Translations under genes and position numbers: made by a program
In this document: positions 1 to 64,000 of the stretch, piece after piece
Numbering within the stretch: position 1 is the first letter of the stretch
Layout: each line of letters opens with the position of its first letter
The notes under the pieces: model-generated
What the model was told of the DNA's origin: nothing
Databases searched by the model: none
What the model saw: only the letters and a program-made list of their open reading frames with translations
NCBI RefSeq assembly: GCF_002005105.1
Contig: NZ_MSCV01000029.1
Span: 1-64,000, forward strand
DNA length: 64,000 nucleotides
From: Methylocaldum sp. 14B
GTDB lineage: Bacteria; Pseudomonadota; Gammaproteobacteria; Methylococcales; Methylococcaceae
Direction: 5' to 3'

Positions 1-1
1 G

Positions 2-196
2 GCGCAATTCATCGATCAGGACATCCTCGAAACCATCCACGACTTCGTGGCCGCCGCCTCGGACGACAACATCACCGTGGAATTGAAAAACCTCAACGGC
101 ACGCACGGCATCGCGACGCAGCGCGCCTCTACCACCGATAAACAGCAAACTGTAACCGGAGAAAATTATGAAACCGCTCGAAAGGCTGCTGCTTGA
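2..196 (+). CDS. C-terminal end of a SulP-family anion transporter (STAS domain), partial
   Basis: An open frame enters from the left edge and stops with TGA at 194-196. Its 64 visible codons begin AQFIDQDILETIHDF and include ITVELKNL, the helix-strand pattern that closes the cytoplasmic STAS domain of SulP sulfate/bicarbonate transporters. The transmembrane part lies outside the window. The frame overlaps the start of the carbonic anhydrase gene by 29 bases. SulP transporters are often paired with beta-carbonic anhydrases, so bicarbonate uptake is a reasonable inference, but the substrate cannot be read from this fragment. Confidence 0.7.
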   Translation, partial: AQFIDQDILETIHDFVAAASDDNITVELKNLNGTHGIATQRASTTDKQQTVTGENYETARKAAA

Positions 197-827
197 AAAT
201 AAGGCTTGGGCTCAGGAGAAAGCCGCTCACGATCCGGAATTTTTCGACAAACTACGGCAGCCACGGAATCCGGACGTGTTCTGGATCGGGTGTTCCGACA
301 GCCGCGTGCATGCCGACCAGGTGACACAAACCGAGCCCGGTGAAATTTTCGTTCATCGGAACATAGCCAACCAAGTGGCGATCATGGATATGAATTTCCT
401 GGCCGCGCTCGAATATGCCGTCGATTTTCTAAAGGTGAAGCACATCATCGTTTGCGGGCATTACGGCTGTGGCAGCATCAAAGCAGCGATGGGAAAACCG
501 CATCCCGACCACTTGTTCATGAACAAGTGGCTCAAATACATCAAGGACATCCATCGTCTGCACCGAGAGAACATCGATGCCGAAAATTCGGAGGACGCGC
601 GTCACAACCGACTGGTCGAACTCAATGTCATCGAACAGGTTCACAACCTGGCGCAGACCTCGGTCATTCAGCGAGCGTGGCGAGCCGGCGATCGTCCGGA
701 TCTCCACGGATGGGTTTACGGGTTGAATGACGGTATCATTAAGGAAATCGCCTCCCTTGAGGCTGACAGCTCGCTCGATCCAATTTATAAACAAGACCCG
801 GAAATTAGCGCCGCGAAAGAACCCTAA
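168..827 (+). CDS. can: beta-class carbonic anhydrase
   Basis: This 219-residue protein interconverts CO2 and bicarbonate in the cytoplasm. The zinc ligands of the beta class are present: Cys42 and Asp44 in GCSDSRVHAD, and His98 and Cys101 in CGHYGCG. Length is normal for Can-type enzymes. The ATG at 168 follows GGAG with good spacing. The start lies inside the upstream SulP frame, which implies translational coupling. A paired transporter and anhydrase would supply bicarbonate to carboxylating enzymes, which suits an organism assimilating CO2 alongside C1 compounds; that role is inferred. Confidence 0.95.
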   Translation: MKPLERLLLENKAWAQEKAAHDPEFFDKLRQPRNPDVFWIGCSDSRVHADQVTQTEPGEIFVHRNIANQVAIMDMNFLAALEYAVDFLKVKHIIVCGHYGCGSIKAAMGKPHPDHLFMNKWLKYIKDIHRLHRENIDAENSEDARHNRLVELNVIEQVHNLAQTSVIQRAWRAGDRPDLHGWVYGLNDGIIKEIASLEADSSLDPIYKQDPEISAAKEP

Positions 828-845
828 CCATCAACGCGATATACT

Positions 846-1439
846 ATGAAGCTCGCCAAGATCGTTTTCGTTTGTCTTTTCGGCTTTGCCTTATCATCCA
901 TTGCAGCGGAGAAACCAAAAATGAATCAACCCGCCCCTCAAGTCCGGTTGGAGACCAATCTCGGGGATGTCGTTCTAACGCTGGATTCAGCTAAAGCCCC
1001 CGCCACGGTCGAGAACTTTTTGACGTATGTCAAAGAGGGGCATTATGACGGTACCATCTTCCACAGAGTCATACCGAACTTCATGGCTCAAGGCGGTGGT
1101 TACACCGAGGATTTCAAGCAGAAACCCACGCGCCCGGCAATCAAGAACGAGGCCGATAATGGACTTAAAAACAAGCGCGGAACGATAGCCATGGCCCGTA
1201 CTCCGGATCCCCATTCCGCCACGTCTCAATTCTTCATCAATTTTGTCGACAATGCGTTCTTGGATTACAAGAGCGCCACACCGCAAGGATGGGGTTATTC
1301 CGTATTCGGTGAGGTCACCGAAGGCATGGACGTCGTCGACAAGATGGCAAAAATTCCGACGGGCTCCGGCGGCCCGATGGCATCGGATGTGCCGCAAACA
1401 CCCATCATCATCGAGAAAGCGACCATCGTCGGTCAATAG
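846..1439 (+). CDS. cyclophilin-type peptidyl-prolyl cis-trans isomerase
   Basis: The 197-residue product catalyses proline isomerisation during protein folding. Cyclophilin signatures are FHRVIPNFMAQGGG and SATSQFFINFVDNAFLDY. From ATG 846 the first 21 residues form a signal peptide (KIVFVCLFGFALSSIAA), pointing to the periplasm. A second in-frame ATG at 921, preceded by GGAG about 9 bases away, would give a 172-residue cytoplasmic form of PpiB length. The first start has no clear ribosome site, so dual localisation or an over-extended start are both possible. It lies 18 bases after the carbonic anhydrase gene. Confidence 0.93.
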   Translation: MKLAKIVFVCLFGFALSSIAAEKPKMNQPAPQVRLETNLGDVVLTLDSAKAPATVENFLTYVKEGHYDGTIFHRVIPNFMAQGGGYTEDFKQKPTRPAIKNEADNGLKNKRGTIAMARTPDPHSATSQFFINFVDNAFLDYKSATPQGWGYSVFGEVTEGMDVVDKMAKIPTGSGGPMASDVPQTPIIIEKATIVGQ

Positions 1440-1458
1440 ACAGACGAAGCCATCTTCC

Positions 1459-2184
1459 TTGAAAAACGAAACGCTGTTCATCTCCGATCTGCATCTCAGC
1501 GTTACACGACCGGAAATTACACAGCGTTTCTTGCGGTTTCTGAAACGCCGCGCATCAGATGCCGAGCGGCTGTACGTCCTCGGAGACCTTTTCGACGCCT
1601 ATCTCGGTGACGACGACAACTTCTCCCCTAACCGGGAGGTCAAGTCCGCGTTCAGGCAGCTTACGGACTCCGGCATCAAAGTGTACTTCCAGCACGGTAA
1701 CCGCGATTTTCTGCTCGGCGAAAGCTTCGCTCGGGAAACCGGCATCCGCTTGCTTGCCGATTACGAGGTCATCGATCTCTTCGGGGTGTCCACGTTGATT
1801 ACCCACGGAGATCTCCTGTGCACCGACGATGTTCAGTATCAGAGGGCTCGAGAACGCATCCGCACCGAGGCATGGAAACAAGCGGCGCTATCGAAGCCGC
1901 TTTGGCTGCGCCGCATGTACGCGCGCTGGTACCGCTTCAAGAGCGGGCTCGATAAGCGCGGCAAAACGGCGGAGATCATGGACGTCAACCCGGAAGCAGT
2001 GAGAGAAACCATGAGCCGTTATGGCGTGGATCGATTGATTCACGGCCACACCCACCGCCCCGCTGTTCATGAGTTCGAGATCGAGAATAAGCGATGTCGG
2101 CGCTTCGTCCTGCCCGAGTGGGGAAATGGCGAAACGGTCTTATGCTGGAGTCAGGAAGGTTTCCGTACGGAAGCAATTGAGTAG
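1459..2184 (+). CDS. lpxH: UDP-2,3-diacylglucosamine diphosphatase
   Basis: LpxH hydrolyses UDP-2,3-diacylglucosamine to lipid X in lipid A synthesis at the inner membrane. Metallophosphoesterase motifs appear in order: SDLHL near the N-terminus, GDLFDAYLGDD, GNRDFLLG, THGD and HGHTHRP. The open frame runs back to 1243, but homology begins at ETLFISDLHLS, so the TTG at 1459 is chosen. This gives 241 residues, the usual LpxH length, and places the start 19 bases after the cyclophilin stop. The ribosome site is weak. Pairing of a ppi gene with lpxH is common in gammaproteobacteria. Confidence 0.93.
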   Translation: MKNETLFISDLHLSVTRPEITQRFLRFLKRRASDAERLYVLGDLFDAYLGDDDNFSPNREVKSAFRQLTDSGIKVYFQHGNRDFLLGESFARETGIRLLADYEVIDLFGVSTLITHGDLLCTDDVQYQRARERIRTEAWKQAALSKPLWLRRMYARWYRFKSGLDKRGKTAEIMDVNPEAVRETMSRYGVDRLIHGHTHRPAVHEFEIENKRCRRFVLPEWGNGETVLCWSQEGFRTEAIE

Positions 2185-2237
2185 CAAGCTTCGCTTTCCG
2201 TCCCTGGAAAGGCGTGCAATCCGGTTTTGCTCTCCCA

Positions 2238-2450
2238 TTAGTGTTTACATCCACATGCCCCTGCCCCACAACCATGTCCCGGACTGATGGCAGACTCTTT
2301 CCGAGCACCACTGCCGTGTACCGCGGGAGCCGATAATTTTTTCCGGACGTCGCCGCCGCAATCAGGGCACTTCGGTGGTGCCTCGCTGATTTTGTGCATG
2401 GCGGTGAACTCATGTTTGCAGGCTTCGCACTGATAGTCGTAAGTTGGCAT
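2238..2450 (-). CDS. FmdB-family zinc-ribbon protein
   Basis: A 70-residue protein starting MPTYDYQCEACKHEF with a second knuckle at CPDCGG: the two CxxC pairs of the FmdB zinc ribbon. The C-terminus is rich in Gly, Cys and His (GHGCGAGACGCKH) and might bind a second metal. The ATG at 2450 follows GAGGA and matches the conserved family start; the longer open frame to 2570 is not used. FmdB was named as a putative regulator next to a formamidase, and its biochemical role is unsettled. It is the last gene of a minus-strand group with hemJ and tlpA. Confidence 0.88.
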   Translation of the reverse strand: MPTYDYQCEACKHEFTAMHKISEAPPKCPDCGGDVRKKLSAPAVHGSGARKESAISPGHGCGAGACGCKH

Positions 2451-2508
2451 GTAATTATCCTCGACAAGAATCGGCAAAATAGTTGTTTCGACAAGCGGAC
2501 AGGGGAGA

Positions 2509-2931
2509 TCAGAACGGCTTGAGCGTCGCCAGAAGCACGATCGCGAATAAGAACAAGACCGGCACTTCATTCATCCAGCGGAAAAAAATATGGCTGTGAC
2601 CATTACGGTCATATTTCAGATCACGCAGCCATTTTCCGCATAAAGCGTGATAACCCACCAACAATCCGATCAGGAACAGTTTAACGCGAAGCCAGCCGCT
2701 GTCACCGTAGTCTTCCCAAGCATAGTCGTGGAGCATCCATAAGCCGAACACGAGCGTCAAAATCATTCCGGGAGTCATGATCCCAAAGTAGAGTTTACGT
2801 TCCATGATCTTGAACCGCTCGACGCTGACGGCATCGGCACTCATCGTGTGGTAGACGAACAACCGGGGAAGATAAAACAAACCGGCGAACCAAGTCACCA
2901 TGAAGATGAGATGAAAGGCTTTCAGCCACAT
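2509..2931 (-). CDS. hemJ: HemJ-type protoporphyrinogen IX oxidase
   Basis: A 140-residue integral membrane protein with about four hydrophobic helices. The start MWLKAFHLIFMVTWFAGLFY with its conserved early His is typical of HemJ (UPF0093), which oxidises protoporphyrinogen IX to protoporphyrin IX in many proteobacteria lacking HemG or HemY. It lies 3 bases downstream of the thioredoxin-like gene, so the two are probably co-transcribed. Family recognition is firm; the CopD-like fold is the only near alternative. Confidence 0.9.
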   Translation of the reverse strand: MWLKAFHLIFMVTWFAGLFYLPRLFVYHTMSADAVSVERFKIMERKLYFGIMTPGMILTLVFGLWMLHDYAWEDYGDSGWLRVKLFLIGLLVGYHALCGKWLRDLKYDRNGHSHIFFRWMNEVPVLFLFAIVLLATLKPF

Positions 2932-2934
2932 CGT

Positions 2935-3435
2935 TTACACGTCTCCGAGCATCCGCTCGACTCGCTCACGGAGATTCCGGGCATCGATTCGTCCCAGTTG
3001 GTGCATAACAATCCGGCCGTCAGGAGAAATCAAGAAACTATTGGGAACCAATCGGACCTGATCGAATGTTTCCGCCAGATGTCCGAGTGGATCAAGGGCC
3101 ACGGGATAAGGCAACTGTTTCGCCTCGGCCAAGCTTAAAACCCGGCTTGGAACATCATAAGGCATAGCGACCGAAATCAATTTGAAACCTCGCGCGAAAA
3201 GCTGTTGGTATAACTCGGCCAGTTCGGGCATTTCCTCGATGCACGCCCGGCAGTCGCTGGCCCAGAATGTCACCAACACCGGATGACCGCGGAGCTCCCG
3301 CATCTGAATGTGCTCGCCCTTGATCGTGACGAACTCCGCATCCGGGGCGGTTCGTTGGAAACCCCATCGATACAGGCCGAGGCTTGCCACCGTTACGATG
3401 GCGAACGCCATGAGCCAAAATTTGGCTTTATTCAT
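2935..3435 (-). CDS. membrane-anchored TlpA/ResA-like thioredoxin
   Basis: The 166-residue product has one N-terminal membrane helix (residues 5-22) and a thioredoxin fold. The redox centre is WASDCRACIEEMP, a CxxC with Arg-Ala between the cysteines, and the cis-Pro region is LVPNSFLISPDG. Such proteins reduce disulfides outside the membrane, often during cytochrome c maturation. Linkage to hemJ fits a haem or cytochrome role, though this is inference. A near-perfect 24-base palindrome lies 13 bases upstream. Confidence 0.88.
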   Translation of the reverse strand: MNKAKFWLMAFAIVTVASLGLYRWGFQRTAPDAEFVTIKGEHIQMRELRGHPVLVTFWASDCRACIEEMPELAELYQQLFARGFKLISVAMPYDVPSRVLSLAEAKQLPYPVALDPLGHLAETFDQVRLVPNSFLISPDGRIVMHQLGRIDARNLRERVERMLGDV

Positions 3436-3447
3436 GAGCTGACCGGA

Positions 3448-3471
3448 GGGAAGACAAAGCTTTATCTTCCC
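3448..3471 (-). other. 24-base palindrome between tim44-domain gene and tlpA-like gene
   Basis: GGGAAGA and TCTTCCC flank the self-complementary core AAAGCTTT, with a single C/A mismatch on each side. It lies 21 bases after the stop of the Tim44-domain gene and 12 bases before the start of the thioredoxin gene, both read on the minus strand. There is no T-run, so it is not a standard terminator. It could be a processing site, an attenuating hairpin or a dimeric repressor site. Confidence 0.5.
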
Positions 3472-3492
3472 CCCGCTTTAACCCAACTCTGC

Positions 3493-4479
3493 TCAGTCTT
3501 CCAACTGCTGAATTCCATCCAGGAACCAGGTCGGTTGACGGCTGTGTTTCGGACGTACGAAGTGCCAAACTTCGCGCACTTGCGTAGGTCTTTCCTCGGG
3601 AGACTCACGTATGATCACATCAAACAGTACGGTTGCCTCGCGGTCTGAGCCGAGGTCACGCACCTCGAGAAGTTCCACGTCGACCTTGAGCAGTTCCGTC
3701 CTGTTGCTCTCGGTTCCGCGAGCTCTCAATTGATCCTGAAGCTCGCCGAATACCTTGTCGGTGGTCAAAGCCCTTAACTGCGCCAAGTCTCCCTCGTCCC
3801 ACGCTTTCTGCATCGTCTCGTAGGCCGCTCTTGCGCCGGAAAGAAAACCGGCCGAATCGAAATCCGTCGGAACCGAATTGGGTTGTCCGGCCGTGCCGGC
3901 AGTTTGCCCTGAAGACGAAGCACCTCGCCCTTTTCCGAACAGAACGTCCGTATCGAACCCCGAATTGCTCGCCTGTCCGGAATCGGCCTGACGCCGGTAA
4001 GCGTGATCGGATTCCGGATTCCGAGCCGAGTCCGTCCCCGAATAATATCCTCCTGCCGCTGCCGGTTCGCTCGATTCGGTTCGCCTCCGAGCGGCGAAAA
4101 ACTTGAACAGCATGAATGCGATCAGCGCAAACACCAGAATGTCCAGGAAGTTGAGATGCTCGAAGGCCCCGCCGAACAGGAGAGCGCCCAATAAACCGCC
4201 CAAGGCCAGGCCACCCAGCATTCCCATGAGCCCGCCCCGTCGCGACATCGCTTCGCGCGCCGCCTGGTTCTTTTGGGCCGGCGATTGGTAGGCTTGTTGC
4301 TGAGCCGGAGAAGCGGATTGCGTCATATCGGTAGAGCGTTTATAGGGCGTGCTGTAGGACGGCCGGCTGCCGAACGACTTACCGCCGCCCACGCGCTTGG
4401 CGTAAGCGTCGCCCATTCCGGACAGCGCCAAGGACAGCCCGATCAATACGCTCAAAACCAATCCAGTACGTTTCTTCAT
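3493..4479 (-). CDS. Tim44-like domain protein, exported and membrane-anchored
   Basis: The 328-residue protein starts with a signal peptide ending AYA (residues 1-27). A Ser/Gly/Gln-rich stretch follows, with glycine-rich hydrophobic segments around 80-130 (GLMGMLGGLALGGLLGALLFGG). The C-terminal half (about 205-328) matches the Tim44-like fold, ending in TQVREVWHFVRPKHSRQPTWFL. In mitochondria Tim44 links the import channel to Hsp70; bacterial versions are uncharacterised membrane-associated proteins. It lies 99 bases downstream of the M42 peptidase gene. Confidence 0.85.
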   Translation of the reverse strand: MKKRTGLVLSVLIGLSLALSGMGDAYAKRVGGGKSFGSRPSYSTPYKRSTDMTQSASPAQQQAYQSPAQKNQAAREAMSRRGGLMGMLGGLALGGLLGALLFGGAFEHLNFLDILVFALIAFMLFKFFAARRRTESSEPAAAGGYYSGTDSARNPESDHAYRRQADSGQASNSGFDTDVLFGKGRGASSSGQTAGTAGQPNSVPTDFDSAGFLSGARAAYETMQKAWDEGDLAQLRALTTDKVFGELQDQLRARGTESNRTELLKVDVELLEVRDLGSDREATVLFDVIIRESPEERPTQVREVWHFVRPKHSRQPTWFLDGIQQLED

Positions 4480-4578
4480 CGATAACCCACGTCTGTAGTC
4501 AAGAATCGGATATGCCTGTTATATGGCAACGAATATTCAAAAATCAACCTTTGAACCCAAGGTGGGCATTAGACAATC

Positions 4579-5616
4579 TCAGGATAAGTAGGTTTGCAAT
4601 AATTGATAACAGGCTTCCAGCGCTCCTAAATGAGCGATTTCGTATCCATGAGTGTTATCTGCGGGAAACCCGAGGCATGCGCCTTTCGGCACGTGCCCAG
4701 TTTTCATCGCCACCGACGCATCGCTGCCGAATTGGCTCAACACCGCGTATTGCACGGACACGCCCGTCTTACGCGCGGCCTCAGCAAGACGTCGATTCAA
4801 CGTCTCATCATACATGCCATAGCCATCCTGAGACAAAAGTACGGGCTCTTCGTCGCTTTCGATGGGATACTCCGCCGATTTCGGGGCAATCTCGACGGCA
4901 ATCAGCTCGTCGACTCGTTTCTGCCGGGTGTAATAGAGCGCTCCGATGGCTCCCACCTCCTCCTGCGCGGAAAAAACCAGATCCAAATCCGATACTGGGC
5001 TCTTCACGGTCTCGGCCAGCAGTAAAAGAATTGCAACGGCGGCCTTGTTGTCCAAGGCGTAACTGGCGACATAATCCCCCATCCGGAATGGCGCTTTCCG
5101 ATGTTTGCCGATAACCATCCGCGTTCCCGGACGCACCCCCGCTTCTGTGAGTTCCGATTTGCTCAGTTTGGCATCCAGCCAAACGGTATCCCATTTCGGC
5201 GGCTTGTCTTCCTCGTATGCCTTTTGAGGCGATTCATGGCATACATGCCGGGAACCGAAACTCAGGATCGCCGGAATCGTTAAGCTGTCGCCGAGTAAAT
5301 CCACAACCCCTTCCCCATAGACCCATGGGAAAGTACCGCCGAGCTTCCGGACCTCCACCTTGCCGTCTTCTCTCACACGCTTCACGATGCCGCCGATCTC
5401 GTCCTTGTGTGCGGTAATGGCGAGGACGCGAGCAGAGTTCGTTCCCCGAACGCTCGCGATGATATTGCCGGCATCATCTTGGCTCGCCTCGACGCCGATA
5501 GACTCGAGCCACGATAGGATGAACGCGTCTATTTCCTGTTCCTTGCCGCTTGGCGAATGACAAAGAACGAGATCTGAGATGAGGCGGAAAAATCGGTCTC
5601 GAAATGGCTCCCGCAT
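4579..5616 (-). CDS. M42-family metallo-aminopeptidase
   Basis: The 345-residue protein belongs to the M42 dinuclear aminopeptidases (FrvX/glutamyl aminopeptidase group), cytoplasmic enzymes trimming peptides from the N-terminus. Visible metal and catalytic motifs are AHKDEIGG, YALDNKAA, SAQEEVGAIG and the terminal NTHGYEIAH. Family length is 330-360 residues. A close relative occurs in operons for the osmolyte N-acetylglutaminylglutamine amide, but no partner genes of that pathway are nearby, so a general peptidase role is preferred. Confidence 0.9.
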   Translation of the reverse strand: MREPFRDRFFRLISDLVLCHSPSGKEQEIDAFILSWLESIGVEASQDDAGNIIASVRGTNSARVLAITAHKDEIGGIVKRVREDGKVEVRKLGGTFPWVYGEGVVDLLGDSLTIPAILSFGSRHVCHESPQKAYEEDKPPKWDTVWLDAKLSKSELTEAGVRPGTRMVIGKHRKAPFRMGDYVASYALDNKAAVAILLLLAETVKSPVSDLDLVFSAQEEVGAIGALYYTRQKRVDELIAVEIAPKSAEYPIESDEEPVLLSQDGYGMYDETLNRRLAEAARKTGVSVQYAVLSQFGSDASVAMKTGHVPKGACLGFPADNTHGYEIAHLGALEACYQLLQTYLS

Positions 5617-5717
5617 GAAAAACCCCGTCTAGCTCAAACCATTACACGCGCAAGAAAAACTACTGTACCATTTCCTGGTCCAATTGCCCGATTATGTCCT
5701 AAGCAAAGGAGATCATT

Positions 5718-6389
5718 ATGAATCAAATCAATCCGGCCTACGCTCGCGCTTCCGCCGGCGTATTGGAAACCAACAAAGTCCTACGCAACACTTATGCTTT
5801 GCTGGCCATGACGCTGACCTTCAGCGCATTCACGGCGGGCTTGTCGATGGCTCTGGAGCTACCCCACCCCGGAGTGATTGTGACGTTAATCGGATACTTC
5901 GGCTTGCTGTTCCTGGTTTCCAAGTTTCAGAACAGCGCCCTCGGGCTTGTCTTCGTATTTGCCCTTACCGGCTTCATGGGGCTGACCCTCGGGCCGATTC
6001 TCAATATATATCTGACCCAGATCGGTAATGGCCCGCAACTGGTGATGACCGCCCTTGGGGGCACCGGAGCGATTTTCCTTGGGCTGTCGGCCTACGCCCT
6101 GACCACGAGGAAGGACTTCAGTTTCCTGGGCGGCATGCTTACCGCCGGCATCCTGGTCGCGTTCCTCGCCGCACTGGCTGCGCTCTTCTTTCATATGCCG
6201 GGACTCCAGATCGCCGTGTCGGCAATGTTCATTGTTTTGATGGCCGGTCTCATTCTTTACCAGACCAGCGAAATCGTGCACGGCGGCGAGCGTAACTACA
6301 TTCTCGCCACAGTGACCCTGTATGTGTCGATCTTCAATCTGTTTACCAGTCTCCTGCACCTGCTAGGTGTTTTTAGCGGCGACGAATAA
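5718..6389 (+). CDS. Bax inhibitor-1/YccA-family membrane protein
   Basis: The 223-residue protein has seven predicted hydrophobic helices and the family start in which NKVLRNTYALLAMTLTFSA leads into the first helix. YccA binds and restrains the FtsH protease in Escherichia coli, and other members act as calcium leak channels. The ATG at 5718 follows AAAGGAG with ideal spacing. Transcription appears to be monocistronic, with a strong hairpin 25 bases after the stop. Confidence 0.93.
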   Translation: MNQINPAYARASAGVLETNKVLRNTYALLAMTLTFSAFTAGLSMALELPHPGVIVTLIGYFGLLFLVSKFQNSALGLVFVFALTGFMGLTLGPILNIYLTQIGNGPQLVMTALGGTGAIFLGLSAYALTTRKDFSFLGGMLTAGILVAFLAALAALFFHMPGLQIAVSAMFIVLMAGLILYQTSEIVHGGERNYILATVTLYVSIFNLFTSLLHLLGVFSGDE

Positions 6390-6757
6390 GGTCCGATTCT
6401 CGTCGAAAACGCTCGGAGCGGGCCTTTTCCCGCTCCGGCATTCGGGTCCGATTGGATCGCGATCAGTCCCCGAAACGGACCGAGTCCCCGGCTCACTCGA
6501 TCCTGGTTCAACCCTCACTTCTATTCCGGTGTGAAGAAGGGTTTTCCGCAAGTCCACTCGAATCACTAATCGTTATTGAATGAGCCGAGCACCATAGCCC
6601 CCATCTCGGCAAACGGGGCTTACCTTGAAGACAGCTTCTCCCCTGTGGCATGATTACGGGCTGTTTTTGGGCGGTCTTCTGCAGTCCATAGCCGGTTTTG
6701 AACTCCAGCGCGTTTTCGCGCCGTTCCAAGGTAACCACGTTCCATAAGGTGAAATTA
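6390..6757. other. 368-base intergenic region between yccA-like gene and serine-glyoxylate aminotransferase
   Basis: Apart from the hairpin at 6414-6437, I see no credible gene. The open frames on either strand have no family signature. The region must contain the promoter of the serine-cycle block, but I could not assign -35 and -10 boxes with confidence. Confidence 0.6.
6414..6437 (+). terminator. terminator-like hairpin after the YccA-like gene
   Basis: CGGAGCGGG pairs perfectly with CCCGCTCCG around the loop CCTTTT. The stem starts 25 bases after the stop codon. No T-tract follows, so it may stabilise the mRNA end rather than terminate by itself. Confidence 0.55.
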
Positions 6758-7942
6758 ATGCCAGGTCGAACTCATCTTTACGTTCCCGGTCCCACCAATA
6801 TTCCGGACTCTATCCTGAGCGCCATGCATGTGCCGATGGAAGATCACCGGCGCCCCGATTTTCCGGAGCTGGTTAAGCCATTATTGGAAGATCTCAAAAA
6901 AATCTTCCAAACCGAAAAAGGCCAATGCTTCATTTTTCCCGCCACCGGTACGGCCGGCTGGGAAATCGCCCTGACCAACACCTTATCTCCCGGCGATAAA
7001 GTTCTGGCTTATCGCTTCGGCCAGTTCAGCCACTTGTGGATCGATATGGCACGCCGCCTCGGCTTCGATGTAGAGCATGAGGAAATCCCCTGGGGTGAAG
7101 GCATACCTTTGGATCGCTTGGAAGCGCGGCTCAAAGCGGATACAAATCAGGACATTAAGGCCCTCCTGATTTGCCATAACGAAACCGCCACTGGCGTCAC
7201 CAACGATCTGGCGGGCGTACGCAAAGCCTTGGATGCGGCCGGGCATTCGGCCATGTTTTTCGTGGACGGGGTCAGTTCGATCGCCAGCATCGACTTCCGT
7301 ATGGACGAATGGGGCATAGATATCGGTCTTGCCGGTTCACAGAAAGGATTCATGCTGCCCGCTGGTCTGGCCTTGCTATGCTTCAGCCAGAAAGCCCTGG
7401 ATGCGCGCCAAAGCGCCAAGAGCCGTCGCTGTTTTTTGGACATTCAGGATCAGATGACGCACAACGCCGGCGGTTATTTCCCGTATACACCGTCGATCCC
7501 ATTGCTCTACGGTCTGCGCAAATCCATCGACCTGCTGCTCGAAGAAGGGCTCCAAAACGTCTTTGCCCGCCACCACCGGCTTGCCGAAGGGGTGCGTCGC
7601 GCGGTTAAAGCCTGGGGACTGGAGTTGTGTGCCCGTGATCCGAAATGGTACTCGAACACCGTTTCCGCCATCGTCGTTCCGCAAGGCTACGATGCCCGCG
7701 ACGTCATGCATTATGCGTATCACCGCTACAATCTTTCCCTCGGCGCCGGCTTGAGCGAGGTCATGGGCAAAGTGTTCCGCATCGGTCACCTGGGCGATCT
7801 CAACGAACTGATGCTGTGCAGCGCAATCGCGGGCGCCGAAATGGCCATGCGCGACACCGGCATCCAAGTGACGCCGGGCAGCGGTATCGCAGCGGCCTGC
7901 GAGTACTGGCGCGAAACGGCGCCGGCCGTCAAGCCGCGCTGA
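6758..7942 (+). CDS. sgaA: serine--glyoxylate aminotransferase
   Basis: This 394-residue class-V PLP enzyme transfers the amino group of serine to glyoxylate, giving hydroxypyruvate and glycine. The N-terminal HLYVPGPTNIPDSIL and MEDHRRPDF are typical of bacterial serine-glyoxylate aminotransferases. Asp170 (FFVDGVSS) should bind the PLP ring nitrogen, and Lys196 (LAGSQKGFMLP) the cofactor itself. The open frame extends upstream, but ATG 6758 with AAGGTG before it fits the family start. It begins a plus-strand block with hydroxypyruvate reductase, glycerate kinase and a second aminotransferase. Confidence 0.93.
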   Translation: MPGRTHLYVPGPTNIPDSILSAMHVPMEDHRRPDFPELVKPLLEDLKKIFQTEKGQCFIFPATGTAGWEIALTNTLSPGDKVLAYRFGQFSHLWIDMARRLGFDVEHEEIPWGEGIPLDRLEARLKADTNQDIKALLICHNETATGVTNDLAGVRKALDAAGHSAMFFVDGVSSIASIDFRMDEWGIDIGLAGSQKGFMLPAGLALLCFSQKALDARQSAKSRRCFLDIQDQMTHNAGGYFPYTPSIPLLYGLRKSIDLLLEEGLQNVFARHHRLAEGVRRAVKAWGLELCARDPKWYSNTVSAIVVPQGYDARDVMHYAYHRYNLSLGAGLSEVMGKVFRIGHLGDLNELMLCSAIAGAEMAMRDTGIQVTPGSGIAAACEYWRETAPAVKPR

Positions 7943-8057
7943 CCGAGCCTTCGCCTCGACCTCGCTCGCCCCGGGGGAGCCGCAACAGCTTGAGACAGGC
8001 CGGAATGATCCGGCTGACTCGCGCAACGTCTTCCAGGGCAGAGGGCACGAAATCCGA

Positions 8058-8082
8058 GTAAGGTGGGTATTGCCCACCTTAC
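8058..8082. repeat. REP-like palindrome upstream of hydroxypyruvate reductase
   Basis: GTAAGGTGGG and CCCACCTTAC form a perfect 10-bp stem around TATTG, 19 bases before the hprA-like start. The GGTGGG-N5-CCCACC pattern resembles the widespread GGTGGGCAATGCCCACC repetitive palindromes of gammaproteobacterial genomes, though here the loop core is TATTG. Only one copy was noticed in this window. It could act as a leader hairpin for the gene or simply be an inserted repeat. Confidence 0.6.
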
Positions 8083-8101
8083 GTAATTTGGAGCCTGCAC
8101 C

Positions 8102-9073
8102 ATGAGCAAACCCAAAGCCTTAGTCACCCGCCGCTGGCCCGAAGCTTGCGAAACCAAGCTTCAAGAACTGTTCGACGTCACTTTCAACACCGACAACCAT
8201 CCGATGACCGCGGAGGAATTGAAAGATGCCCTGCGCAATTACGATGTGGTCATGCCGACGGTGACCGACCCGATCACGGCCGATGTGTTGAGTGCCGAAC
8301 CTTTGCGTTGCAAGATCCTCGGCAACTTCGGCGTGGGTTTCAACCATATCGACATTGAGGCGGCCAAGGCGCGCGGCATCACCGTCACCAACACCCCCGA
8401 CGTCCTCACCGACTGCACCGCCGACATCGCCATGTTGCTGATGCTGATGGCCGCCCGGCGCGGCGGCGAGGGCGAGCGCCATGTGCGCAGCGGCGAATGG
8501 ACCGGCTGGCACCCCACGCACATGATGGGCACCAAGGTCACCGGCAAGACCCTCGGCCTGATCGGTTTCGGGCGCATTGCCCGAGCGATGGCGAAGAAAG
8601 CGCATTTCGGTTTCGACATGCCGATCATCTTTTTCGATCCTTATCCGCCTGCCCCTGAAGTCGTCAAGTCTTTTGACGCCGAACAATGCAGCACCATCGA
8701 AGAGGTGCTGCGCCGGGCCGATTTCGTCGCCCTGCATTGCCCCGGAAGCAAGGAAAACCGCCACCTCATCAACGCCGAACGCCTCGCATTGATGAAGCCC
8801 GCGGCTTACCTCATTAACACCGCTCGCGGCGACGTGGTCGACAACGCAGCTTTGATCGATGCCTTGAAGAAAAAAACCATCAAGGGCGCCGGCCTGGACG
8901 TGTTCGAAGGAGAGCCGAATTTGAACAAAGGGTTCCTCGAGCTGGACAACGTCGCCTTGTTGCCGCACTTGGGCAGCGCCACGCTTGAAACCCGCGAGGC
9001 CATGGGCATGCGGGTCATCGACAACGTCACGGCCTTCTTTGCCGGACAAACGCCGCGGGACAAGGTGGCCTGA
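8102..9073 (+). CDS. hprA: hydroxypyruvate/glyoxylate reductase (D-2-hydroxyacid dehydrogenase family)
   Basis: The 323-residue enzyme should reduce hydroxypyruvate to D-glycerate. The Rossmann motif is GLIGFGRIARAMA (about 152-164). Asp in IIFFDPYPP at the end of the second strand favours NADH over NADPH. The catalytic set is visible as Arg in NTARGDVVDN, Glu in DVFEGEP and His in LPHLGSAT. It follows the serine-glyoxylate aminotransferase, whose product is its expected substrate, and lies 5 bases before the glycerate kinase start. The gene symbol is by role; the sequence is nearer to the GyaR group. Confidence 0.9.
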   Translation: MSKPKALVTRRWPEACETKLQELFDVTFNTDNHPMTAEELKDALRNYDVVMPTVTDPITADVLSAEPLRCKILGNFGVGFNHIDIEAAKARGITVTNTPDVLTDCTADIAMLLMLMAARRGGEGERHVRSGEWTGWHPTHMMGTKVTGKTLGLIGFGRIARAMAKKAHFGFDMPIIFFDPYPPAPEVVKSFDAEQCSTIEEVLRRADFVALHCPGSKENRHLINAERLALMKPAAYLINTARGDVVDNAALIDALKKKTIKGAGLDVFEGEPNLNKGFLELDNVALLPHLGSATLETREAMGMRVIDNVTAFFAGQTPRDKVA

Positions 9074-9078
9074 ACGTC

Positions 9079-10038
9079 GTGTCCGCCGCCGAAACGAACT
9101 CGTTCTGGCCTGCCGGAATGCTCGCGCCAGCCGAGTACGACGAACTTTGGGAGCGCATCCGGCCGGTCTTTACCGAGCGGGTGCGCGCTCACCGTATCGA
9201 CGAGAGCCTGACTGCAAGACTCGCCTCGGTTTATCTTCCGCTTGGAGCGTGGGTGCGCCGGCAAAAATCGACGGACACGCTGGTACTGGGCGTCAACGGA
9301 GCCCAGGGATCTGGAAAATCCACACTATGCGACTTTCTCCAGCTGATCTTGACCGAAACCTATGGTTTCCGCGTCGCCGGATTCTCCATAGACGACATTT
9401 ATAAAACGCGGGCCGAGCGCGAGCGCTTGGCGCGCGAAGTTCATCCGCTCTTGCTGACCCGCGGCGTACCCGGCACTCATGACGTCGACCTCGGGCTCCA
9501 AACTCTTCGCGCCTTGAAAACGGCCGGAGCGGATACGCTGACTCCCCTGCCCGCTTTCGACAAGGCACGCGACGACCGCAAACCGGTGGTTGAATGGCCG
9601 GTTGTTCGAGGCCGACCCGATATCGTTATTTTCGAAGGCTGGTGTGTAGGCACGCGGCCACAATCGGACGATGCGCTCGACTCGCCGGTAAACGAGCTGG
9701 AGAAAAGCGAAGACTCCGATGGCGCGTGGCGCCGCTACGTCAACGATCAGCTCAAAGGCGCCTACGCGATTCTCTTTGGGGAATTAAACAGGCTGGTCAT
9801 GCTCAAAGTCCCCGGAATGGACAGCGTCTTCGAATGGCGCAGCCTGCAAGAGAAAAAACTGGCCGAAAATACCGATCCCAGCAACCGGCACCGTTTGATG
9901 GACGTCGCCGCGTTACGGCGCTTCATCATGCATTACGAGCGTCTCACGCGGCATACGCTGGATGAAATGCCGAACCGCGCCGACCTCACTCTTTATCTCG
10001 ACGAGCATCATCAATTCACTCACGTACATATAAAATAA
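9079..10038 (+). CDS. glycerate kinase of the P-loop GLYK type (probable D-glycerate 3-kinase)
   Basis: A 319-residue P-loop kinase with Walker A GAQGSGKST (74-82). The family features SIDDIYKTRAERERLA, HPLLLTRGVPGTHD, and later FEGWCVGTRPQ and MDSVFEWRSLQEKKL match the D-glycerate 3-kinase family of plants, cyanobacteria and YggC/YeiI-like bacterial proteins. It is unrelated to GckA-type glycerate 2-kinases of the classical serine cycle. The start is GTG at 9079. By family it would form 3-phosphoglycerate, as in photorespiratory glycolate salvage. Substrate position is inferred from the family, not shown here. Confidence 0.85.
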   Translation: MSAAETNSFWPAGMLAPAEYDELWERIRPVFTERVRAHRIDESLTARLASVYLPLGAWVRRQKSTDTLVLGVNGAQGSGKSTLCDFLQLILTETYGFRVAGFSIDDIYKTRAERERLAREVHPLLLTRGVPGTHDVDLGLQTLRALKTAGADTLTPLPAFDKARDDRKPVVEWPVVRGRPDIVIFEGWCVGTRPQSDDALDSPVNELEKSEDSDGAWRRYVNDQLKGAYAILFGELNRLVMLKVPGMDSVFEWRSLQEKKLAENTDPSNRHRLMDVAALRRFIMHYERLTRHTLDEMPNRADLTLYLDEHHQFTHVHIK

Positions 10039-10049
10039 AACATCGAAAA

Positions 10050-11240
10050 ATGAGCATCCGATCTTTCCACCCTCCCGTCCGCACCCTTATGGGCCCTGGC
10101 CCGTCCGACGTCCACCCGAGAATTTTGGAGGCCATGGCGCGACCGACGATCGGCCACCTGGACCCCCGCTTCATCGACATGATGGATGAAATGAAGGCCT
10201 TGCTGCACTACGCCTTCAAGACCAGTAGCGAATTGACTCTGCCGGTTTCCGCCCCCGGCTCGGCCGGCATGGAAACCTGCTTCGTCAACCTCGTGGAACC
10301 GGGCGATACGGTGATCGTATGCCAAAATGGCGTTTTCGGCGGTCGGATGAAGGAAAACGTGGAACGTTGCGGCGGCAAGGCCGTCCTAGTCGAGGACGAA
10401 TGGGGCATGCCCGTCGACCCGAACAAAGTAGCCGATGCCCTCAAGGCCCACCCGGAAGCCAAGATCGTAGCCTTCGTTCAGGCCGAAACGTCCACCGGCG
10501 CGTGCTCGGACGTGGAGACGCTTGCCCGGCTCGCCCATGAGCATGGCTGCCTGGTCATCGTGGATGCCGTGACCTCGCTCGGCGGTTCTCCGCTAAAAGT
10601 GGACGAATGGAACGTCGACGCCATCTACTCCGGCTCGCAGAAGTGCCTATCCTGCACGCCTGGTCTTTCGCCGGTCAGTTTCAATCAACGGGCGATCGAG
10701 GTCATCAAGAATCGCAAGACCAAAGTGCAAAGCTGGTTCCTGGATCTCAGCCTGGTGATGAATTACTGGGGCGGCGGTACCAAACGAGCCTATCATCACA
10801 CGGCGCCGATCAACGCGCTGTACGGCCTGCATGAGGCTCTGGTACTGCTCCAGGAGGAAGGGTTGGAGAATGCCTGGCAACGGCACCAGGACATGCATAC
10901 CGCGCTGAAGGCCGGTCTCGAGGCGATGGGACTGCGCTTCATCGTGCCGACAGCGGCTCGCTTGCCCCAGCTCAACGCGGTCACGATTCCGGAAGGTGCC
11001 GATGATGTTTATGTCCGCTCGACCCTGCTCAACCGTTACGGCCTCGAAATCGGAGCGGGACTTGGAGCACTGGCGGGCAAGATTTGGCGCATCGGACTCA
11101 TGGGGTTCAGCGCATCGCCGAAGAATGTTTTGGTTTGCCTGAGCGCGCTCGAAGCCGTGCTTGCCGAAACCAAAGCCCCGATTACCGCCGGAGTGGCCGT
11201 AACCGCTGCTCAAAAGGTTTTTGCCGAGCGGGGTTATTGA
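10050..11240 (+). CDS. alanine/serine--glyoxylate (pyruvate) aminotransferase, second class-V paralogue
   Basis: The 396-residue PLP enzyme has the N-terminal signature RTLMGPGPSDVHPRILEAM, Asp172 in VIVDAVTSLGG and the cofactor lysine Lys198 in YSGSQKCLS. It matches AGT1/PucG-type transaminases more closely than the first aminotransferase of this block does, so the two are diverged rather than a recent duplication. Amino donor (alanine, serine or ureidoglycine) cannot be decided from sequence. The neighbourhood favours glyoxylate-to-glycine conversion. Confidence 0.88.
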   Translation: MSIRSFHPPVRTLMGPGPSDVHPRILEAMARPTIGHLDPRFIDMMDEMKALLHYAFKTSSELTLPVSAPGSAGMETCFVNLVEPGDTVIVCQNGVFGGRMKENVERCGGKAVLVEDEWGMPVDPNKVADALKAHPEAKIVAFVQAETSTGACSDVETLARLAHEHGCLVIVDAVTSLGGSPLKVDEWNVDAIYSGSQKCLSCTPGLSPVSFNQRAIEVIKNRKTKVQSWFLDLSLVMNYWGGGTKRAYHHTAPINALYGLHEALVLLQEEGLENAWQRHQDMHTALKAGLEAMGLRFIVPTAARLPQLNAVTIPEGADDVYVRSTLLNRYGLEIGAGLGALAGKIWRIGLMGFSASPKNVLVCLSALEAVLAETKAPITAGVAVTAAQKVFAERGY

Positions 11241-11272
11241 TTCCTTCGCCCCAAGCACCAATTGATCCCACT

Positions 11273-12172
11273 ATGTCTACCTCGGAAAAACTCTTCGCGC
11301 TCGGCCAGCATGTGCTGCCCCAGCACATGCTGTCGCGGCTGATGGGTTCGATAACCCGGTGCCGGAACAGCGCCTTCAAAGATGCAATGATTCGCTCATT
11401 CATCAAGCTGTACGGCGTCGATATGGCGCAAGCTGCCGAGCCGGATCCGACTGCTTACGGCTGCTTCAACGAGTTCTTCACCCGCGCGCTCAAACCGGAG
11501 ACCCGCCCCATCGCGCCCGAACCCGACGCCGTAGTCTGTCCGGCGGACGGCACCGTCAGCCAAATCGGAGCGATTACCGAGGGACGCATCATCCAGGCCA
11601 AGGAAAAAGATTTCAGTGTGGCCGAGTTGCTCGGCGGACACGCGGAACAAGCAGAGTTGTTCGCCAACGGCCGGTTTGCGACAATCTACCTCTCGCCGCG
11701 GGACTATCATCGCCTGCACATGCCCCTCGACGGGACGCTCAAGGAGATGACCCATGTTCCCGGAAAACTGTTCAGCGTCAACGCGGCCACCACGGCCAAT
11801 GTCCCGAATCTGTTCGCGCGCAACGAACGCGTTATCGCGCTGTTCGACACCGAGGTCGGGCCTATGGCATTGGTCCTCGTAGGAGCCATCTTTGTCGCCA
11901 GCATCGAAACGGTTTGGCATGGCGTCGTTACCCCGCCGACTAGCACGACCGTACGAACCTGGCATTATCCGGAGAACCCGCCGGTCCTTTCCCGCGGCCA
12001 GGAAATGGGGCGCTTCAATATGGGATCTACGATAATCGTTCTATTCGGCGATAACGTGGTCGAATGGGAAGAATCGCTCGTGCCCGACAGTATCGTCCGC
12101 ATGGGACAATCCTTGGCTAGGCTCACACATCAAACGGCGCAAAGTTCCGACCACCGGCAACTGACCGCGTGA
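11273..12172 (+). CDS. psd: phosphatidylserine decarboxylase proenzyme
   Basis: Psd converts phosphatidylserine to phosphatidylethanolamine at the inner membrane. The 299-residue proenzyme carries the self-cleavage motif as MGST (usual LGST), predicting cleavage between Gly251 and Ser252 with Ser252 becoming the pyruvoyl group. Conserved blocks include YGCFNEFFTRALKPETRPI, CPADGTVS and LSPRDYHRLHMP. The start at ATG 11273 gives the family length; the open frame upstream overlaps the aminotransferase gene and is not coding. It consumes a serine-derived lipid but may be next to the serine genes by chance. Confidence 0.94.
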   Translation: MSTSEKLFALGQHVLPQHMLSRLMGSITRCRNSAFKDAMIRSFIKLYGVDMAQAAEPDPTAYGCFNEFFTRALKPETRPIAPEPDAVVCPADGTVSQIGAITEGRIIQAKEKDFSVAELLGGHAEQAELFANGRFATIYLSPRDYHRLHMPLDGTLKEMTHVPGKLFSVNAATTANVPNLFARNERVIALFDTEVGPMALVLVGAIFVASIETVWHGVVTPPTSTTVRTWHYPENPPVLSRGQEMGRFNMGSTIIVLFGDNVVEWEESLVPDSIVRMGQSLARLTHQTAQSSDHRQLTA

Positions 12173-12209
12173 AGACAGATACCTGATCGGACAAATGAAG
12201 CCGGCCGGA

Positions 12210-15200
12210 TTATGCCCCTTCTTGAACGGGCAAGGCGGTCAGCAACGACCGGCGCAGGGGATCCGTTTCTTCGAGAGAATCGGCCAGTGCACGGACGACC
12301 GCCGCGCCGCGGTTCCAGTACACGCTAGCCTCGGCCGTCCGCTCTTGCCCTTCATTTAGCTCCGCCGCCGTGAAATAGACCCGCCAGGCCGCCAACGGAA
12401 CCACGGCGCCTTCGATGACGGCTAGGGCTTGCGATAGCTGGCATTCCGCCTCATTCCGATCCTGCTCCGCGATCGCGATCCGAGCCAAAAGCCGGTGCCC
12501 CAGAGCCAAAAAGTGGCGATCGCCGGGGGTGGCGGCAAGTTCGAGCAATCGCTCCGCCTCGGTGTAGGCCTGCGCGGGCTTCCCCATGGCCAGCCAGTAT
12601 TCGCCCAGGCTCTCACGGAGCATCATCCGATTGCGCAAACTGAGCAACTCGCCAGCTTCGGTCATTTGGGCAAGGTACTCAAGACAACAAATCGCTTCGT
12701 GATACCGGCCCAGGGCGAGATGCGCACGGCTCCTCAAAAGCACAAAGAGCGGCACGGCATAAGCGTCCGAAGGGCGCGGGGTGGCACTTCGGCACAACGT
12801 CAGAGCGCTGCGATAGTCCAGCGCCTCCAGAGACAAGGCCGCTGCAACCAGGTGGAATAGCGACCGCGGCATTGGACTGTCGTTTTGCTCCGCCGCCGTC
12901 AGCCCTGCCGCCTGGATGCGCCTCACTTCGCCCCATCTTCCGAGATGGAGCAACGCCCAGGCGGAATAGTACTGGCCGGACATGTAATTGAAGCCGTCGC
13001 CCATTGCGCTGCCCAGGCGCAGGACCTCTTGCGCGGACCTCAGGGCACCGGGGTAATCGGCCTGATCGAGATCCATGACGGTTTGCAGCGTGCAATATAA
13101 AGCTAAGGGCATGGCATCCTGCGCCGAGCGGGCGACTTCCGCGCCATGGACGACCGCCACCCTGTCTTCCTCTCGGCATAAGCCAAACGCGAGGCGAAAA
13201 AGCGCCTGGTTGGCTACCGCGTAGGTTCTTAGCCGGTCGGCGGCAAGATCGCGACTCCGCTCGACCGCCAGATCAGCCGTGGCGATACAGCGCAAGGGAT
13301 CGGAATGAAACAGCGCCAAGGTCAATGCTATCAAGCCCCCGACCTCCTGCTCCCGCCGACCTTCGGCGCCGGCCAGCGCCACCAGCCCCTCCAGGTCTTC
13401 CACCATGCAAGGCCAATCGGAGAGCACGCGATGGACCAGGGCGCGCTGCTCCATGAGTGACAGACGGCTGTCGATCCGGGCTTCGGCCGGTTGCCGGTCC
13501 ACTAGCGCCAATGCACGGCCGAGGTAATTCAAGGCTTCGCGGTTGGCGAAACGCCGCGAGGACTGTTCGGCGGCGAGGCGAAGATAACCCAGAGCCTTCG
13601 AAAAATCCCTCCCCTCCTCGAAGTGCCTGGCCAACTCGGCCGCGATTTCTCCCGACCGTTCCCCGAAGGCAAGTTCCAGTCGTTTCCCCAGGCACCGATG
13701 CAATGCAATCCGGTAAGCCGGAGTCAGCCGCTGGTACAGCACTTCCGCAAACAAAGCATGGCGAAACGCGTAGTTTCCCGCCACAGTTCCATCCGGCCAC
13801 TCGGCTATTCCGCTCGCCGCCCACATCGGACTACGCCGCACCAACGCTTCGCAGCAGGCCTCGACAGCCAGCGGATCTTCTTCCAATGCCGCCGCAAGAA
13901 GGGCCGCCGAGCATTCCATTCCGGCCGCACTCGCTACACCGAGCGCCTGCTGCTCTCGGGTGGACAGTCGTTCCAGCTGATGCTCGATTAGCTCTCGGAT
14001 GTCATCCGGTACGCCGCGCTCTAGGTCCTCAACACCGCCTTCGATGCTCCATTCTCCCTCGGCTTGCCGAAGACGTCCGTCGGCGAGCAGGTAATCGATA
14101 AGATTCACCACGAACAAAGGGTGGCCGCCGGTACGTCGATGAATGATTCGGGCGATCTCTTCGAGAAACGGGGCTTGCGAAAACCGCCGGACGAGATAAG
14201 CGCGCAGTTCTTTCCGGGAGAAGGCGTCGATCGGCAGTTCGGCACACAGCCGACGCGCCTGTAACTCCTGCCGCACCCGTTGCAAGGGATGGTCGCGAAG
14301 CGCCGCATCGCTTGCCCTGTAGCTGACGATCACCAACAGCGCCGCCCGCTCCCGGCGTCGTCCCAGCGCGGCGAGCAGATCCAGGGTGGCATAATCGCTC
14401 CAGTGCATGTCTTCCAGAACCAGCACGAGCGGCGCTTCCGCCGACAGGGCCTCCAGCAGTTCGCAACCCTCCCGCAGCATACGCTCCCGCGTCGCCCCCA
14501 GCACTTGCCGCTGCACCTCCTCTCGTTCCTCCGCAGCGAGCAGCCTCGGCAACTGCGACAGCCAGGTGGGGGCGCAGGCACTCAACGCGGCTTTTAAGCG
14601 ACTTGCATCGCCCTCACGGCCCAAGGCCTCCAGCAGCGGCAGAAATGCCTCTCCCGCCCCATAGTGCTCAATGCACTGCCCCCACATTAGCCTGTGCTCA
14701 TCCCGCGCCAGCGTCTCAAGAAACATTTCAATGAAAGTCGTTTTGCCCGAGCCTGCCTCCCCGGTCAGGAAAACGATCTGCCGCCGGCCGCCTTGGGCCG
14801 TCAGCCATAACTCCTGCAAACGCCTCAGTTGCGCCTCCCGCCCCACCCATAGTTGCCCGTCCGAGGTTGCGCGAAAGGCGGGCTCACGCTGATCCCCTCC
14901 CGAGGAGACCGCTGAAGCACTGGTAACCGGGGCGATGAACCGATAGCCTCGCCGGCTGGCCGTCTCGATGAAGCGCGGCGCCTGAGCCTCATCCCCGAGC
15001 ACGGCGCGGAGCTCGCGAATATACCCCCGCAACAGTCCTTCACTCACATAGGATCGACGCCACACGGCTTCGAGCAACTCTTCCTTGGTGACCAAGCTTT
15101 GCGCGTGTTCCGCCAGATAACGCAGCACGGCGAGCGCCTTCGGTCGCAAGGGTATGTGTTGCGCGCCGCAAAACAGTTTCTCATTGACCAAATCCAGCTG

Positions 15201-15236
15201 AAACGGAGGAAAGAAAAGGTGATGTTGGCGCGTCAT
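12210..15236 (-). CDS. large winged-helix / AAA ATPase / TPR transcriptional regulator
   Basis: The 1008-residue protein combines three parts. Residues 1-105 form an OmpR/CadC-type winged helix ending ETASRRGYRFIAPV. An ATPase domain follows, with Walker A GEAGSGKTT (159-167) and Walker B LVLVLEDMHWSD (about 270-281). From about residue 540 to the end it is built of helical TPR-like repeats rich in Ala and Leu. This is the logic of MalT/SARP-like STAND activators, which bind a ligand, hydrolyse ATP and activate nearby genes. It is divergent from the DUF3455 gene and the large-protein cluster, across a 522-base gap. It is the obvious candidate controller of that cluster, by position only. Confidence 0.85.
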   Translation of the reverse strand: MTRQHHLFFPPFQLDLVNEKLFCGAQHIPLRPKALAVLRYLAEHAQSLVTKEELLEAVWRRSYVSEGLLRGYIRELRAVLGDEAQAPRFIETASRRGYRFIAPVTSASAVSSGGDQREPAFRATSDGQLWVGREAQLRRLQELWLTAQGGRRQIVFLTGEAGSGKTTFIEMFLETLARDEHRLMWGQCIEHYGAGEAFLPLLEALGREGDASRLKAALSACAPTWLSQLPRLLAAEEREEVQRQVLGATRERMLREGCELLEALSAEAPLVLVLEDMHWSDYATLDLLAALGRRRERAALLVIVSYRASDAALRDHPLQRVRQELQARRLCAELPIDAFSRKELRAYLVRRFSQAPFLEEIARIIHRRTGGHPLFVVNLIDYLLADGRLRQAEGEWSIEGGVEDLERGVPDDIRELIEHQLERLSTREQQALGVASAAGMECSAALLAAALEEDPLAVEACCEALVRRSPMWAASGIAEWPDGTVAGNYAFRHALFAEVLYQRLTPAYRIALHRCLGKRLELAFGERSGEIAAELARHFEEGRDFSKALGYLRLAAEQSSRRFANREALNYLGRALALVDRQPAEARIDSRLSLMEQRALVHRVLSDWPCMVEDLEGLVALAGAEGRREQEVGGLIALTLALFHSDPLRCIATADLAVERSRDLAADRLRTYAVANQALFRLAFGLCREEDRVAVVHGAEVARSAQDAMPLALYCTLQTVMDLDQADYPGALRSAQEVLRLGSAMGDGFNYMSGQYYSAWALLHLGRWGEVRRIQAAGLTAAEQNDSPMPRSLFHLVAAALSLEALDYRSALTLCRSATPRPSDAYAVPLFVLLRSRAHLALGRYHEAICCLEYLAQMTEAGELLSLRNRMMLRESLGEYWLAMGKPAQAYTEAERLLELAATPGDRHFLALGHRLLARIAIAEQDRNEAECQLSQALAVIEGAVVPLAAWRVYFTAAELNEGQERTAEASVYWNRGAAVVRALADSLEETDPLRRSLLTALPVQEGA

Positions 15237-15758
15237 TGCGGTCCGTTACCCAAAACAAAATCTGTGGAGTGTTGCGCGATGTTTACGGAAATTGCACGAG
15301 AATTCCACGGTGCCTAAACGGCACCCGGATTTAGCCGCTGATATGCTTTCGACGTGCAAGATGCAATCGCCAGAACCGTCGAAAGCTCTCGCCGCTTACC
15401 CTAGAGGGACCCGTCGAAGAGCAGTGTATGAGGCTGAAAGCTATTGTGTTTGCCGCCTTGTCCCGGCCCGGCAACGATGCTCCAGACTGCGCGGAACCAG
15501 AAAGTGCCGTAAGCGATGCTATCACGCCGCGCGGCGGTATTCGCGGCAATAGTTCACAGAACGATCGGATTGATCTCTTTTGCTTTGAGGACTCGCCGTT
15601 CAAGCCTGAGATCCGGACGGTGCATGGATGACACCGGTTTCGGCCGCGATAAGCCGGTGCAAGGATAAGAAACCGGAAAACGGCGGTTTTCGATTCTGAA
15701 AACTGCCATAGAAACGATCACTCTATAACCCGCGCCCGAAGCGCGACAGGGGAATGCC
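15237..15758. promoter_or_regulatory. 522-base divergent intergenic region between regulator and DUF3455 gene
   Basis: I see no supported gene. Short open frames here lack family signatures and codon bias. It must contain promoters for the regulator (minus) and the DUF3455 gene (plus). One imperfect hairpin is visible at 15632-15659 (CACCGG and CCGGTG arms), and an A/T-richer stretch with AAACCGGAAAACGG follows at about 15671. Boxes could not be assigned. Confidence 0.5.
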
Positions 15759-16394
15759 ATGAAAATCGGAAATACTGCACGGAATCAGACCGCGCGTCGT
15801 ATCTTGCCCATCGCCTGTGCCTCTGCTCTGGCCGGTCCGGTTTCGCTACCGGCATCAGCCTACGCCGATTTTGTCACGCCGCCATCCGTGCCTGCCGACA
15901 TTCAGGTGCCGGAAGGCAACGAGCCTTTCCTCAAAGCGCACGCCTCCGGCACCCAGAACTACATCTGCCTCCCTTCGGATTCCGGCTTCGCCTGGACTTT
16001 CTTCGGGCCGCAGGCCACCCTGTTCAACCGCTATAACCAGCAGGTCATCACCCACTTCCTCAGCCCCAACCCGTTCGAGAAAGAGACCTCTCGCGTCACT
16101 TGGCAACACTCGCGGGACACGAGCACCGTCTGGGGCCAGGGAATCGCCTCCTCTTCCGACCCTGCCTTCGTCGCGCCCGACGCAATTCCCTGGCTTCTGG
16201 TCCAGGTGGTCGGCGCCCAGGACGGCCCCACCGGAGGCCACGCGCTCACGCCGACAACTTTCATCCAGCGGCTGAACACCGTTGGAGGCGTGGCACCCTC
16301 GACCGGGTGTGCCGAACCGACGGACGTGGGGCAGAAGGCGCTGGTGCCGTACAAGGCGGAGTACTTCTTTTATTCCAAACACACCGCGTACTAA
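15759..16394 (+). CDS. secreted DUF3455 protein
   Basis: The 211-residue product begins with a signal peptide (positive residues, then ILPIACASALAGPVSLPASAYA, cleavage about residue 36). The mature part contains FLKAHASGTQNYIC, SGFAWTFFGPQATLF and ITHFLSPNP, the core of DUF3455, and later WLLVQVVGAQDGPTGG. Four residues around the two Cys (in NYIC and STGC) might form a disulfide. Function of the family is unknown. ATG 15759 follows AGGGGA. It is the first gene facing the large regulator and precedes two gene scars. Confidence 0.85.
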   Translation: MKIGNTARNQTARRILPIACASALAGPVSLPASAYADFVTPPSVPADIQVPEGNEPFLKAHASGTQNYICLPSDSGFAWTFFGPQATLFNRYNQQVITHFLSPNPFEKETSRVTWQHSRDTSTVWGQGIASSSDPAFVAPDAIPWLLVQVVGAQDGPTGGHALTPTTFIQRLNTVGGVAPSTGCAEPTDVGQKALVPYKAEYFFYSKHTAY

Positions 16395-16489
16395 AGCGGC
16401 GATCAAGATCGTTGAACAGTCGTATGCCCGGAGCGTGATGCAGGGGAACGACGGCACGGTCGGCAAAACATCATGGAGTTTGCGTTCAG

Positions 16490-16669
16490 ATGAGCAATAA
16501 ATCAGGTACGTCCAGCCAGATTATCAATCTGCCTCAGGGCGACGGGGCCTTACACGGCATCGGTGAAAAACCCACCCCCGATCTCCATACCGGCAATTTC
16601 ACCGTGCCGATCGCCCTGCCGGCCGGCCACAACGGCAGAATTGTTAATGGCAGAAGGAGTACGCCATGA
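16490..16669 (+). pseudogene. N-terminal remnant of an SpvB/TcaC-type toxin-complex protein
   Basis: A 59-codon open frame reads SSQIINLPQGDGALHGIGEK, then PTPDLHTGNFTVPIALPAGHNG. This is the opening of SpvB/TcaC B-component proteins, whose usual form is LPKGGGAI.GIGEKF...TGTG..PI..PPGR.GF. After HNG the homology ends and the frame runs into RIVNGRRSTP and a TGA at 16667-16669. Intact members exceed 1000 residues, so this is a truncated scar, not a functional toxin subunit. The TGT/GTG dipeptide within the consensus is already shortened (HTGNF). It indicates that a Tc/Rhs-type locus once stood here. Confidence 0.6.
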
Positions 16670-16905
16670 AAGACAGCAATACCGTAATGATCGGAACCAC
16701 ACGCCGAATCCCGTTCTTCGCCGGGGCCGTTGCCTCGGCCGTGCCCGCGAGCATCGGGGTGTCCAGTGCGTTGTCCTCTGATTCAGAGCGCTATCCATGG
16801 GAGAGCCAGAAACGCGACGCAGTTTCAGGGGTGACGTTTTGCCACACTCGCGCCCCCATAGACCAAACACCCAAAGGAGTCTTCCAATGTCTGCTCCCCC
16901 GCTGA
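16666..16905 (+). pseudogene. signal-peptide-like gene start, probably a broken exported-protein gene
   Basis: ATG 16666 follows a strong AGAAGGAG site and overlaps the preceding stop (ATGA). It encodes MKDSNTVMIGTTRRIPFFAG and an Ala-rich hydrophobic run. This resembles in length and layout the start of the nearby DUF3455 protein (MKIGNTARNQTARRILPIA). After about 40 residues the frame loses any exported-protein character and overlaps the ribosome site of the metallopeptidase gene. I read it as the 5' stub of a duplicated or recombined secreted-protein gene. A real 79-residue small protein cannot be excluded. Confidence 0.3.
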
Positions 16906-19370
16906 AGTGGAAGGAAGGCGAAGGTTACGACATCCACCTGCTACGCGGCGGGCCTGCATCGAAGAAGTTGATCGACGCTCTGGACCTGGATGCTAGCCAG
17001 AAGTCTTCAGTCACCTTTATTCCTAACCTGGTGAGCGGTTCGGATCGACACGGCGTAGAGGTGGACGTAAGCGCAGGCATCGTAACCGCACTGGCCCACC
17101 CGGACCCAACCTTTCCCAGAGTCAACAATTTCCTTTTAACAGCCTTGTTCGCTGCTCCCGGTGGCGATAAGGAAGAAGTCGAGATCAGGGTTCACATTCA
17201 CGATTCTGTGGAGGACATCTGGCTGACGCCTTCCACCCTCACGATACATGAAGGTGCCGATGAGTGCCGATTTACGGTGCTAGCTCGCTTCAATGACAAA
17301 AGTGTCGGGGACATTACGGATTGGCCTGAACTCACCTACCGAAGTTTCGACGCGGGAGTCGTGACCGTACTCGCCGGAGGGATCGTGAGGGCGGAAGTGC
17401 CTAGTGGAAGCGCGCCCATCACCGCAAATCTGGCCATTGCCTCCCTGGGCATCAACAAGACGAGCGCGCCGGCGACGGCCCTTGCGAAACCGAGCTGGGC
17501 GGAGGTCGCCAAAGCGGCGAAGGTCGAATTCGTGGCGGGAAAACGCAGACCCGACGAGCGCAACCCTTTCGGCGCCGAGCCGGATAGCATCAAGTCGGTG
17601 GTAGAGAACAGGATAAACGTTCTGTTCGTCGCCGAGGGCTTTCGCCATGATCAGAGATTCGACTTCAGGAACATTGTGAACACGATCGCTCGGGTGTTCC
17701 GAGGCGAGGAGGCGGCATTCGCATCGACCTTCCAACCTTTCAATCTGCTCAAGGATTCCATCAACTACTGGACAGTGTTCGTTCCCTCCGAGCAGGACGG
17801 CGTCAGCCTCCTTGGAAATTACGTTTATGGCGGGGAACATAGATTAACGGGAAGGTTGCTGCCTAGAGCAATTCGCCCTTCCGCCACTGCCATCATGTGG
17901 GATTTCCAGGAGCTCATCCATGAAGTCGGGCTGCCCATCAAAGCGGAAGTTCGCCGCTCACCGCCGGACATGTTAGCCGATTGGCAGAAGCTATACGGAG
18001 ATCACGTTACCGAACTGCGCGTTGCCGAAGTCTCTGGCGAGATTTGGGAGACTCTCGAATCCCTTTCGCCGCTCAACGAACGCGACACGGCTTTCGGCAT
18101 GACCATTGGCGTCCGACCCCACACTACGGGGACGGCAACGGACAACGTTCTTACCGAGTTGAGTACGCGCCGTACGAGCGCGGCCAAGCTTCAAGAGTTC
18201 CTCCGCAATCTAACCATCGGCGGCTACCCTATCGGTGCCAGGTGGCAAAAAGGAGGGGCGGATTCGGGTTTGGTCGGGTTCATTTGCCTGAGCGATAGGG
18301 ACGGGGGAACGCAATCGCCTGACGGTTACTTTACTGCCACTACCGGTCTGTTGTCTTACGTCAATCTGAAAACGCCAGGAAATTCCGGGCTGGACATCGA
18401 GACGTATCCGGTGAGGAACAATCAACGCCATCTCTTGGCATCTATCGTCGCTCACGAACTGGGGCACGCGTTGGGACTGGGAGATGAATATGGCGATGGA
18501 AATGGCTCGCATCTACAGAACGGTGCAGAAGATTACCCATCCCTACCCAATCTGCAAGCAAAGACCGTGGTAGCTCCGCCCCTATCGGGTCCTAGTCCCC
18601 CACCCCTGTCTTTTTACGTCAACAGGATCAAATGGGCCTGGCCCAGGATCACCAAAGCAGGATTGCTCCCGCGGCCACTGGAACCATCTGATCTCACCGA
18701 CAGCGGCATCCGCGTTCCGCTCCTCAAGCACCACGGCAGGCAATTCGCGGTGAACGAGGTCGTGCGGTTCAGGATATGGAAGGACTGGCGCGACCCCTCT
18801 AACGACCAGTTTGCCGGGAGCTTTTTCAGGCTGTCGGCGGTTGAGGATGACGTCGTGACCATTATTCCGGTGACAGTGAGACCAGGAAGCAACGAGGTGA
18901 CGGATGAACCTATGGGCGGATTTGACCGTACTTTGTTTCTCGCCCAGTTCGATTCCAAGGAAGGCCCTTATTCGCTCATCCATCCCCGCAGGGTGAATGG
19001 CAGCGAGATCACTCTAGTAGCCGGTCCCATACTGAGACATATCGATGTGACCGACGGACCGCTGAATGCTCCGAAGGAAAACCCGCATGCAGCCTGTGCG
19101 GCGGCGGGCTATTTAGGTTCTATCGCAACGCCTACCAACCTGCCGGGGCTCTCGAAACGCCCGCGCAATAAGGCCGACATCATCGGCATCTACGAAGGCG
19201 GTTACTACCACGACTGCGGCGTCTTCCGCCCTGCCGGACGCTGCAGAATGAGAAATAGCAACACCATAACGATCCCCTTCTGCCATGTCTGCCGCTACAT
19301 TCTCGTGGAAGCGGTGGATCCGACGAAGCACGGCGATCTGGATAAGCTCTACCCCGAAGTGAGCCTTTGA
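16887..19370 (+). CDS. M64-like zinc metallopeptidase, first gene of a large uncharacterised cluster
   Basis: The 827-residue protein has ATG 16887 after AAAGGAGT; the frame upstream to 16797 is not needed. Residues about 240-310 (INVLFVAEGF, then FQPFNLLKDSINYWTVFVPS) and the zinc site HELGHALGLGDEY (His523, Glu524, His527, with Asp533-Glu534-Tyr535) match the M64 IgA-peptidase family. A Cys-rich C-terminal block YYHDCGVFRPAGRCRM...FCHVC (about 773-805) is also M64-like. The first 210 residues look beta-rich. No signal peptide is visible, unlike typical secreted M64 enzymes. It is followed immediately by the DUF6603-like gene. Confidence 0.8.
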   Translation: MSAPPLKWKEGEGYDIHLLRGGPASKKLIDALDLDASQKSSVTFIPNLVSGSDRHGVEVDVSAGIVTALAHPDPTFPRVNNFLLTALFAAPGGDKEEVEIRVHIHDSVEDIWLTPSTLTIHEGADECRFTVLARFNDKSVGDITDWPELTYRSFDAGVVTVLAGGIVRAEVPSGSAPITANLAIASLGINKTSAPATALAKPSWAEVAKAAKVEFVAGKRRPDERNPFGAEPDSIKSVVENRINVLFVAEGFRHDQRFDFRNIVNTIARVFRGEEAAFASTFQPFNLLKDSINYWTVFVPSEQDGVSLLGNYVYGGEHRLTGRLLPRAIRPSATAIMWDFQELIHEVGLPIKAEVRRSPPDMLADWQKLYGDHVTELRVAEVSGEIWETLESLSPLNERDTAFGMTIGVRPHTTGTATDNVLTELSTRRTSAAKLQEFLRNLTIGGYPIGARWQKGGADSGLVGFICLSDRDGGTQSPDGYFTATTGLLSYVNLKTPGNSGLDIETYPVRNNQRHLLASIVAHELGHALGLGDEYGDGNGSHLQNGAEDYPSLPNLQAKTVVAPPLSGPSPPPLSFYVNRIKWAWPRITKAGLLPRPLEPSDLTDSGIRVPLLKHHGRQFAVNEVVRFRIWKDWRDPSNDQFAGSFFRLSAVEDDVVTIIPVTVRPGSNEVTDEPMGGFDRTLFLAQFDSKEGPYSLIHPRRVNGSEITLVAGPILRHIDVTDGPLNAPKENPHAACAAAGYLGSIATPTNLPGLSKRPRNKADIIGIYEGGYYHDCGVFRPAGRCRMRNSNTITIPFCHVCRYILVEAVDPTKHGDLDKLYPEVSL

Positions 19371-19375
19371 CAGCG

Positions 19376-22300
19376 ATGAACACACAATACGGAACGCTTC
19401 ACACACTCGCAAGGCACCTGGTGTCAGCGCTGGAGCCATTGAAGGAGGCGGTTGCCGACCTGCCGGCATTCCGGACAGTGATCTACCGGCTGGGCTGGGA
19501 CGTCAAATCGCTCCCTCCGGAATACGCTTCTCTCGGGGCGAAGGTGGACTCGGCGATAACGGCATTGAACAACCTGGGCGAGAGCCCGCAGCCGTCGCAA
19601 ATTTTCGCTGTTCTTGGCGAGGTCACGACGCTTTATCAAGCGTTCAAGGGCATCACGAGCGCCCCCGAGGGCGTGGACGCGGCGGCGTTCTCCTCGGAAA
19701 TCGGCCGGCGCCTGTTCGAACTGCTGCTAATGGATTATCTCAGTGAGGCCTTGCCGCTGACGTACTCTGCATTGCTGACGATTGGCATCATCACGGAAGA
19801 AAACGTGGATGAAACGGAAGTCCGGCCCGGCTTCCTGCTGCGCCGCTTCCAGTGGGATGAGATTCCCAAGGTGGTGACCGACCCGGCGTCGATTCCCGCC
19901 CGCGTGTATGGCTGGGGCACCGATGACCTGGACTTTCACCGCCTCACGGGTCATCTGCTGGGTATTTTCCTCGCGCTGGATTTACCGGCTTACATCGGTC
20001 GGGTTGACGAGAAATTGGGAAGCGGTTTTCAGGACCTCCCAGATTATTTCTCACCCTCGATCGAATGGGGTCTGAAGATTCCCGTGCTGCTGGACAATAT
20101 CGGCGGCAAGGAAATCGAGGTCGGGCTCGCGCTGATGGAACTACCCGCACAGAACGGCAAGCCCGCAGGACTCATTCTCCAGCCTTTGGCGTCGCCCCAA
20201 ATCGGGGAAAGCATCGACATTACGGACCACCTACGGCTTGAACTTCGCGCGGGCAGCGACGTTTCCAAAACCTTCGGTGTGCTGCTTAGGCCCGGCGATC
20301 TCTCTGTAAAGTTTCCATTCCAGCAAGGGGCTGTACTCCCTGACAGCGGATTTGGCGCGACTCTGCGCTACGCGCCTGAAAGCCCGGCGCTGTTGCTGGG
20401 AATGCCCGGCAAGAGTCGACTCGAACTCAAGGACCTGGCGACAATCATCAACCTTGACTCCCACGACGGTCGGTTGGAGCTTGGGCTTGAGATCGCTCCG
20501 GGAGACATGAAGTTGATCATTGCTGCGGCCGACTTGGATGGCTTCCTGGGAGAGCTGCTGGGTAACCAGGATATGACCGCGTCGCTGCCGATCATTTTCC
20601 GTTGGTCAAGTGAAACCGGGATCGGGTTCGTCGGCGGCATGGGCTTCCGTGTGAGCCTGCCGGGCAACCTACGTTGGGGGCCGACCAACCTCCAACAGAT
20701 CCAACTCGCGCTGACGTCCATCAACACACCCGGCCAATCGCCCGAGCTGGCACTGGGAGTCGGGACATCGTTGTCCGGCCGTATCGGACCGGTAGCAATG
20801 TCCTTGGACAACGTCGGGCTACGGATGGTCTTTCGCTTTGCCGACGGTAATGCTGGGCCATTCGATCTCGATCTGGGCTTTCAGCCACCGTTAGGCGTGG
20901 GCCTCTCGATCGACGCCCAAGGCGTCCTCACCGGCGGCGGCTTCCTGTTCCACGACCCCGCGCGGCAGCTCTACGCCGGCGCCATGCAGCTCTCGCTGCA
21001 CGATGAAATCACGCTGAACGCCTTCGGGCTCATCGCGACCCGGCTGCCCGACGGCCGCCCCGGCTACTCGATGCTCATCTTCATCACCGCCGACGGCTTC
21101 AAGCCGGTTCCCCTGGGCTTCGGCTTCGTGCTGCAAAGCATCGGCGGCATGGTGGGCATCAACCGCACCTTCGATCACGAGGTGCTCAGGGCCGGGCTGA
21201 AAACCGATATGCTGCGCACGCTGCTGTTCCCGCGCGATCCCGTGGCCAATGCGCCGGCGCTGATCCAGGCCCTGTCGGCCGCGTTCCCGGCCAAACCGGG
21301 CAGTTACCTGCTCGGCCTGATGGCGCGCATCACCTGGTTCACGCCCCCCCTGGTACAGATGGACCTGGCGCTGATCCGGGAGCTCGGCGCGCGCGAGCGG
21401 CTGCTGGTGCTCGGGCGCGCCAGCGCATTGCTGCCGTCGGCCGACAACGACCTGATCCGTCTGAACATGGACGCGCTGGGCGTGCTGGACTTCGACGCCG
21501 GCACGCTGGAAGCCGACGCGGTGCTGGTCGATTCCAGGCTGGTGCACAAGTTCCCGATCACCGGCTCGGCCGCGCTGCGGGCGCGCTGGCCGGCGGGCGG
21601 CGGCGGGCTGGCGGGGTCCCATTTCGTGCTGGCGGTGGGTGGGCTGAATCCCCGGTTTGCCGCGCCGGCCGGCTTCCCGACGCTAGACCGGGTCGCCATC
21701 GCCTTGTCCTCGGGGGAGAATCCCCGGCTGATCTGCGATGCTTATTTCGCGATCACCCCCAATACCGTGCAATTCGGCGCGCGCGCCTCGCTTTATGCCA
21801 AAGGTGCCGGTTTCACCGTCACAGGGGACCTCGGCTTCGACGCCCTGGTGACGATCGTCCCGCCGCACTTCATCGTGGATTTCCATGCCCTGGTGCAGTT
21901 GAAGTACAAGTCGCGCAATCTGTTCAAGGTCGCGCTCGACGGCACCCTGGAAGGCCCGCTGCCGTTGCGGATTGCCGCCAAGGCGAAGTTCAAGATCCTG
22001 TGGTTCAGCTTTACGGTGCGCTTCGCGTTCACCCTCGCCGACGGCTCGGCCTCGCGGTCGATAGCGGCAATATCTCTGGAGACCGAACTGGAGAAGGCGC
22101 TCACCGACCCGGCGAACTGGAGCACGCGGCGGGCACCCGGCGTCGTCCACGGCGTGGCCCTGCGCAGCCTGCCGGCGAATGCGGGCCTGGTGCTCGACCC
22201 CTTGGGCCAACTGGTCGTACAGCAGCAGGTCGTGCCGCTGAACACCCATCGGGACATCGATACCTACGGCGGCGCGCCGATCGCCGGGCGCCGCCGGTTC

Positions 22301-22864
22301 ACGGCCGCCGCCTCGCTGAACGGAAAGGCCGGCACACCGGTGACCGGGGCGTTCGCGCCGGCGCGCTATTTCACGATGAGCGACGACGAGAAGCTGGCCG
22401 CACCTTCGTTCGAGGAGATGGACGCGGGATTCGTGGTAGGCGACACCGATGCGACGTTCGATGAGAACGCCGTCGCGGCATCGGGACTGAATTACGAACC
22501 GATCACCGTGAATCCATCGTCGGCAGCGGAAACCGCCGGCATTGCGGCTTCCTTTGCCGCACTCCCGGCCACGCAGCTCTATACGATGCCGCTGGCCGCA
22601 TTCCAGGCCCAGCGCTCGAGCGGAGCCGCAGCGCGGGCGCCGGTGCGGCATGTCGGCCGCGCGCGGTTCCGCAATACCGCCGTGACGCCCGCGGCCACTC
22701 TCTCCGCTCCCCGCTGGCGGATCATCCGGGCGAGCGACGGCGCGCCGGCGCCCTTGGATCCCGGGGTGAATTCCTGGAGCGACTGCCGCGCCGCGCTCGC
22801 CGACCTGAACCGCGGCGGCGTCCGCTGGCTGATGGTCCCCGCCCACGAACTCGAAGCCTTGTAA
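19376..22864 (+). CDS. giant DUF6603-like protein of unknown function
   Basis: From ATG 19376 the product has 1162 residues; a TTG at 19367 overlapping the previous stop is an alternative. The first 250 residues are helical. The rest is a long beta-rich region with GGGFLFHDPARQLYAGAMQL (about 519), PVPLGFGFVLQSIGGMVGIN, LFPRDPVANAPALIQALSAAFP and NTVQFGARASLYAKGAGF. These blocks recall the DUF6603 domain of large uncharacterised bacterial proteins. The C-terminal 200 residues are Ala/Pro-rich and less ordered. No signal peptide or membrane helix. Base composition rises sharply inside the gene near 20.9 kb. Confidence 0.75.
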   Translation: MNTQYGTLHTLARHLVSALEPLKEAVADLPAFRTVIYRLGWDVKSLPPEYASLGAKVDSAITALNNLGESPQPSQIFAVLGEVTTLYQAFKGITSAPEGVDAAAFSSEIGRRLFELLLMDYLSEALPLTYSALLTIGIITEENVDETEVRPGFLLRRFQWDEIPKVVTDPASIPARVYGWGTDDLDFHRLTGHLLGIFLALDLPAYIGRVDEKLGSGFQDLPDYFSPSIEWGLKIPVLLDNIGGKEIEVGLALMELPAQNGKPAGLILQPLASPQIGESIDITDHLRLELRAGSDVSKTFGVLLRPGDLSVKFPFQQGAVLPDSGFGATLRYAPESPALLLGMPGKSRLELKDLATIINLDSHDGRLELGLEIAPGDMKLIIAAADLDGFLGELLGNQDMTASLPIIFRWSSETGIGFVGGMGFRVSLPGNLRWGPTNLQQIQLALTSINTPGQSPELALGVGTSLSGRIGPVAMSLDNVGLRMVFRFADGNAGPFDLDLGFQPPLGVGLSIDAQGVLTGGGFLFHDPARQLYAGAMQLSLHDEITLNAFGLIATRLPDGRPGYSMLIFITADGFKPVPLGFGFVLQSIGGMVGINRTFDHEVLRAGLKTDMLRTLLFPRDPVANAPALIQALSAAFPAKPGSYLLGLMARITWFTPPLVQMDLALIRELGARERLLVLGRASALLPSADNDLIRLNMDALGVLDFDAGTLEADAVLVDSRLVHKFPITGSAALRARWPAGGGGLAGSHFVLAVGGLNPRFAAPAGFPTLDRVAIALSSGENPRLICDAYFAITPNTVQFGARASLYAKGAGFTVTGDLGFDALVTIVPPHFIVDFHALVQLKYKSRNLFKVALDGTLEGPLPLRIAAKAKFKILWFSFTVRFAFTLADGSASRSIAAISLETELEKALTDPANWSTRRAPGVVHGVALRSLPANAGLVLDPLGQLVVQQQVVPLNTHRDIDTYGGAPIAGRRRFTAAASLNGKAGTPVTGAFAPARYFTMSDDEKLAAPSFEEMDAGFVVGDTDATFDENAVAASGLNYEPITVNPSSAAETAGIAASFAALPATQLYTMPLAAFQAQRSSGAAARAPVRHVGRARFRNTAVTPAATLSAPRWRIIRASDGAPAPLDPGVNSWSDCRAALADLNRGGVRWLMVPAHELEAL

Positions 22865-22879
22865 AGGAGCCAAGTCACC

Positions 22880-25630
22880 GTGTCCAACGCAAACCTGTAT
22901 TTCCTGCCCTGGGTGCGGCAGGGCGCCGCCTCCGCCATCGACGCCGAACAGAAAACCGGGATCGCCAGTGTCAATGTGATGCTCACGCTGGATGCCAAGA
23001 CGGTTCCGGTTTCGGTAAAGTTGCGCGGCCCGGCGGACGTGATCGGGATCGACGCCAACCAGGTCGTTCGCACCGACCCCCGGCCGGGTTCGAACGACTT
23101 CGAGCCGAACTGCTTTCCGTCGATCGAGTTCGACCGCCCGGACTTTCCATGGCTGTTCACGCCGGCAAAAGCCCTCGCCGACAACCGGCTGCGGCCATGG
23201 CTGTGCCTCGTGGTGGTACGGAAACAAGCCGGCGTGAGTTTGAACAGTGCGGCCGACGCGCCGCTGCCCGTTTTGACGATCGCCGCACCGGCGCGGCCAT
23301 GGGTCGAACTCCCGGACCTGAACGAATCCTGGGCCTGGGCGCATGCCCAGGTGGCCGCGGACGACGGCAGCAAAGATGCCATTCGGGGGGCCTTGCAAGG
23401 TTCGCCGGAGCTGTCGCTTTCGAGGCTGCTGTGTCCGCGCATCCTGGCGCCCGACAACGACTACATCGCCTGCGTGGTTCCCGCTTTCGAACTGGGCCGG
23501 AAAGCCGGGCTAGGCATACCCATCGAGAAAACGGAATACGAGACGCCGGCGCCGGCCTGGTCGATACCGCCCGAACCGCCGACCGAGTACGGACCGACCC
23601 GGCTGCCCGTTTATTACCATTGGGAATTCCGTTCGGGCCAGCCGGGCGATTTCGAGTCGATCGCCAGGAATCTGAAGGCCGATGTGCCGGACGGTCTCGG
23701 CAAGCGCAGGATCGACATCAGCCAGCCCTTTCCCGAGTCGGGCGCGACGGAGGTGGAACTCGAAGGCGCGCTGCTGCCGATCTCGCCGCCCGGCGGCTCG
23801 CCGGCCCCGGCCCCCGTTCCGCAGCCGTTCAGGGACAATCTCGCCAAGACCGTCAACGGCAGCATCACCGGACCGGACTCCGACCCCGTGCTCGCCCCCC
23901 CCATCTACGGCCGCTGGTACACCAAGGACGCAACGGTCGATCCAGCGGGCGCAACCTGGCTCGATCAGCTCAATGTCGATCCGCGCTGGCGTATCGCCGC
24001 CGCCTTCGGAACCCGCGTCGTTCAGGAGCACCAGGAAGCGCTGATGGCCTCGGCGTGGGAACAGGCCGCCGAATCGGCGGTCGCCAACCAGCGTTTGCGC
24101 CAGATCCAGCTGAGCCTCGCCGTGGGCGAGAGCCTGCACGCTCGCCATCTCTCCAAGTTCACCGAGGAAAGAATGCTGCGCATCACGGCGCCCGCCTTCG
24201 CCCGCTTGCGAGTCTCCCGGCAACAGGATGTTTCGGGGCTGGCCGCAAGCGCGGCCGCGACGGCGGAACCGTCGCTGCTAGCCGAACAGGCCCGTTCCGC
24301 ATTGCCGGTAGCGGCAAACCGCCCGGCGATGCGCCGCATCGGACGCCAGCGCGGCCCGCTGACCCGCCGCGTCGCTGCCCAGAATTACCAGCGCAACGCC
24401 AAAGACACCTGGGTGGCCCGCCTCAACAATATGCCGGGGGACACCCCTCCGATCCAGCCGCCGCAGCCGCCGCAGCAGGACTTTTGCCCGATACCGGGGA
24501 GCCTGCCGGTCGAGTATCTCGGGCTCGAGGGGGCCCAACCCCAGAAGAACGGATCGTACTTCGGCGCATTCTTCGTCTCGCCCGAAAACACCCCCGTGCT
24601 GTCGCCGGGCACGCCGCTGCTGAAGCAGGACCGGACCGAGGTTCCCGGCTTTTTCCGCAAGGCGGCGCAGGAACATCTGAATCGCTTCCCCGCCCCACGC
24701 ACCGCCTCTGCCGAACTACGGCTCCCGATGCAGGCCATCACTATCCCGGTGCTCGCACAGACCATCCCGCGGGAAACGCTGCCGGCCCTGGTCAAGGCGA
24801 TCATGTCGACCGGAGACAACGTGCTCGCGCCGGCGGAGACCGACGGGGTGGATACAGTCATGATGGCGCCGCACTTCCCGCAGCCCATGTACGAAACGCT
24901 GCGCGACCTGTCGCAGGAACTGCTGCTGCCGGGAATCGACAAGGTCAGGCCGGAGACGGTTGTCGGCCTGGAGACGAATCGGCGGTTCATCGAGGCCTAC
25001 CTGGTCGGGCTCAATCATGAAATGGCCCGCGAGCTGCTGTGGCGGGGTTACCCGACCGATCAGCGCGGCACCTATTTCGACCGGTTCTGGAGCATCGGGC
25101 ACCCGGATATCACCGCCCTGCACACCTGGAGCGTCATCGATTCGGCGACCGGGAAAATGAGGCCGCTGGGCGATCTCGCCTTCGGCGCGCCTCCGGACGC
25201 CAATCCGTTCGTCATGCTGCTGCGCAGCAGCCTGCTGCAGCGCTATCCCAACGCGTCGGTCTTCATGGTTCGCTCGATGCATCCGGGGTCGCCCCCCGAC
25301 CCCCTGGCGTTCCAGCCCGACCCGGCGGCGCCCGAGCTGCTGCCCATCTTCAGCGGCTTCATGCAGCCGGATGTGTTCATTTTAGGTTTTGATGTCTCTC
25401 CGGACGAGGCCGGCGGCGATCCAGGCTACTACGTAGTCATTCAGGAGCATCCCACCGAACCGCGCTTCGGCATCGATGCGGATCGAACGCGAGACAGCAG
25501 CCATCTCAGCCTCGGCGATCTCGGCCTCGATGCCGCTCCGCCCGCGCACGCCGCGCAAACCGCCGCCGCCACGCGCCGGCTTCCGGTACGCATCGCCATT
25601 CACGCCAAACGGCTCATCATGCCGGCCTGA
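22880..25630 (+). CDS. 916-residue uncharacterised protein of the large-protein cluster
   Basis: GTG 22880 follows AAAGGAG 15 bases after the previous stop. The N-terminus NLYFLPWVRQGAASAI and the C-terminal part with YPNASVFMVRSMHP, GFMQPDVFILGFDVSPDEAGG and VIQEHPTEPRFGID (about 830-866) are the most pattern-like segments. I recall similar sentences in uncharacterised proteins from other phyla but no named function. A Pro-rich linker (PPIQPPQPPQQ, about 520) splits the protein into two halves. No signal peptide, membrane helix or enzyme motif was recognised. Confidence 0.8.
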   Translation: MSNANLYFLPWVRQGAASAIDAEQKTGIASVNVMLTLDAKTVPVSVKLRGPADVIGIDANQVVRTDPRPGSNDFEPNCFPSIEFDRPDFPWLFTPAKALADNRLRPWLCLVVVRKQAGVSLNSAADAPLPVLTIAAPARPWVELPDLNESWAWAHAQVAADDGSKDAIRGALQGSPELSLSRLLCPRILAPDNDYIACVVPAFELGRKAGLGIPIEKTEYETPAPAWSIPPEPPTEYGPTRLPVYYHWEFRSGQPGDFESIARNLKADVPDGLGKRRIDISQPFPESGATEVELEGALLPISPPGGSPAPAPVPQPFRDNLAKTVNGSITGPDSDPVLAPPIYGRWYTKDATVDPAGATWLDQLNVDPRWRIAAAFGTRVVQEHQEALMASAWEQAAESAVANQRLRQIQLSLAVGESLHARHLSKFTEERMLRITAPAFARLRVSRQQDVSGLAASAAATAEPSLLAEQARSALPVAANRPAMRRIGRQRGPLTRRVAAQNYQRNAKDTWVARLNNMPGDTPPIQPPQPPQQDFCPIPGSLPVEYLGLEGAQPQKNGSYFGAFFVSPENTPVLSPGTPLLKQDRTEVPGFFRKAAQEHLNRFPAPRTASAELRLPMQAITIPVLAQTIPRETLPALVKAIMSTGDNVLAPAETDGVDTVMMAPHFPQPMYETLRDLSQELLLPGIDKVRPETVVGLETNRRFIEAYLVGLNHEMARELLWRGYPTDQRGTYFDRFWSIGHPDITALHTWSVIDSATGKMRPLGDLAFGAPPDANPFVMLLRSSLLQRYPNASVFMVRSMHPGSPPDPLAFQPDPAAPELLPIFSGFMQPDVFILGFDVSPDEAGGDPGYYVVIQEHPTEPRFGIDADRTRDSSHLSLGDLGLDAAPPAHAAQTAAATRRLPVRIAIHAKRLIMPA

Positions 25631-25647
25631 CCCACGGACTCACACCG

Positions 25648-28600
25648 ATGAATAAACCGCTATTCGATACCAGTTTCGCGCTTCCCTCGGTAAACCCCGA
25701 GATTACGCCCCAAAGGCTCTGTCCCGGCAATGTTCCCCTGGTGCTGCTGCCGGTGCGACTGGAGACGCGTTTCTTCGAACTGCCCGACGGCTCAGCCACA
25801 CTGCGGGTGCGCGTCTATCCCGACAAGATTCATATCGACACCCACCAGCCAGACCTCACGGAGGAAGAACAGGCCTTGGGAATGCAGTATTGGCAGCAGG
25901 ATTGGGCGGCGGGAGACGAAACCGCCCGCGCCGACGCCTGGCATACCCTGGCCAGCCGCGTCGATGCGGAGCGCGCCGCGTGGATAGCCCGGGTACTGCA
26001 GCCCACCAACCTCGCCCAGCGCCCCAAGGAGCCGCCGGTATTCCCGCCCCTGCCCCCGGTACGGGGCGAGCATGCGCCGGTGGCCCGGCTGCTGCCGGAC
26101 CGCTGGACCGCCGTACTGCACTCGGGAGGAACGGTCGCGTTGACGGCCACCGGAAACGACATTCAGCGAGAGCTCGCGGTCGGCCTTAACCCGAATGTGT
26201 CCGACGATAAAACCGACATGTCGGCCGGTGCCGGCGACACGCTCGCCCTGGATGAGGACATGATGTGGCTGGTGGACTTCGACAAGGCCCAGTCGGCCGG
26301 AATGGCGCTCACCATGACCGTGCCGGCGGCCGTTCTGGAAACCGGCATCGACGGTCTCATGGTATTCGGCGTCGCCGACTCGCCGGACACAGCCGATACG
26401 GCCAACCGGCTGGCCGATCTTCTCGATGCGCACCATTACACCGACGGGCTCGAGTTCCTGCGCTTCGGAACCCCCACGAACAACACCGACGATAGGCGCG
26501 CCGGCTACAGCACGGATGATCCCGGCCACCGCCGAAGCTTCGCCAACGAGGTCGTCGCGAATCCCGAAAACACGCCGAACGCGCGGCTCGTCGGGACGGT
26601 GCTCGGGCTGCCGCCGGAACGGATCGCAACCACCCTGGGACGCGTGGGCCAGGCCGGCCAGGACCACGAACGCGACCTGCGCAGCATGAATGCCGCGCTA
26701 TGGCAGGTCGGCTGGGGCTATTTCCTCAGCAACATGATGGGCGCGGAAACCGGCCTCACGGCCGAAGCGCTCGATTGGGCGCGCAACCACTTCCTGAACT
26801 ACGTGCGCAGCGGCGGTCCCTTCCCGTCCCTGCGCTGCGGAACCCAGCCCTATGGCATCCTGCCGGTGACGTCGCTGGACTTATGGACGCCGGAGGCGGG
26901 CGAAGCTTCCGCCGCCCGGGAATCCCGGCTCAAAGAGCTGCTGCTCGCCATGCGCAACGAAGTATGGCGCCCCGTCGTGCACCTGGTCGCACGCATCGGA
27001 CTCCGGCAGGAAACGCCCGGGAAGGCCGATCCTGACAGCGACCTCGCCGACGTCATGCGAACCGATGGCGTTTCGCACGGACATCTCACCCGCAGAGTGC
27101 TCGGCCGGCATTATCTCGAGCACCTGTACGCGCTGGCCGGGCGGGACTTCAGCCCGCTCGCGGTAGCGCAAGGCGAGATTTCGGCCAAGCTGATCGATCG
27201 CTTGAAGCTGACGGTGCAGAAGCTTCCCCGCCTCGCGCGCTGTTTCCTGGACACGGCACCCGTGCCGGTGACCGCTCCCCTGGTGCACGCGGGAGAAATT
27301 TCGCCGTGGCAGCGCCTGGAGTCCAATTACATCAGCGCGCTGCTCGAAACCACGAGCATCGAGGCATTGATCACGCTCGATCCGCCGCCGAGTCCGAGTC
27401 TTTTGTATGCGCTGCTGCGTCACGCACTGCTCCGCGAAATCGCGGAAGCCGCCGCGCGCATGGCGGCAACCGTGCCGGACAAACAATACGCGACGCTCGA
27501 CCTGCTGCGCGATTCCGAACTGGTCGATCTGGTCGACGGGTCCATCATCGGCTACACGGTGCAGAAGCCGGCGGACACGCTGCACTGGAAGCGCCAGCTC
27601 GAAATCCATGGCGTTCCGGGCCTTCCCGCCGACCAGACGATCGGCCGGTATCTCGAAGACTGGCTGCAGGCGCGCGCCGGCGGCAACCATCCGGCCGTCG
27701 CGGCGCTCGGCGAATTCCGCGCCGGCCTGGCCCATCTGCAGATGCTGGACACCGAGTCGCTACACTATCTGATGCAGTCCACGCTCGATCTCTCCTCGCA
27801 TCGGCTCGACGCCTGGATCACCTCGTTCGCCACCAAGCGCCTGAAAGCGATGACCCCCGGCGGATCGCCGGGTGTTTACGTGGGCGCCTACGGCTGGGTG
27901 GAAAATCTCCGGCCGGCGCATCGGGCGGAGCCGATTCCCGCCGAGCTGTTGCCGCCGGGGGAGCAGGCACCGGAGGAGCAGGCGCCGCTGTATCCGCTGG
28001 CCAATGACAGCGGCTTCATTCATGCCCCCTCGCTAACCCACGCGTCCGCGGCGGCCTTGCTGCGCAATGCGCATCTCGGCCCCGACGGAGTCCCGCAGCC
28101 GGATGGATCGTTTGCCATCGATCTGTCGTCGCGGCGGGTGCGCGATGCCTCGCGGCTGCTCGAAGGCGTGCGCCAGGGACAGCCGCTGGGCGCGCTCCTG
28201 GGCTATCGGCTCGAACGCCGCCTGCATGAAGCCGGGCTCGATCATTTCATCGCGCCGCTGCGAAAAATCTCACCGTTGGCAGTCCGCAAGCGGGAAACCG
28301 ACGCCTGGCCGAACGAGATCTTCAAAGCCAACGCGGCCAACAACGTGGTGGACGGACTAGAGCTGTTCCGAGCATGGAAGGCATACCGGAATAGCATCGC
28401 CTTTGAGATCAGGAACGTGGGGAGCGACGACGAAAGGTTCCGGGTCGAACGTGAGATCGAAGCGCTCGGCGATGCGATCGACGGTCTTGGCGATGCACTC
28501 GTCGCCGAGGCGGCGTACCAGATCGCTCGCGGCAACACCCCGCGCCTGGCCAGCACGCTGTCGGCCATCGCCCTGGGGGATGCGCCGGTACCGGAACTGG

Positions 28601-30156
28601 AAGTGGCCCGCATCCCTCGCACCGGCACCTCGCTGACCCATCGCGTGCTGGTGCTGTTCAGCGGCGTGTCGAATGCCGGCGGCGGCTGGACCAACTCGAC
28701 CACACGCACTGTCAACGAGCGCTGGCTCAATGCCTGGATCAGGCTGTTGCTGGGCGATGCGCGCAAGGTGCGGTGCACCGTCGAGCGGCTCGACGACACC
28801 ACCGGCGCGGTGACGGAAACCGCCGTTTTCCCGTTGAGCGATGTGCCGATGTCTACCCTAGACTTCGTGTACAGCGTACAGCCCGGGGGCCAGTCGGCCA
28901 CGGCCGACGCGTCGCCCTGCCTCGCCGAGCAGCGCGTGCTTTATCATGCAAGACGCCTGGCGAACGGCTTCGGCAACGACGCCGGGGTGCGGCTGCAGCA
29001 CGAGCGGCCGGCCGATCTCGCCGCCGGAGAGACGACGCTGTTCGACGTGCTGGAGCAGGCACGCGCCATTCGGCGCTTGCTCCAGGGCGCACGCGGACTG
29101 CGTCCCGAGGACCTGAGCCCGCCCGACCGCCCGCATCAGTCCACGCTCGATCTGGCGGACCTGGAAGCACGTGTCGTGCGATACGAGAACGGCCTGAATG
29201 CCGCCCACAAGACGCTCGCAAGCCTGGTGTCCAAGGGCGCGGAGACCCTCGCCGAGGATTTCCGGACGGCGATACTGAACCTCGGCCATTTCAGCGTCGA
29301 GCCGGCCGTCCCCGGCGTCGCGGTCGGCGACACGCCCGAGATTCGCAGCGCCTTGGCCCGGCAGGCGGCCGCGATGCTGAAGGTCAGCGGACCGCGCTTG
29401 GAACAGGGCGCCGCGCTTCGAACCCGGGTTGCAGCAACCGACCCCCGCGCGCGCTGCGACCAACTGCTCGAACGCGGACGCGCCGTCTATGGCGCCGAGT
29501 TCGTGTCGCTCCCAAGCTTTACCTGCGACGCTGCCGGCGCCGCCGAACTCAATGCCGCACTCGCGGCCGGCACCCGGCAACAAGGCGGCGATCCGCTCGC
29601 CGTCCACGGCTGGTTCATGCGCGCCTCGCGGGTGCGCGACGCCCTGGCGCCTCTCGGCCTGTGCCTGCAGACGGCGGAAGTCTTCGCGACCGGCGCCCGC
29701 CTGGACCTTAATGTCGCGCAATTGCCTTTCAACGCGGAAGAGCGCTGGGTAGGCCTGCCGGGGGCCGGGAAAGAACTGCCTCCGAGCAAGCTGTCGCTGG
29801 TGGTGCAACCCATGACGGCAATCGATGCCGCCCTGCCCTTGTCCGGCCTGTTCATCGACGAATGGGTGGAGGTGGTGCCGAACAAGGAGGAAACGACCGC
29901 CCTCACCTTTCAGTTCGATCCGCCCAATGCCTTCCCGCCGCAGAACGTGCTGATCGCCGTGCCCCCGGTTCCGGGCCAGGACTGGACCACCGAAACCTTG
30001 CGCTGCGTGCTCGCCGAGACGCTCGATCTGGCCAAGCTGCGCGCCGTCGACACGCGCCTGCTCGGCGCGGCCGCGCAGTATCTGCCGGGCATCTACGTGC
30101 CCTTCAATGTCGCGGACGACGCGGTCTCGACCGACTTCGCGCCGCTCACGGCCTAA
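25648..30156 (+). CDS. 1502-residue uncharacterised protein of the large-protein cluster
   Basis: The largest protein of the window starts 17 bases after its neighbour, without a strong ribosome site, so translation is probably coupled. Residues 30-42 read PLVLLPVRLETRF and about 395-405 read CGTQPYGILPV; these two segments look like family signatures. The middle is Ala/Leu/Arg-rich and mostly helical, with several repeats of an HALLREIAEAAARM-like amphipathic style. The last 100 residues (LFIDEWVEVVPN, FQFDPPNAFPPQNVLIAVPPVPG) are beta-like. No catalytic motif, signal peptide or membrane helix seen. Function unknown. Confidence 0.8.
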   Translation: MNKPLFDTSFALPSVNPEITPQRLCPGNVPLVLLPVRLETRFFELPDGSATLRVRVYPDKIHIDTHQPDLTEEEQALGMQYWQQDWAAGDETARADAWHTLASRVDAERAAWIARVLQPTNLAQRPKEPPVFPPLPPVRGEHAPVARLLPDRWTAVLHSGGTVALTATGNDIQRELAVGLNPNVSDDKTDMSAGAGDTLALDEDMMWLVDFDKAQSAGMALTMTVPAAVLETGIDGLMVFGVADSPDTADTANRLADLLDAHHYTDGLEFLRFGTPTNNTDDRRAGYSTDDPGHRRSFANEVVANPENTPNARLVGTVLGLPPERIATTLGRVGQAGQDHERDLRSMNAALWQVGWGYFLSNMMGAETGLTAEALDWARNHFLNYVRSGGPFPSLRCGTQPYGILPVTSLDLWTPEAGEASAARESRLKELLLAMRNEVWRPVVHLVARIGLRQETPGKADPDSDLADVMRTDGVSHGHLTRRVLGRHYLEHLYALAGRDFSPLAVAQGEISAKLIDRLKLTVQKLPRLARCFLDTAPVPVTAPLVHAGEISPWQRLESNYISALLETTSIEALITLDPPPSPSLLYALLRHALLREIAEAAARMAATVPDKQYATLDLLRDSELVDLVDGSIIGYTVQKPADTLHWKRQLEIHGVPGLPADQTIGRYLEDWLQARAGGNHPAVAALGEFRAGLAHLQMLDTESLHYLMQSTLDLSSHRLDAWITSFATKRLKAMTPGGSPGVYVGAYGWVENLRPAHRAEPIPAELLPPGEQAPEEQAPLYPLANDSGFIHAPSLTHASAAALLRNAHLGPDGVPQPDGSFAIDLSSRRVRDASRLLEGVRQGQPLGALLGYRLERRLHEAGLDHFIAPLRKISPLAVRKRETDAWPNEIFKANAANNVVDGLELFRAWKAYRNSIAFEIRNVGSDDERFRVEREIEALGDAIDGLGDALVAEAAYQIARGNTPRLASTLSAIALGDAPVPELEVARIPRTGTSLTHRVLVLFSGVSNAGGGWTNSTTRTVNERWLNAWIRLLLGDARKVRCTVERLDDTTGAVTETAVFPLSDVPMSTLDFVYSVQPGGQSATADASPCLAEQRVLYHARRLANGFGNDAGVRLQHERPADLAAGETTLFDVLEQARAIRRLLQGARGLRPEDLSPPDRPHQSTLDLADLEARVVRYENGLNAAHKTLASLVSKGAETLAEDFRTAILNLGHFSVEPAVPGVAVGDTPEIRSALARQAAAMLKVSGPRLEQGAALRTRVAATDPRARCDQLLERGRAVYGAEFVSLPSFTCDAAGAAELNAALAAGTRQQGGDPLAVHGWFMRASRVRDALAPLGLCLQTAEVFATGARLDLNVAQLPFNAEERWVGLPGAGKELPPSKLSLVVQPMTAIDAALPLSGLFIDEWVEVVPNKEETTALTFQFDPPNAFPPQNVLIAVPPVPGQDWTTETLRCVLAETLDLAKLRAVDTRLLGAAAQYLPGIYVPFNVADDAVSTDFAPLTA

Positions 30157-30199
30157 TTCAACCGCCGCCACCAACGAAATAGATAGAGGAAACGACGTA

Positions 30200-32680
30200 A
30201 TGGCAGGACTTTTCGTTTTCGTAGCCAGCCCGGCCCAGTACAGCATGGTCGGACGGAGCATACAGTTGTCCGGTTCGGTTGGAGGCGCCGGTAGCGGTTC
30301 CGTCTCCTGGGTTAGTATCCAGCTCGGCGCCGGGGGACCTACAGTGAAGCCCAACGGTCGCGAGAATTGGAGTTGGCAGGGACTGATCCCAAACAACATC
30401 CGCCCGGGCCAGGCGTTTCAGATCATCGTCACTGCCAGCGGAGTGATACAGACCAAGGGTTGGCCGGAACCGGAATACGAGACGGTCGACGGACAAGCCG
30501 TCCTCAACGTCGTGCTCGAAAACGTGGTGCCGGAACTGACGGTCGATTCGTTCCAGTCGCCCGTCGTGGTGACGCAGTTCCCCTATGTTTTCCAGCTCGA
30601 AGGATCCGCATCGGAGGCTAAACCCGAGATCTACGGCGTCCCCCAAGTCCAGTATCGGATCGGAAACGGTGCGTTCGTGGCCGCGAGTCCCGTCGTTGGC
30701 AACGCGGCTCGCTGGACTGCGGCGGTTTCCGTGGCGACCAAAGGGGACAGTGTCATCACCGTGCGGGCGTCCGACAATTTCGGGTCGGTCACGACCGTCC
30801 AGAAAACCTTGACGGTGCTCGAGTATCCGATGCCGACCGAAGTCGATCCGAACGTAAAAACAACGCTGGCCGGCGTGCCGACGACGTCCTCGATTACCAG
30901 CTGGACGCGGCTCGAACCGCAGTGTTCCAACGCGGACATCGGTTCCAGTTCCAACGCCCGCCTGTTCGATCCGCTATGGCTCATGACGCGGCAATGGCAG
31001 ATCGGCGAATTCCAGGGCGAGGATACCGGCTCGCCGGTGCAGGCGCGGGTGCGGGCAACGGGCGCACTGCTCACGCGGTGCTATTTCGGGGAGTTGCCCG
31101 AGAATAACAAGGCGCCTCCGTACGACCCGACGCTCGAACCGCTCGAGGCCGTGGTGGAACGCCGGCGCATGCGTCCCGCCGGCGCCGACGATTCCCGCAT
31201 GCTCACGCTGGCTGTGGAAGCCGGGCTCCACTTCCTGCGCATGCTGGAACGCAACGCGACGGCGAAGAAATATCGCCCGGCATTCCTCGCCCACTATGTA
31301 CTGCAACCGTCCCTCACGCTGCCGGCCGACGACGCCGGCCGGCGCTTCGTCCAGACCATGGTCGGTCGAGCGCCCGACGCGCGCCGGCTCGCGTCCGCGT
31401 TCCGCCAGCCGGACTCGTCCCAGATCGTTTTCGATGCGGCGCTTAACATCGCGGCAGCCGACCGTGCCCCGGTGCAGCAGGTCGCATCGGCTTGGCTGGC
31501 CTGGTACGACGGGCTTTTCACCGAGCCTGGGGCACCGTCCCAGGACGCCTGGATGCCGTCGCGCCTCGAGTATGCCGTGTCGGTCGCCACCCGTTTGTCC
31601 GCCGATCCGCAGGACGCGCTGACCTTCTCCGCCAGCGAATTCGATGGCGGCCGACTCGACTGGAGCAGCTTCGACATCAATAAAACAGCCGGTGTCGACA
31701 CCACCGGCGACGTGTATCCGATCGCGCTCACGGAAACCACGATGCCCGCGCCGGTGAGCTTTCACGGCGCGCCCGCTCCGCGTTTCTGGGAACTGGAGGA
31801 CGCGAAAATCGCCTACGGTCTGGTGTCGGCCGGACCGGCGGATGTGGCGCAAATGCTCATGATCGAGTATGCCAGCACCTACGGCAATGACTGGTTTGTC
31901 GTGCCGCTGAACTTGCCGGTGGGCAGCGTCACCCGCATCGACTCGCTGGTGGTGACCGACACCTTCGGCGTCCGCAGCCTGCTGCGTCCCATCGGAGATC
32001 CGGAACTGCCGCAGCCCTTCTTTTCCCTGTGGCAGAATTCGACCCTGCGCCGTGCGGGCAAAAGCCTCGGGGAAGAGTTACCGACCGGCGAGCGGATCGG
32101 CGCTCCCGTCCCCAATCTGTTCTTTCTTCCACCCACGCTTGGCCGGACCATCGACGGCGCACCCCTGGAAGACGTGCTGTTCATGCGCGACGAAATGGCC
32201 AACATGGGGTGGGGCATCGAGCGTAGCATCGAAAGCGCCATCGAAACGCCGCTCAAGCTGGCAAGCGATCCGGCGCAGGCCAACAGCGCTCCGCCCCCCT
32301 CCACCGCACTGCCGCGCTATCGGCTGTCGACGACCGTGCCGGACAACTGGATACCGCTGCTGCCCGTGCAACCGAATAACACCGACAACGCGGTTTCGCA
32401 GCTCCGGCCCGGGGCCGTACTTCAGCCGAATTCCACGGCAAAACCACAGTTCGCCCGTAGCGAGGTGCTCAAGGCGTTGAGCACGCAATGGCTCTACGAC
32501 GAGGAGGTCCCCCGTGAAGGCGTGCATATTACGCGTCGGCGCCATATGACGCGTTGGATCGATGGGTCGACCTGGGTATGGACCGCGTTCCGCAGCGAAG
32601 TCGGCACCGGGGAAGGATCGGCCGGTCTGCGCTTCGACCAGATCGAGGATGGCGGTCGGTCGGAGCAGGGATTCGATTGA
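30200..32680 (+). CDS. 826-residue uncharacterised protein with N-terminal Ig-like domains
   Basis: ATG 30200 follows AGAGGA; the open frame back to 30107 overlaps the previous gene and is not used. Residues 1-215 read as two Ig-like beta-sandwich domains, the second with VQYRIGNGAFVAAS and VITVRASDNFGSVTTVQKTL. The rest has RLFDPLWLMTRQWQIGEF then QGEDTGSPVQARV (about 253-285), a segment I associate with uncharacterised bacterial proteins. No signal peptide. It is the last gene of the cluster; an IS5-family remnant starts within about 25 bases of its stop, so further genes may have been lost. Confidence 0.8.
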   Translation: MAGLFVFVASPAQYSMVGRSIQLSGSVGGAGSGSVSWVSIQLGAGGPTVKPNGRENWSWQGLIPNNIRPGQAFQIIVTASGVIQTKGWPEPEYETVDGQAVLNVVLENVVPELTVDSFQSPVVVTQFPYVFQLEGSASEAKPEIYGVPQVQYRIGNGAFVAASPVVGNAARWTAAVSVATKGDSVITVRASDNFGSVTTVQKTLTVLEYPMPTEVDPNVKTTLAGVPTTSSITSWTRLEPQCSNADIGSSSNARLFDPLWLMTRQWQIGEFQGEDTGSPVQARVRATGALLTRCYFGELPENNKAPPYDPTLEPLEAVVERRRMRPAGADDSRMLTLAVEAGLHFLRMLERNATAKKYRPAFLAHYVLQPSLTLPADDAGRRFVQTMVGRAPDARRLASAFRQPDSSQIVFDAALNIAAADRAPVQQVASAWLAWYDGLFTEPGAPSQDAWMPSRLEYAVSVATRLSADPQDALTFSASEFDGGRLDWSSFDINKTAGVDTTGDVYPIALTETTMPAPVSFHGAPAPRFWELEDAKIAYGLVSAGPADVAQMLMIEYASTYGNDWFVVPLNLPVGSVTRIDSLVVTDTFGVRSLLRPIGDPELPQPFFSLWQNSTLRRAGKSLGEELPTGERIGAPVPNLFFLPPTLGRTIDGAPLEDVLFMRDEMANMGWGIERSIESAIETPLKLASDPAQANSAPPPSTALPRYRLSTTVPDNWIPLLPVQPNNTDNAVSQLRPGAVLQPNSTAKPQFARSEVLKALSTQWLYDEEVPREGVHITRRRHMTRWIDGSTWVWTAFRSEVGTGEGSAGLRFDQIEDGGRSEQGFD

Positions 32681-32684
32681 CGGT

Positions 32685-33380
32685 TCACGCTTTATTAGAG
32701 CGTGTTATGCACTTTGCAGGAGTAGCGAGGCCTTGACGAGCATGAGGACGGCGAACACCACGAAGTGCAGGCCCGCCAAGGTTTCGGCTAACCGCTCGTA
32801 ATCGCGAGCCAAACGCCGAAAACGGGCGATCCAACCGAAACTCCGCTCCACCACCCAGCGCCGGGGCAACAGCACAAAGCCTCTTTTGACCTCAGGCAGC
32901 TTGACCACTTCCAGCCGAATGCCGTGCTGGCGGGCGACCTCGGCTGCCTCGTCACCGGCGTCGCCCTGGTCGACAAACGCCACTTCCACACCTTGTCCCG
33001 TGACTTGTTGAACAGAGCGCGCCAGTTCCGCCACCTGCGCCCGTTCCGGCTCATTGGCCGGAGTCACCAGGAGCGCCAACAGATGGCCCAAGGTATCGAC
33101 GGCCATGTGGACCTTGCTGCCCTTCTTGCGTTTATAGTCATCGTAACCGGCACGCGACCCACTCTCACAATTGGGTCGCAGCGTTCGCCCATCCAAAATC
33201 GCGGCTTTCGGCTGCGATTTTCGCCCCTGCGCCAGACGCAAAATTTCGAGGCGATCGTGCACGATCGCCTCGAAGCAGCCCGCCGCGAGCCAACGCTGGG
33301 TCTGTTGATAAACGGCTTCCCACGGCGGCAGGTCATGCGGCAACATCCGCGAAGGCGCGCCGGCCCGCTTGGCCGGGACA
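32685..33380 (-). mobile_element. 5'-truncated IS5-family insertion sequence
   Basis: The element comprises the 3' two thirds of an IS5-family transposase gene and about 20 bases beyond its stop. Sequence resembling a full element begins near 33375 at a RAGAPxRMLPHDLPPW block; upstream of that the sequence reads into a terminator hairpin and lacks the usual N-terminal 70-90 codons. Terminal repeats and target duplication could not be established because the 5' end is missing. Boundaries are approximate. Confidence 0.7.
32705..33378 (-). pseudogene. IS5-family transposase, N-terminally truncated
   Basis: The readable frame encodes MLPHDLPPWEAVYQQTQRW, the DDE catalytic segments ILDGRTLRP, VDTLGHLLALLVTPANE and VEVAFVDQGDAGDEA, and the C-terminal LPRRWVVERSFGW and RLARDYERL. 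Related transposases start about 80 residues earlier. In the second Asp region the usual GYTG is GDAG. An open frame of 245 codons to 33442 exists, but its first 30 codons are foreign sequence. Activity is unlikely. Confidence 0.8.
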
Positions 33381-33401
33381 TGGAATGCGTTCGGAGAGTT
33401 G

Positions 33402-33427
33402 AAAAAATAGAGCCTCCCGGCGGGAGG
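33402..33427 (-). terminator. rho-independent terminator for the glycerol-3-phosphate dehydrogenase gene
   Basis: Read on the minus strand, CCTCCC pairs with GGGAGG around GCC and is followed by CTCTATTTTTT. It lies about 140 bases beyond the glpD-like stop, directly before the truncated insertion sequence. Confidence 0.75.
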
Positions 33428-33564
33428 ATTCCGCCCGGCCACGGAAATTCGCCTCCAGATCGGTTGATTGTTACAAAAGGAGCGTAACCGGAGATCGGCC
33501 GGGCAAGTCGCCGGAGAGTGGACTGCTCCGTACCGGCCGGATGCGTGCGCAACGGATTTCGGTG

Positions 33565-35160
33565 TTAAACCCGCTTCCGGAATCTAAGAAAACTATCCAG
33601 GCATTTCCCGATTTCAAGTCTTTGACGTGCTTTGTCCCATTCCAGGATCGGAGCGATGTCGGCTGCAATGGCTTCCATCTCGTCGGGAGAAAAGCGATGT
33701 AGAACGAGCAAGGGCGAACGACGCCGCAGGAGATCGTCCAAGTGAACGATCATTTCATTACGGGCGCAATGAAAAAGATCGGCGACAATGAATGGCAAGT
33801 CCGACAGAGCACGCGAACCCAGGGCGTTGTTCCGCTCGATAGATTGGAAAATCTCCTCGATCCGCCTGCCATGGCGGAAACCCAACCAGCGAATCTCTTC
33901 GGCTCCGAGCCCTAAATTCCGGCCCCGCTCCACCGAGTTCCGAAGCCATTCCGAATAGTTTTGGTCGGGAGCCCAAGGGAAAGCCAGACCCGCTGTCATG
34001 CAAGGGCGTCGAACACCCAGCTTTCGGCAAACTTTATCGACGATCGCCGCGGCGTCGTAACGCGCCGAGGTAAACTTGCCGCCCACCGAGACCAGCACGC
34101 CATTATTCAACTCTTTCAAAGTCCACTCGCGACTCAGCGCCGATGGCGCGAGCCCCTGTTTGCCCTTCAGCACCCGGAGACCGGCAAAGCCGCCGAGTAT
34201 ATCCTCTTCGCGCCATTGCACGGAGCCGAGCACACGGTTTGCCGATCGCAGCAAATAATCGACATCCTCCCGCTCCACGTCGACATCCTCGGGATTGCCC
34301 GCATAATCCGTATCGGTAGTGCCTAGCAGCGTTAGGCCATACCACGGCACCAAAAAGATCACCCGGCCGTCCGTTTCCGAAAAGAACAGCAAGGCATCCC
34401 TACCGGGCAAACGAGGCAAGATAAGATGAACGCCTTTACACAGACGACAGGCCTTGGGCGAAAAACCGGGCGCATCTTTCACCCATGCACCGGTGGCGTT
34501 GACCACACAGCGGGCATGCACCGGCGTCTGCTCCCCTGTCACTTGATCCTTGACGATGACGCCCGTCACTCGCCCGTGCCGCTCTTCGTAAGCTATGGCA
34601 CCGCAATAGTTGACCGCCACGGCACCGGCTGCCAAGGCTCCGTCCACCAATTCCAGCACGAAGCGGGCATCGTCCGTCTGCGCATCTCCGTAAACCCACC
34701 CGCTATCCAAATCCGTAACGCGGAGCCACGGGAAACGACGTGCAAATGCCTCGGCGCTCAAACGCTCGTGGCGTGCTTCCGAGCCGGCGATACTTCCCAG
34801 CAGATCGTAGATCGACAGCCCCAGACGAAGCCGCCAGGATGCCAAGCGATCTTTGCGATAAACCGGGACACCGAAACGTAGCGCTTCGACCCGGTGCGGA
34901 CAAAGCCGCATCAGCCGCTGCCGCTCGTTCAACGATTTCCGAACCAGTCCGAAATGCCCCTGCGCGACGTAACGCAGCCCGCCGTGGATCAGCTTGGTCG
35001 ATGCCGAAGACGTACCTCCGGCCCAATCCCCCCGGTCGATCAAAGCCGTTGACAATCCGCGCAAGGCGGCATCATAAGCCGTCCAGGCGCCATAAATGCC
35101 GCCACCGACGACCAGCAAATCGAAGGTCTTGTTCTTAAGATCGGAAAATCGCCGCTGCAT
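33565..35160 (-). CDS. glpD: FAD-dependent glycerol-3-phosphate dehydrogenase
   Basis: The 531-residue flavoprotein oxidises sn-glycerol-3-phosphate to dihydroxyacetone phosphate, passing electrons to quinone at the inner membrane. The FAD-binding start is DLLVVGGGIYGAW, followed by SSASTKLIHGGLRYVAQGHFGLV and later VPWYGLTLLGTTDTDYAG, all characteristic of the GlpD/GlpA group. The C-terminal alpha domain (PFIVADLFHCARNEM, then HLDDLLRRRSPL) is complete. ATG 35160 is chosen because the upstream extension has no homology. A terminator lies downstream and the nuclease gene is divergent. Confidence 0.92.
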   Translation of the reverse strand: MQRRFSDLKNKTFDLLVVGGGIYGAWTAYDAALRGLSTALIDRGDWAGGTSSASTKLIHGGLRYVAQGHFGLVRKSLNERQRLMRLCPHRVEALRFGVPVYRKDRLASWRLRLGLSIYDLLGSIAGSEARHERLSAEAFARRFPWLRVTDLDSGWVYGDAQTDDARFVLELVDGALAAGAVAVNYCGAIAYEERHGRVTGVIVKDQVTGEQTPVHARCVVNATGAWVKDAPGFSPKACRLCKGVHLILPRLPGRDALLFFSETDGRVIFLVPWYGLTLLGTTDTDYAGNPEDVDVEREDVDYLLRSANRVLGSVQWREEDILGGFAGLRVLKGKQGLAPSALSREWTLKELNNGVLVSVGGKFTSARYDAAAIVDKVCRKLGVRRPCMTAGLAFPWAPDQNYSEWLRNSVERGRNLGLGAEEIRWLGFRHGRRIEEIFQSIERNNALGSRALSDLPFIVADLFHCARNEMIVHLDDLLRRRSPLLVLHRFSPDEMEAIAADIAPILEWDKARQRLEIGKCLDSFLRFRKRV

Positions 35161-35345
35161 GGTCGTAATAGCCTTGATGCCCCATACTTCCTGGACCGAT
35201 TCCCAGGATGTTACACTCGCGCCGCCAACGATCCTGACGTGGAGAATATCCCCGCTCTGGCAATACACACAAGCAAGTCGATCTCATTTTCCGACCATTC
35301 AAGGCTTGTCGCTCAAATGTGGCCATGGATCCGATCGTCATACCG

Positions 35346-36200
35346 ATGAAAAAATCACCACCGATCCGCCTTCGATCTCTCTTCCTGATCGTCGCGGCCT
35401 TTTTGCCGATTCTCTACGGCCCGGCGCAAAGCGATGAAGTTTTCCGCTGGAAGGACGAGAAAGGGCGCGTTCATTACTCCGATCATGCCGCCGAAGGTGC
35501 CGAACCTACAAATATCGACGCGGCACCAGCGGTTCACGCGGTAAAAGCGGTATTCGACGGCGACACCGTCTTGCTCGACAATGGGGAGAAAGTCCGGCTG
35601 CTTGGAATCAATACACCCGAAGTGGACAGCCCAAGGAAGATCGGTGAAGCGGGAGGCGAAGAGGCAAAGCTCTGGCTCCAACGACGCTTGACGGGCCGAA
35701 CGGTGCGCCTGGAGCATGATATGGAGCTTAGGGACAAGTACCGGCGGCTATTGGCCCATGTCTTCGCCGACAACGGCGAACACATCAACCTGGCGTTGAT
35801 AGAAGCGGGCTTGGCTTTTGTAGACATTCATCCGCCCAATCTCAAATATGCCGAAGCCTTGACTCAGGCCGAGAGTGGAGCAGAACTGGCTAAACGCGGC
35901 ATTTGGGGAATGCCGGATTACCGGCCGAAGCCAGTGGAAGCGCTGATTGTGCGGCCGACGCTACGCGGCTGGCAGCGTTTGACAGGCGCACCGTCCGCTA
36001 TCGTCGAAAGCAAGCGTTATTTCCGCTTGAAATTTTCCGATCGATTCGAAGTCCGCGTCCCGAGAGAAAACCTCAACCTATTCCCTCCCTTGGAGACCTA
36101 TCTGCGCCGGAACGTTGAAGCACGGGGTTGGCTATCGCGTCGACGCGGCGATTATTCGATCTTCGTCCGACATCCGAGCGCGCTCACCATCCGAAGATGA
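35346..36200 (+). CDS. exported DUF4124-thermonuclease fusion
   Basis: The 284-residue product has a signal peptide (LRSLFLIVAAFLPILYGPAQS), then a DUF4124 module (DEVFRWKDEKGRVHYSDHA, about 31-50) and a staphylococcal-nuclease-like domain (about 67-190). Nuclease motifs are VFDGDTV, RLLGINTPEVD and DKYRRLLAHVF, including the Arg and Glu/Asp residues used by the family. A C-terminal 80-residue extension has no assignment. It probably degrades nucleic acid in the periplasm. ATG 35346 is preferred over 35319 because it is followed directly by the basic signal start. Confidence 0.88.
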   Translation: MKKSPPIRLRSLFLIVAAFLPILYGPAQSDEVFRWKDEKGRVHYSDHAAEGAEPTNIDAAPAVHAVKAVFDGDTVLLDNGEKVRLLGINTPEVDSPRKIGEAGGEEAKLWLQRRLTGRTVRLEHDMELRDKYRRLLAHVFADNGEHINLALIEAGLAFVDIHPPNLKYAEALTQAESGAELAKRGIWGMPDYRPKPVEALIVRPTLRGWQRLTGAPSAIVESKRYFRLKFSDRFEVRVPRENLNLFPPLETYLRRNVEARGWLSRRRGDYSIFVRHPSALTIRR

Positions 36201-36259
36201 TTGCTGGAAATCCGGTCTTGACCGGCGTATCGCATCGAGCGGCGTGCCTGAACTTCGCT

Positions 36260-37117
36260 TCAATACTGATAACGGTGCTCCTCCTCGTAATACTGAGGAA
36301 ATCCGACAGCCGCTTTCAACTCCTCGAATTCCATGATGTTCTCCGGCATCCGCCCCTGCCTGAGGCTGCTCAAAGCCTCACGCATGGCGCGGATGCCGGC
36401 ATTCAGCAAGGTTAGAGGATATACCGCGATCTTATAGCCTATCGCCTCCAGCTGTTGGGGCGGCAAGACCGGAGTCTTGCCGTATTCGATCATGTTGGCC
36501 ATCTTGGGCCCGTCAACTTCGGCGCAGTAGCGATGCATTTCCTCGACGCTTTCCGGAGCTTCCAGAAAAGTGATATCGGCGCCCAACTCCCGGAATAATC
36601 GACAGCGTGCGATGGCTTCCTCCAAACCTAACACGGCCCGCGCGTCGGTTCGCGCCATGATGAGTATGTCGTCGCCGGCATTGCGTGCGTCAACCGCCGC
36701 ACGGATTCGCATTGCGGCTTCGTCCCGGCTCACCACCGCCTTTCCCTGGGTGTGACCGCAACGTTTCGGAGCCAGCTGATCCTCGATCATGATGCAAGCA
36801 AATCCCGCCCGAGCGTAGCCTTGCACGGTGCGCTTTACGTTGAGTGCATTGCCGAAGCCAGTATCCCCATCGCCGAACATCGGAATAGAGACGGCGGCAC
36901 AAATATTCCGGCCCTGTTCCACCAGTTCCCCGTAGGAAATCAAGCCGGTATCGGGCAGACCGAGGCGCGCCCCGGACACGGCAAAACCACTCATAAAGCC
37001 CATCTCGAAACCGGACTCCTGGATCAATTTGGCCGATATGGCATCGTGGCAGCCCGGCATAATGCGGATACCAGGCGAGGCAAGAAGCTCTTTCAAACGG
37101 GCGGTAGCGGAAGCCAT
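36260..37117 (-). CDS. isocitrate lyase/PEP mutase superfamily C-C lyase, PrpB-like
   Basis: The 285-residue protein has the superfamily metal site GDGDTGFGNALN and the catalytic loop APKRCGHTQGK, with the active-site Cys of lyases rather than mutases. YPLTLLNAGIRAM and HRYQY near the C-terminus resemble PrpB methylisocitrate lyase. No prpC or prpD is nearby, so the substrate could instead be oxaloacetate or another 2-substituted malate or succinate. ATG 37117 follows GAGGAG; the start nine codons earlier is less likely. A DUF502 gene lies 59 bases upstream on the same strand. Confidence 0.85.
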   Translation of the reverse strand: MASATARLKELLASPGIRIMPGCHDAISAKLIQESGFEMGFMSGFAVSGARLGLPDTGLISYGELVEQGRNICAAVSIPMFGDGDTGFGNALNVKRTVQGYARAGFACIMIEDQLAPKRCGHTQGKAVVSRDEAAMRIRAAVDARNAGDDILIMARTDARAVLGLEEAIARCRLFRELGADITFLEAPESVEEMHRYCAEVDGPKMANMIEYGKTPVLPPQQLEAIGYKIAVYPLTLLNAGIRAMREALSSLRQGRMPENIMEFEELKAAVGFPQYYEEEHRYQY

Positions 37118-37176
37118 ACGTTTTTCTCCTCGGAAGTCGGCCATGAATCGAATACCCGATCAACCGGAAACGGCGA

Positions 37177-37788
37177 TCATTGCGACGCCTTATCGGCGTT
37201 CAGTTCGAGGCGGGATGCTTCGTTGGGTCTGGGAATGTCCACGCCGAGACTGATGACGAAACTCGACGCCTCCTCGATGCTCATCTCGGACACTCTGACC
37301 TTCGATTCGTGGACGATTACGGTAAAGCCCGAGGTCGGATTCGGCGAGGTCGGAACATACAGCACCAGGTAATCGTCGACCCGGTTGGTTACATAGGCCG
37401 GCACCCAAATGCCTTCCTTAGGATATTCGATGTAAACCACGTCGCGCAGCTTTTCCTTCTCATCGCCCCGAAACAGGTTCAGTATTTTTTTGGTAACCCG
37501 GTATATCGTGCCGAGCAGCGGAATACGGTTAAGCAGACCCTCCAGGTAGTACCACACATGCGCTTTATCCTGCTTGAGCAAATAACCGAAATACGTCAGG
37601 ACCAAAATGGCCGTCGTAAACAAGCCTATGGGGATAAAGAAGTTCTCGTAACGCCCGAAGATGCTCAACACGAAGTCTCGAAGCAATCCTTCGACCGCGA
37701 TTACGATCTGTAGGATGATAACGATGGGAAGTACACCCAATACACCGATAAGAAAATAGCCAAAGAATTTCTGTAATGTCTTTTTCAT
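37177..37788 (-). CDS. DUF502 membrane protein
   Basis: The 203-residue protein has two N-terminal hydrophobic helices (about 7-33 and 49-70) with GYFLIGVLGVLPIVIILQI and a cytoplasmic C-terminal domain containing IPLLGTIYRVTKKIL and FTVIVHESKVRVSEMSIEEA. This is the DUF502 family, widespread and unassigned. It may be co-transcribed with the PrpB-like lyase. Base context is ordinary. Confidence 0.88.
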   Translation of the reverse strand: MKKTLQKFFGYFLIGVLGVLPIVIILQIVIAVEGLLRDFVLSIFGRYENFFIPIGLFTTAILVLTYFGYLLKQDKAHVWYYLEGLLNRIPLLGTIYRVTKKILNLFRGDEKEKLRDVVYIEYPKEGIWVPAYVTNRVDDYLVLYVPTSPNPTSGFTVIVHESKVRVSEMSIEEASSFVISLGVDIPRPNEASRLELNADKASQ

Positions 37789-37972
37789 TTTATTACCAGC
37801 AACTTTGGTGACGAAATTTGCAATTCGAGAAAAACGGCATCGACGAGCGATATCTCCGTCGGCCTGCTCCCGGACCGAAGAATATGCTCTACAGAATAAA
37901 GCGTAATTAGGACGATGTCAGTTTTGGAGCGTCGAAAAAGATCGATCGGGTTTGAGGGCGGGGTTGTGAAAA

Positions 37973-38554
37973 TCAGTCTTCAACGGGCTCCACGGTTATC
38001 GTGACCGCTTCAGTGTAGGTGAGTTCCACTTCATCCCCTGCCCCTAAGTTCTTTATGTACTTTCGGAGCTGAGGATTTCGCACCTCAACCGTGTGCACGC
38101 GACCGCTCGGGCTCGAAATCGTCACTCTGTTCGCATCGTGATCAACGGACAAGACTTTCACCGTCGCCCTGACCGAGCGCCCTACCGATCCGGCCGGACG
38201 CTCTCCGGACTGTGTTATCGAGCTTCCTTCTCCAACTTTGACATCCTTTGCACCCTCGCCGGGATTTTTGATCTCGGCCGCAAGCGCCTCGTAATAACCG
38301 ATGGTCACCTGATCGCCGACTTTCATTTTGGCGAGATTTTCAACTTTCGGGTCGATGTGTACGGCGAATCCGTTTCCGTTTGCGTCCGTCAAAAAGACCT
38401 GACGGCTTTGCAAATCGATCTCTTTGACCGTTGCGGTGGTTTGTTTGGCATTTGCGTAAAGCTGTTTCGGCTCTTGAGCGGCGCACGCCGCCAGAGCAGC
38501 CAGAATGACACTGTTGAGCACTCTTCGAGCGATCGAAAACCAGATGCTGTCCAT
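37973..38554 (-). CDS. lipoprotein with two similar halves, unknown function
   Basis: The 193-residue product has a lipoprotein signal VILAALAAC (lipobox LAAC). The mature protein repeats one plan twice: TATVKEIDLQSRQVFLTD ... KVGDQVTIGYYEAL and RATVKVLSVDHDANRVTISS ... GAGDEVELTYTEAV. Each half looks like a small beta-barrel, so an internal duplication is likely. ATG 38554 follows CGGAG and starts directly before the signal helix; the open frame to 38665 is not used. No function is assigned. Confidence 0.75.
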   Translation of the reverse strand: MDSIWFSIARRVLNSVILAALAACAAQEPKQLYANAKQTTATVKEIDLQSRQVFLTDANGNGFAVHIDPKVENLAKMKVGDQVTIGYYEALAAEIKNPGEGAKDVKVGEGSSITQSGERPAGSVGRSVRATVKVLSVDHDANRVTISSPSGRVHTVEVRNPQLRKYIKNLGAGDEVELTYTEAVTITVEPVED

Positions 38555-38800
38555 CGCGACGCTCCGTCCATGACAATCCGAACAAACATCCGAGCTGAAA
38601 TTGCAGCCCGACCAACGCCGATAATCGATGCCTCCGATGCGATTCCCGCACAGATGCCCCTTCATAAAGCAACTTCACGGCGTCGGCTACGGTTCCCCTC
38701 GTCATGGAGCGTCCCACGCGATCACACGACCGCATCGCCTGGAAGTCGACGTCCTCGAATAAAATTAGACAGCTCCGCTAGGAGGAAGGGTTCCCCGTTT

Positions 38801-39007
38801 TCAGGACTCTTTGAATCCAAGTCTCTTTAAAATGGTTTCCAAAGGACAAATTTTGGTAAATCCGCTCTGAAACAAGTTGGCTCCGACAAATGCTGTAAAC
38901 CAAAGCCAGTTCTTGTTTACGAATATCGGGCTGGCTTCCGCGCCAAGTGCCAACGATAGCAAAACAAAAAATCCTGCGAAAATTCTTACTAAACGATGTG
39001 TAGTCAT
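38801..39007 (-). CDS. small DUF2892 membrane protein
   Basis: The 68-residue protein has two hydrophobic stretches and the family motif LWFTAFVGANLFQSGFTKICPLE. DUF2892 proteins form two-helix inner-membrane hairpins, often linked to rhodanese domains (YgaP) or sulfide handling. Here it stands alone. The start follows GAGG. Confidence 0.85.
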   Translation of the reverse strand: MTTHRLVRIFAGFFVLLSLALGAEASPIFVNKNWLWFTAFVGANLFQSGFTKICPLETILKRLGFKES

Positions 39008-39276
39008 AGCAGCCTCATGTTAGAATTCTCTAATATATCAAACTCGAGCCCGCGATAAAGTACGAGTTCGCCGATGAATCGAGTGTGACGCACGTCGGCG
39101 CATGATCTGCAAGACTCATTCGGAAAAGCGAGCAGAAAACGGTCCTGTCGCGGATAGTATCAAACGGGTTTTTTTGGTGAACTCAGCTGCCTTGATGGCG
39201 AAGAAACCAAATTTCGAACATCGATGGAATATGGGACGGCTCTGAACGCTGGCCGCACATTCGAGGAAAATATTGG

Positions 39277-39555
39277 ATGGCTAATGTAATCATGTACAGC
39301 TCAGCCTTCTGCCCCTATTGTGTCATGGCGGAGCGCTTGCTTTTGAAAAAAGGCGTCGAGAATATCCAAAAGATCAGGGTCGACCTGGAGCCGGAACTCC
39401 GCATCGAAATGATGGAAAGGACAAAACGCCGCACGGTACCCCAGATTTACATCGGCGAAACTCATGTAGGGGGTTATGACGACCTCGCTGCCCTGGAGCG
39501 TGTCGGCCAGCTTGATCTCTTGCTGGCCAATGCTCGAGGGCATGGCAACGATTAG
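39277..39555 (+). CDS. grxC: glutaredoxin 3
   Basis: The 92-residue cytoplasmic thiol oxidoreductase has the dithiol site CPYC in MYSSAFCPYCVMAERLL, then the cis-Pro segment RRTVPQIYIGETHVGGYDDL. Length and motifs match GrxC. ATG 39277 follows GAGGA. It is probably monocistronic. Confidence 0.93.
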   Translation: MANVIMYSSAFCPYCVMAERLLLKKGVENIQKIRVDLEPELRIEMMERTKRRTVPQIYIGETHVGGYDDLAALERVGQLDLLLANARGHGND

Positions 39556-39912
39556 AAACTCCCCTCGCTCTGGCTTAGCTTTCAACTAAGAATCGTTCCG
39601 TATCGAAAAGCGGTTGAAAGGTTTTCCAGCGGTGAATTATTGACTTGTCTCAAAACTAAATTCGCGAATATCTGTCTTTAATACCAATTCGTTCTGCTGT
39701 ACCGGATTAGCGCCAATCCAAACGGCAAGAAGCAGACAACGCGGCGTGCGTTGGACCGAAACATTGTGCATGGCACCCTGCTTATGTATATTTACCTATT
39801 CCTTTAGCTCATTCGGAGGCGAGGGGAAGTCGAGAAACTACGAGCCTTTCATTAGGCCCGCTTCAACAACGTAATACAAAAATCCGATAATCCATCAAGT
39901 GAGGGAAGAGAT
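39556..39912. other. 357-base intergenic region upstream of the copper-protein module
   Basis: Nothing gene-like was found on either strand. The stretch is A/T-richer than its surroundings and presumably holds the promoter of the copper module. I could not place promoter boxes or a copper-regulator site. Confidence 0.5.
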
Positions 39913-40497
39913 ATGCGTAAACTAATTTGCTTCAAAGAGTGCTTGCTCGCTCTGAGCCTGCTCGTTTCCGCCGTGATCCCCGTATCGAGCTGGGCGCACG
40001 GAGGAGCCTCCGGCGTCGATTTGGATGCTTGCCGCATTCCGGTCGGCCCGCACTGGGTCCATTTCACCGCTTACCAACCGCAGTTGACTGGAACAACCGA
40101 ATACTGCGATTCCATTCCCGAAGTTGGTTCAGCCACCCTGGTATTCGATTACGAAGGGAAGGCGTTGCGAAACATGACGGTTGAATTTGAAATCACCAAG
40201 GAACCGCAAGGAACCCGCGTCTTTTACAAGGAGCCGTCGACCTATCCGACCGGCACCGCCAACACCACAATCAACTTCACCGAGCCTGGTAAGTACTTGG
40301 CCCATGTGACCCTGGTCAATGAAGGGCAAAAGGTGGACGCCCACGTACCCTTTAGTGTCGGAGCCTCCGCATCCGGGCCTTCGACCAGCACTTACTTGGT
40401 CATTGCCGTCATTTTGATTGCGGCCGGCTATATCTTTTATCTTTCCAATGCGTCGTTCAAAGGCGCCGTAGATCGGATGTTGAAAAAGACCTCTTAG
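39913..40497 (+). CDS. exported tail-anchored protein of a copper-protein module
   Basis: The 194-residue product has a signal peptide ending SSWA, then HGGASGVDLDACRIPVGPHW, whose His and Cys residues suggest metal binding. The middle is beta-rich (VTLVNEGQKVDAHVPFSVG). A C-terminal helix (TYLVIAVILIAAGYIFYLS) followed by basic residues anchors it in the inner membrane with the domain in the periplasm. It precedes the multicopper oxidase by 88 bases and shares that protein's anchor layout, so a shared copper task is likely. I cannot name its family. Confidence 0.75.
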   Translation: MRKLICFKECLLALSLLVSAVIPVSSWAHGGASGVDLDACRIPVGPHWVHFTAYQPQLTGTTEYCDSIPEVGSATLVFDYEGKALRNMTVEFEITKEPQGTRVFYKEPSTYPTGTANTTINFTEPGKYLAHVTLVNEGQKVDAHVPFSVGASASGPSTSTYLVIAVILIAAGYIFYLSNASFKGAVDRMLKKTS

Positions 40498-40585
40498 GAA
40501 CTTTTAGGTCGGATCGATTGACTAAGCGCAAGCCGTCGCCAATCTTAGTCAAGTCTTCGAATCTCTGTTCCCAACGGTACTCAAA

Positions 40586-42334
40586 ATGCAGACACGCTCC
40601 CTCGTATTCTTGTTTGGTTCGGCCCTGTTGAGCTTATCCACCGGTGCCGGAGCCGTTACTTCTCCACCGCCCAGCGCCAAAGTCCAACTCGGCCAAGCAG
40701 AACCTTTCTGCAACAGCGGGGTTCCTAGCGAATGGCGCAAAGCTCAAGTCATCGAAGGCGTAAACATTCAAGAATCGAGGGTCTGCAACGCGGATAATCC
40801 GGCAGACATCGCGGCGTTCGTGAAGGGAACCAACAACATATCCATGCAAACGATCATGGATACGTCCAGCTTAGCTGCGGATGCGATCACGAAAACCAAT
40901 GATATGGATGGCGACGGTGACCCCGACCATATCATCATTAAAGTCGAAATCATGGAAGTAAACGGGCACTCGCCGGATTTCGCCGGCGTAGTACCCACCT
41001 TCGATATCGCACCCGGCATACAACCCAGCTTCTGGGTCTTCGCTCCGAAAACCCGCGATATGTCGACGCGTAGCTTCGCAAGCGTGGAAGCAAATCCGAT
41101 GCTGCGCATGCCGTCCGCACCGATACGCGTCGAGCAGGGCGACGTGGTCTGGCTGGTCGTTGAGAATACCCACTACTTCCCTCACTCGATACACCTTCAC
41201 GGCGTCGACCACCCCTTCATGGACCACGGCGGCGAAGGCAACGATGGCGTTGGCCAAACCAGCCAAATGGATATCATGCCGGGCCAAAGCAAGACTTACG
41301 TGATCCGGCCACGTCAGCCCGGCACTATGTATTATCACTGCCACGTCCAGCCTCATACGCATATTCCGATGGGGCTTGCGGGCATGTTTATAGTGGAAGA
41401 GAACCGGCCGAACAACTGGGTTCAAACCTTTAACGTGGGCGCCGGCCAAGTTCGCCATCCCTCCGTAGCGGTATTGGAAAAATTCAGCCAGGAATACGAC
41501 CTGCACTATCAGTCGGTCGACAAAGATCTGCATAAACTTCCGCAGGCAGCCAACGATCCCCGCCTGATCGCGAGAGCGATGAACCAGGAGTATGACATCA
41601 CGGACGCGACTGACGACTATTTTCTACTGAACGGACGCTCCTTCCCGTACACGCTTCGGGAGTCGCTCATTACGGTTAACCCGAACGAGAAGATCAAGCT
41701 GCGCATTTTGAACGGCCATACCGAGACGCTTGCGCTTCATACGCATGGCCACAAGGCGACCGAAACTCATTATGACGGGGTCGAACAGAACCCCAGCGCT
41801 CAGGTGACCCGTGATGTTTACATGATGGCGCCGGCCCAGCGGCTGGACCTGTCGATCAATACGACGGATGACGGCTTGCACAGCTTCGGGTCCGGTATAT
41901 GGATGTTCCACGACCATGTCGAAAGATCCTTCACCACCGACGGCATGGGCGAAGGCGGCAGCATCAGTCTCATCGTGTACAAGTCTTATCTAGAGGAAAA
42001 CGGCACGCCGAAAACTCACGGCATGGATTTGACTCCGTATTTCACCAAGGAATTTTGGGAGAGAAAAATACCCGTATGGCAAGACTGGGCAGATGACTGG
42101 GGCAGCTTGGCTGAGCCTGCAGGCATTCAAACAGCGGCTGCGGCAAGCGTGACCGGAACGACCGGAGTTAAATCTGCGCCAGACGTGGTCGCCACCGATA
42201 CGTCATCCAATCCGCTGGGCAGCCTTTTCAATGGACTGCTGTTCGGTATTGCGGGTTATGTGCTCTATCTGTACCGGGAACGCGTACTCGCTGTAATCAG
42301 CCAACTCGCGTCCCAGGCCAAAGGCAAGCATTGA
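40586..42334 (+). CDS. membrane-anchored multicopper oxidase
   Basis: The 582-residue protein has a signal peptide and the copper motifs of multicopper oxidases: SIHLHGVDHPFM, YYHCHVQPHTHIPMGLAGMF, LALHTHGHKATETH and WMFHDHVERSFTTDGMGEGG. The HCH and HxH pairs fit the type 2/3 trinuclear cluster, while the type 1 site ligands are less standard (no clear HCHxxxH at the extreme C-terminus). A C-terminal membrane helix (FNGLLFGIAGYVLYLYRE) is unusual for the family. Expected role is cuprous or another metal oxidation in the periplasm. Confidence 0.85.
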   Translation: MQTRSLVFLFGSALLSLSTGAGAVTSPPPSAKVQLGQAEPFCNSGVPSEWRKAQVIEGVNIQESRVCNADNPADIAAFVKGTNNISMQTIMDTSSLAADAITKTNDMDGDGDPDHIIIKVEIMEVNGHSPDFAGVVPTFDIAPGIQPSFWVFAPKTRDMSTRSFASVEANPMLRMPSAPIRVEQGDVVWLVVENTHYFPHSIHLHGVDHPFMDHGGEGNDGVGQTSQMDIMPGQSKTYVIRPRQPGTMYYHCHVQPHTHIPMGLAGMFIVEENRPNNWVQTFNVGAGQVRHPSVAVLEKFSQEYDLHYQSVDKDLHKLPQAANDPRLIARAMNQEYDITDATDDYFLLNGRSFPYTLRESLITVNPNEKIKLRILNGHTETLALHTHGHKATETHYDGVEQNPSAQVTRDVYMMAPAQRLDLSINTTDDGLHSFGSGIWMFHDHVERSFTTDGMGEGGSISLIVYKSYLEENGTPKTHGMDLTPYFTKEFWERKIPVWQDWADDWGSLAEPAGIQTAAAASVTGTTGVKSAPDVVATDTSSNPLGSLFNGLLFGIAGYVLYLYRERVLAVISQLASQAKGKH

Positions 42335-42348
42335 GGCAGTCGAACGTC

Positions 42349-43221
42349 ATGTCAAAGTTTACGCATCTCATAATCTTCGGCGCTTTTCTGACCGCTTCGT
42401 CGGCCCATGCCGCGAAACAGCAGGAAATCGTAGAACATAAGTTATTGATGGATCACGGTGATGGCCACCTCATGGATATGGATGGCGGCATGGTCATGGG
42501 CCAAAACAAGGATAAGCTGCCCGGTGGCTGCGACAAGATCAGCGGGGACGAAGAGATCACCGTACGGGCCGGGCACAAGTATTCAAAGAAATTTCCCGGC
42601 ACCATGTTCGCGTTCGACAAGCAGGAGTGGCGCATTAAGCCCTGTACGCGCCTCACGGTGCACTTCATCAACGAGGACAATATTCGCCATCAATGGATGA
42701 TGCATGGATTGCCCAAGTATTTGTACGACAAGGGCATGTTCCACTTGGAGGTAACCGGCCCAGCCAAAATAAGCGGTACGCTGATCGTGCCCAAGGAAGA
42801 CAAGACCTATCTGGTGCACTGCGACATCGCCCAGCACATGGAAAAGGGAATGAAAGGACAGCTGGTCGTTGGGAAAGGCGGCGGCACGTTTCCCAGTATC
42901 CCCGGTCTGACCGACTTCGCCATTCCCGACAATTACGGCCCAACGCAAATAGCGGCTACTACGTCGGCGCAGCCTGCAGTTACTCAACCTACAGCGGCTC
43001 AACCGCTGCCGGCGCCTCAATCTTCGTCCAATACCGGCACATTCATTATCGGCCTAGCCCTCGGCTTGTTCGCGACACCATTTGCCGTGAGCAATTTCAA
43101 GCAGCGCTTCAAAGGCATGAGCTCGAAAGACGTCGTCATCTATGGAGCCAACCTCGGCAAGAGCCTGTTTGATCAAGCCGTCCATTTAGCAATCTCCTTA
43201 TACCGCCGCTTCAAGAAGTAA
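42349..43221 (+). CDS. exported cupredoxin with C-terminal membrane anchor
   Basis: The 290-residue product has a signal peptide ending AHA, then a His/Met/Asp-rich stretch (MDHGDGHLMDMDGGMVMG) that may bind copper. The cupredoxin fold carries type 1 ligands as His in IRHQWMMHG and Cys-His-Met in VHCDIAQHMEKGM. A Pro/Ala/Gln linker leads to a membrane helix (FIIGLALGLFATPFAVS) and an amphipathic basic tail. ATG 42349 is preferred to a TTG at 42331 inside the oxidase stop region. Likely electron or copper partner of the oxidase, 14 bases upstream. Confidence 0.85.
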   Translation: MSKFTHLIIFGAFLTASSAHAAKQQEIVEHKLLMDHGDGHLMDMDGGMVMGQNKDKLPGGCDKISGDEEITVRAGHKYSKKFPGTMFAFDKQEWRIKPCTRLTVHFINEDNIRHQWMMHGLPKYLYDKGMFHLEVTGPAKISGTLIVPKEDKTYLVHCDIAQHMEKGMKGQLVVGKGGGTFPSIPGLTDFAIPDNYGPTQIAATTSAQPAVTQPTAAQPLPAPQSSSNTGTFIIGLALGLFATPFAVSNFKQRFKGMSSKDVVIYGANLGKSLFDQAVHLAISLYRRFKK

Positions 43222-43353
43222 GCCAGGCCACACTCCCGTTGCGAGGCGCCTCACTCAGCCTGGAAGAGCCTTGCAACGGGCAAAAACCGTCCTCCTCATA
43301 CGCAAAAATACCCGCTGTAACCGTCCGCAGACGGCAGGCCGAATCGGCTTCAT

Positions 43354-44553
43354 TCACCGAAGGCCGGCTTGCGCCTCCGGATGCTGCAACTTGCATTCTT
43401 CCCGGTTGAGATGGCGTTGCGCCTCCAGAAAATCGTCCAGATACGCCTGATTGATCACCCGCCGCAAAACGCCTTCTTCGTCGGGTTCCACGTCCCATAG
43501 TCCGCTATTGTGCCAGTGATGGTCGTTTTCCCAGTCGGTGCGGTCGACTATCGGGTACAGACAGACGCCTTCCACCGGTACACCCAACTGGCGCGCCCTG
43601 CACACCTCTTCGGCAATTTCCCGTATCCATTGCCCCCGACCGGCGCCGACATGGCTGGTCTCGCCGATGATCATGGGGACCTGATAACGCTCGTACACCT
43701 CTTGCAACAAGCGGTGCAGCGGCATCCGCCTTGGATCGCCGAGGTGCCAGTGGAGACGGTCATTCGTTAGATACTCCCACTGATTGGAGTGATAATAGTT
43801 GACGCCGATGATGTCCAGGTACTTCGGGTCCCCGCCCAAATCCTCGTCGCGGGAGCCGCGCAACATGTCCCAAGCCTCGAACATGGAAGCGCGCTGCGCC
43901 CGCGCCGCGTCTTCCAAATCGGGGCGGCCGGGCGGCGCGATGATGTGGATGATAGGATCGATATGGATGATGCGCGCACGAGGATCCACTTCCCACACCG
44001 CTTCAATCGCTTCGATGGCGGCCCGAACGAGCTGGCGCTTCAGTTCGTTGTCCCGGCCCTTGCTGTGAACCGCGTACGGGTACATCAAATCGCTATGACA
44101 AACCGCCCAGCAGATGAAGGATATTTCATTGATGGGCGAATATACGGGTTCCGCATTGCTGTGATCGGCGATGAAGCGCGCAGCTTCGGCGGAAAAGCGG
44201 GCAAAGCGATGCACGAAAGCCGGCGAAAACAGGTCCAGGTCGTCCGGCCAGCCATAATGGCAAAGGGTCCAGTTGACCTGGACGCCGTGCTCGTTGGCCG
44301 CGCGCAACATGGGAGCGAGCGAGGAAAAATCGAATCGCCCGCCGCGCTCGATCAGATGCCAGCGTACGCTTTCCCGAACGACCTGAATCCCGACTTCGCG
44401 CAGCATGGCATAGTCGCTGTCCACCAGGAGGTCATGGTGCGTGGAATGCACCATGTCCAGACGCTTGCCGGATGAATTGATATGGCTGGCTCCCTCGAAT
44501 CCTGCCATCCAAAAGGACTTGAGAAGTGCCGGAGCGATGTGATCGGTCGTCAT
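43354..44553 (-). CDS. clan-A glycoside hydrolase, GH1-like
   Basis: The 399-residue protein has a TIM-barrel glycosidase pattern. VVRESVRWHLIE, then PVYSPINEISF supplies the Asn-Glu acid/base, and MIIGETSHVG the probable nucleophile Glu. Upstream GASHINSSGKRLDM resembles the start of GH1 proteins. The standard GH1 motifs TLNEP and ITENG are replaced, so specificity is uncertain. No signal peptide, so it acts in the cytoplasm. Last gene of the sugar operon, 55 bases after galK. Confidence 0.75.
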   Translation of the reverse strand: MTTDHIAPALLKSFWMAGFEGASHINSSGKRLDMVHSTHHDLLVDSDYAMLREVGIQVVRESVRWHLIERGGRFDFSSLAPMLRAANEHGVQVNWTLCHYGWPDDLDLFSPAFVHRFARFSAEAARFIADHSNAEPVYSPINEISFICWAVCHSDLMYPYAVHSKGRDNELKRQLVRAAIEAIEAVWEVDPRARIIHIDPIIHIIAPPGRPDLEDAARAQRASMFEAWDMLRGSRDEDLGGDPKYLDIIGVNYYHSNQWEYLTNDRLHWHLGDPRRMPLHRLLQEVYERYQVPMIIGETSHVGAGRGQWIREIAEEVCRARQLGVPVEGVCLYPIVDRTDWENDHHWHNSGLWDVEPDEEGVLRRVINQAYLDDFLEAQRHLNREECKLQHPEAQAGLR

Positions 44554-44608
44554 TCAGCAGCCTCGTTGTATGAATTGCGGTCGATTAAGAGCTACGGGGG
44601 GCACGGGA

Positions 44609-45682
44609 TTACACCAGCACGCGGCCGTCATGCCCTTGAGCGCGGTAGGCGGCAAGGGCCGTCGCCTTCACCGCGGCGGCTTGCCCCGCCTTCGCCAGCG
44701 CCACGCAGGCACCGCCGAAACCTGCGCCGGTGAGCCGGGCGCCGTAGACGGCCGGCTGTTTTTGCAATAGCTCCACGAGAAGATCGAGGGCCGGAACAGA
44801 CACCTCGTAGTCATCACGGAGGCTTGCATGGGACGCATTCATCAGCTCGCCGAACTCCTCGGCCGATACGCCGGACACCGCCACGAGCACGCGCTGATTT
44901 TCGCTGAAGACGTGACGCGCGCGACGGTTCAAAGGTTCCGGCAGGCTCTCCGTAATCGCAAGGTCGCCGATATCCCTGAGGGCCATGACACCCAATCGGC
45001 GAGCGGCTTCCTCGCATTCCTGGCGCCGCTGGTTGTAGGCGCTAGCGGCCAGGCGGCGCGGCACGCCGCTGTCCAGCACGATCAGTTCGGCGTGCTCCGG
45101 CAGGGGCAGCAAGCGGCGCTCCAGCGTCCGGGTGTCCAGAAACAGCATGTGCAAGACATCGCCGAAGCTCGCCGCCATCTGATCCATGATGCCGCAACGG
45201 ACCCCGGCGAACCGGATTTCGGCTTGCTGGGCCAGGAGAGCGATGGCGAGGTCGTCTATATCGAGCTGAAACAAACCGCGTAATCCCCTCAGCACCGCGA
45301 CTTCCAGGGCCGCGCTGCTGGATAGCCCTGCCCCGATCGGAACCTCCGAGCGGATCAGGAGGTTCACCGGAGCTATGGCGCAGCCCGCTTCCCGAAGCAC
45401 TTCAAGGCAACCTGCGACATAGCCGGTGAACCCATGGGCAATGGCGCCGCCCGCGCGGTAGCGAACCAGTTCGTCGAAATTCGCCGAATAAAATCGGCAC
45501 CATTCGTCTTGGCTCCGTGCCATTTCGACCTGGGTCCTCTGCGGAATCGCGGTGGGAAGAACATAGCCGTCGTTATAATCGGTGTGTTCCCCGAGCAGAT
45601 TCACCCGGCCCGGCGCGCCGGCTTCGAGCTCGGGTTCGGAACCGTACAGTTCGGAGAACTTGAGGTGGTCTGCTCCCATCAT
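44609..45682 (-). CDS. galK: galactokinase
   Basis: GalK phosphorylates alpha-D-galactose at C1. The 357-residue protein has the GHMP motifs GRVNLLGEHTDYNDGYVLP (substrate signature), PIGAGLSSSAALEVA (ATP loop) and GAGFGGACVAL. It starts 7 bases after the galT stop; two consecutive ATG codons make the start ambiguous by one residue. No galE or galM is present in the window. Confidence 0.94.
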   Translation of the reverse strand: MMGADHLKFSELYGSEPELEAGAPGRVNLLGEHTDYNDGYVLPTAIPQRTQVEMARSQDEWCRFYSANFDELVRYRAGGAIAHGFTGYVAGCLEVLREAGCAIAPVNLLIRSEVPIGAGLSSSAALEVAVLRGLRGLFQLDIDDLAIALLAQQAEIRFAGVRCGIMDQMAASFGDVLHMLFLDTRTLERRLLPLPEHAELIVLDSGVPRRLAASAYNQRRQECEEAARRLGVMALRDIGDLAITESLPEPLNRRARHVFSENQRVLVAVSGVSAEEFGELMNASHASLRDDYEVSVPALDLLVELLQKQPAVYGARLTGAGFGGACVALAKAGQAAAVKATALAAYRAQGHDGRVLV

Positions 45683-45689
45683 TCATTAC

Positions 45690-46769
45690 TCACCAAGCCA
45701 CCGCTATCGCCTTGAGTTCCCTTGCCTTTTCTTCCGGCAATGCGTCATTCGCGAACATGCCGGCGGCGAGCTCGGTGCCGGCCAGATATTTCAGCCGGTC
45801 TGCGGTACGGTAGGGCGGATAGAACTCGGCATGGAGATGGCACTCCGGATGCTGGCGCCGATCGACCGGAGCCTGGTACCAAGCCATGAGATAAGGGAAT
45901 GGCCGCTGCCAAAGCCCGTCGTATTTGAGCAGAACCGTTTTCAGGGCGGCGGCCAGATCGGCCCGCTGCTCGGAATTCAAAGCCAAGAACGACGGAACCG
46001 CGACAATGGGGGCCACCCACACTTCGTACGGATAGCGCGCCCATGCCGGCACGAATGCGATCGCGTGCTCGCCGAGATACAGCACCCGCTCGCCGCTCTT
46101 AGCCTCCGCTGCGATCAATTCCTGGAGCAACGAACCGCCGGTCTTCTCGAAATGCTCGGCTTCGTTCTGGTGAATGCGCTCGGGAAACGGCGGCACGAAG
46201 GGATAGGCATAGATCTGACCGTGAGGATGATGCAGGGTCACGCCTACCTCGGCCCCGCGATTCTCGAAAGGCAACACATAACGCACATCCCGGCGCATGG
46301 CGAGGACTTCCGTGCGGCGCCCCCAGACTTCCAGAAGCAACTCGATGTGATCCAAGGGCAATCGGCCTAGGCTACTCTGTGGGTCCTGGGTGAACACGAC
46401 GACTTCGCAGTGGCCTTTGGCCGGAAGGGTGCTGACCAGGCTTTCGGGCGGATCGTGAGCCTTCCCGGTCAGTGCCGGAAAGCGGTTATCGAACACGGCG
46501 ATGTCATAGTCGCCGCAGGGCAGTTCGGTGGGATTGTCCGGATCGTCCGAGGGTGCAAAAGGGTTGTACTCCGGCGGCGGATGAAAGGTGCGCCCTTGCC
46601 GATAGGCAGCATAGGCCACCCATTCGCCTCGCAGGGGATGCCAGCGGAGGTGGGGATTGAGCCCTTCCGGGGCGGACAGCAGCGAGGGCTGGATATTCCA
46701 GGCGATGGGCCGACGGCTGTACAGGCTCAGCGTGCGGCCGTCCGCTTTCATGAGATCACGGGTGTACAT
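45690..46769 (-). CDS. galT: galactose-1-phosphate uridylyltransferase
   Basis: GalT exchanges UDP-glucose and galactose-1-phosphate. The 359-residue HIT-superfamily enzyme carries the active-site HHPHGQIYAYPF and RGEWVAYAAYRQGRTFHPP. The C-terminal metal ligand region EYPYRT-like HLHAEFYPPYRTADRLKYL is complete. Its start overlaps the GH2 stop by 14 bases, showing tight coupling. With galK it would route galactose to UDP-galactose. Confidence 0.92.
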   Translation of the reverse strand: MYTRDLMKADGRTLSLYSRRPIAWNIQPSLLSAPEGLNPHLRWHPLRGEWVAYAAYRQGRTFHPPPEYNPFAPSDDPDNPTELPCGDYDIAVFDNRFPALTGKAHDPPESLVSTLPAKGHCEVVVFTQDPQSSLGRLPLDHIELLLEVWGRRTEVLAMRRDVRYVLPFENRGAEVGVTLHHPHGQIYAYPFVPPFPERIHQNEAEHFEKTGGSLLQELIAAEAKSGERVLYLGEHAIAFVPAWARYPYEVWVAPIVAVPSFLALNSEQRADLAAALKTVLLKYDGLWQRPFPYLMAWYQAPVDRRQHPECHLHAEFYPPYRTADRLKYLAGTELAAGMFANDALPEEKARELKAIAVAW

Positions 46770-48531
46770 AATTGTTTCCGCGCACCGCGCGGGCTATGTC
46801 TTCCACCGGCATCTTCGGAGTGCGATCGTCGAATAAGAGGCCGTTGGCCTCCTGGAATGTGTCCGCGAACTGCGTGTAGCAGAAGCCGCTGAACATTGCG
46901 GTTGAGCGCACCGCCTCGATGATGGCGCAGGTGCGCTGCTTGTATTCCTCGAGATCGTCGTAGCGTTGATAGCCCCAGCCACGGTCGTAGCGTTCGTCTC
47001 CGGGCCGAATGTAAGCCACGCCGCCGAACTCGGAAAGCAGCACCGGCTGGCCGCGGTGAGGGTGCCCATCCAGGGTCAGAATGCGCCCTCCGGCCCAGCG
47101 CCGGTCGACCACTTCCTGCAATTTGACCTCGGGTCCGTAACGGGCGCGGATATGGTCCGGGTTACCGTCGTAATCGTGTACGCCGATAATGTCGGTGGCG
47201 GAACTTTCCCAACCGTCATTGCCGATGACGAGACGGGTCGGATCCAGAGACCGGGTGAGGTGATAGAAGGACTGAACCGCATCCTGCGGCGCCGGCAACG
47301 CGGGCAGATCGGGAACGCCCCAGGATTCGTTGAAAGGCACCCAAATCACCACGCAGGGATGGCTGATGTCGCGCTCGATGACCTCGGTCCATTCTCTCAG
47401 CAGCCGATTCAAGGCCTTGTGGGTAAATCGATAGGCACTGGGCATTTCGGTGAAAACCAGGAGGCCCAGCACATCGGCCCAATACAGGTAGCGCGGATCC
47501 TCGATCTTCTGATGCTTGCGCACCCCGTTGAAGCCCATGGCCTTGGCCAGCTCCACATCGCGCTTCAACGCATCGCTCGTGGGTGCGGTCATCAGCGAAT
47601 CCGGCCAGTAGCCCTGGTCCAAGGCCAGGCGCAGAACATAAGGCCGGCCGTTCAGCAAAATGCGCTCCCGCTGTGCGCCCACAGACCGCAGAGCGGTGTA
47701 GGAATACACTTGATCGACCACTTGCCCTTCGCAGAGCAGCTTTATTTCGGCATCGATCAGCGTAGGCCATTCAGGAGACCAGAGCAGTTCGTTGCGGAAG
47801 TCGTCGATGCCGGGATCGGACAACCCGATCCGTCGATGCACCTCGCCGCCGATGACGTGATAGGTGTCGTTCGCGAGAATTTGCGCACCGCAGCGGAGAC
47901 ATACGGAGACATAAGTCTCATCGGGGTGCCTCCCGGTGACGTAAGCATCGAAGGTGATGTCCCAGCGCTCCACGCTGGGCGTCCAGCGGATTTTTTCGAT
48001 GTAGTTGTCGCCCACGAATTCCAGCCACACGGTCTGCCAGATGCCGGTGGTACGTGGATACCAGATGCTGTGGGGCTCCAGCCGCCAGTCCTGCTTGCCG
48101 CGCGGCTTTTCGAGATCATGAGGGTCATCCTCGGCCCACACCGTGATGCGCTGCCTGCGACCGGGCGCCAGTGCGAAGCTGATGTCGGCGCCGAAGGGCG
48201 TATGCCCGCCCTGGTGTTCGGCCACCTTGACGTCGTTGACCCAGACCCGAGCCTGCCAGTCGACCGCGCCGAAGTGCAGCAGAACCCTGCCGCTGCGATT
48301 TTCCGGAAGATCGAACTCCCGCTGATACCAGCACGCCCGGTGAAAACCCGTGTCGGCGATGCCGCTCCGCTGGCTTTCAGGGGCGAACGGCACCTCGATG
48401 GTCAAAGGCCAGTCGGGCACGTCGCGCGGTATCCGGAACGCCAGTTCATCGTCGAACCGGAAGCGCCACGGACCATCCAGCGATATCCAGTCGGGGCGCC
48501 GCAGTTGGGGTCTTGGATAGCGGCTATCCAT
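46756..48531 (-). CDS. glycoside hydrolase family 2 protein
   Basis: The 591-residue protein has the GH2 order: sugar-binding jelly roll (SLDGPWRFRFDDE near the start; WYQREFDLPE), an immunoglobulin-like middle, then a TIM barrel. The acid/base Glu lies in WVPFNESWG and the nucleophile Glu in LLSEFGG. Beta-galactosidase, beta-glucuronidase and beta-mannosidase activities share this layout. Adjacent galT and galK favour a galactoside, by inference. ATG 48531 follows AGGA. No signal peptide. Confidence 0.88.
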   Translation of the reverse strand: MDSRYPRPQLRRPDWISLDGPWRFRFDDELAFRIPRDVPDWPLTIEVPFAPESQRSGIADTGFHRACWYQREFDLPENRSGRVLLHFGAVDWQARVWVNDVKVAEHQGGHTPFGADISFALAPGRRQRITVWAEDDPHDLEKPRGKQDWRLEPHSIWYPRTTGIWQTVWLEFVGDNYIEKIRWTPSVERWDITFDAYVTGRHPDETYVSVCLRCGAQILANDTYHVIGGEVHRRIGLSDPGIDDFRNELLWSPEWPTLIDAEIKLLCEGQVVDQVYSYTALRSVGAQRERILLNGRPYVLRLALDQGYWPDSLMTAPTSDALKRDVELAKAMGFNGVRKHQKIEDPRYLYWADVLGLLVFTEMPSAYRFTHKALNRLLREWTEVIERDISHPCVVIWVPFNESWGVPDLPALPAPQDAVQSFYHLTRSLDPTRLVIGNDGWESSATDIIGVHDYDGNPDHIRARYGPEVKLQEVVDRRWAGGRILTLDGHPHRGQPVLLSEFGGVAYIRPGDERYDRGWGYQRYDDLEEYKQRTCAIIEAVRSTAMFSGFCYTQFADTFQEANGLLFDDRTPKMPVEDIARAVRGNNYVHP

Positions 48532-48561
48532 ACCGATCCTTCTACATGTCATCGCGCCGCT

Positions 48562-51246
48562 CTAGAATTTCAGCGCGCCCTCCGCGGCCGCCGCTGCAGC
48601 CAGGAGCACCGACTCGGAAGATGAACTCATCTTGTGTTGCGCGCGCTTAGTCTGCCGCTCCCGCACCGCCTCGGCGGCCCGCTTTCCGGCGAGGAAGGCG
48701 TGATCGGAATTGTAATACTCCCATTCGCTGTAGCGCCCGGCCAAAAGGATGTCGTGTTCGGCAAGCCAGTCCCGGATCAGCTTCACGTTTTCGGCACGGA
48801 CATGATCGTAAATGACGTAAGCATGCGGCAGGTCCACTTGGTGGGCAGCCCAAATCGGGTCGTCGGGGGTGAACATGCCAACCCTCTGACAGTCTCGAAT
48901 GCAGCGCTCGATCAAGGCGTCACCGTCGCAGGGCAGCGGTTTCGCGGGCGAATAGGTGATCTCGCAGGTGAGGCCGAAACCGCCCGGCGCATTGCAATGG
49001 GGGCTGGCGTTGCCCTGCACGAAAATGCGGTGAAATACCGTGTCCTCTGGGTAATAGATCCAATGCTTCTCGGTGAGATGGGGCCGGCCGATCCCGAGAT
49101 TTACGCAACGTACCGAGACGTGGCGTAAACCCTCGCTCGCCCGGCGGATATGGACCGGCGCTTCCTCGCCGAGGCTACGGACCAGTACCGGCAGCGGCAT
49201 CGTGCTGATCAAGTGGCCGTACTCGATCTGCATGCCATCGGTCAAGGTTGCGGTATGCCGGTGAGGAGAGATCGCGACCACCCCGGCATTGAGGCGGAGC
49301 CGATCGCACACGTGGGGAATAAAGCCGTTCATCAGCGCCTGAAACCCGCCCCGCAGGGGATAGCCGAACCGGGCGTTCGGTCCCATGGGCTTGGGCACCG
49401 GCCTCAAGGCGCCCTCGATCATGTCCTCCAGATCAGGCAGCGGTACCCGTCCGCCCAGCCAGGAGGTTTCCATCGCCTTGAGATCCACCGCCCATAACTT
49501 GCGGTTGTAGGGGATAGCGAAATGCTTGGCGATGCCGGCGCCCCACACCTTATAGATGAATTCCTCGAAATTTGCGAAGCCTTCCGGCAGTCCTTTCCGA
49601 GTGTTCGCAGCACCCCAGCGGACGGTACTTTCCAGGATGCCGTCGCCGCAGCAATCCTTCACGTCCCCGCCCTGGCAATCCCAGTCACGGAGCGATTCCC
49701 TGCGGTTACCGCCCTGAGTTTTCCGTTCCTTCAGGGGGCCAAAACGGGCTTCGATGGCACCGACGAGACACTCCTTGATGACTTCGGGCGGCAGGCCGTA
49801 CAGACCGCCCTGGAACGGATAGCGGGTGTACACGCCCTTGCTGTAGATCCAGGCTTCCCGATCCTGCCAGTGCACGTTGTCGCCCAAAAGCTTTCGGTAT
49901 AGCTCGTGCACATACGCATCATTGGAAAACATGATATGCCCGGCATAATCGAAGGTGAAACCGTTCTCCTCGATGGAGCGGCACCAGCCGCCTATGCTGT
50001 CGTTGGCTTCCAGCAGCAGTGCGCCGGGGGCATGATAAGCGGCGGATAGGCCGGTCGGTCCGGCTCCGATGATGGCAATGTCCCACTGCTCGTTCTGCGA
50101 TCGCATCGAGCGGCGGGAAGCGGGACCGGAGCCCCGCCGGCGTCCGTGCAGCACTTTGCCGATCTCGTTGGCCATGGACCGTGCGGTAGCATCCCAGGAC
50201 GTATTCCGCAATACCTTGCGCATCGCCTCGATGCGCCGGGTGCGATCGCCCCCTTCCGTCAGCACCCGGTCGCAGGCCGTGACGAATTGGTCGACGCTAT
50301 CCCCAAGGTGGACGATCTCCCCATAGGGCCCCGCCACGTCGGCGATGGGCGTGCCGACGATCGGTTTTTCCGCCGCCATGTATTCCAAGGTTTTGGTCGG
50401 ACTGATGAAGCGGGTCGAATCGTTCCGGGCAAAGGGCAACAGGCAAAGGTCCCATCCAGCCAAGAATGCGGGCAGCTCCTCATAGGAACGCTGACCGAAG
50501 TAATGAAGGTTGGGGTGCCGTGGCAACTCCGCGGGATCGATCTTGGCGACGGGTCCGACCATCATCAATTGCCAGTCCGGCCTTGTCCGTGCCATGGCGT
50601 CCAGTAACGGCAGGTCGATGCGCTCGTCGATAACACCGAAGAAGCCGAGCCGCGGCCGGGGCAGATCCGCTTGCTCGGGATGATCCAGGCCGGCTTCGCG
50701 AGCCTTGCCGAAGTGGGCCGCATCAACGCTGCTCGGAAAGCAGTGTACGTTGGGATGGCGGTGCGCCTTGGCGCGATACAGGCTGGGGCCTCCGGTGAAT
50801 ACCAGGTCAACTGCGCGATAGGCCTCCGCTTCGAACTCCAATAGATCGGGAGAGGCGCCCTTGAAAGCGGACAGCTCATCCATGACGTCGTAGACCATCG
50901 CCGTGGGCTTGAGCCGACGGGCCAAAGGCAGCGCCATGGGTGTGTAGAGCCAAACCAGGCCATTGCGCAGTTCCTCGCGCTCGCTCAAGTCGTCCATGAG
51001 CGGCTCCAGTTCCGTGAACTGGCGATGGTTGAAGCCCGGGTCGAGAATAGGCGTGAAAGGGGTGGCAACAAGCACCCCCGGAACCGGGCGATGAAACTCC
51101 CAATGCGCGGCTTCAGAGTGTAGCGGCTCCTCGATAAAGACAGTGGAAAAATGCTTGGCCAGGCGAGACAGCAGATGTTGAGGGCGTTGCCAGACCCAAT
51201 TCCAACGTAGGTGGGAAAATACGGTCATCTTGGGTGTTTTTTCCAT
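48562..51246 (-). CDS. glycosyltransferase fused to a UDP-galactopyranose-mutase-like flavoprotein
   Basis: The 894-residue product joins two enzymes. Residues 1-375 form a GT-B glycosyltransferase (WVWQRPQHLL at the start; SPTKTLEYMAAEKPIVGTP as donor site). Residues about 383-880 form an FAD protein with DIAIIGAGPTGLSAAYHA, then DYAGHIMFSN and AIPYNRKLWAVDL, resembling UDP-galactopyranose mutases and related amine-oxidase-fold enzymes. A Gly/Cys-rich insert (WDCQGGDVKDCCGDG) sits around residue 540. ATG 51246 follows AAGGAGGG; the longer frame to 51402 is not used. Heads the sugar operon. Confidence 0.82.
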   Translation of the reverse strand: MEKTPKMTVFSHLRWNWVWQRPQHLLSRLAKHFSTVFIEEPLHSEAAHWEFHRPVPGVLVATPFTPILDPGFNHRQFTELEPLMDDLSEREELRNGLVWLYTPMALPLARRLKPTAMVYDVMDELSAFKGASPDLLEFEAEAYRAVDLVFTGGPSLYRAKAHRHPNVHCFPSSVDAAHFGKAREAGLDHPEQADLPRPRLGFFGVIDERIDLPLLDAMARTRPDWQLMMVGPVAKIDPAELPRHPNLHYFGQRSYEELPAFLAGWDLCLLPFARNDSTRFISPTKTLEYMAAEKPIVGTPIADVAGPYGEIVHLGDSVDQFVTACDRVLTEGGDRTRRIEAMRKVLRNTSWDATARSMANEIGKVLHGRRRGSGPASRRSMRSQNEQWDIAIIGAGPTGLSAAYHAPGALLLEANDSIGGWCRSIEENGFTFDYAGHIMFSNDAYVHELYRKLLGDNVHWQDREAWIYSKGVYTRYPFQGGLYGLPPEVIKECLVGAIEARFGPLKERKTQGGNRRESLRDWDCQGGDVKDCCGDGILESTVRWGAANTRKGLPEGFANFEEFIYKVWGAGIAKHFAIPYNRKLWAVDLKAMETSWLGGRVPLPDLEDMIEGALRPVPKPMGPNARFGYPLRGGFQALMNGFIPHVCDRLRLNAGVVAISPHRHTATLTDGMQIEYGHLISTMPLPVLVRSLGEEAPVHIRRASEGLRHVSVRCVNLGIGRPHLTEKHWIYYPEDTVFHRIFVQGNASPHCNAPGGFGLTCEITYSPAKPLPCDGDALIERCIRDCQRVGMFTPDDPIWAAHQVDLPHAYVIYDHVRAENVKLIRDWLAEHDILLAGRYSEWEYYNSDHAFLAGKRAAEAVRERQTKRAQHKMSSSSESVLLAAAAAAEGALKF

Positions 51247-51572
51247 GAGCCCTCCTTGGAAATGGATTTTTCTGCTGCATCGCGAAAAATAGACTATCCA
51301 ATGAGACCGGGTCCGTTTGTTCGCGGTTCCGAAGTACGGAGAACGCGAAACCCGCTCCAACATCGAATCAAGCGCTAAATCCTTGTTTGTCGGCATGTTC
51401 AACGCCTACATAATCCTCCTGATATACGGGACAGCCCCTATTCACCCGAGGTTTCGATCCGCTTAGCATCGGGTCGGATAACTGGCGGTTAGAGCGGACG
51501 CGTCATAAGCATGATGCCAAGCCTTGCCGTTGCAATTGCGCGTGAGCTTTGCGGTTTAGGGATCAGGGACAG
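51247..51572. promoter_or_regulatory. 326-base divergent region between sugar operon and ABC exporter
   Basis: It lies between two divergently transcribed starts and must carry both promoters. No gene is supported: the frame extending the glycosyltransferase upstream has no homology. Several TATAAT-like words occur but could not be paired with -35 boxes confidently. Confidence 0.5.
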
Positions 51573-53390
51573 ATGCCAGACACCAAAAATTCGAATACGT
51601 CCGAAGCGACACCTCGTTTTCTGAGACGCCCCCTATTCTTTCTCCTGCACTATGTTCGGCGCCGGCCGTTCCATTTCGCCGGTTTGTTCCTGTTGGTGAT
51701 CGGCGCCGCCGCCTGCGCCATCGGTGTGCAGGTGGGCATGAAGTTTCTGGTAGACGCCATGTCCGCTCCGGAGAGGAATCGGCTGGCCGTCTGGGGTCCC
51801 CTGGCACTGTTTATCACTCTCGTGGGTGTCGAGCATGGGCTGTGGCGATTGAGCGGCTGGCTCGGCTGCCGGACCATGGTGAGCACCGGCGTGGATGTGC
51901 GGCTCGATTTGTTCCAGCACCTCTCCGGCCACTCCATGTGCTATTTCAATGATCGTATGGCCGGCTCCCTGGGCAACCGCATCAGCGAAACCGCTGCCGC
52001 CACGGGGACGCTGTTCAGCGTACTCGCCTGGAATATGGTGCCGCCTTGCACCGATTTCCTGGGCGCTATGATCGTGCTGGGAACTGTCCACGGTGACATG
52101 GCTGCGCTCCTGTGCGTCTTTGTCGCGATCGTCGGTGGGGGCATGATTCTGTTCGGGCGGCGCGGCCAACCCATACATCGCCATTATGCTGAACAGTGTT
52201 CGCGCGCGAATGGCGAACTGGTTGACGTGGTGGGAAACATCTGGGCGGTGAAGGCATTTTCCACCCGGCAACGCGAACGGGAACGCTTGGCCGAGCATTT
52301 GGGATTGGAAGCCGAAAGCCAGCGGCGGAGCTGGATGTATCAGGAGAAAACCAGGGTGCTTCACGACCTGCTGCTATGGTTGATGGCGGGAACCATACTG
52401 GCTTGGGCGCTCCAACTCTGGGCTGAGAATCGGATTACGCCCGGCGAGGTGGTGCTGGTCAGCACGTTGACATTCCGCATACTACACGGCTCCCGCGACC
52501 TCGCCTTTGCCTTGTTCGGCACCACTCAGCAGCTCGGGCTTATCGCGGAGACCCTGAGGGACATCGGCAAGCCGCACTCGGTAACCGATTGTCCACGGGC
52601 GAAACCGTTCGTGCCACAAGGCGGAGCCATCAAGTTCGAGAACGTCTGCTTCGGCTATGCAAACGGCGATCTCCTTTTCCGCGATCTAGGCCTCGACATT
52701 CCGGCCGGCCAGAGGCTAGGCATCATCGGCCCATCCGGCGCCGGCAAGTCGACGCTGGTGAGCCTGGTGCAACGGCTCGACGATGTTCATACAGGCAGCA
52801 TTCTGATCGACGGTCGGTGCGTGACCGAAATTCCGCAGGATGCTCTGCGTGCGGCTATTGCCGTGGTGCCGCAGGATATTTCGCTGTTCCACCGTTCGAT
52901 CCTGGACAACATCCGCTACGGCCGCTCCGAGGCCAGCGACGAGGAGGTCTACGCCGCGGCCCGTCAGGCCTTTTGCGATGCTTTCATCCGCGCGTTACCG
53001 GAGGGATACCACACGCTGGTCGGAGAGCGCGGCGTGAAACTGTCCGGAGGTCAGCGTCAGCGCATCGGCATCGCCCGCGCCTTTCTGAAGAACGCGCCGA
53101 TCCTGATCTTGGATGAAGCCACCTCGGCACTGGATACCGCTTCGGAGCTCGAGATTCACCAGGCGCTGGCCAAGCTCATGCGGGGCCGCACCGTGCTGGC
53201 GGTGGCTCATCGGCTGTCCACGGTGGCCTCGTTCGACCGGATCATCGTGCTCAGTGAAGGCTGTATCGTCGAGGACGGCAGCCCCGAGGAACTGAGACGG
53301 CGGCGCGGTGTATTCGACGCCATGTGGCAGCTGCAAGCAGGAAACGCCGTTTCTCAGAATCCCAAAATCACTCCGGCTGCGCGGGCATGA
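51573..53390 (+). CDS. ABC exporter, fused membrane and ATPase domains
   Basis: The 605-residue half-transporter has six hydrophobic helices in residues 20-320 and a nucleotide-binding domain with Walker A GPSGAGKST, signature LSGGQRQRI, Walker B ILILDEATSAL and H-loop AHRLST. This is the MsbA/multidrug/lipid exporter type. ATG 51573 is preferred to a TTG at 51549. It is divergent from the glycosyltransferase fusion, so it could export the glycolipid or oligosaccharide made by that operon; this is positional inference. Confidence 0.9.
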   Translation: MPDTKNSNTSEATPRFLRRPLFFLLHYVRRRPFHFAGLFLLVIGAAACAIGVQVGMKFLVDAMSAPERNRLAVWGPLALFITLVGVEHGLWRLSGWLGCRTMVSTGVDVRLDLFQHLSGHSMCYFNDRMAGSLGNRISETAAATGTLFSVLAWNMVPPCTDFLGAMIVLGTVHGDMAALLCVFVAIVGGGMILFGRRGQPIHRHYAEQCSRANGELVDVVGNIWAVKAFSTRQRERERLAEHLGLEAESQRRSWMYQEKTRVLHDLLLWLMAGTILAWALQLWAENRITPGEVVLVSTLTFRILHGSRDLAFALFGTTQQLGLIAETLRDIGKPHSVTDCPRAKPFVPQGGAIKFENVCFGYANGDLLFRDLGLDIPAGQRLGIIGPSGAGKSTLVSLVQRLDDVHTGSILIDGRCVTEIPQDALRAAIAVVPQDISLFHRSILDNIRYGRSEASDEEVYAAARQAFCDAFIRALPEGYHTLVGERGVKLSGGQRQRIGIARAFLKNAPILILDEATSALDTASELEIHQALAKLMRGRTVLAVAHRLSTVASFDRIIVLSEGCIVEDGSPEELRRRRGVFDAMWQLQAGNAVSQNPKITPAARA

Positions 53391-53496
53391 ATCGTGACGA
53401 ATAAAATGGGCGAAGCAAAAGCGTTAGGCAATACGATCCTATGGTACGACAGCGCATCATCCTACTGCCCTGCAGCCGCCTCGGGCCGACCTTTGC

Positions 53497-53649
53497 CTGA
53501 ATATTAATCAGGCCCGTAAATACCCTCCTGGTATTTCGGGCCGCCGCCCAGGCCGGTACACGCCCGGCCTGGGCTCACGCGGCTTGTCGCCGCGCCGGGG
53601 CATCCCTGCCCCGGATTAACCCGGCCTATATTTATAGGCCGGGTTAATA
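53497..53649. repeat. tandem run of five adjacent perfect hairpins
   Basis: Between two convergent genes, inverted repeats abut each other: 53512-53543 (GGCCCG with CGGGCC, inner AAATACC with GGTATTT); 53547-53575 (GCCCAGGCCGG with CCGGCCTGGGC); 53579-53595 (CGCGGC with GCCGCG); 53596-53615 (CCGGGGCA with TGCCCCGG); 53616-53649 (16-bp arms starting ATTAACCC, loop TT). A small stem CCTGA/TCAGG at 53497-53513 overlaps the first. The arms differ from stem to stem, so it is not a simple repeat. Neither end has a T-tract of standard terminator form. Confidence 0.8.
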
Positions 53650-53685
53650 AAAAGCCGAATTCCGAGGCAGCCGCACCGATGGCCG

Positions 53686-54429
53686 TCAGATCGCCGATAC
53701 GCCTGCGTGGGACAGCGTGGATTGTTCGTGCCACTGGCGCACCTGCATCAGGTGATCATCCTCCTCCGCAAGCGCCGTCCGGAAATCGTTGGCCATATCA
53801 TCAAGCCCCATCTCGCTGGTCAATCGGATCAAGAGTTCCCAACCGGCATGATCGACCAGCTCGGCGGTGAGGATTGCTTCTAAGGATTGGTCTATGGAGG
53901 TGCGCGGATCGCTCATGATCTGAAGCACTCCGCTCGACGCGACGGCGCTGACGTCCGCACCGGGCGTTTGCGTGGTCGGATCGGCGCCTAACGACTCCAG
54001 TGCCTTTGCCACCAGCTTGAAATGCTGGGCCTCCTCTCGCCGAAAACGTTTGAGCGTGTCGACAGAGATCGGCGAGCCGGCCTCGGACGCGGTTTCACAT
54101 TTGTTAATGAGATAGTCGTAGAGCCGCGTACCGGTGCGCTCGAACGCCAGGCGCTCGCCCAGCTTATCGACCAAGACTTCGGGATGCTTGCCGGTCAGTT
54201 TCTGTAGGGTGGCCTGAGCCATACCTTTCAAGGTACCCGGCGGCGGAACCGACCCCACCGGCTCGGCTTCCCGAATATAGACGCTATCGAGTTTCGCAAG
54301 CGCCGATTCGTCTCCCGACGAACTCGGAGGAGCCGCCTGCGCCGCGTCTATCATCCGCTGGCTGTCGACCGGCGACATGCCGATACCGGTGCGATTTTTC
54401 GAGCTCATCTCGACTGATGTTTTTTCCAT
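53686..54429 (-). CDS. ferritin-like domain protein
   Basis: The 247-residue protein has a disordered Ser/Pro-rich start (1-60) and a helical bundle. Candidate di-iron ligands are in RLAFERTGTRLYD, RREEAQHFKLVA, ILTAELVDHAGWELLI and AEEDDHLMQVRQWHEQ, the E...ExxH spacing of ferritin-like domains. It probably binds iron or manganese and acts in metal or peroxide handling. The second ferritin-like gene lies 30 bases upstream in the same direction, indicating an operon. Confidence 0.82.
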   Translation of the reverse strand: MEKTSVEMSSKNRTGIGMSPVDSQRMIDAAQAAPPSSSGDESALAKLDSVYIREAEPVGSVPPPGTLKGMAQATLQKLTGKHPEVLVDKLGERLAFERTGTRLYDYLINKCETASEAGSPISVDTLKRFRREEAQHFKLVAKALESLGADPTTQTPGADVSAVASSGVLQIMSDPRTSIDQSLEAILTAELVDHAGWELLIRLTSEMGLDDMANDFRTALAEEDDHLMQVRQWHEQSTLSHAGVSAI

Positions 54430-54459
54430 GGTTCAACTCCTCAGACGGTTTCTTGCGAT

Positions 54460-55623
54460 TTATGCGACCCTGCGATTCAACTCGGTACCGGGGGACCACT
54501 GGTATCCCGCCGCCACCGTTTGAGATGGCGACCCGTCCGAATTCATATGCTGCCGGTAATCCAAGGACGCCGAATCTTCCTGCGACTTATCGACAAATTG
54601 AGTGCCGCGGGTGCGCAAGTCCACTTCTTGATCGAGCACCTTGCGGACGAATTCGCGGTTGCTCTTGAACGGAATAGGTTCCGGCAACGTGTCTGAAATG
54701 ACCTCGGCCGGATCGCGCCTCTCATACTTCTTGAACAGTTCCGACACGTATGCGACATGTCCGAGCTCATAATCCAGGAAACGCTCCCATATCGCCTTGA
54801 TGCGCGGGTTGGATTCCTGCTCCACGCAGCTGTAGTAGTTGTAGGCTTCCGTCGCTTCGTGCAGCAGCCATTTTTCGAGCCATGTTTCGTTGGGGTCTAT
54901 GATGGACTCATACTGAGTGACATGCTGCTCCTCGATCGAGGCGATTTCGGCATATAACTGGCGGGCGACCGCATCGGCATACATCGGTCCGACATTGGCG
55001 TAGAAATCATGGGTCTGATACTCGGCGGCCATGATCGTCGTCGCATGCAGCTTGCTGATCGCGGCCGCTTTGGTTCGATCGTAGTGCTCGCGCAAATCGT
55101 TCTGCGGCGCTCGATGCTCATCCACGGTCGGTCTTCCCGGGATGATGTCCGTGTGGGATTGCAGAATGTTGTTCGCGTCTTTGCCCTCGAGCCGATCCAA
55201 CAGCGCCGAATAGCGGTAAAGGTGGTCGAAATCCTCCAGCAAGCCGAAGCGGTAAACCTGAGCCAGATAGCCGTCGGGCTCGTTTTGCGCTACCGCCGCG
55301 GTGACCTCGACGGCCACTTGCTCGTAGGCGATGGTGGTCTCCAGCGGTGAATGATCGGAAGAAATGAGCCAATTGACGGTAGTCTGCTGATGCTGTTCGG
55401 CCCGCCTGACCTTAGCCAGCGGTACCTGAAGGTCCTTGTTCATCCGTGCGCACAGGTGCTGAAAACGTAGCGCCTCCATTTCAAGTCCGTTCATGAGGAT
55501 GATCCTGACTCGCGTGAACGCCTCGTCATCGAGCTTGCTGATCGGCTTCTGAACCATCTCTTTCCACGTGAACCGTTGCTTTTCAAGGGGAACACCCCTC
55601 GAGTCAAAGAGCTTTACGGCCAT
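54460..55623 (-). CDS. double ferritin-like domain protein
   Basis: The 387-residue protein begins MAVKLFDSRGVPLEKQRFTW. It shows two sets of E...ExxH helices: NGLEMEALRFQHL and LLEDFDHLYRYS in the first half, and ASIEEQHVTQYESI with DYELGHVAYVSELFKKYE in the second. Family knowledge suggests non-haem di-iron or manganese binding, for example oxygen or peroxide chemistry or iron storage. ATG 55623 follows AGGAGGC; the longer frame to 55683 is not needed. Pairing with another ferritin-like gene is notable. Confidence 0.8.
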   Translation of the reverse strand: MAVKLFDSRGVPLEKQRFTWKEMVQKPISKLDDEAFTRVRIILMNGLEMEALRFQHLCARMNKDLQVPLAKVRRAEQHQQTTVNWLISSDHSPLETTIAYEQVAVEVTAAVAQNEPDGYLAQVYRFGLLEDFDHLYRYSALLDRLEGKDANNILQSHTDIIPGRPTVDEHRAPQNDLREHYDRTKAAAISKLHATTIMAAEYQTHDFYANVGPMYADAVARQLYAEIASIEEQHVTQYESIIDPNETWLEKWLLHEATEAYNYYSCVEQESNPRIKAIWERFLDYELGHVAYVSELFKKYERRDPAEVISDTLPEPIPFKSNREFVRKVLDQEVDLRTRGTQFVDKSQEDSASLDYRQHMNSDGSPSQTVAAGYQWSPGTELNRRVA

Positions 55624-55924
55624 AACGCCTCCTGTCCAAAAATAAGTCAGTCCCAAGGAAATATCGTTTCGTTTTCGAAACACTCCTGACTATGACAGCG
55701 GGAAGGAGAATGGATTCAGGCAAACGATCTAAGTGCATTCACTTACCCTGCATGACATATTGTTCATCTCTGGTGCACATCCGTCCTTTTCGCACCATAT
55801 AGGATCATTCGGCGCTGCACCGTTTCGGGAAGACATGCCCCAAAACGAGGCCATATGCTGCCAAGAACAAAAGGCTCGTTTCTTGCTTACGACACCCCGT
55901 CCTGAAACCAAAGAGATCGTTTTT
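55624..55924. promoter_or_regulatory. 301-base divergent region between ferritin-like operon and amt
   Basis: No gene is supported here. An in-frame extension of the ammonium transporter to 55733 lacks homology. I searched for a sigma-54 site (GG-N10-GC) before amt and found no convincing one. Confidence 0.45.
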
Positions 55925-57127
55925 ATGGAGACTGTCAGTAAAAGCAACGACGTATTCTTCGTGCTACTCGGCGCGGTCATGGTGCTTGCAATGCACGCCG
56001 GCTTCGCGTTTCTCGAACTCGGCACCGTTCGCCGCAAGAATCAGGTTAACGCCTTGGTAAAGATCCTGACGGATTTCGCCATGTCGACCGTAGCCTATTT
56101 TTTTATCGGCTATTACATCGCCTACGGCGTCCAATTCTTCGACGGGGCGGCACATCTGGCTCAAAACAACGGCTTTGAGCTGGTCAAGTTTTTCTTCCTG
56201 CTCACTTTCGCAGCCGCGATTCCCGCTATCGTGTCCGGCGGGATAGCGGAACGCGCGAAATTCAATCCGCAAATAACCGCTACGTTTTTGCTGGTCGGGC
56301 TCGTGTACCCGTTTTTCGAGGGGATTGCATGGAACAAGAATTTCGGCGTTCAGGCTTGGCTCGAGCAGAATTTCGGAGCAGGATTCCACGATTTTGCCGG
56401 TTCGGTCGTGGTGCATGCCGTAGGCGGCTGGATCGGCCTGGTCGCCGTGATTCTGCTTGGGCCGCGCCGGGGCCGTTATCATCGAAACGGCGACATCTCC
56501 GCCCATCCACCATCAAGCATACCGTTTCTGGCGCTCGGTGCCTGGATACTGACTGTCGGCTGGTTCGGCTTCAACGTCATGTCGGCGCAGACCTTGAATG
56601 CTGCCAGCGGTTTAGTAGCCTTGAATTCTCTCATGGCGATGGTCGGGGGGACCTTGGCTGCTCTTCTGATGGGACGCAACGATCCCGGCTTCGTACACAA
56701 TGGTCCCTTGGCCGGTTTGGTTGCCGTATGTGCGGGATCCGATCTCATGCACCCGATCGGTGCATTGGTAGTCGGGGCCGGCGCCGGGATTCTGTTCGTC
56801 GTCTTGTTCACCCTGACCCAGAATCGCTGGAAGATTGACGATGTGTTGGGCGTTTGGCCCTTGCACGGCCTTTGTGGGGCATGGGGAGGAATCGCTGCCG
56901 GAATTTTTGGCCTGCCAGCGTTCGGGGGTGTCGGCGGCGTCAGTTTCTTATCGCAGTTGATCGGCACCGGGCTCGGGCTTTTCGTAGCCGCGGTCGGCGG
57001 TCTCCTGATTTATGGATTTCTCAGGCTTACGGTCGGATTGCGCCTGGACCCGGAAGATGAATTCGCCGGCGCGGACTTAACCATCCATAAAATCAGCGCT
57101 TCCCCGGAGAAAGAAGCCGGCTGGTAG
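55925..57127 (+). CDS. amt: ammonium transporter
   Basis: The 400-residue protein has eleven hydrophobic helices and the family start KSNDVFFVLLGAVMVLAMHAGFAFLELGTVR. The two pore histidines lie in GSVVVHAVGGW and VWPLHGLCGAWGG. ATG 55925 is chosen where homology begins. Amt/MEP channels move ammonium into the cell and are usually paired with GlnK; no glnK is nearby. A short hairpin with TTTT follows the stop. Confidence 0.94.
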   Translation: METVSKSNDVFFVLLGAVMVLAMHAGFAFLELGTVRRKNQVNALVKILTDFAMSTVAYFFIGYYIAYGVQFFDGAAHLAQNNGFELVKFFFLLTFAAAIPAIVSGGIAERAKFNPQITATFLLVGLVYPFFEGIAWNKNFGVQAWLEQNFGAGFHDFAGSVVVHAVGGWIGLVAVILLGPRRGRYHRNGDISAHPPSSIPFLALGAWILTVGWFGFNVMSAQTLNAASGLVALNSLMAMVGGTLAALLMGRNDPGFVHNGPLAGLVAVCAGSDLMHPIGALVVGAGAGILFVVLFTLTQNRWKIDDVLGVWPLHGLCGAWGGIAAGIFGLPAFGGVGGVSFLSQLIGTGLGLFVAAVGGLLIYGFLRLTVGLRLDPEDEFAGADLTIHKISASPEKEAGW

Positions 57128-57141
57128 GTTCATTCACTCTC

Positions 57142-57163
57142 GGCCGATTTTTACCGGCCTTTT
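57142..57163 (+). terminator. short terminator-like hairpin after amt
   Basis: GGCCG and CGGCC form a 5-bp stem with an 8-base loop, followed by TTTT. It lies 15 bases after the amt stop. The stem is short, so strength is uncertain. Confidence 0.45.
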
Positions 57164-57474
57164 GATCCTCAAAACGTGGGCAGCATATTGTCGTGCGCCA
57201 ATAGGTGCAGAGCGTTCTCCAGTCATGTTTTCAAGAAAGCTGTTAGGCCGCGTCTTGTTTCCCGTCACAAGAAATCGCCTGTTCGACGCTTTATAAATGG
57301 CAGATTGCAGCCTGTATCTGTAAACTGAAAACAGCAGGGTCGACGCTCTGTTCTGCACCAGGAAGACACCGTGAGGAAGCTCGACGAGACGCGAACTAGA
57401 TGAACCCTGGCTTGGGCAAAATTTTTGCGCGGCTGCCCGAGAACCGGGGCACGAAAGACAAAAGGGGATCCACG
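57164..57474. other. intergenic region between amt and small membrane protein gene
   Basis: About 310 bases with no supported gene on either strand. No repeat or RNA structure was recognised apart from the hairpin at its left edge. Confidence 0.45.
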
Positions 57475-57852
57475 ATGAAAAAGGCCGGAGTGATTGGAGC
57501 AGGAGTGCTCGCAGCTATTTTTTGGGGCGATGTGCTGCTGGATTTTCTGATCACGGCGGTGGAACTTCTGCTCGAAACCCTCGAATTAGTCACCGAGCAT
57601 GTCCTGGAGGCTCTCCTTGCCCTCACCCCCTATGAAGCTCAGGCAGTTACCGCATGGCTTGGATTCGGGCTGCTCATGCTCATCCTCCTTTTCGGATTCA
57701 AAAAGCTGAACGGAATTTTCCAACGAGCCAAGTCAACCGTTCCCGTTTGGTGGCAGGAACAAAAAGAGCGCGTCCAAGTCAGCTGGTCGAGCATCGGCTG
57801 GCAAATCGCCCTCACGGGGATGGCCCTGATACTCCTGCTTCTTTATATCTAG
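57475..57852 (+). CDS. small membrane protein of unknown function
   Basis: The 125-residue product has three likely membrane segments: VIGAGVLAAIFWGDVLLDFL near the N-terminus, WLGFGLLMLILLFGFKKL in the middle, and IALTGMALILLLLY at the end. An amphipathic Leu/Glu helix (ELLLETLELVTEHVLEALL) lies between the first two. ATG 57475 follows AAGGGGA. No family was recognised. Confidence 0.75.
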   Translation: MKKAGVIGAGVLAAIFWGDVLLDFLITAVELLLETLELVTEHVLEALLALTPYEAQAVTAWLGFGLLMLILLFGFKKLNGIFQRAKSTVPVWWQEQKERVQVSWSSIGWQIALTGMALILLLLYI

Positions 57853-57966
57853 CGGAAAAGCCGAGCACCAGACCTTGGGCAGCCTCGACCGTCCGCCGCG
57901 ATGACAATCATCCGACAAACGGCCAAGGCAGATATCGACAATCGCGAATATTCCCTTATCTCGGCA

Positions 57967-59787
57967 TCAGGCGCCCGCTGCACGGGTGGCTTTTTTGCGT
58001 TCGTGTTCCAGAAGCAGCTTTTTTCTGAGTCGAACGGATTTCGGGGTCACCTCCACTAGTTCGTCATCATCGATGAACTCCAGAGCCTGCTCCAGACTCA
58101 GTTTGATGGGCGGAGTCAAAATGATGTTCTCGTCGCTGCCGGCGGCGCGGATATTGGTCAACTGCTTGGCTTTGGTGGGGTTCACCACCAAGTCGTTGTC
58201 GCGGGAATGGATGCCGATGATCATGCCCTCGTAGACTTCCGTGCCGTGCTCGATGAACAGGCGTCCGCGTTCTTGCAGATTGAACAGCGCATAGCCCAGG
58301 GCCTTGCCTTCCACCATGGAAATCATCACACCGTTGATACGCTGGCCGATATCGCCTTTCTTCACCGGGCCGTAATGATCGAAGACGTGGTACAGAAGGC
58401 CGGTGCCCGAGGTGGCAGTCATGAATTCGGTCTGAAAGCCGATCAGGCCGCGTGACGGCATCATGTATTCCAGCCGTACCCTGCCCTGCCCGTCCGGCAC
58501 CATGTTCAAAAGATCGCCCTTGCGCTCGCCCAGTTTCTCCATCACCGCGCCCTGATTCGCCTCCTCCACTTCGATGGTGACGAATTCATAGGGTTCGCAG
58601 AGCTCGCCGTCGACCTCCTTGATGATCACCTCGGGACGCGACACGCCAAGCTCGTAGCCCTCGCGGCGCATGTTTTCAATCAGGATGGAGAGATGCAACT
58701 CGCCGCGTCCCGAAACCTTAAATTTGTCGGGATCGGACGTGTCTTCCACGCGCAGGGCAACGTTGTGCAGCAGTTCCCGCTGAAGACGTTCGCGAATTTG
58801 CCGCGACGTGACGAACTTGCCCTCCTTGCCGGCAAAAGGCGAGTTGTTGACCTGGAAGGTCATGCTCACGGTGGGCTCGTCAACGGTCAAAGGCGGAAGC
58901 GGCTCTACGCAATCGACGGCACAAATGGTGTCGGAAATCTCCAGCGCATCGATGCCGGTGAAGGCGATGATATCGCCGGCATTCGCCTCGGGCACTTCGA
59001 CCCTTTCCAGCCCCTTGAATCCGAACACCTGCAGGATACGGGCGTTGCGCTGCTTGCCGTCGCGGCTGACGACCACCACCGGGGTGTTGGTCCTGATGGT
59101 GCCGCGCTGGATGCGGCCGATGCCGATCACGCCCACATAGGAGCTATAGTCCAGCTGGCTGATCTGCATTTGAAAGCCGCCCTCTTCGTCGACCACGGGC
59201 GGATGCACCTTTTCGATAATGGTTTCGAACAAGGGGTCCATGTTGCCTTCGCGGATATCCGGGCTGTGGCCGGCATAGCCGTTCAGGGCGGATGCGTAAA
59301 TGACCGGAAAGTCGAGCTGCTCTTCGGTCGCTCCCAGCCGGTCGAATAAATCGAAGGTCTGGTCCAATACCCAATGGGCGCGCGCTCCCGGACGATCGAT
59401 TTTATTGATGACGACGATGGGCTTGAGCCCCAGGGCGAACGCCTTCTGCGTCACGAAACGGGTCTGCGGCATCGGGCCGTCTACCGCATCGACCAAGAGC
59501 AGCACGGAATCGACCATGGACAAAACGCGTTCGACTTCGCCGCCGAAGTCGGCGTGGCCGGGGGTATCGACGATGTTGATGTGATAGCCGTTCCAGTCGA
59601 TGGCGGTGTTCTTGGCCAGAATGGTGATACCGCGCTCCTTCTCCAGGGCGTTCGAGTCCATGACCCGTTCCTCCACTTTTTCGTGGGCGGCGAACGTGCC
59701 GGATTGCTGGAGCAGCTTATCGACCAGAGTGGTCTTGCCGTGGTCTACGTGGGCGATGATGGCGATATTGCGAAGTTTTTCGATCAT
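57967..59787 (-). CDS. typA: ribosome-associated GTPase BipA/TypA
   Basis: The 606-residue translational GTPase shows G1 [10 protein letters not shown], the switch region [18 protein letters not shown]3 [10 protein letters not shown] and G4 [11 protein letters not shown]-like domains follow and the BipA-specific C-terminal domain contains [21 protein letters not shown]. It assists ribosome assembly and stress adaptation. Length and motifs are complete. Confidence 0.96.
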
Positions 59788-59862
59788 AAATCGGAAAAAG
59801 GATGGATGGTGGGGGCAGGGAGCCGGGTAAAACCGGTTATTCTACCAGATTTTAAAGCTCAC

Positions 59863-60597
59863 TCAGTCCTGAGCGGACGCACCGCTTTCGCCCTGCTGGA
59901 CATGCGACCAGTAACCCCAATCCAGTCTGCGCCAGCGGGCAGGAATCAGGTCGCAATAAAGGAATAAGCACCGGACAACAGAGTGAAGCGTCTTGCGGAA
60001 CACGCCCCGCTCCAGACGACGATGATCCATTGCATATACGGGCAGATCCAGTGCGAACGCGGTGCGGTAGCCGGCGCGTTTAATGCGCCAGACCAGTTCC
60101 GAATCTTCGTTGCAAAGCAGATCGGGATCGAATCCGCCCACCTCCGTCACGATATGGCGCCTGACCAGCAAATTGGAGCCGCTCGCCGCAGGAATTCCCA
60201 TTTTGTGAGATATCCATTGCCCGTGGGCGAACCAGCGGTAATATCGGCGAAATCGATTGTGCGACAGTTTTGGACCGTAGACGCAGTCGAATTCCGCATA
60301 TCCGGCGAGTGCCCGAAAGTAGGTTGGTGGGAATACCACGTCTGCGTCCGTAAACAAGACCCATCCGGTTCCGGCCAACTCCATACCGATCTGACGAGCT
60401 TCCGATATCGTGCTTTTCAGCCTCACAATTTGGGTGAACTCCGGCGAACGGTGGCGAGCGACGATTTCCGCAGTTCGGTCGTCCCCGGCATCCACGACAA
60501 TGAGACGACAGCGATCCGGTAACGACGACAGAAAATGAGCGATGTTTATCTCTTCGTTCAGCGTCGGCAGCACAACCGTGATATCACTCGATTGCAT
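59863..60597 (-). CDS. family 2 glycosyltransferase
   Basis: The 244-residue protein starts with the GT-A signature ITVVLPTLNEEINIAHFL and has the donor/metal motif FTDADVVFP, then PAASGSNLLVRR and LLCNEDSELVWRIKRAGY near the acceptor site. The C-terminus has no strong membrane helix, so it is probably membrane-associated by charge. Product unknown. ATG 60597 follows AGAGGGG; the 25-codon extension upstream is unlikely. Confidence 0.85.
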   Translation of the reverse strand: MQSSDITVVLPTLNEEINIAHFLSSLPDRCRLIVVDAGDDRTAEIVARHRSPEFTQIVRLKSTISEARQIGMELAGTGWVLFTDADVVFPPTYFRALAGYAEFDCVYGPKLSHNRFRRYYRWFAHGQWISHKMGIPAASGSNLLVRRHIVTEVGGFDPDLLCNEDSELVWRIKRAGYRTAFALDLPVYAMDHRRLERGVFRKTLHSVVRCLFLYCDLIPARWRRLDWGYWSHVQQGESGASAQD

Positions 60598-60829
60598 GAA
60601 AACCCCTCTGATCCCTTCTCTATCGTTTTTGCGATGCATGAGGCGACTATCATTAACATCGCCATGTTGCAAAACGAAGAACGGTAGCCGGTTTAAAGGG
60701 ATTTATCGCAGGTCGAGCCTTTGATATGCGGATACGGACGCAGGGGGGTGCGAAGCTCCTATCGGATGCGCGCCTTCCCCATTTCCGTGTGCGTTAGGGC
60801 GTTTAAAGTGACGGGCTCTTTCGTCCCTA

Positions 60830-61228
60830 TCAGCTTTGCTCCCAAGGAAGCCCATGATAACGCCAGCCGCCGACGCTGCTACGATGTTTCTGTTCGTCGA
60901 GAGGGCCTTCGAAGCCTTGCTCGATATTCGTAAGATCCGAATAGCCTTCGGCTGCCAAGGCATTGGCGGCATCGAGCGAACGCTGCCCGCTGCGGCACAA
61001 TAAGAAAATCGGGGTATCGGCGTTCGGAGCGATTTGGCGAACGCGATTCACGAAGTCCGGATTGGGCTTCCAGTCCGGCGCCCATTTCCACGGAATGTTG
61101 ATGGCGCCGCACGGATGCCCGACATAGGAGAATTCCAAAGGATCGCGGACATCCAGCAGCACGGCACCGCTTTGTTCCCTGAAAGCATTCCACGCGTTGG
61201 GCGGAGTTAAGCTTTTTACAGACGACAT
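60830..61228 (-). CDS. rhodanese-like domain protein
   Basis: The 132-residue single-domain protein has VLLDVRDPLEFSYVGHPCGAINIP and the active Cys in FLLCRSGQRSLDAA. It would carry sulfane sulfur in transfer or detoxification. ATG 61228 follows CAGGAG. It is separated by 53 bases from the methyltransferase, so co-transcription is possible. Confidence 0.9.
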   Translation of the reverse strand: MSSVKSLTPPNAWNAFREQSGAVLLDVRDPLEFSYVGHPCGAINIPWKWAPDWKPNPDFVNRVRQIAPNADTPIFLLCRSGQRSLDAANALAAEGYSDLTNIEQGFEGPLDEQKHRSSVGGWRYHGLPWEQS

Positions 61229-61281
61229 CTTGGTACTCCTGAAGAGTTGATTCACGTGAGCAAGGTACCGCTACACGGCGC

Positions 61282-61869
61282 CTATGCCTTTTGCCCCACA
61301 AAAAAAGCCTCGTTGCGACTGCCTCGGTTCAAATCGCCGATTTGCCCTTCTTCCCGATAAAACACGAGTCTGAGGCTGCCAAACAGCCGAGGCAGTTCGT
61401 TCGTATCGAGAAGAAAAGCCGGATTTGTAGGCCCGATCCCGGCAGCTTTGTCTCGTGTGTAAGTCTGATAGAAGAGCAAGCCGCCGGGTTTCAGCGCCTT
61501 TGTAATAGCCAAGGTCAAAGACCGTTCCAAAAAGCGGCTGATGACGATGACGTCGAAGGATTCCGCCGTGGGAGGCAACTCGACCACGTCTCTGGTCTCG
61601 GCGCGGAGACCCAGACCGAGCCGTCGGGCATGAACGTTCAGCCGGCTGATCGCCTCCGGAGAAATATCCCATGCCTGGGTCTCCAGCCCTCGCCGCGCAA
61701 GAAACAACGCGTTTCCTCCCAGCCCGCAAGCCAAGTCCAAGGCGGTTCCGGATTCAGGGAGAAGATGCGCATTATCCGCCAAAACCGGTGCCGGCTCGGG
61801 AATCGCGTCGCCGGCTCCCCGGTAGATCCGGTCCCATTTGTCTCGAATCGGAAACCCGTCGTCGGTCAT
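61282..61869 (-). CDS. class I SAM-dependent methyltransferase
   Basis: The 195-residue protein has the SAM-binding motif ALDLACGLGGNALFLARRG, then AWDISPEAI and FDVIVISRFLERSLT. It resembles TehB-like and small-molecule methyltransferases. Substrate unknown. ATG 61869 follows GGAGA. It lies 15 bases after trkA's stop on the same strand. Confidence 0.88.
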   Translation of the reverse strand: MTDDGFPIRDKWDRIYRGAGDAIPEPAPVLADNAHLLPESGTALDLACGLGGNALFLARRGLETQAWDISPEAISRLNVHARRLGLGLRAETRDVVELPPTAESFDVIVISRFLERSLTLAITKALKPGGLLFYQTYTRDKAAGIGPTNPAFLLDTNELPRLFGSLRLVFYREEGQIGDLNRGSRNEAFFVGQKA

Positions 61870-61884
61870 AGATAATCTCCGGAA

Positions 61885-63258
61885 TCAGACCGGTACATCG
61901 GTAGCTTGAAAGATTTGTTCGACCATGGGAATAAGTTTCTTGTCGAGTAGGAACATGATGACGTGATCACCCTCCTCGATCACCGTGTCGTGGTGAACCT
62001 GAATCACCTCGTCCCCCCTGACCAAGGCCCCCATCACCACGCCCGGCGGAATGTTGATCTTGTCGATGGGTATGCCGACCACCTTCGAGCTGCCGCGGCG
62101 CCCGTGGGCGACCGCTTCGATCGCTTCCGAGGCGCCATGCCGAAGGGAGTGGACCTGAACGATATCGCCGCGCCGAACATAACGCAGCAAGGCGCTGATG
62201 GTCGCCTGCTGCGGAGAAAGGACGAGGTCCACCAGTGAGGAATCGACGAGGTCCGCGTAAGCGCTCTTGTTCACCAGGCTGATCACCCGGCGGGCACCCA
62301 GGCGTTTGGCCAACATGGCGGACAAAATATTGGCTTCGTCGTCGTTGGTAATGGCGCAGAAAATATCGGTGTTCTCGATGTTTTCGCTGAGCAGAAGCTC
62401 CTTGTCCGAAGCATCGCCCGCCAATACCACCGTATTGCTCAGATCGGCGGCGATTTTCTGGGCGCGCTTATAATCCTTTTCTACGAGCTTGACCTGATAA
62501 CGCCCCTCCAGCGCTTGAGCCACGCGCTTGCCGATGTGTCCGCCGCCGGCGAACATCAGTCGCTTGTAAGGCCGTTCGAGCTCTCTGAGCTCGCTCATGA
62601 CCGCTTTGATTTCTTCGGATGATGCGGCGAAAAATACCTCGTCATCCGCCTGAATAATGGTTTTTCCGTTCGGGATGACAGGCAGGCCGTTTCGAAAAAT
62701 TGCCGTGATGCGCGCATGGACATTCGGCATGTGCTGATGAAGCTCGCGGATTTCCCGCCCGACCAGCGGCCCGCCTTGATGGGCCCTGACCGACACCAGC
62801 CGGACGCGGCCCTCGGCAAAATCCAGGACTTGCGAGGCCCCCGGATACTTGAGCAGCCGCTCGATGAATTGCGTGATGATCTGCTCCGGGCTGATGACGA
62901 CGTCGATAGGAATGGTCTCGGGGGAAAAAATGCCCGGATAGCTGAAATATTCGATGGCGCGGACACGGGCGATCTTTCGCGGAATCTTGAACAGGATATC
63001 CGCCATCTGACAGGCCAGCATATTGGTTTCATCGTCGCTGGTGACGGCGATGAGCATATCGGCCTCATCGGCCCCGGCTCGCTTCAATACCGTGGGATGC
63101 GCCGCATTGCCCTGAACCGTGCCGATGTCGAACCGGTCTTGCAAATCCTTCAATAAGGCGGGCTGCGTATCGACCATGACGATATCGTTAGCCTCGCTCG
63201 CCAAGCTGGCGAGCACGCTGCTTCCGACCTGCCCGGCGCCAAGTATGATTATTTTCAT
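61885..63258 (-). CDS. trkA: Trk potassium uptake regulatory subunit
   Basis: The 457-residue protein has two RCK modules. Each starts with a nucleotide-binding GxGxxG: MKIIILGAGQVGSSVLASL at residue 1 and LMFAGGGHIGKRVAQAL at about 233. TrkA gates the TrkH/TrkG potassium channel in response to NAD(H) or ATP. Length is normal. It lies downstream of the sigma-54 activator, an arrangement known in other gammaproteobacteria. Confidence 0.95.
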   Translation of the reverse strand: MKIIILGAGQVGSSVLASLASEANDIVMVDTQPALLKDLQDRFDIGTVQGNAAHPTVLKRAGADEADMLIAVTSDDETNMLACQMADILFKIPRKIARVRAIEYFSYPGIFSPETIPIDVVISPEQIITQFIERLLKYPGASQVLDFAEGRVRLVSVRAHQGGPLVGREIRELHQHMPNVHARITAIFRNGLPVIPNGKTIIQADDEVFFAASSEEIKAVMSELRELERPYKRLMFAGGGHIGKRVAQALEGRYQVKLVEKDYKRAQKIAADLSNTVVLAGDASDKELLLSENIENTDIFCAITNDDEANILSAMLAKRLGARRVISLVNKSAYADLVDSSLVDLVLSPQQATISALLRYVRRGDIVQVHSLRHGASEAIEAVAHGRRGSSKVVGIPIDKINIPPGVVMGALVRGDEVIQVHHDTVIEEGDHVIMFLLDKKLIPMVEQIFQATDVPV

Positions 63259-63318
63259 TATCGAGAGCAGAAGTTAGAGAAACTAAGACAGGAAACGGCA
63301 AATTCGAGAGCCGCGATG

Positions 63319-63999
63319 CTATCGCTTTTCTCTGAATTTGATCCCAAGCGAATTGAGCTTGCGATACAAATGAGTACGCTCGAGGCCGATGGCATGTGAA
63401 AGACGGGCAACGCTGCCGCTGTATTTTTCCAGGTGATACTCGAGATAAGCCTTCTCGAACCGTTCGCGCGCCTCTTTGAGCGGCAGGTCGTAGAAATCGG
63501 GCTGGCCCGCGGCTGGGCCGACTTCGCCCAAGGATTCGCCGAGCGCCGCCTTCACTTCGTCCAGCTCTACCTCTTCCCCGCTGCCCAGGATCAAAAGGCG
63601 CTGCACCAGATTCTTGAGCTCGCGGATATTGCCATGCCACGGATAATTCCGCAAAAAGTTCTGGACCGGAACGGGAAACTTCCGAAACGGCAATTTCTCC
63701 CGGCTCACGAAGTAATCCACATAAAACCGCAGCAGATCGGGCACATCTTCGCTGTGTTCGCGCAAGGGCGGAACCTTGAGCGTGACGACGTTCAGCAGGT
63801 AATAGAGCTCGCGCCGGAAACGGCCGGCCCGCACCTCTTCTTCCAACGATTTTCGGGTCGATGCGACGATACGGACATCCACGTTGATCAGTTCACTGCC
63901 GCCCACCCGCGAGAATGAACTCGATTCCAGCGCGCTGAGGAGGCGCAACTGCGTCTCCTCTTCCATATCGGCCACTTCGTCGAGGAATAACGTTCCGCC
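63319..63999 (-). CDS. NtrX-like sigma-54-dependent response regulator, C-terminal part
   Basis: The frame runs off the right edge; about 226 residues are visible. TLFLDEVADMEEETQLRLL (Walker B), then RIVASTRKSLEEEV, RRELYYLLNVVTLKVPPLREH and NYPWHGNIRELKNLVQRL are diagnostic for AAA+ enhancer-binding proteins. A Fis-type helix-turn-helix (VARLSHAIGLERTHLYRKLNSLG) ends the protein. Proximity to trkA fits the NtrY-NtrX-TrkA order. The receiver domain is outside the window. Confidence 0.9.
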   Translation of the reverse strand, partial: GGTLFLDEVADMEEETQLRLLSALESSSFSRVGGSELINVDVRIVASTRKSLEEEVRAGRFRRELYYLLNVVTLKVPPLREHSEDVPDLLRFYVDYFVSREKLPFRKFPVPVQNFLRNYPWHGNIRELKNLVQRLLILGSGEEVELDEVKAALGESLGEVGPAAGQPDFYDLPLKEARERFEKAYLEYHLEKYSGSVARLSHAIGLERTHLYRKLNSLGIKFREKR

Positions 64000-64000
64000 G

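Follow-up and report, generated by a model that had tools for sequence, protein, structure and literature searches.

Five large open reading frames follow one another on the same strand of the 64,000-nucleotide stretch of DNA analysed here (the window), with gaps of 5, 15, 17 and 43 nt between them. Sizes and spacing, read from the ORF coordinates, agree with the original prediction, which had proposed one system of five genes, a protease among them. The features are:

16887-19370, + strand: gene 1, slot 1, M64-like zinc metallopeptidase, 827 aa (Pfam M64, 3.6e-15; zinc motif)
19376-22864, + strand: gene 2 (P2), DUF6603 protein, 1162 aa (Pfam)
19376-20839, + strand: enzyme-specific front of the DUF6603 protein, residues about 1-488, limit approximate (co-variation, swap boundary of relatives, model)
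20840-22864, + strand: constant back of the DUF6603 protein (Pfam DUF6603 at residues 432-1004, model)
22880-25630, + strand: gene 3, core protein 3 (P3), 916 aa, no family or fold match
25648-30156, + strand: gene 4, core protein 4 (P4), 1502 aa, no family match
30200-32680, + strand: gene 5, core protein 5 (P5), 826 aa, conserved from about residue 230

Alternative upstream starts giving longer ORFs are present at 16797 (ATG), 19367 (TTG) and 30107 (ATG). G+C content is 58-59% at positions 16001-20000, which hold gene 1 and the beginning of gene 2, and 64-68% at 20001-32000; a low-G+C front and a higher-G+C remainder would be in keeping with a mosaic.

Gene 1 contains the zinc site HELGHALGLGDEY and scores 56.3 bits against Peptidase_M64 (PF09471), above the curated Pfam threshold of 26, and the HExxH...DEY pattern is kept in 11/11 aligned sequences, the window's among them. 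Its zinc motif region also has a sub-cut-off resemblance to M7 and M10 peptidases in Pfam, and as a single chain compared with the PDB it gave weak matches to the M64-like structures 4df9 (4.8e-5) and 3p1v (1.5e-4). Gene 2 matches DUF6603 (PF20248), a family without an assigned function, at 411 bits against a cut-off of 27 (E 8.6e-123), covering positions 3-501 of the 502 in the profile. The metallopeptidase site, the M64 likeness and the DUF6603 resemblance that had been read from the letters alone are therefore all upheld, and so is the statement that genes 3-5 lack an assignable function: P3, P4 and P5 have no above-cut-off family in Pfam, NCBIfam, PHROGs or PADLOC. Pairwise profile comparison gave no sign of a common origin among P3, P4 and P5.

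Do these genes belong together? Gene 3 sequences of six loci were aligned, and with this alignment as the query a scan of 84,980 species genomes returned 215 pattern-matching stretches, 170 of them encoding a relative. The best 80 of these 170 gene 3 relatives (L020-L099), five further stretches and the window gave a set of 86 loci, whose 895 ORFs were clustered. The order of genes 2, 3, 4 and 5 is complete in 53/86 loci and partial in 33/86, and another order is found in none. P3 relatives are present in 81 of the 86 loci, P4/P5 in 78 and DUF6603 in 74, some genes being hidden in these counts by contig ends and long antisense ORFs. Taking the longest ORFs, neighbours lie at most 60 nt apart in 56/72 cases for P2-P3, 47/72 for P3-P4 and 59/62 for P4-P5, some loci carrying an additional gene between P3 and P4. 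A protein of 269-345 aa occupies this position in 16 loci, mostly Nitrospira-type (e.g. L045, L046 and L054), and the single one read looks coiled-coil; in L025 (4656-11159) a single ORF of 2168 aa is a P4-P5 fusion. Twenty-three genomes chosen among the loci contain 28 P3 and 28 P5 genes (split matches joined) and 34 DUF6603 pieces. Each P3 there lies no more than about 3 kb from a DUF6603 match, in rows read by eye, and the few DUF6603 pieces without a P3 are a fragment in G381 and a contig-edge case in G359.

According to database records, which for some phyla are metagenome bins only, the 80 loci come from Pseudomonadota, Acidobacteriota, Nitrospirota, Actinomycetota, Bacteroidota, Bacillota, Myxococcota, Chloroflexota, Aminicenantes and Goldiibacteriota, and the archaeal members are Halobacteria (Halosimplex, Natrinema and Natrarchaeobius). 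The bins labelled Lysobacter (L064) and Gemmatimonadetes (L067) may be misbinned, since both fall among Nitrospira on the P3 tree, but there is also a match on a Gemmatirosa plasmid. The conserved order in many phyla and two domains of life, with the linkage of genes 2, 3 and 5, argues that genes 2-5 are one system. Conserved co-occurrence, proposed earlier as a check, was thus found for these four genes, and the idea that unrelated housekeeping genes lie together here by chance is refuted by the fixed order across phyla and deserves virtually no weight.

Occurrence of the block is patchy. Plasmid relatives were found in 13/72,556 records, close genomes carry the block in 4/61 cases with the window's own genome included, and within the window's phylum it is present in 1/299 sampled genomes, namely its own. 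In that genome genes 2-5 occur a second time (G000:C14, about 31365-45206; L011, L012); in this copy DUF6603 is broken into two ORFs and no enzyme precedes on that strand. A search of a viral contig collection returned no P3 or P4 relative; an unverified, unannotated faecal scaffold filed as phage (MT835531.1, L103) contains a P3 relative.

The position ahead of DUF6603, slot 1, is where the loci differ. It is occupied by M64 peptidases, PhoD-like phosphatases, subtilases, phospholipase D (PLD), trypsin-like proteins, Het-C, beta-lactamase-like proteins and others. Above the Pfam cut-off are PhoD-like phosphatase in L081, L021 and L100, subtilase in L078, PLD in L054, L036, L086 and G017 (as L014), Het-C in L031, beta-lactamase2 in L056, DUF2515 in L027 and M64 in the window; M64 in L044 (23.9 bits) and the trypsin-like protein in L041 are below it, and the representatives L032, L055, L074, L095, L097 and others are without a Pfam match. 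The remaining loci were typed by BLAST cluster or motif, so many labels are not Pfam-based. With 74 rows in the P3 tree, 52 of them labelled, at least 16 changes of slot-1 type are required; a stricter 65-row tree, made by removing nine mostly long-branched rows, has 47 labelled rows of eight types and requires at least 15, both counts excluding L074, L095 and G027, whose type is unclear, and all unlabelled rows. The P3 of the window clusters, with 100/100 support, with those of L020 (slot 1 PhoD) and L086 (slot 1 PLD). The protease is accordingly not the fixed member that had been assumed but one of several interchangeable slot-1 enzymes, and the proposal of a single system stands for genes 2-5 only.

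The slot-1 stop and the DUF6603 start (longest ORF) overlap by 4 nt in 18/84 rows, which represent six enzyme types. Seven Nitrospira-type loci (L046, L060, L062, L069, L071, L078 and L096) have the arrangement DUF6603-enzyme-DUF6603 before one P3-P5 set, with the truncated end of a further enzyme before the first DUF6603. No recognised enzyme precedes DUF6603 in L030, L088, L090 and G000:C14, and the DUF6603 proteins of two plasmids, which are short (767 and 782 aa), likewise have no recognised enzyme in front. At least two tandem M64-like genes lie ahead of one DUF6603 in L037, L039 and L040 (Spirosoma, Larkinella).

What accompanies the enzyme when it changes? For 52 labelled loci (23 PhoD, 10 M64, 6 S8, 3 trypsin-like, 3 c11, 3 PLD, 2 DUF2515, 1 beta-lactamase2 and 1 Het-C) we compared the DUF6603 proteins, all 1000 aa or longer, split at window residue 335 into front and back, with the bit score divided by the smaller self score as the similarity measure for all 1326 pairs. 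Not one of the 1003 pairs with different enzymes has a front similarity above 0.15, and 25 of the same 1003 have a back similarity of 0.6-0.8. Among the 323 same-enzyme pairs, the share with a front above 0.15 rises from 0/78 in the most distant bin to 16/16 in the nearest. The nearest neighbour has the same enzyme type in 40/42 loci when judged by the front and in 28/42 when judged by the back. The two misses by front are L041 and L086; the differing front of L086 may go with a different protein subfamily, as its PLD did not join the remaining PLDs in their BLAST cluster. Along the protein, for 190 same-type and 877 different-type pairs with a back identity of 0.35-0.85, the identity of same-type pairs exceeds that of different-type pairs by 0.05-0.10 up to residue 497, by 0-0.03 at 498-797 and by 0.01-0.06 beyond. 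The subtilase and trypsin-like slot-1 proteins of L060, L078, L032, L063 and L041 carry at their ends a common domain of about 100-140 aa; that this domain dictates a similar DUF6603 front is not clearly supported, as DUF2515-M64 pairs score equally high.

Individual pairs of loci display the exchange directly. The window and L020 are 52%, 58% and 57% identical in P3, P4 and P5, with no meaningful match in slot 1 and no match between their DUF6603 fronts; the fronts of the distant M64 loci L046 and L039 share 35-40% identity with that of the window. L066 (M64) and L060 (S8) are 94% identical in P3 and 89% in the DUF6603 back, with 24% in the front (E 3e-14) and no match between the slot-1 enzymes. 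In two close pairs the DNA identity steps up within the DUF6603 gene, from about 37% to about 85%. For L066 against L060/L062 the step, here to 86-93%, is at L066:8177, near codon 488; for L099 (PhoD) against L054 (PLD) it is at 8160, near codon 515. The close agreement of these two boundaries speaks for a domain limit. In L060 the first DUF6603 gene stands after a PLD-type protein and resembles the DUF6603 gene of L066 (84%) only beyond the L066 boundary. The still detectable distant relationship between the L066 and L060 fronts suggests that the fronts may descend from one ancestor by divergence.

Very probably, then, to judge from these comparisons, the DUF6603 protein and P3-P5 constitute one gene block whose front gene is one of several unrelated enzymes, and the enzyme is exchanged together with the first 490 or so residues of DUF6603 while the rest stays. 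The joint exchange could merely reflect neighbouring DNA moving together. We found no description of the DUF6603 front/back split with its P3-P5 partners, and no publication on the gene cluster, in the open-access library searched.

DUF6603 also exists outside the block. It was found in 8 other genomes of the 299, in open frames of 1565-3518 aa; these 8 genomes, apparently from the same draw of 299, have no P3, and the five that were read have no P3, P4 or P5 within 19 kb of DUF6603. Giant ORFs of about 1500-3400 aa with DUF6603 and without P3-P5 are found in L109-L113, and L109 has a lactamase-B-like ORF (21.6 bits, cut-off 22.7) directly before DUF6603 and an M64 ORF nearby. These other giant ORFs and the enzyme-like neighbours in L109 raise the prospect that the block may be just one form of a broader family of enzyme partners, DUF6603.

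How might such a block function? Our favoured reading, to which we give a probability of about 50%, is that it is a modular enzyme carrier, perhaps delivering outside the cell. The enzyme and its matching DUF6603 front would be an exchangeable cassette, and the constant back and P3-P5 would be the chassis. The front would act as a cargo-specific adaptor for the enzyme of its own locus, which the constant, beta-rich back would dock to a large P3-P4-P5 complex; we regard this division of labour, binding by the front and docking by the back, as likely. The tandem cassettes ahead of a single P3-P5 set in the seven Nitrospira-type loci fit the carrier reading. Once loaded, the complex would leave by a non-Sec/Tat route or by lysis and hand its enzyme over at a target, either a cell or a surface, and to such action outside the producer we assign slightly less than even odds.

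The AlphaFold2 model of P2 (38 sequences; pLDDT 77.8, pTM 0.51) begins with helices (residues 7-219), continues in long antiparallel strands as far as about residue 890 and ends in a mixed tail. Foldseek returned 8 matches at E ≤0.001, all beta meanders of low TM-score. Outer-membrane barrels, LptD, ushers and apolipoprotein B appear among the hits, but by query length the TM is ≤0.16 in the 50 matches listed, and P2 is therefore given no fold. An outer-membrane barrel is disfavoured, given the lack of signal peptides and the presence of the block in Gram-positives and archaea. A lipid-handling complex, in which the DUF6603 sheet would form a belt or barrel that binds lipid, with enzymes acting on lipids or membranes, could draw on the weak likeness to LptD, ushers and apolipoprotein B and on the PLD in certain slots, but those TM values point to local beta-meander likeness only and lipid enzymes are a minority among the labelled slot-1 types, which makes this reading quite improbable. 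P3 was modelled from 42 sequences with helices and strands (pLDDT 81.5, pTM 0.71), and the model has no Foldseek match at E ≤0.001. The P4 single chain has no match among PDB sequences, and profiles against the PDB were unconvincing: the best values were 0.14 for P5 and 0.58 for P4, with none for P3, and the best for P2, 0.016, was a designed helical protein aligned over the helical front.

Where would the proteins act? The five cluster proteins of the window have neither signal peptide nor membrane helix by crude hydrophobicity tests, as the original prediction had held. Across the loci, the crude signal test was positive for 0/78 P2, 0/79 P3, 0/75 P4, 0/63 P5 and 1/55 slot-1 proteins; in the controls, 5/6 proteins expected to be exported or membrane-bound were positive, one being missed, and 0/4 expected to be cytosolic. 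Some relatives do have hydrophobic stretches, in 6/79 P3, 12/77 P2 and 1/138 P4/P5 rows. LTD, FG-GAP and PKD domains are typical of outside proteins, and 23 chosen long core proteins contain insertions of LTD (3), FG-GAP_3 (3) and PKD (1); haloarchaeal members are annotated with a BGTF surface domain and a lamin tail. These insertions and annotations, and the preponderance of hydrolases among recognised slot-1 proteins, would also suit a surface or secreted display of enzymes for nutrient use, cellulosome-like and not a weapon. We regard such a display as unlikely: the crude test detects no signal peptide, and the proteins scanned gave no dockerin or cohesin match.

Upstream of the window cluster lies a large regulatory protein that combines Trans_reg_C and AAA_16 domains (12210-15236, - strand), a BTAD/NB-ARC regulator adjoins the cluster of L044, and in L076 a TIR protein lies 253 nt ahead of DUF6603. 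Together with the missing signal peptides (crude test), the patchy presence and the plasmid copies, these neighbours would agree with an intracellular conflict or immune complex in which P2-P5 sense an invader and free the enzyme (protease, phospholipase or phosphatase) in the cell. P2-P5 of the window, however, contain no NTPase or sensor domain in Pfam, none of the five window proteins matches a PADLOC defence profile, and some members have the extracellular-type insertions, all of which leaves an immune complex with a low probability.

The carrier reading has parallels in known systems. In T6SS effector-adaptor pairs (DUF4123, DUF1795) each effector reaches a common machine through its cognate adaptor, and the logic of the proposed DUF6603 front would be alike, although no T6SS part was matched in P2-P5 by Pfam; eight annotated plasmid regions with incomplete gene tables name no T6SS, tube, sheath, baseplate or ATPase gene. 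Polymorphic toxins such as Rhs and CDI have a constant part and a recombining catalytic module. The block likewise places a recombining catalytic module next to a constant part, but its swapped unit is a separate upstream gene and half of the next gene. eCIS and Tc toxins consist of large proteins without signal peptides and possibly carry enzymes, as the block may do; unlike eCIS, T6SS and Tc, P2-P5 have no tube, sheath, baseplate, ATPase or Tc families in Pfam, NCBIfam or PHROGs. Gene 1 shares its domain and zinc motif with Peptidase M64, and peptidase activity is predicted for it, but it has no visible signal peptide, is tied to DUF6603 and is one of several slot enzymes. A bolder reading, which we consider less likely than not, is a new delivery particle of bacteria and haloarchaea, unrelated to contractile, Tc or secretion parts, by which adaptor-loaded hydrolases would be carried to other cells.

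Four giant protein families without an assigned function, from two domains of life, would in this way be brought into one system with a testable prediction, namely which DUF6603 half binds which enzyme, and the DUF6603 exchange boundary supplies natural domain limits. If the system delivers or displays enzymes, it would be a modular carrier made of parts for which no relatives were found here.

A toxin-complex scar near the cluster, claimed earlier in favour of a toxin or delivery function, was not found among the window ORFs compared with Pfam: no toxin-complex family is matched by the 25 further ORFs, larger than small fragments, or by the 30 that include the cluster. Directly after the cluster is an IS5-family transposase (32705-33442, - strand), whose model is matched from position 43 onward. 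An RHS repeat protein lies near the cluster on the other strand of a Streptomyces plasmid (L102, NZ_CP109035.1, 2292-5609), and on a Nocardia plasmid (L107, NZ_CP109567.1, 25812-29522) an S8 peptidase comes after P5.
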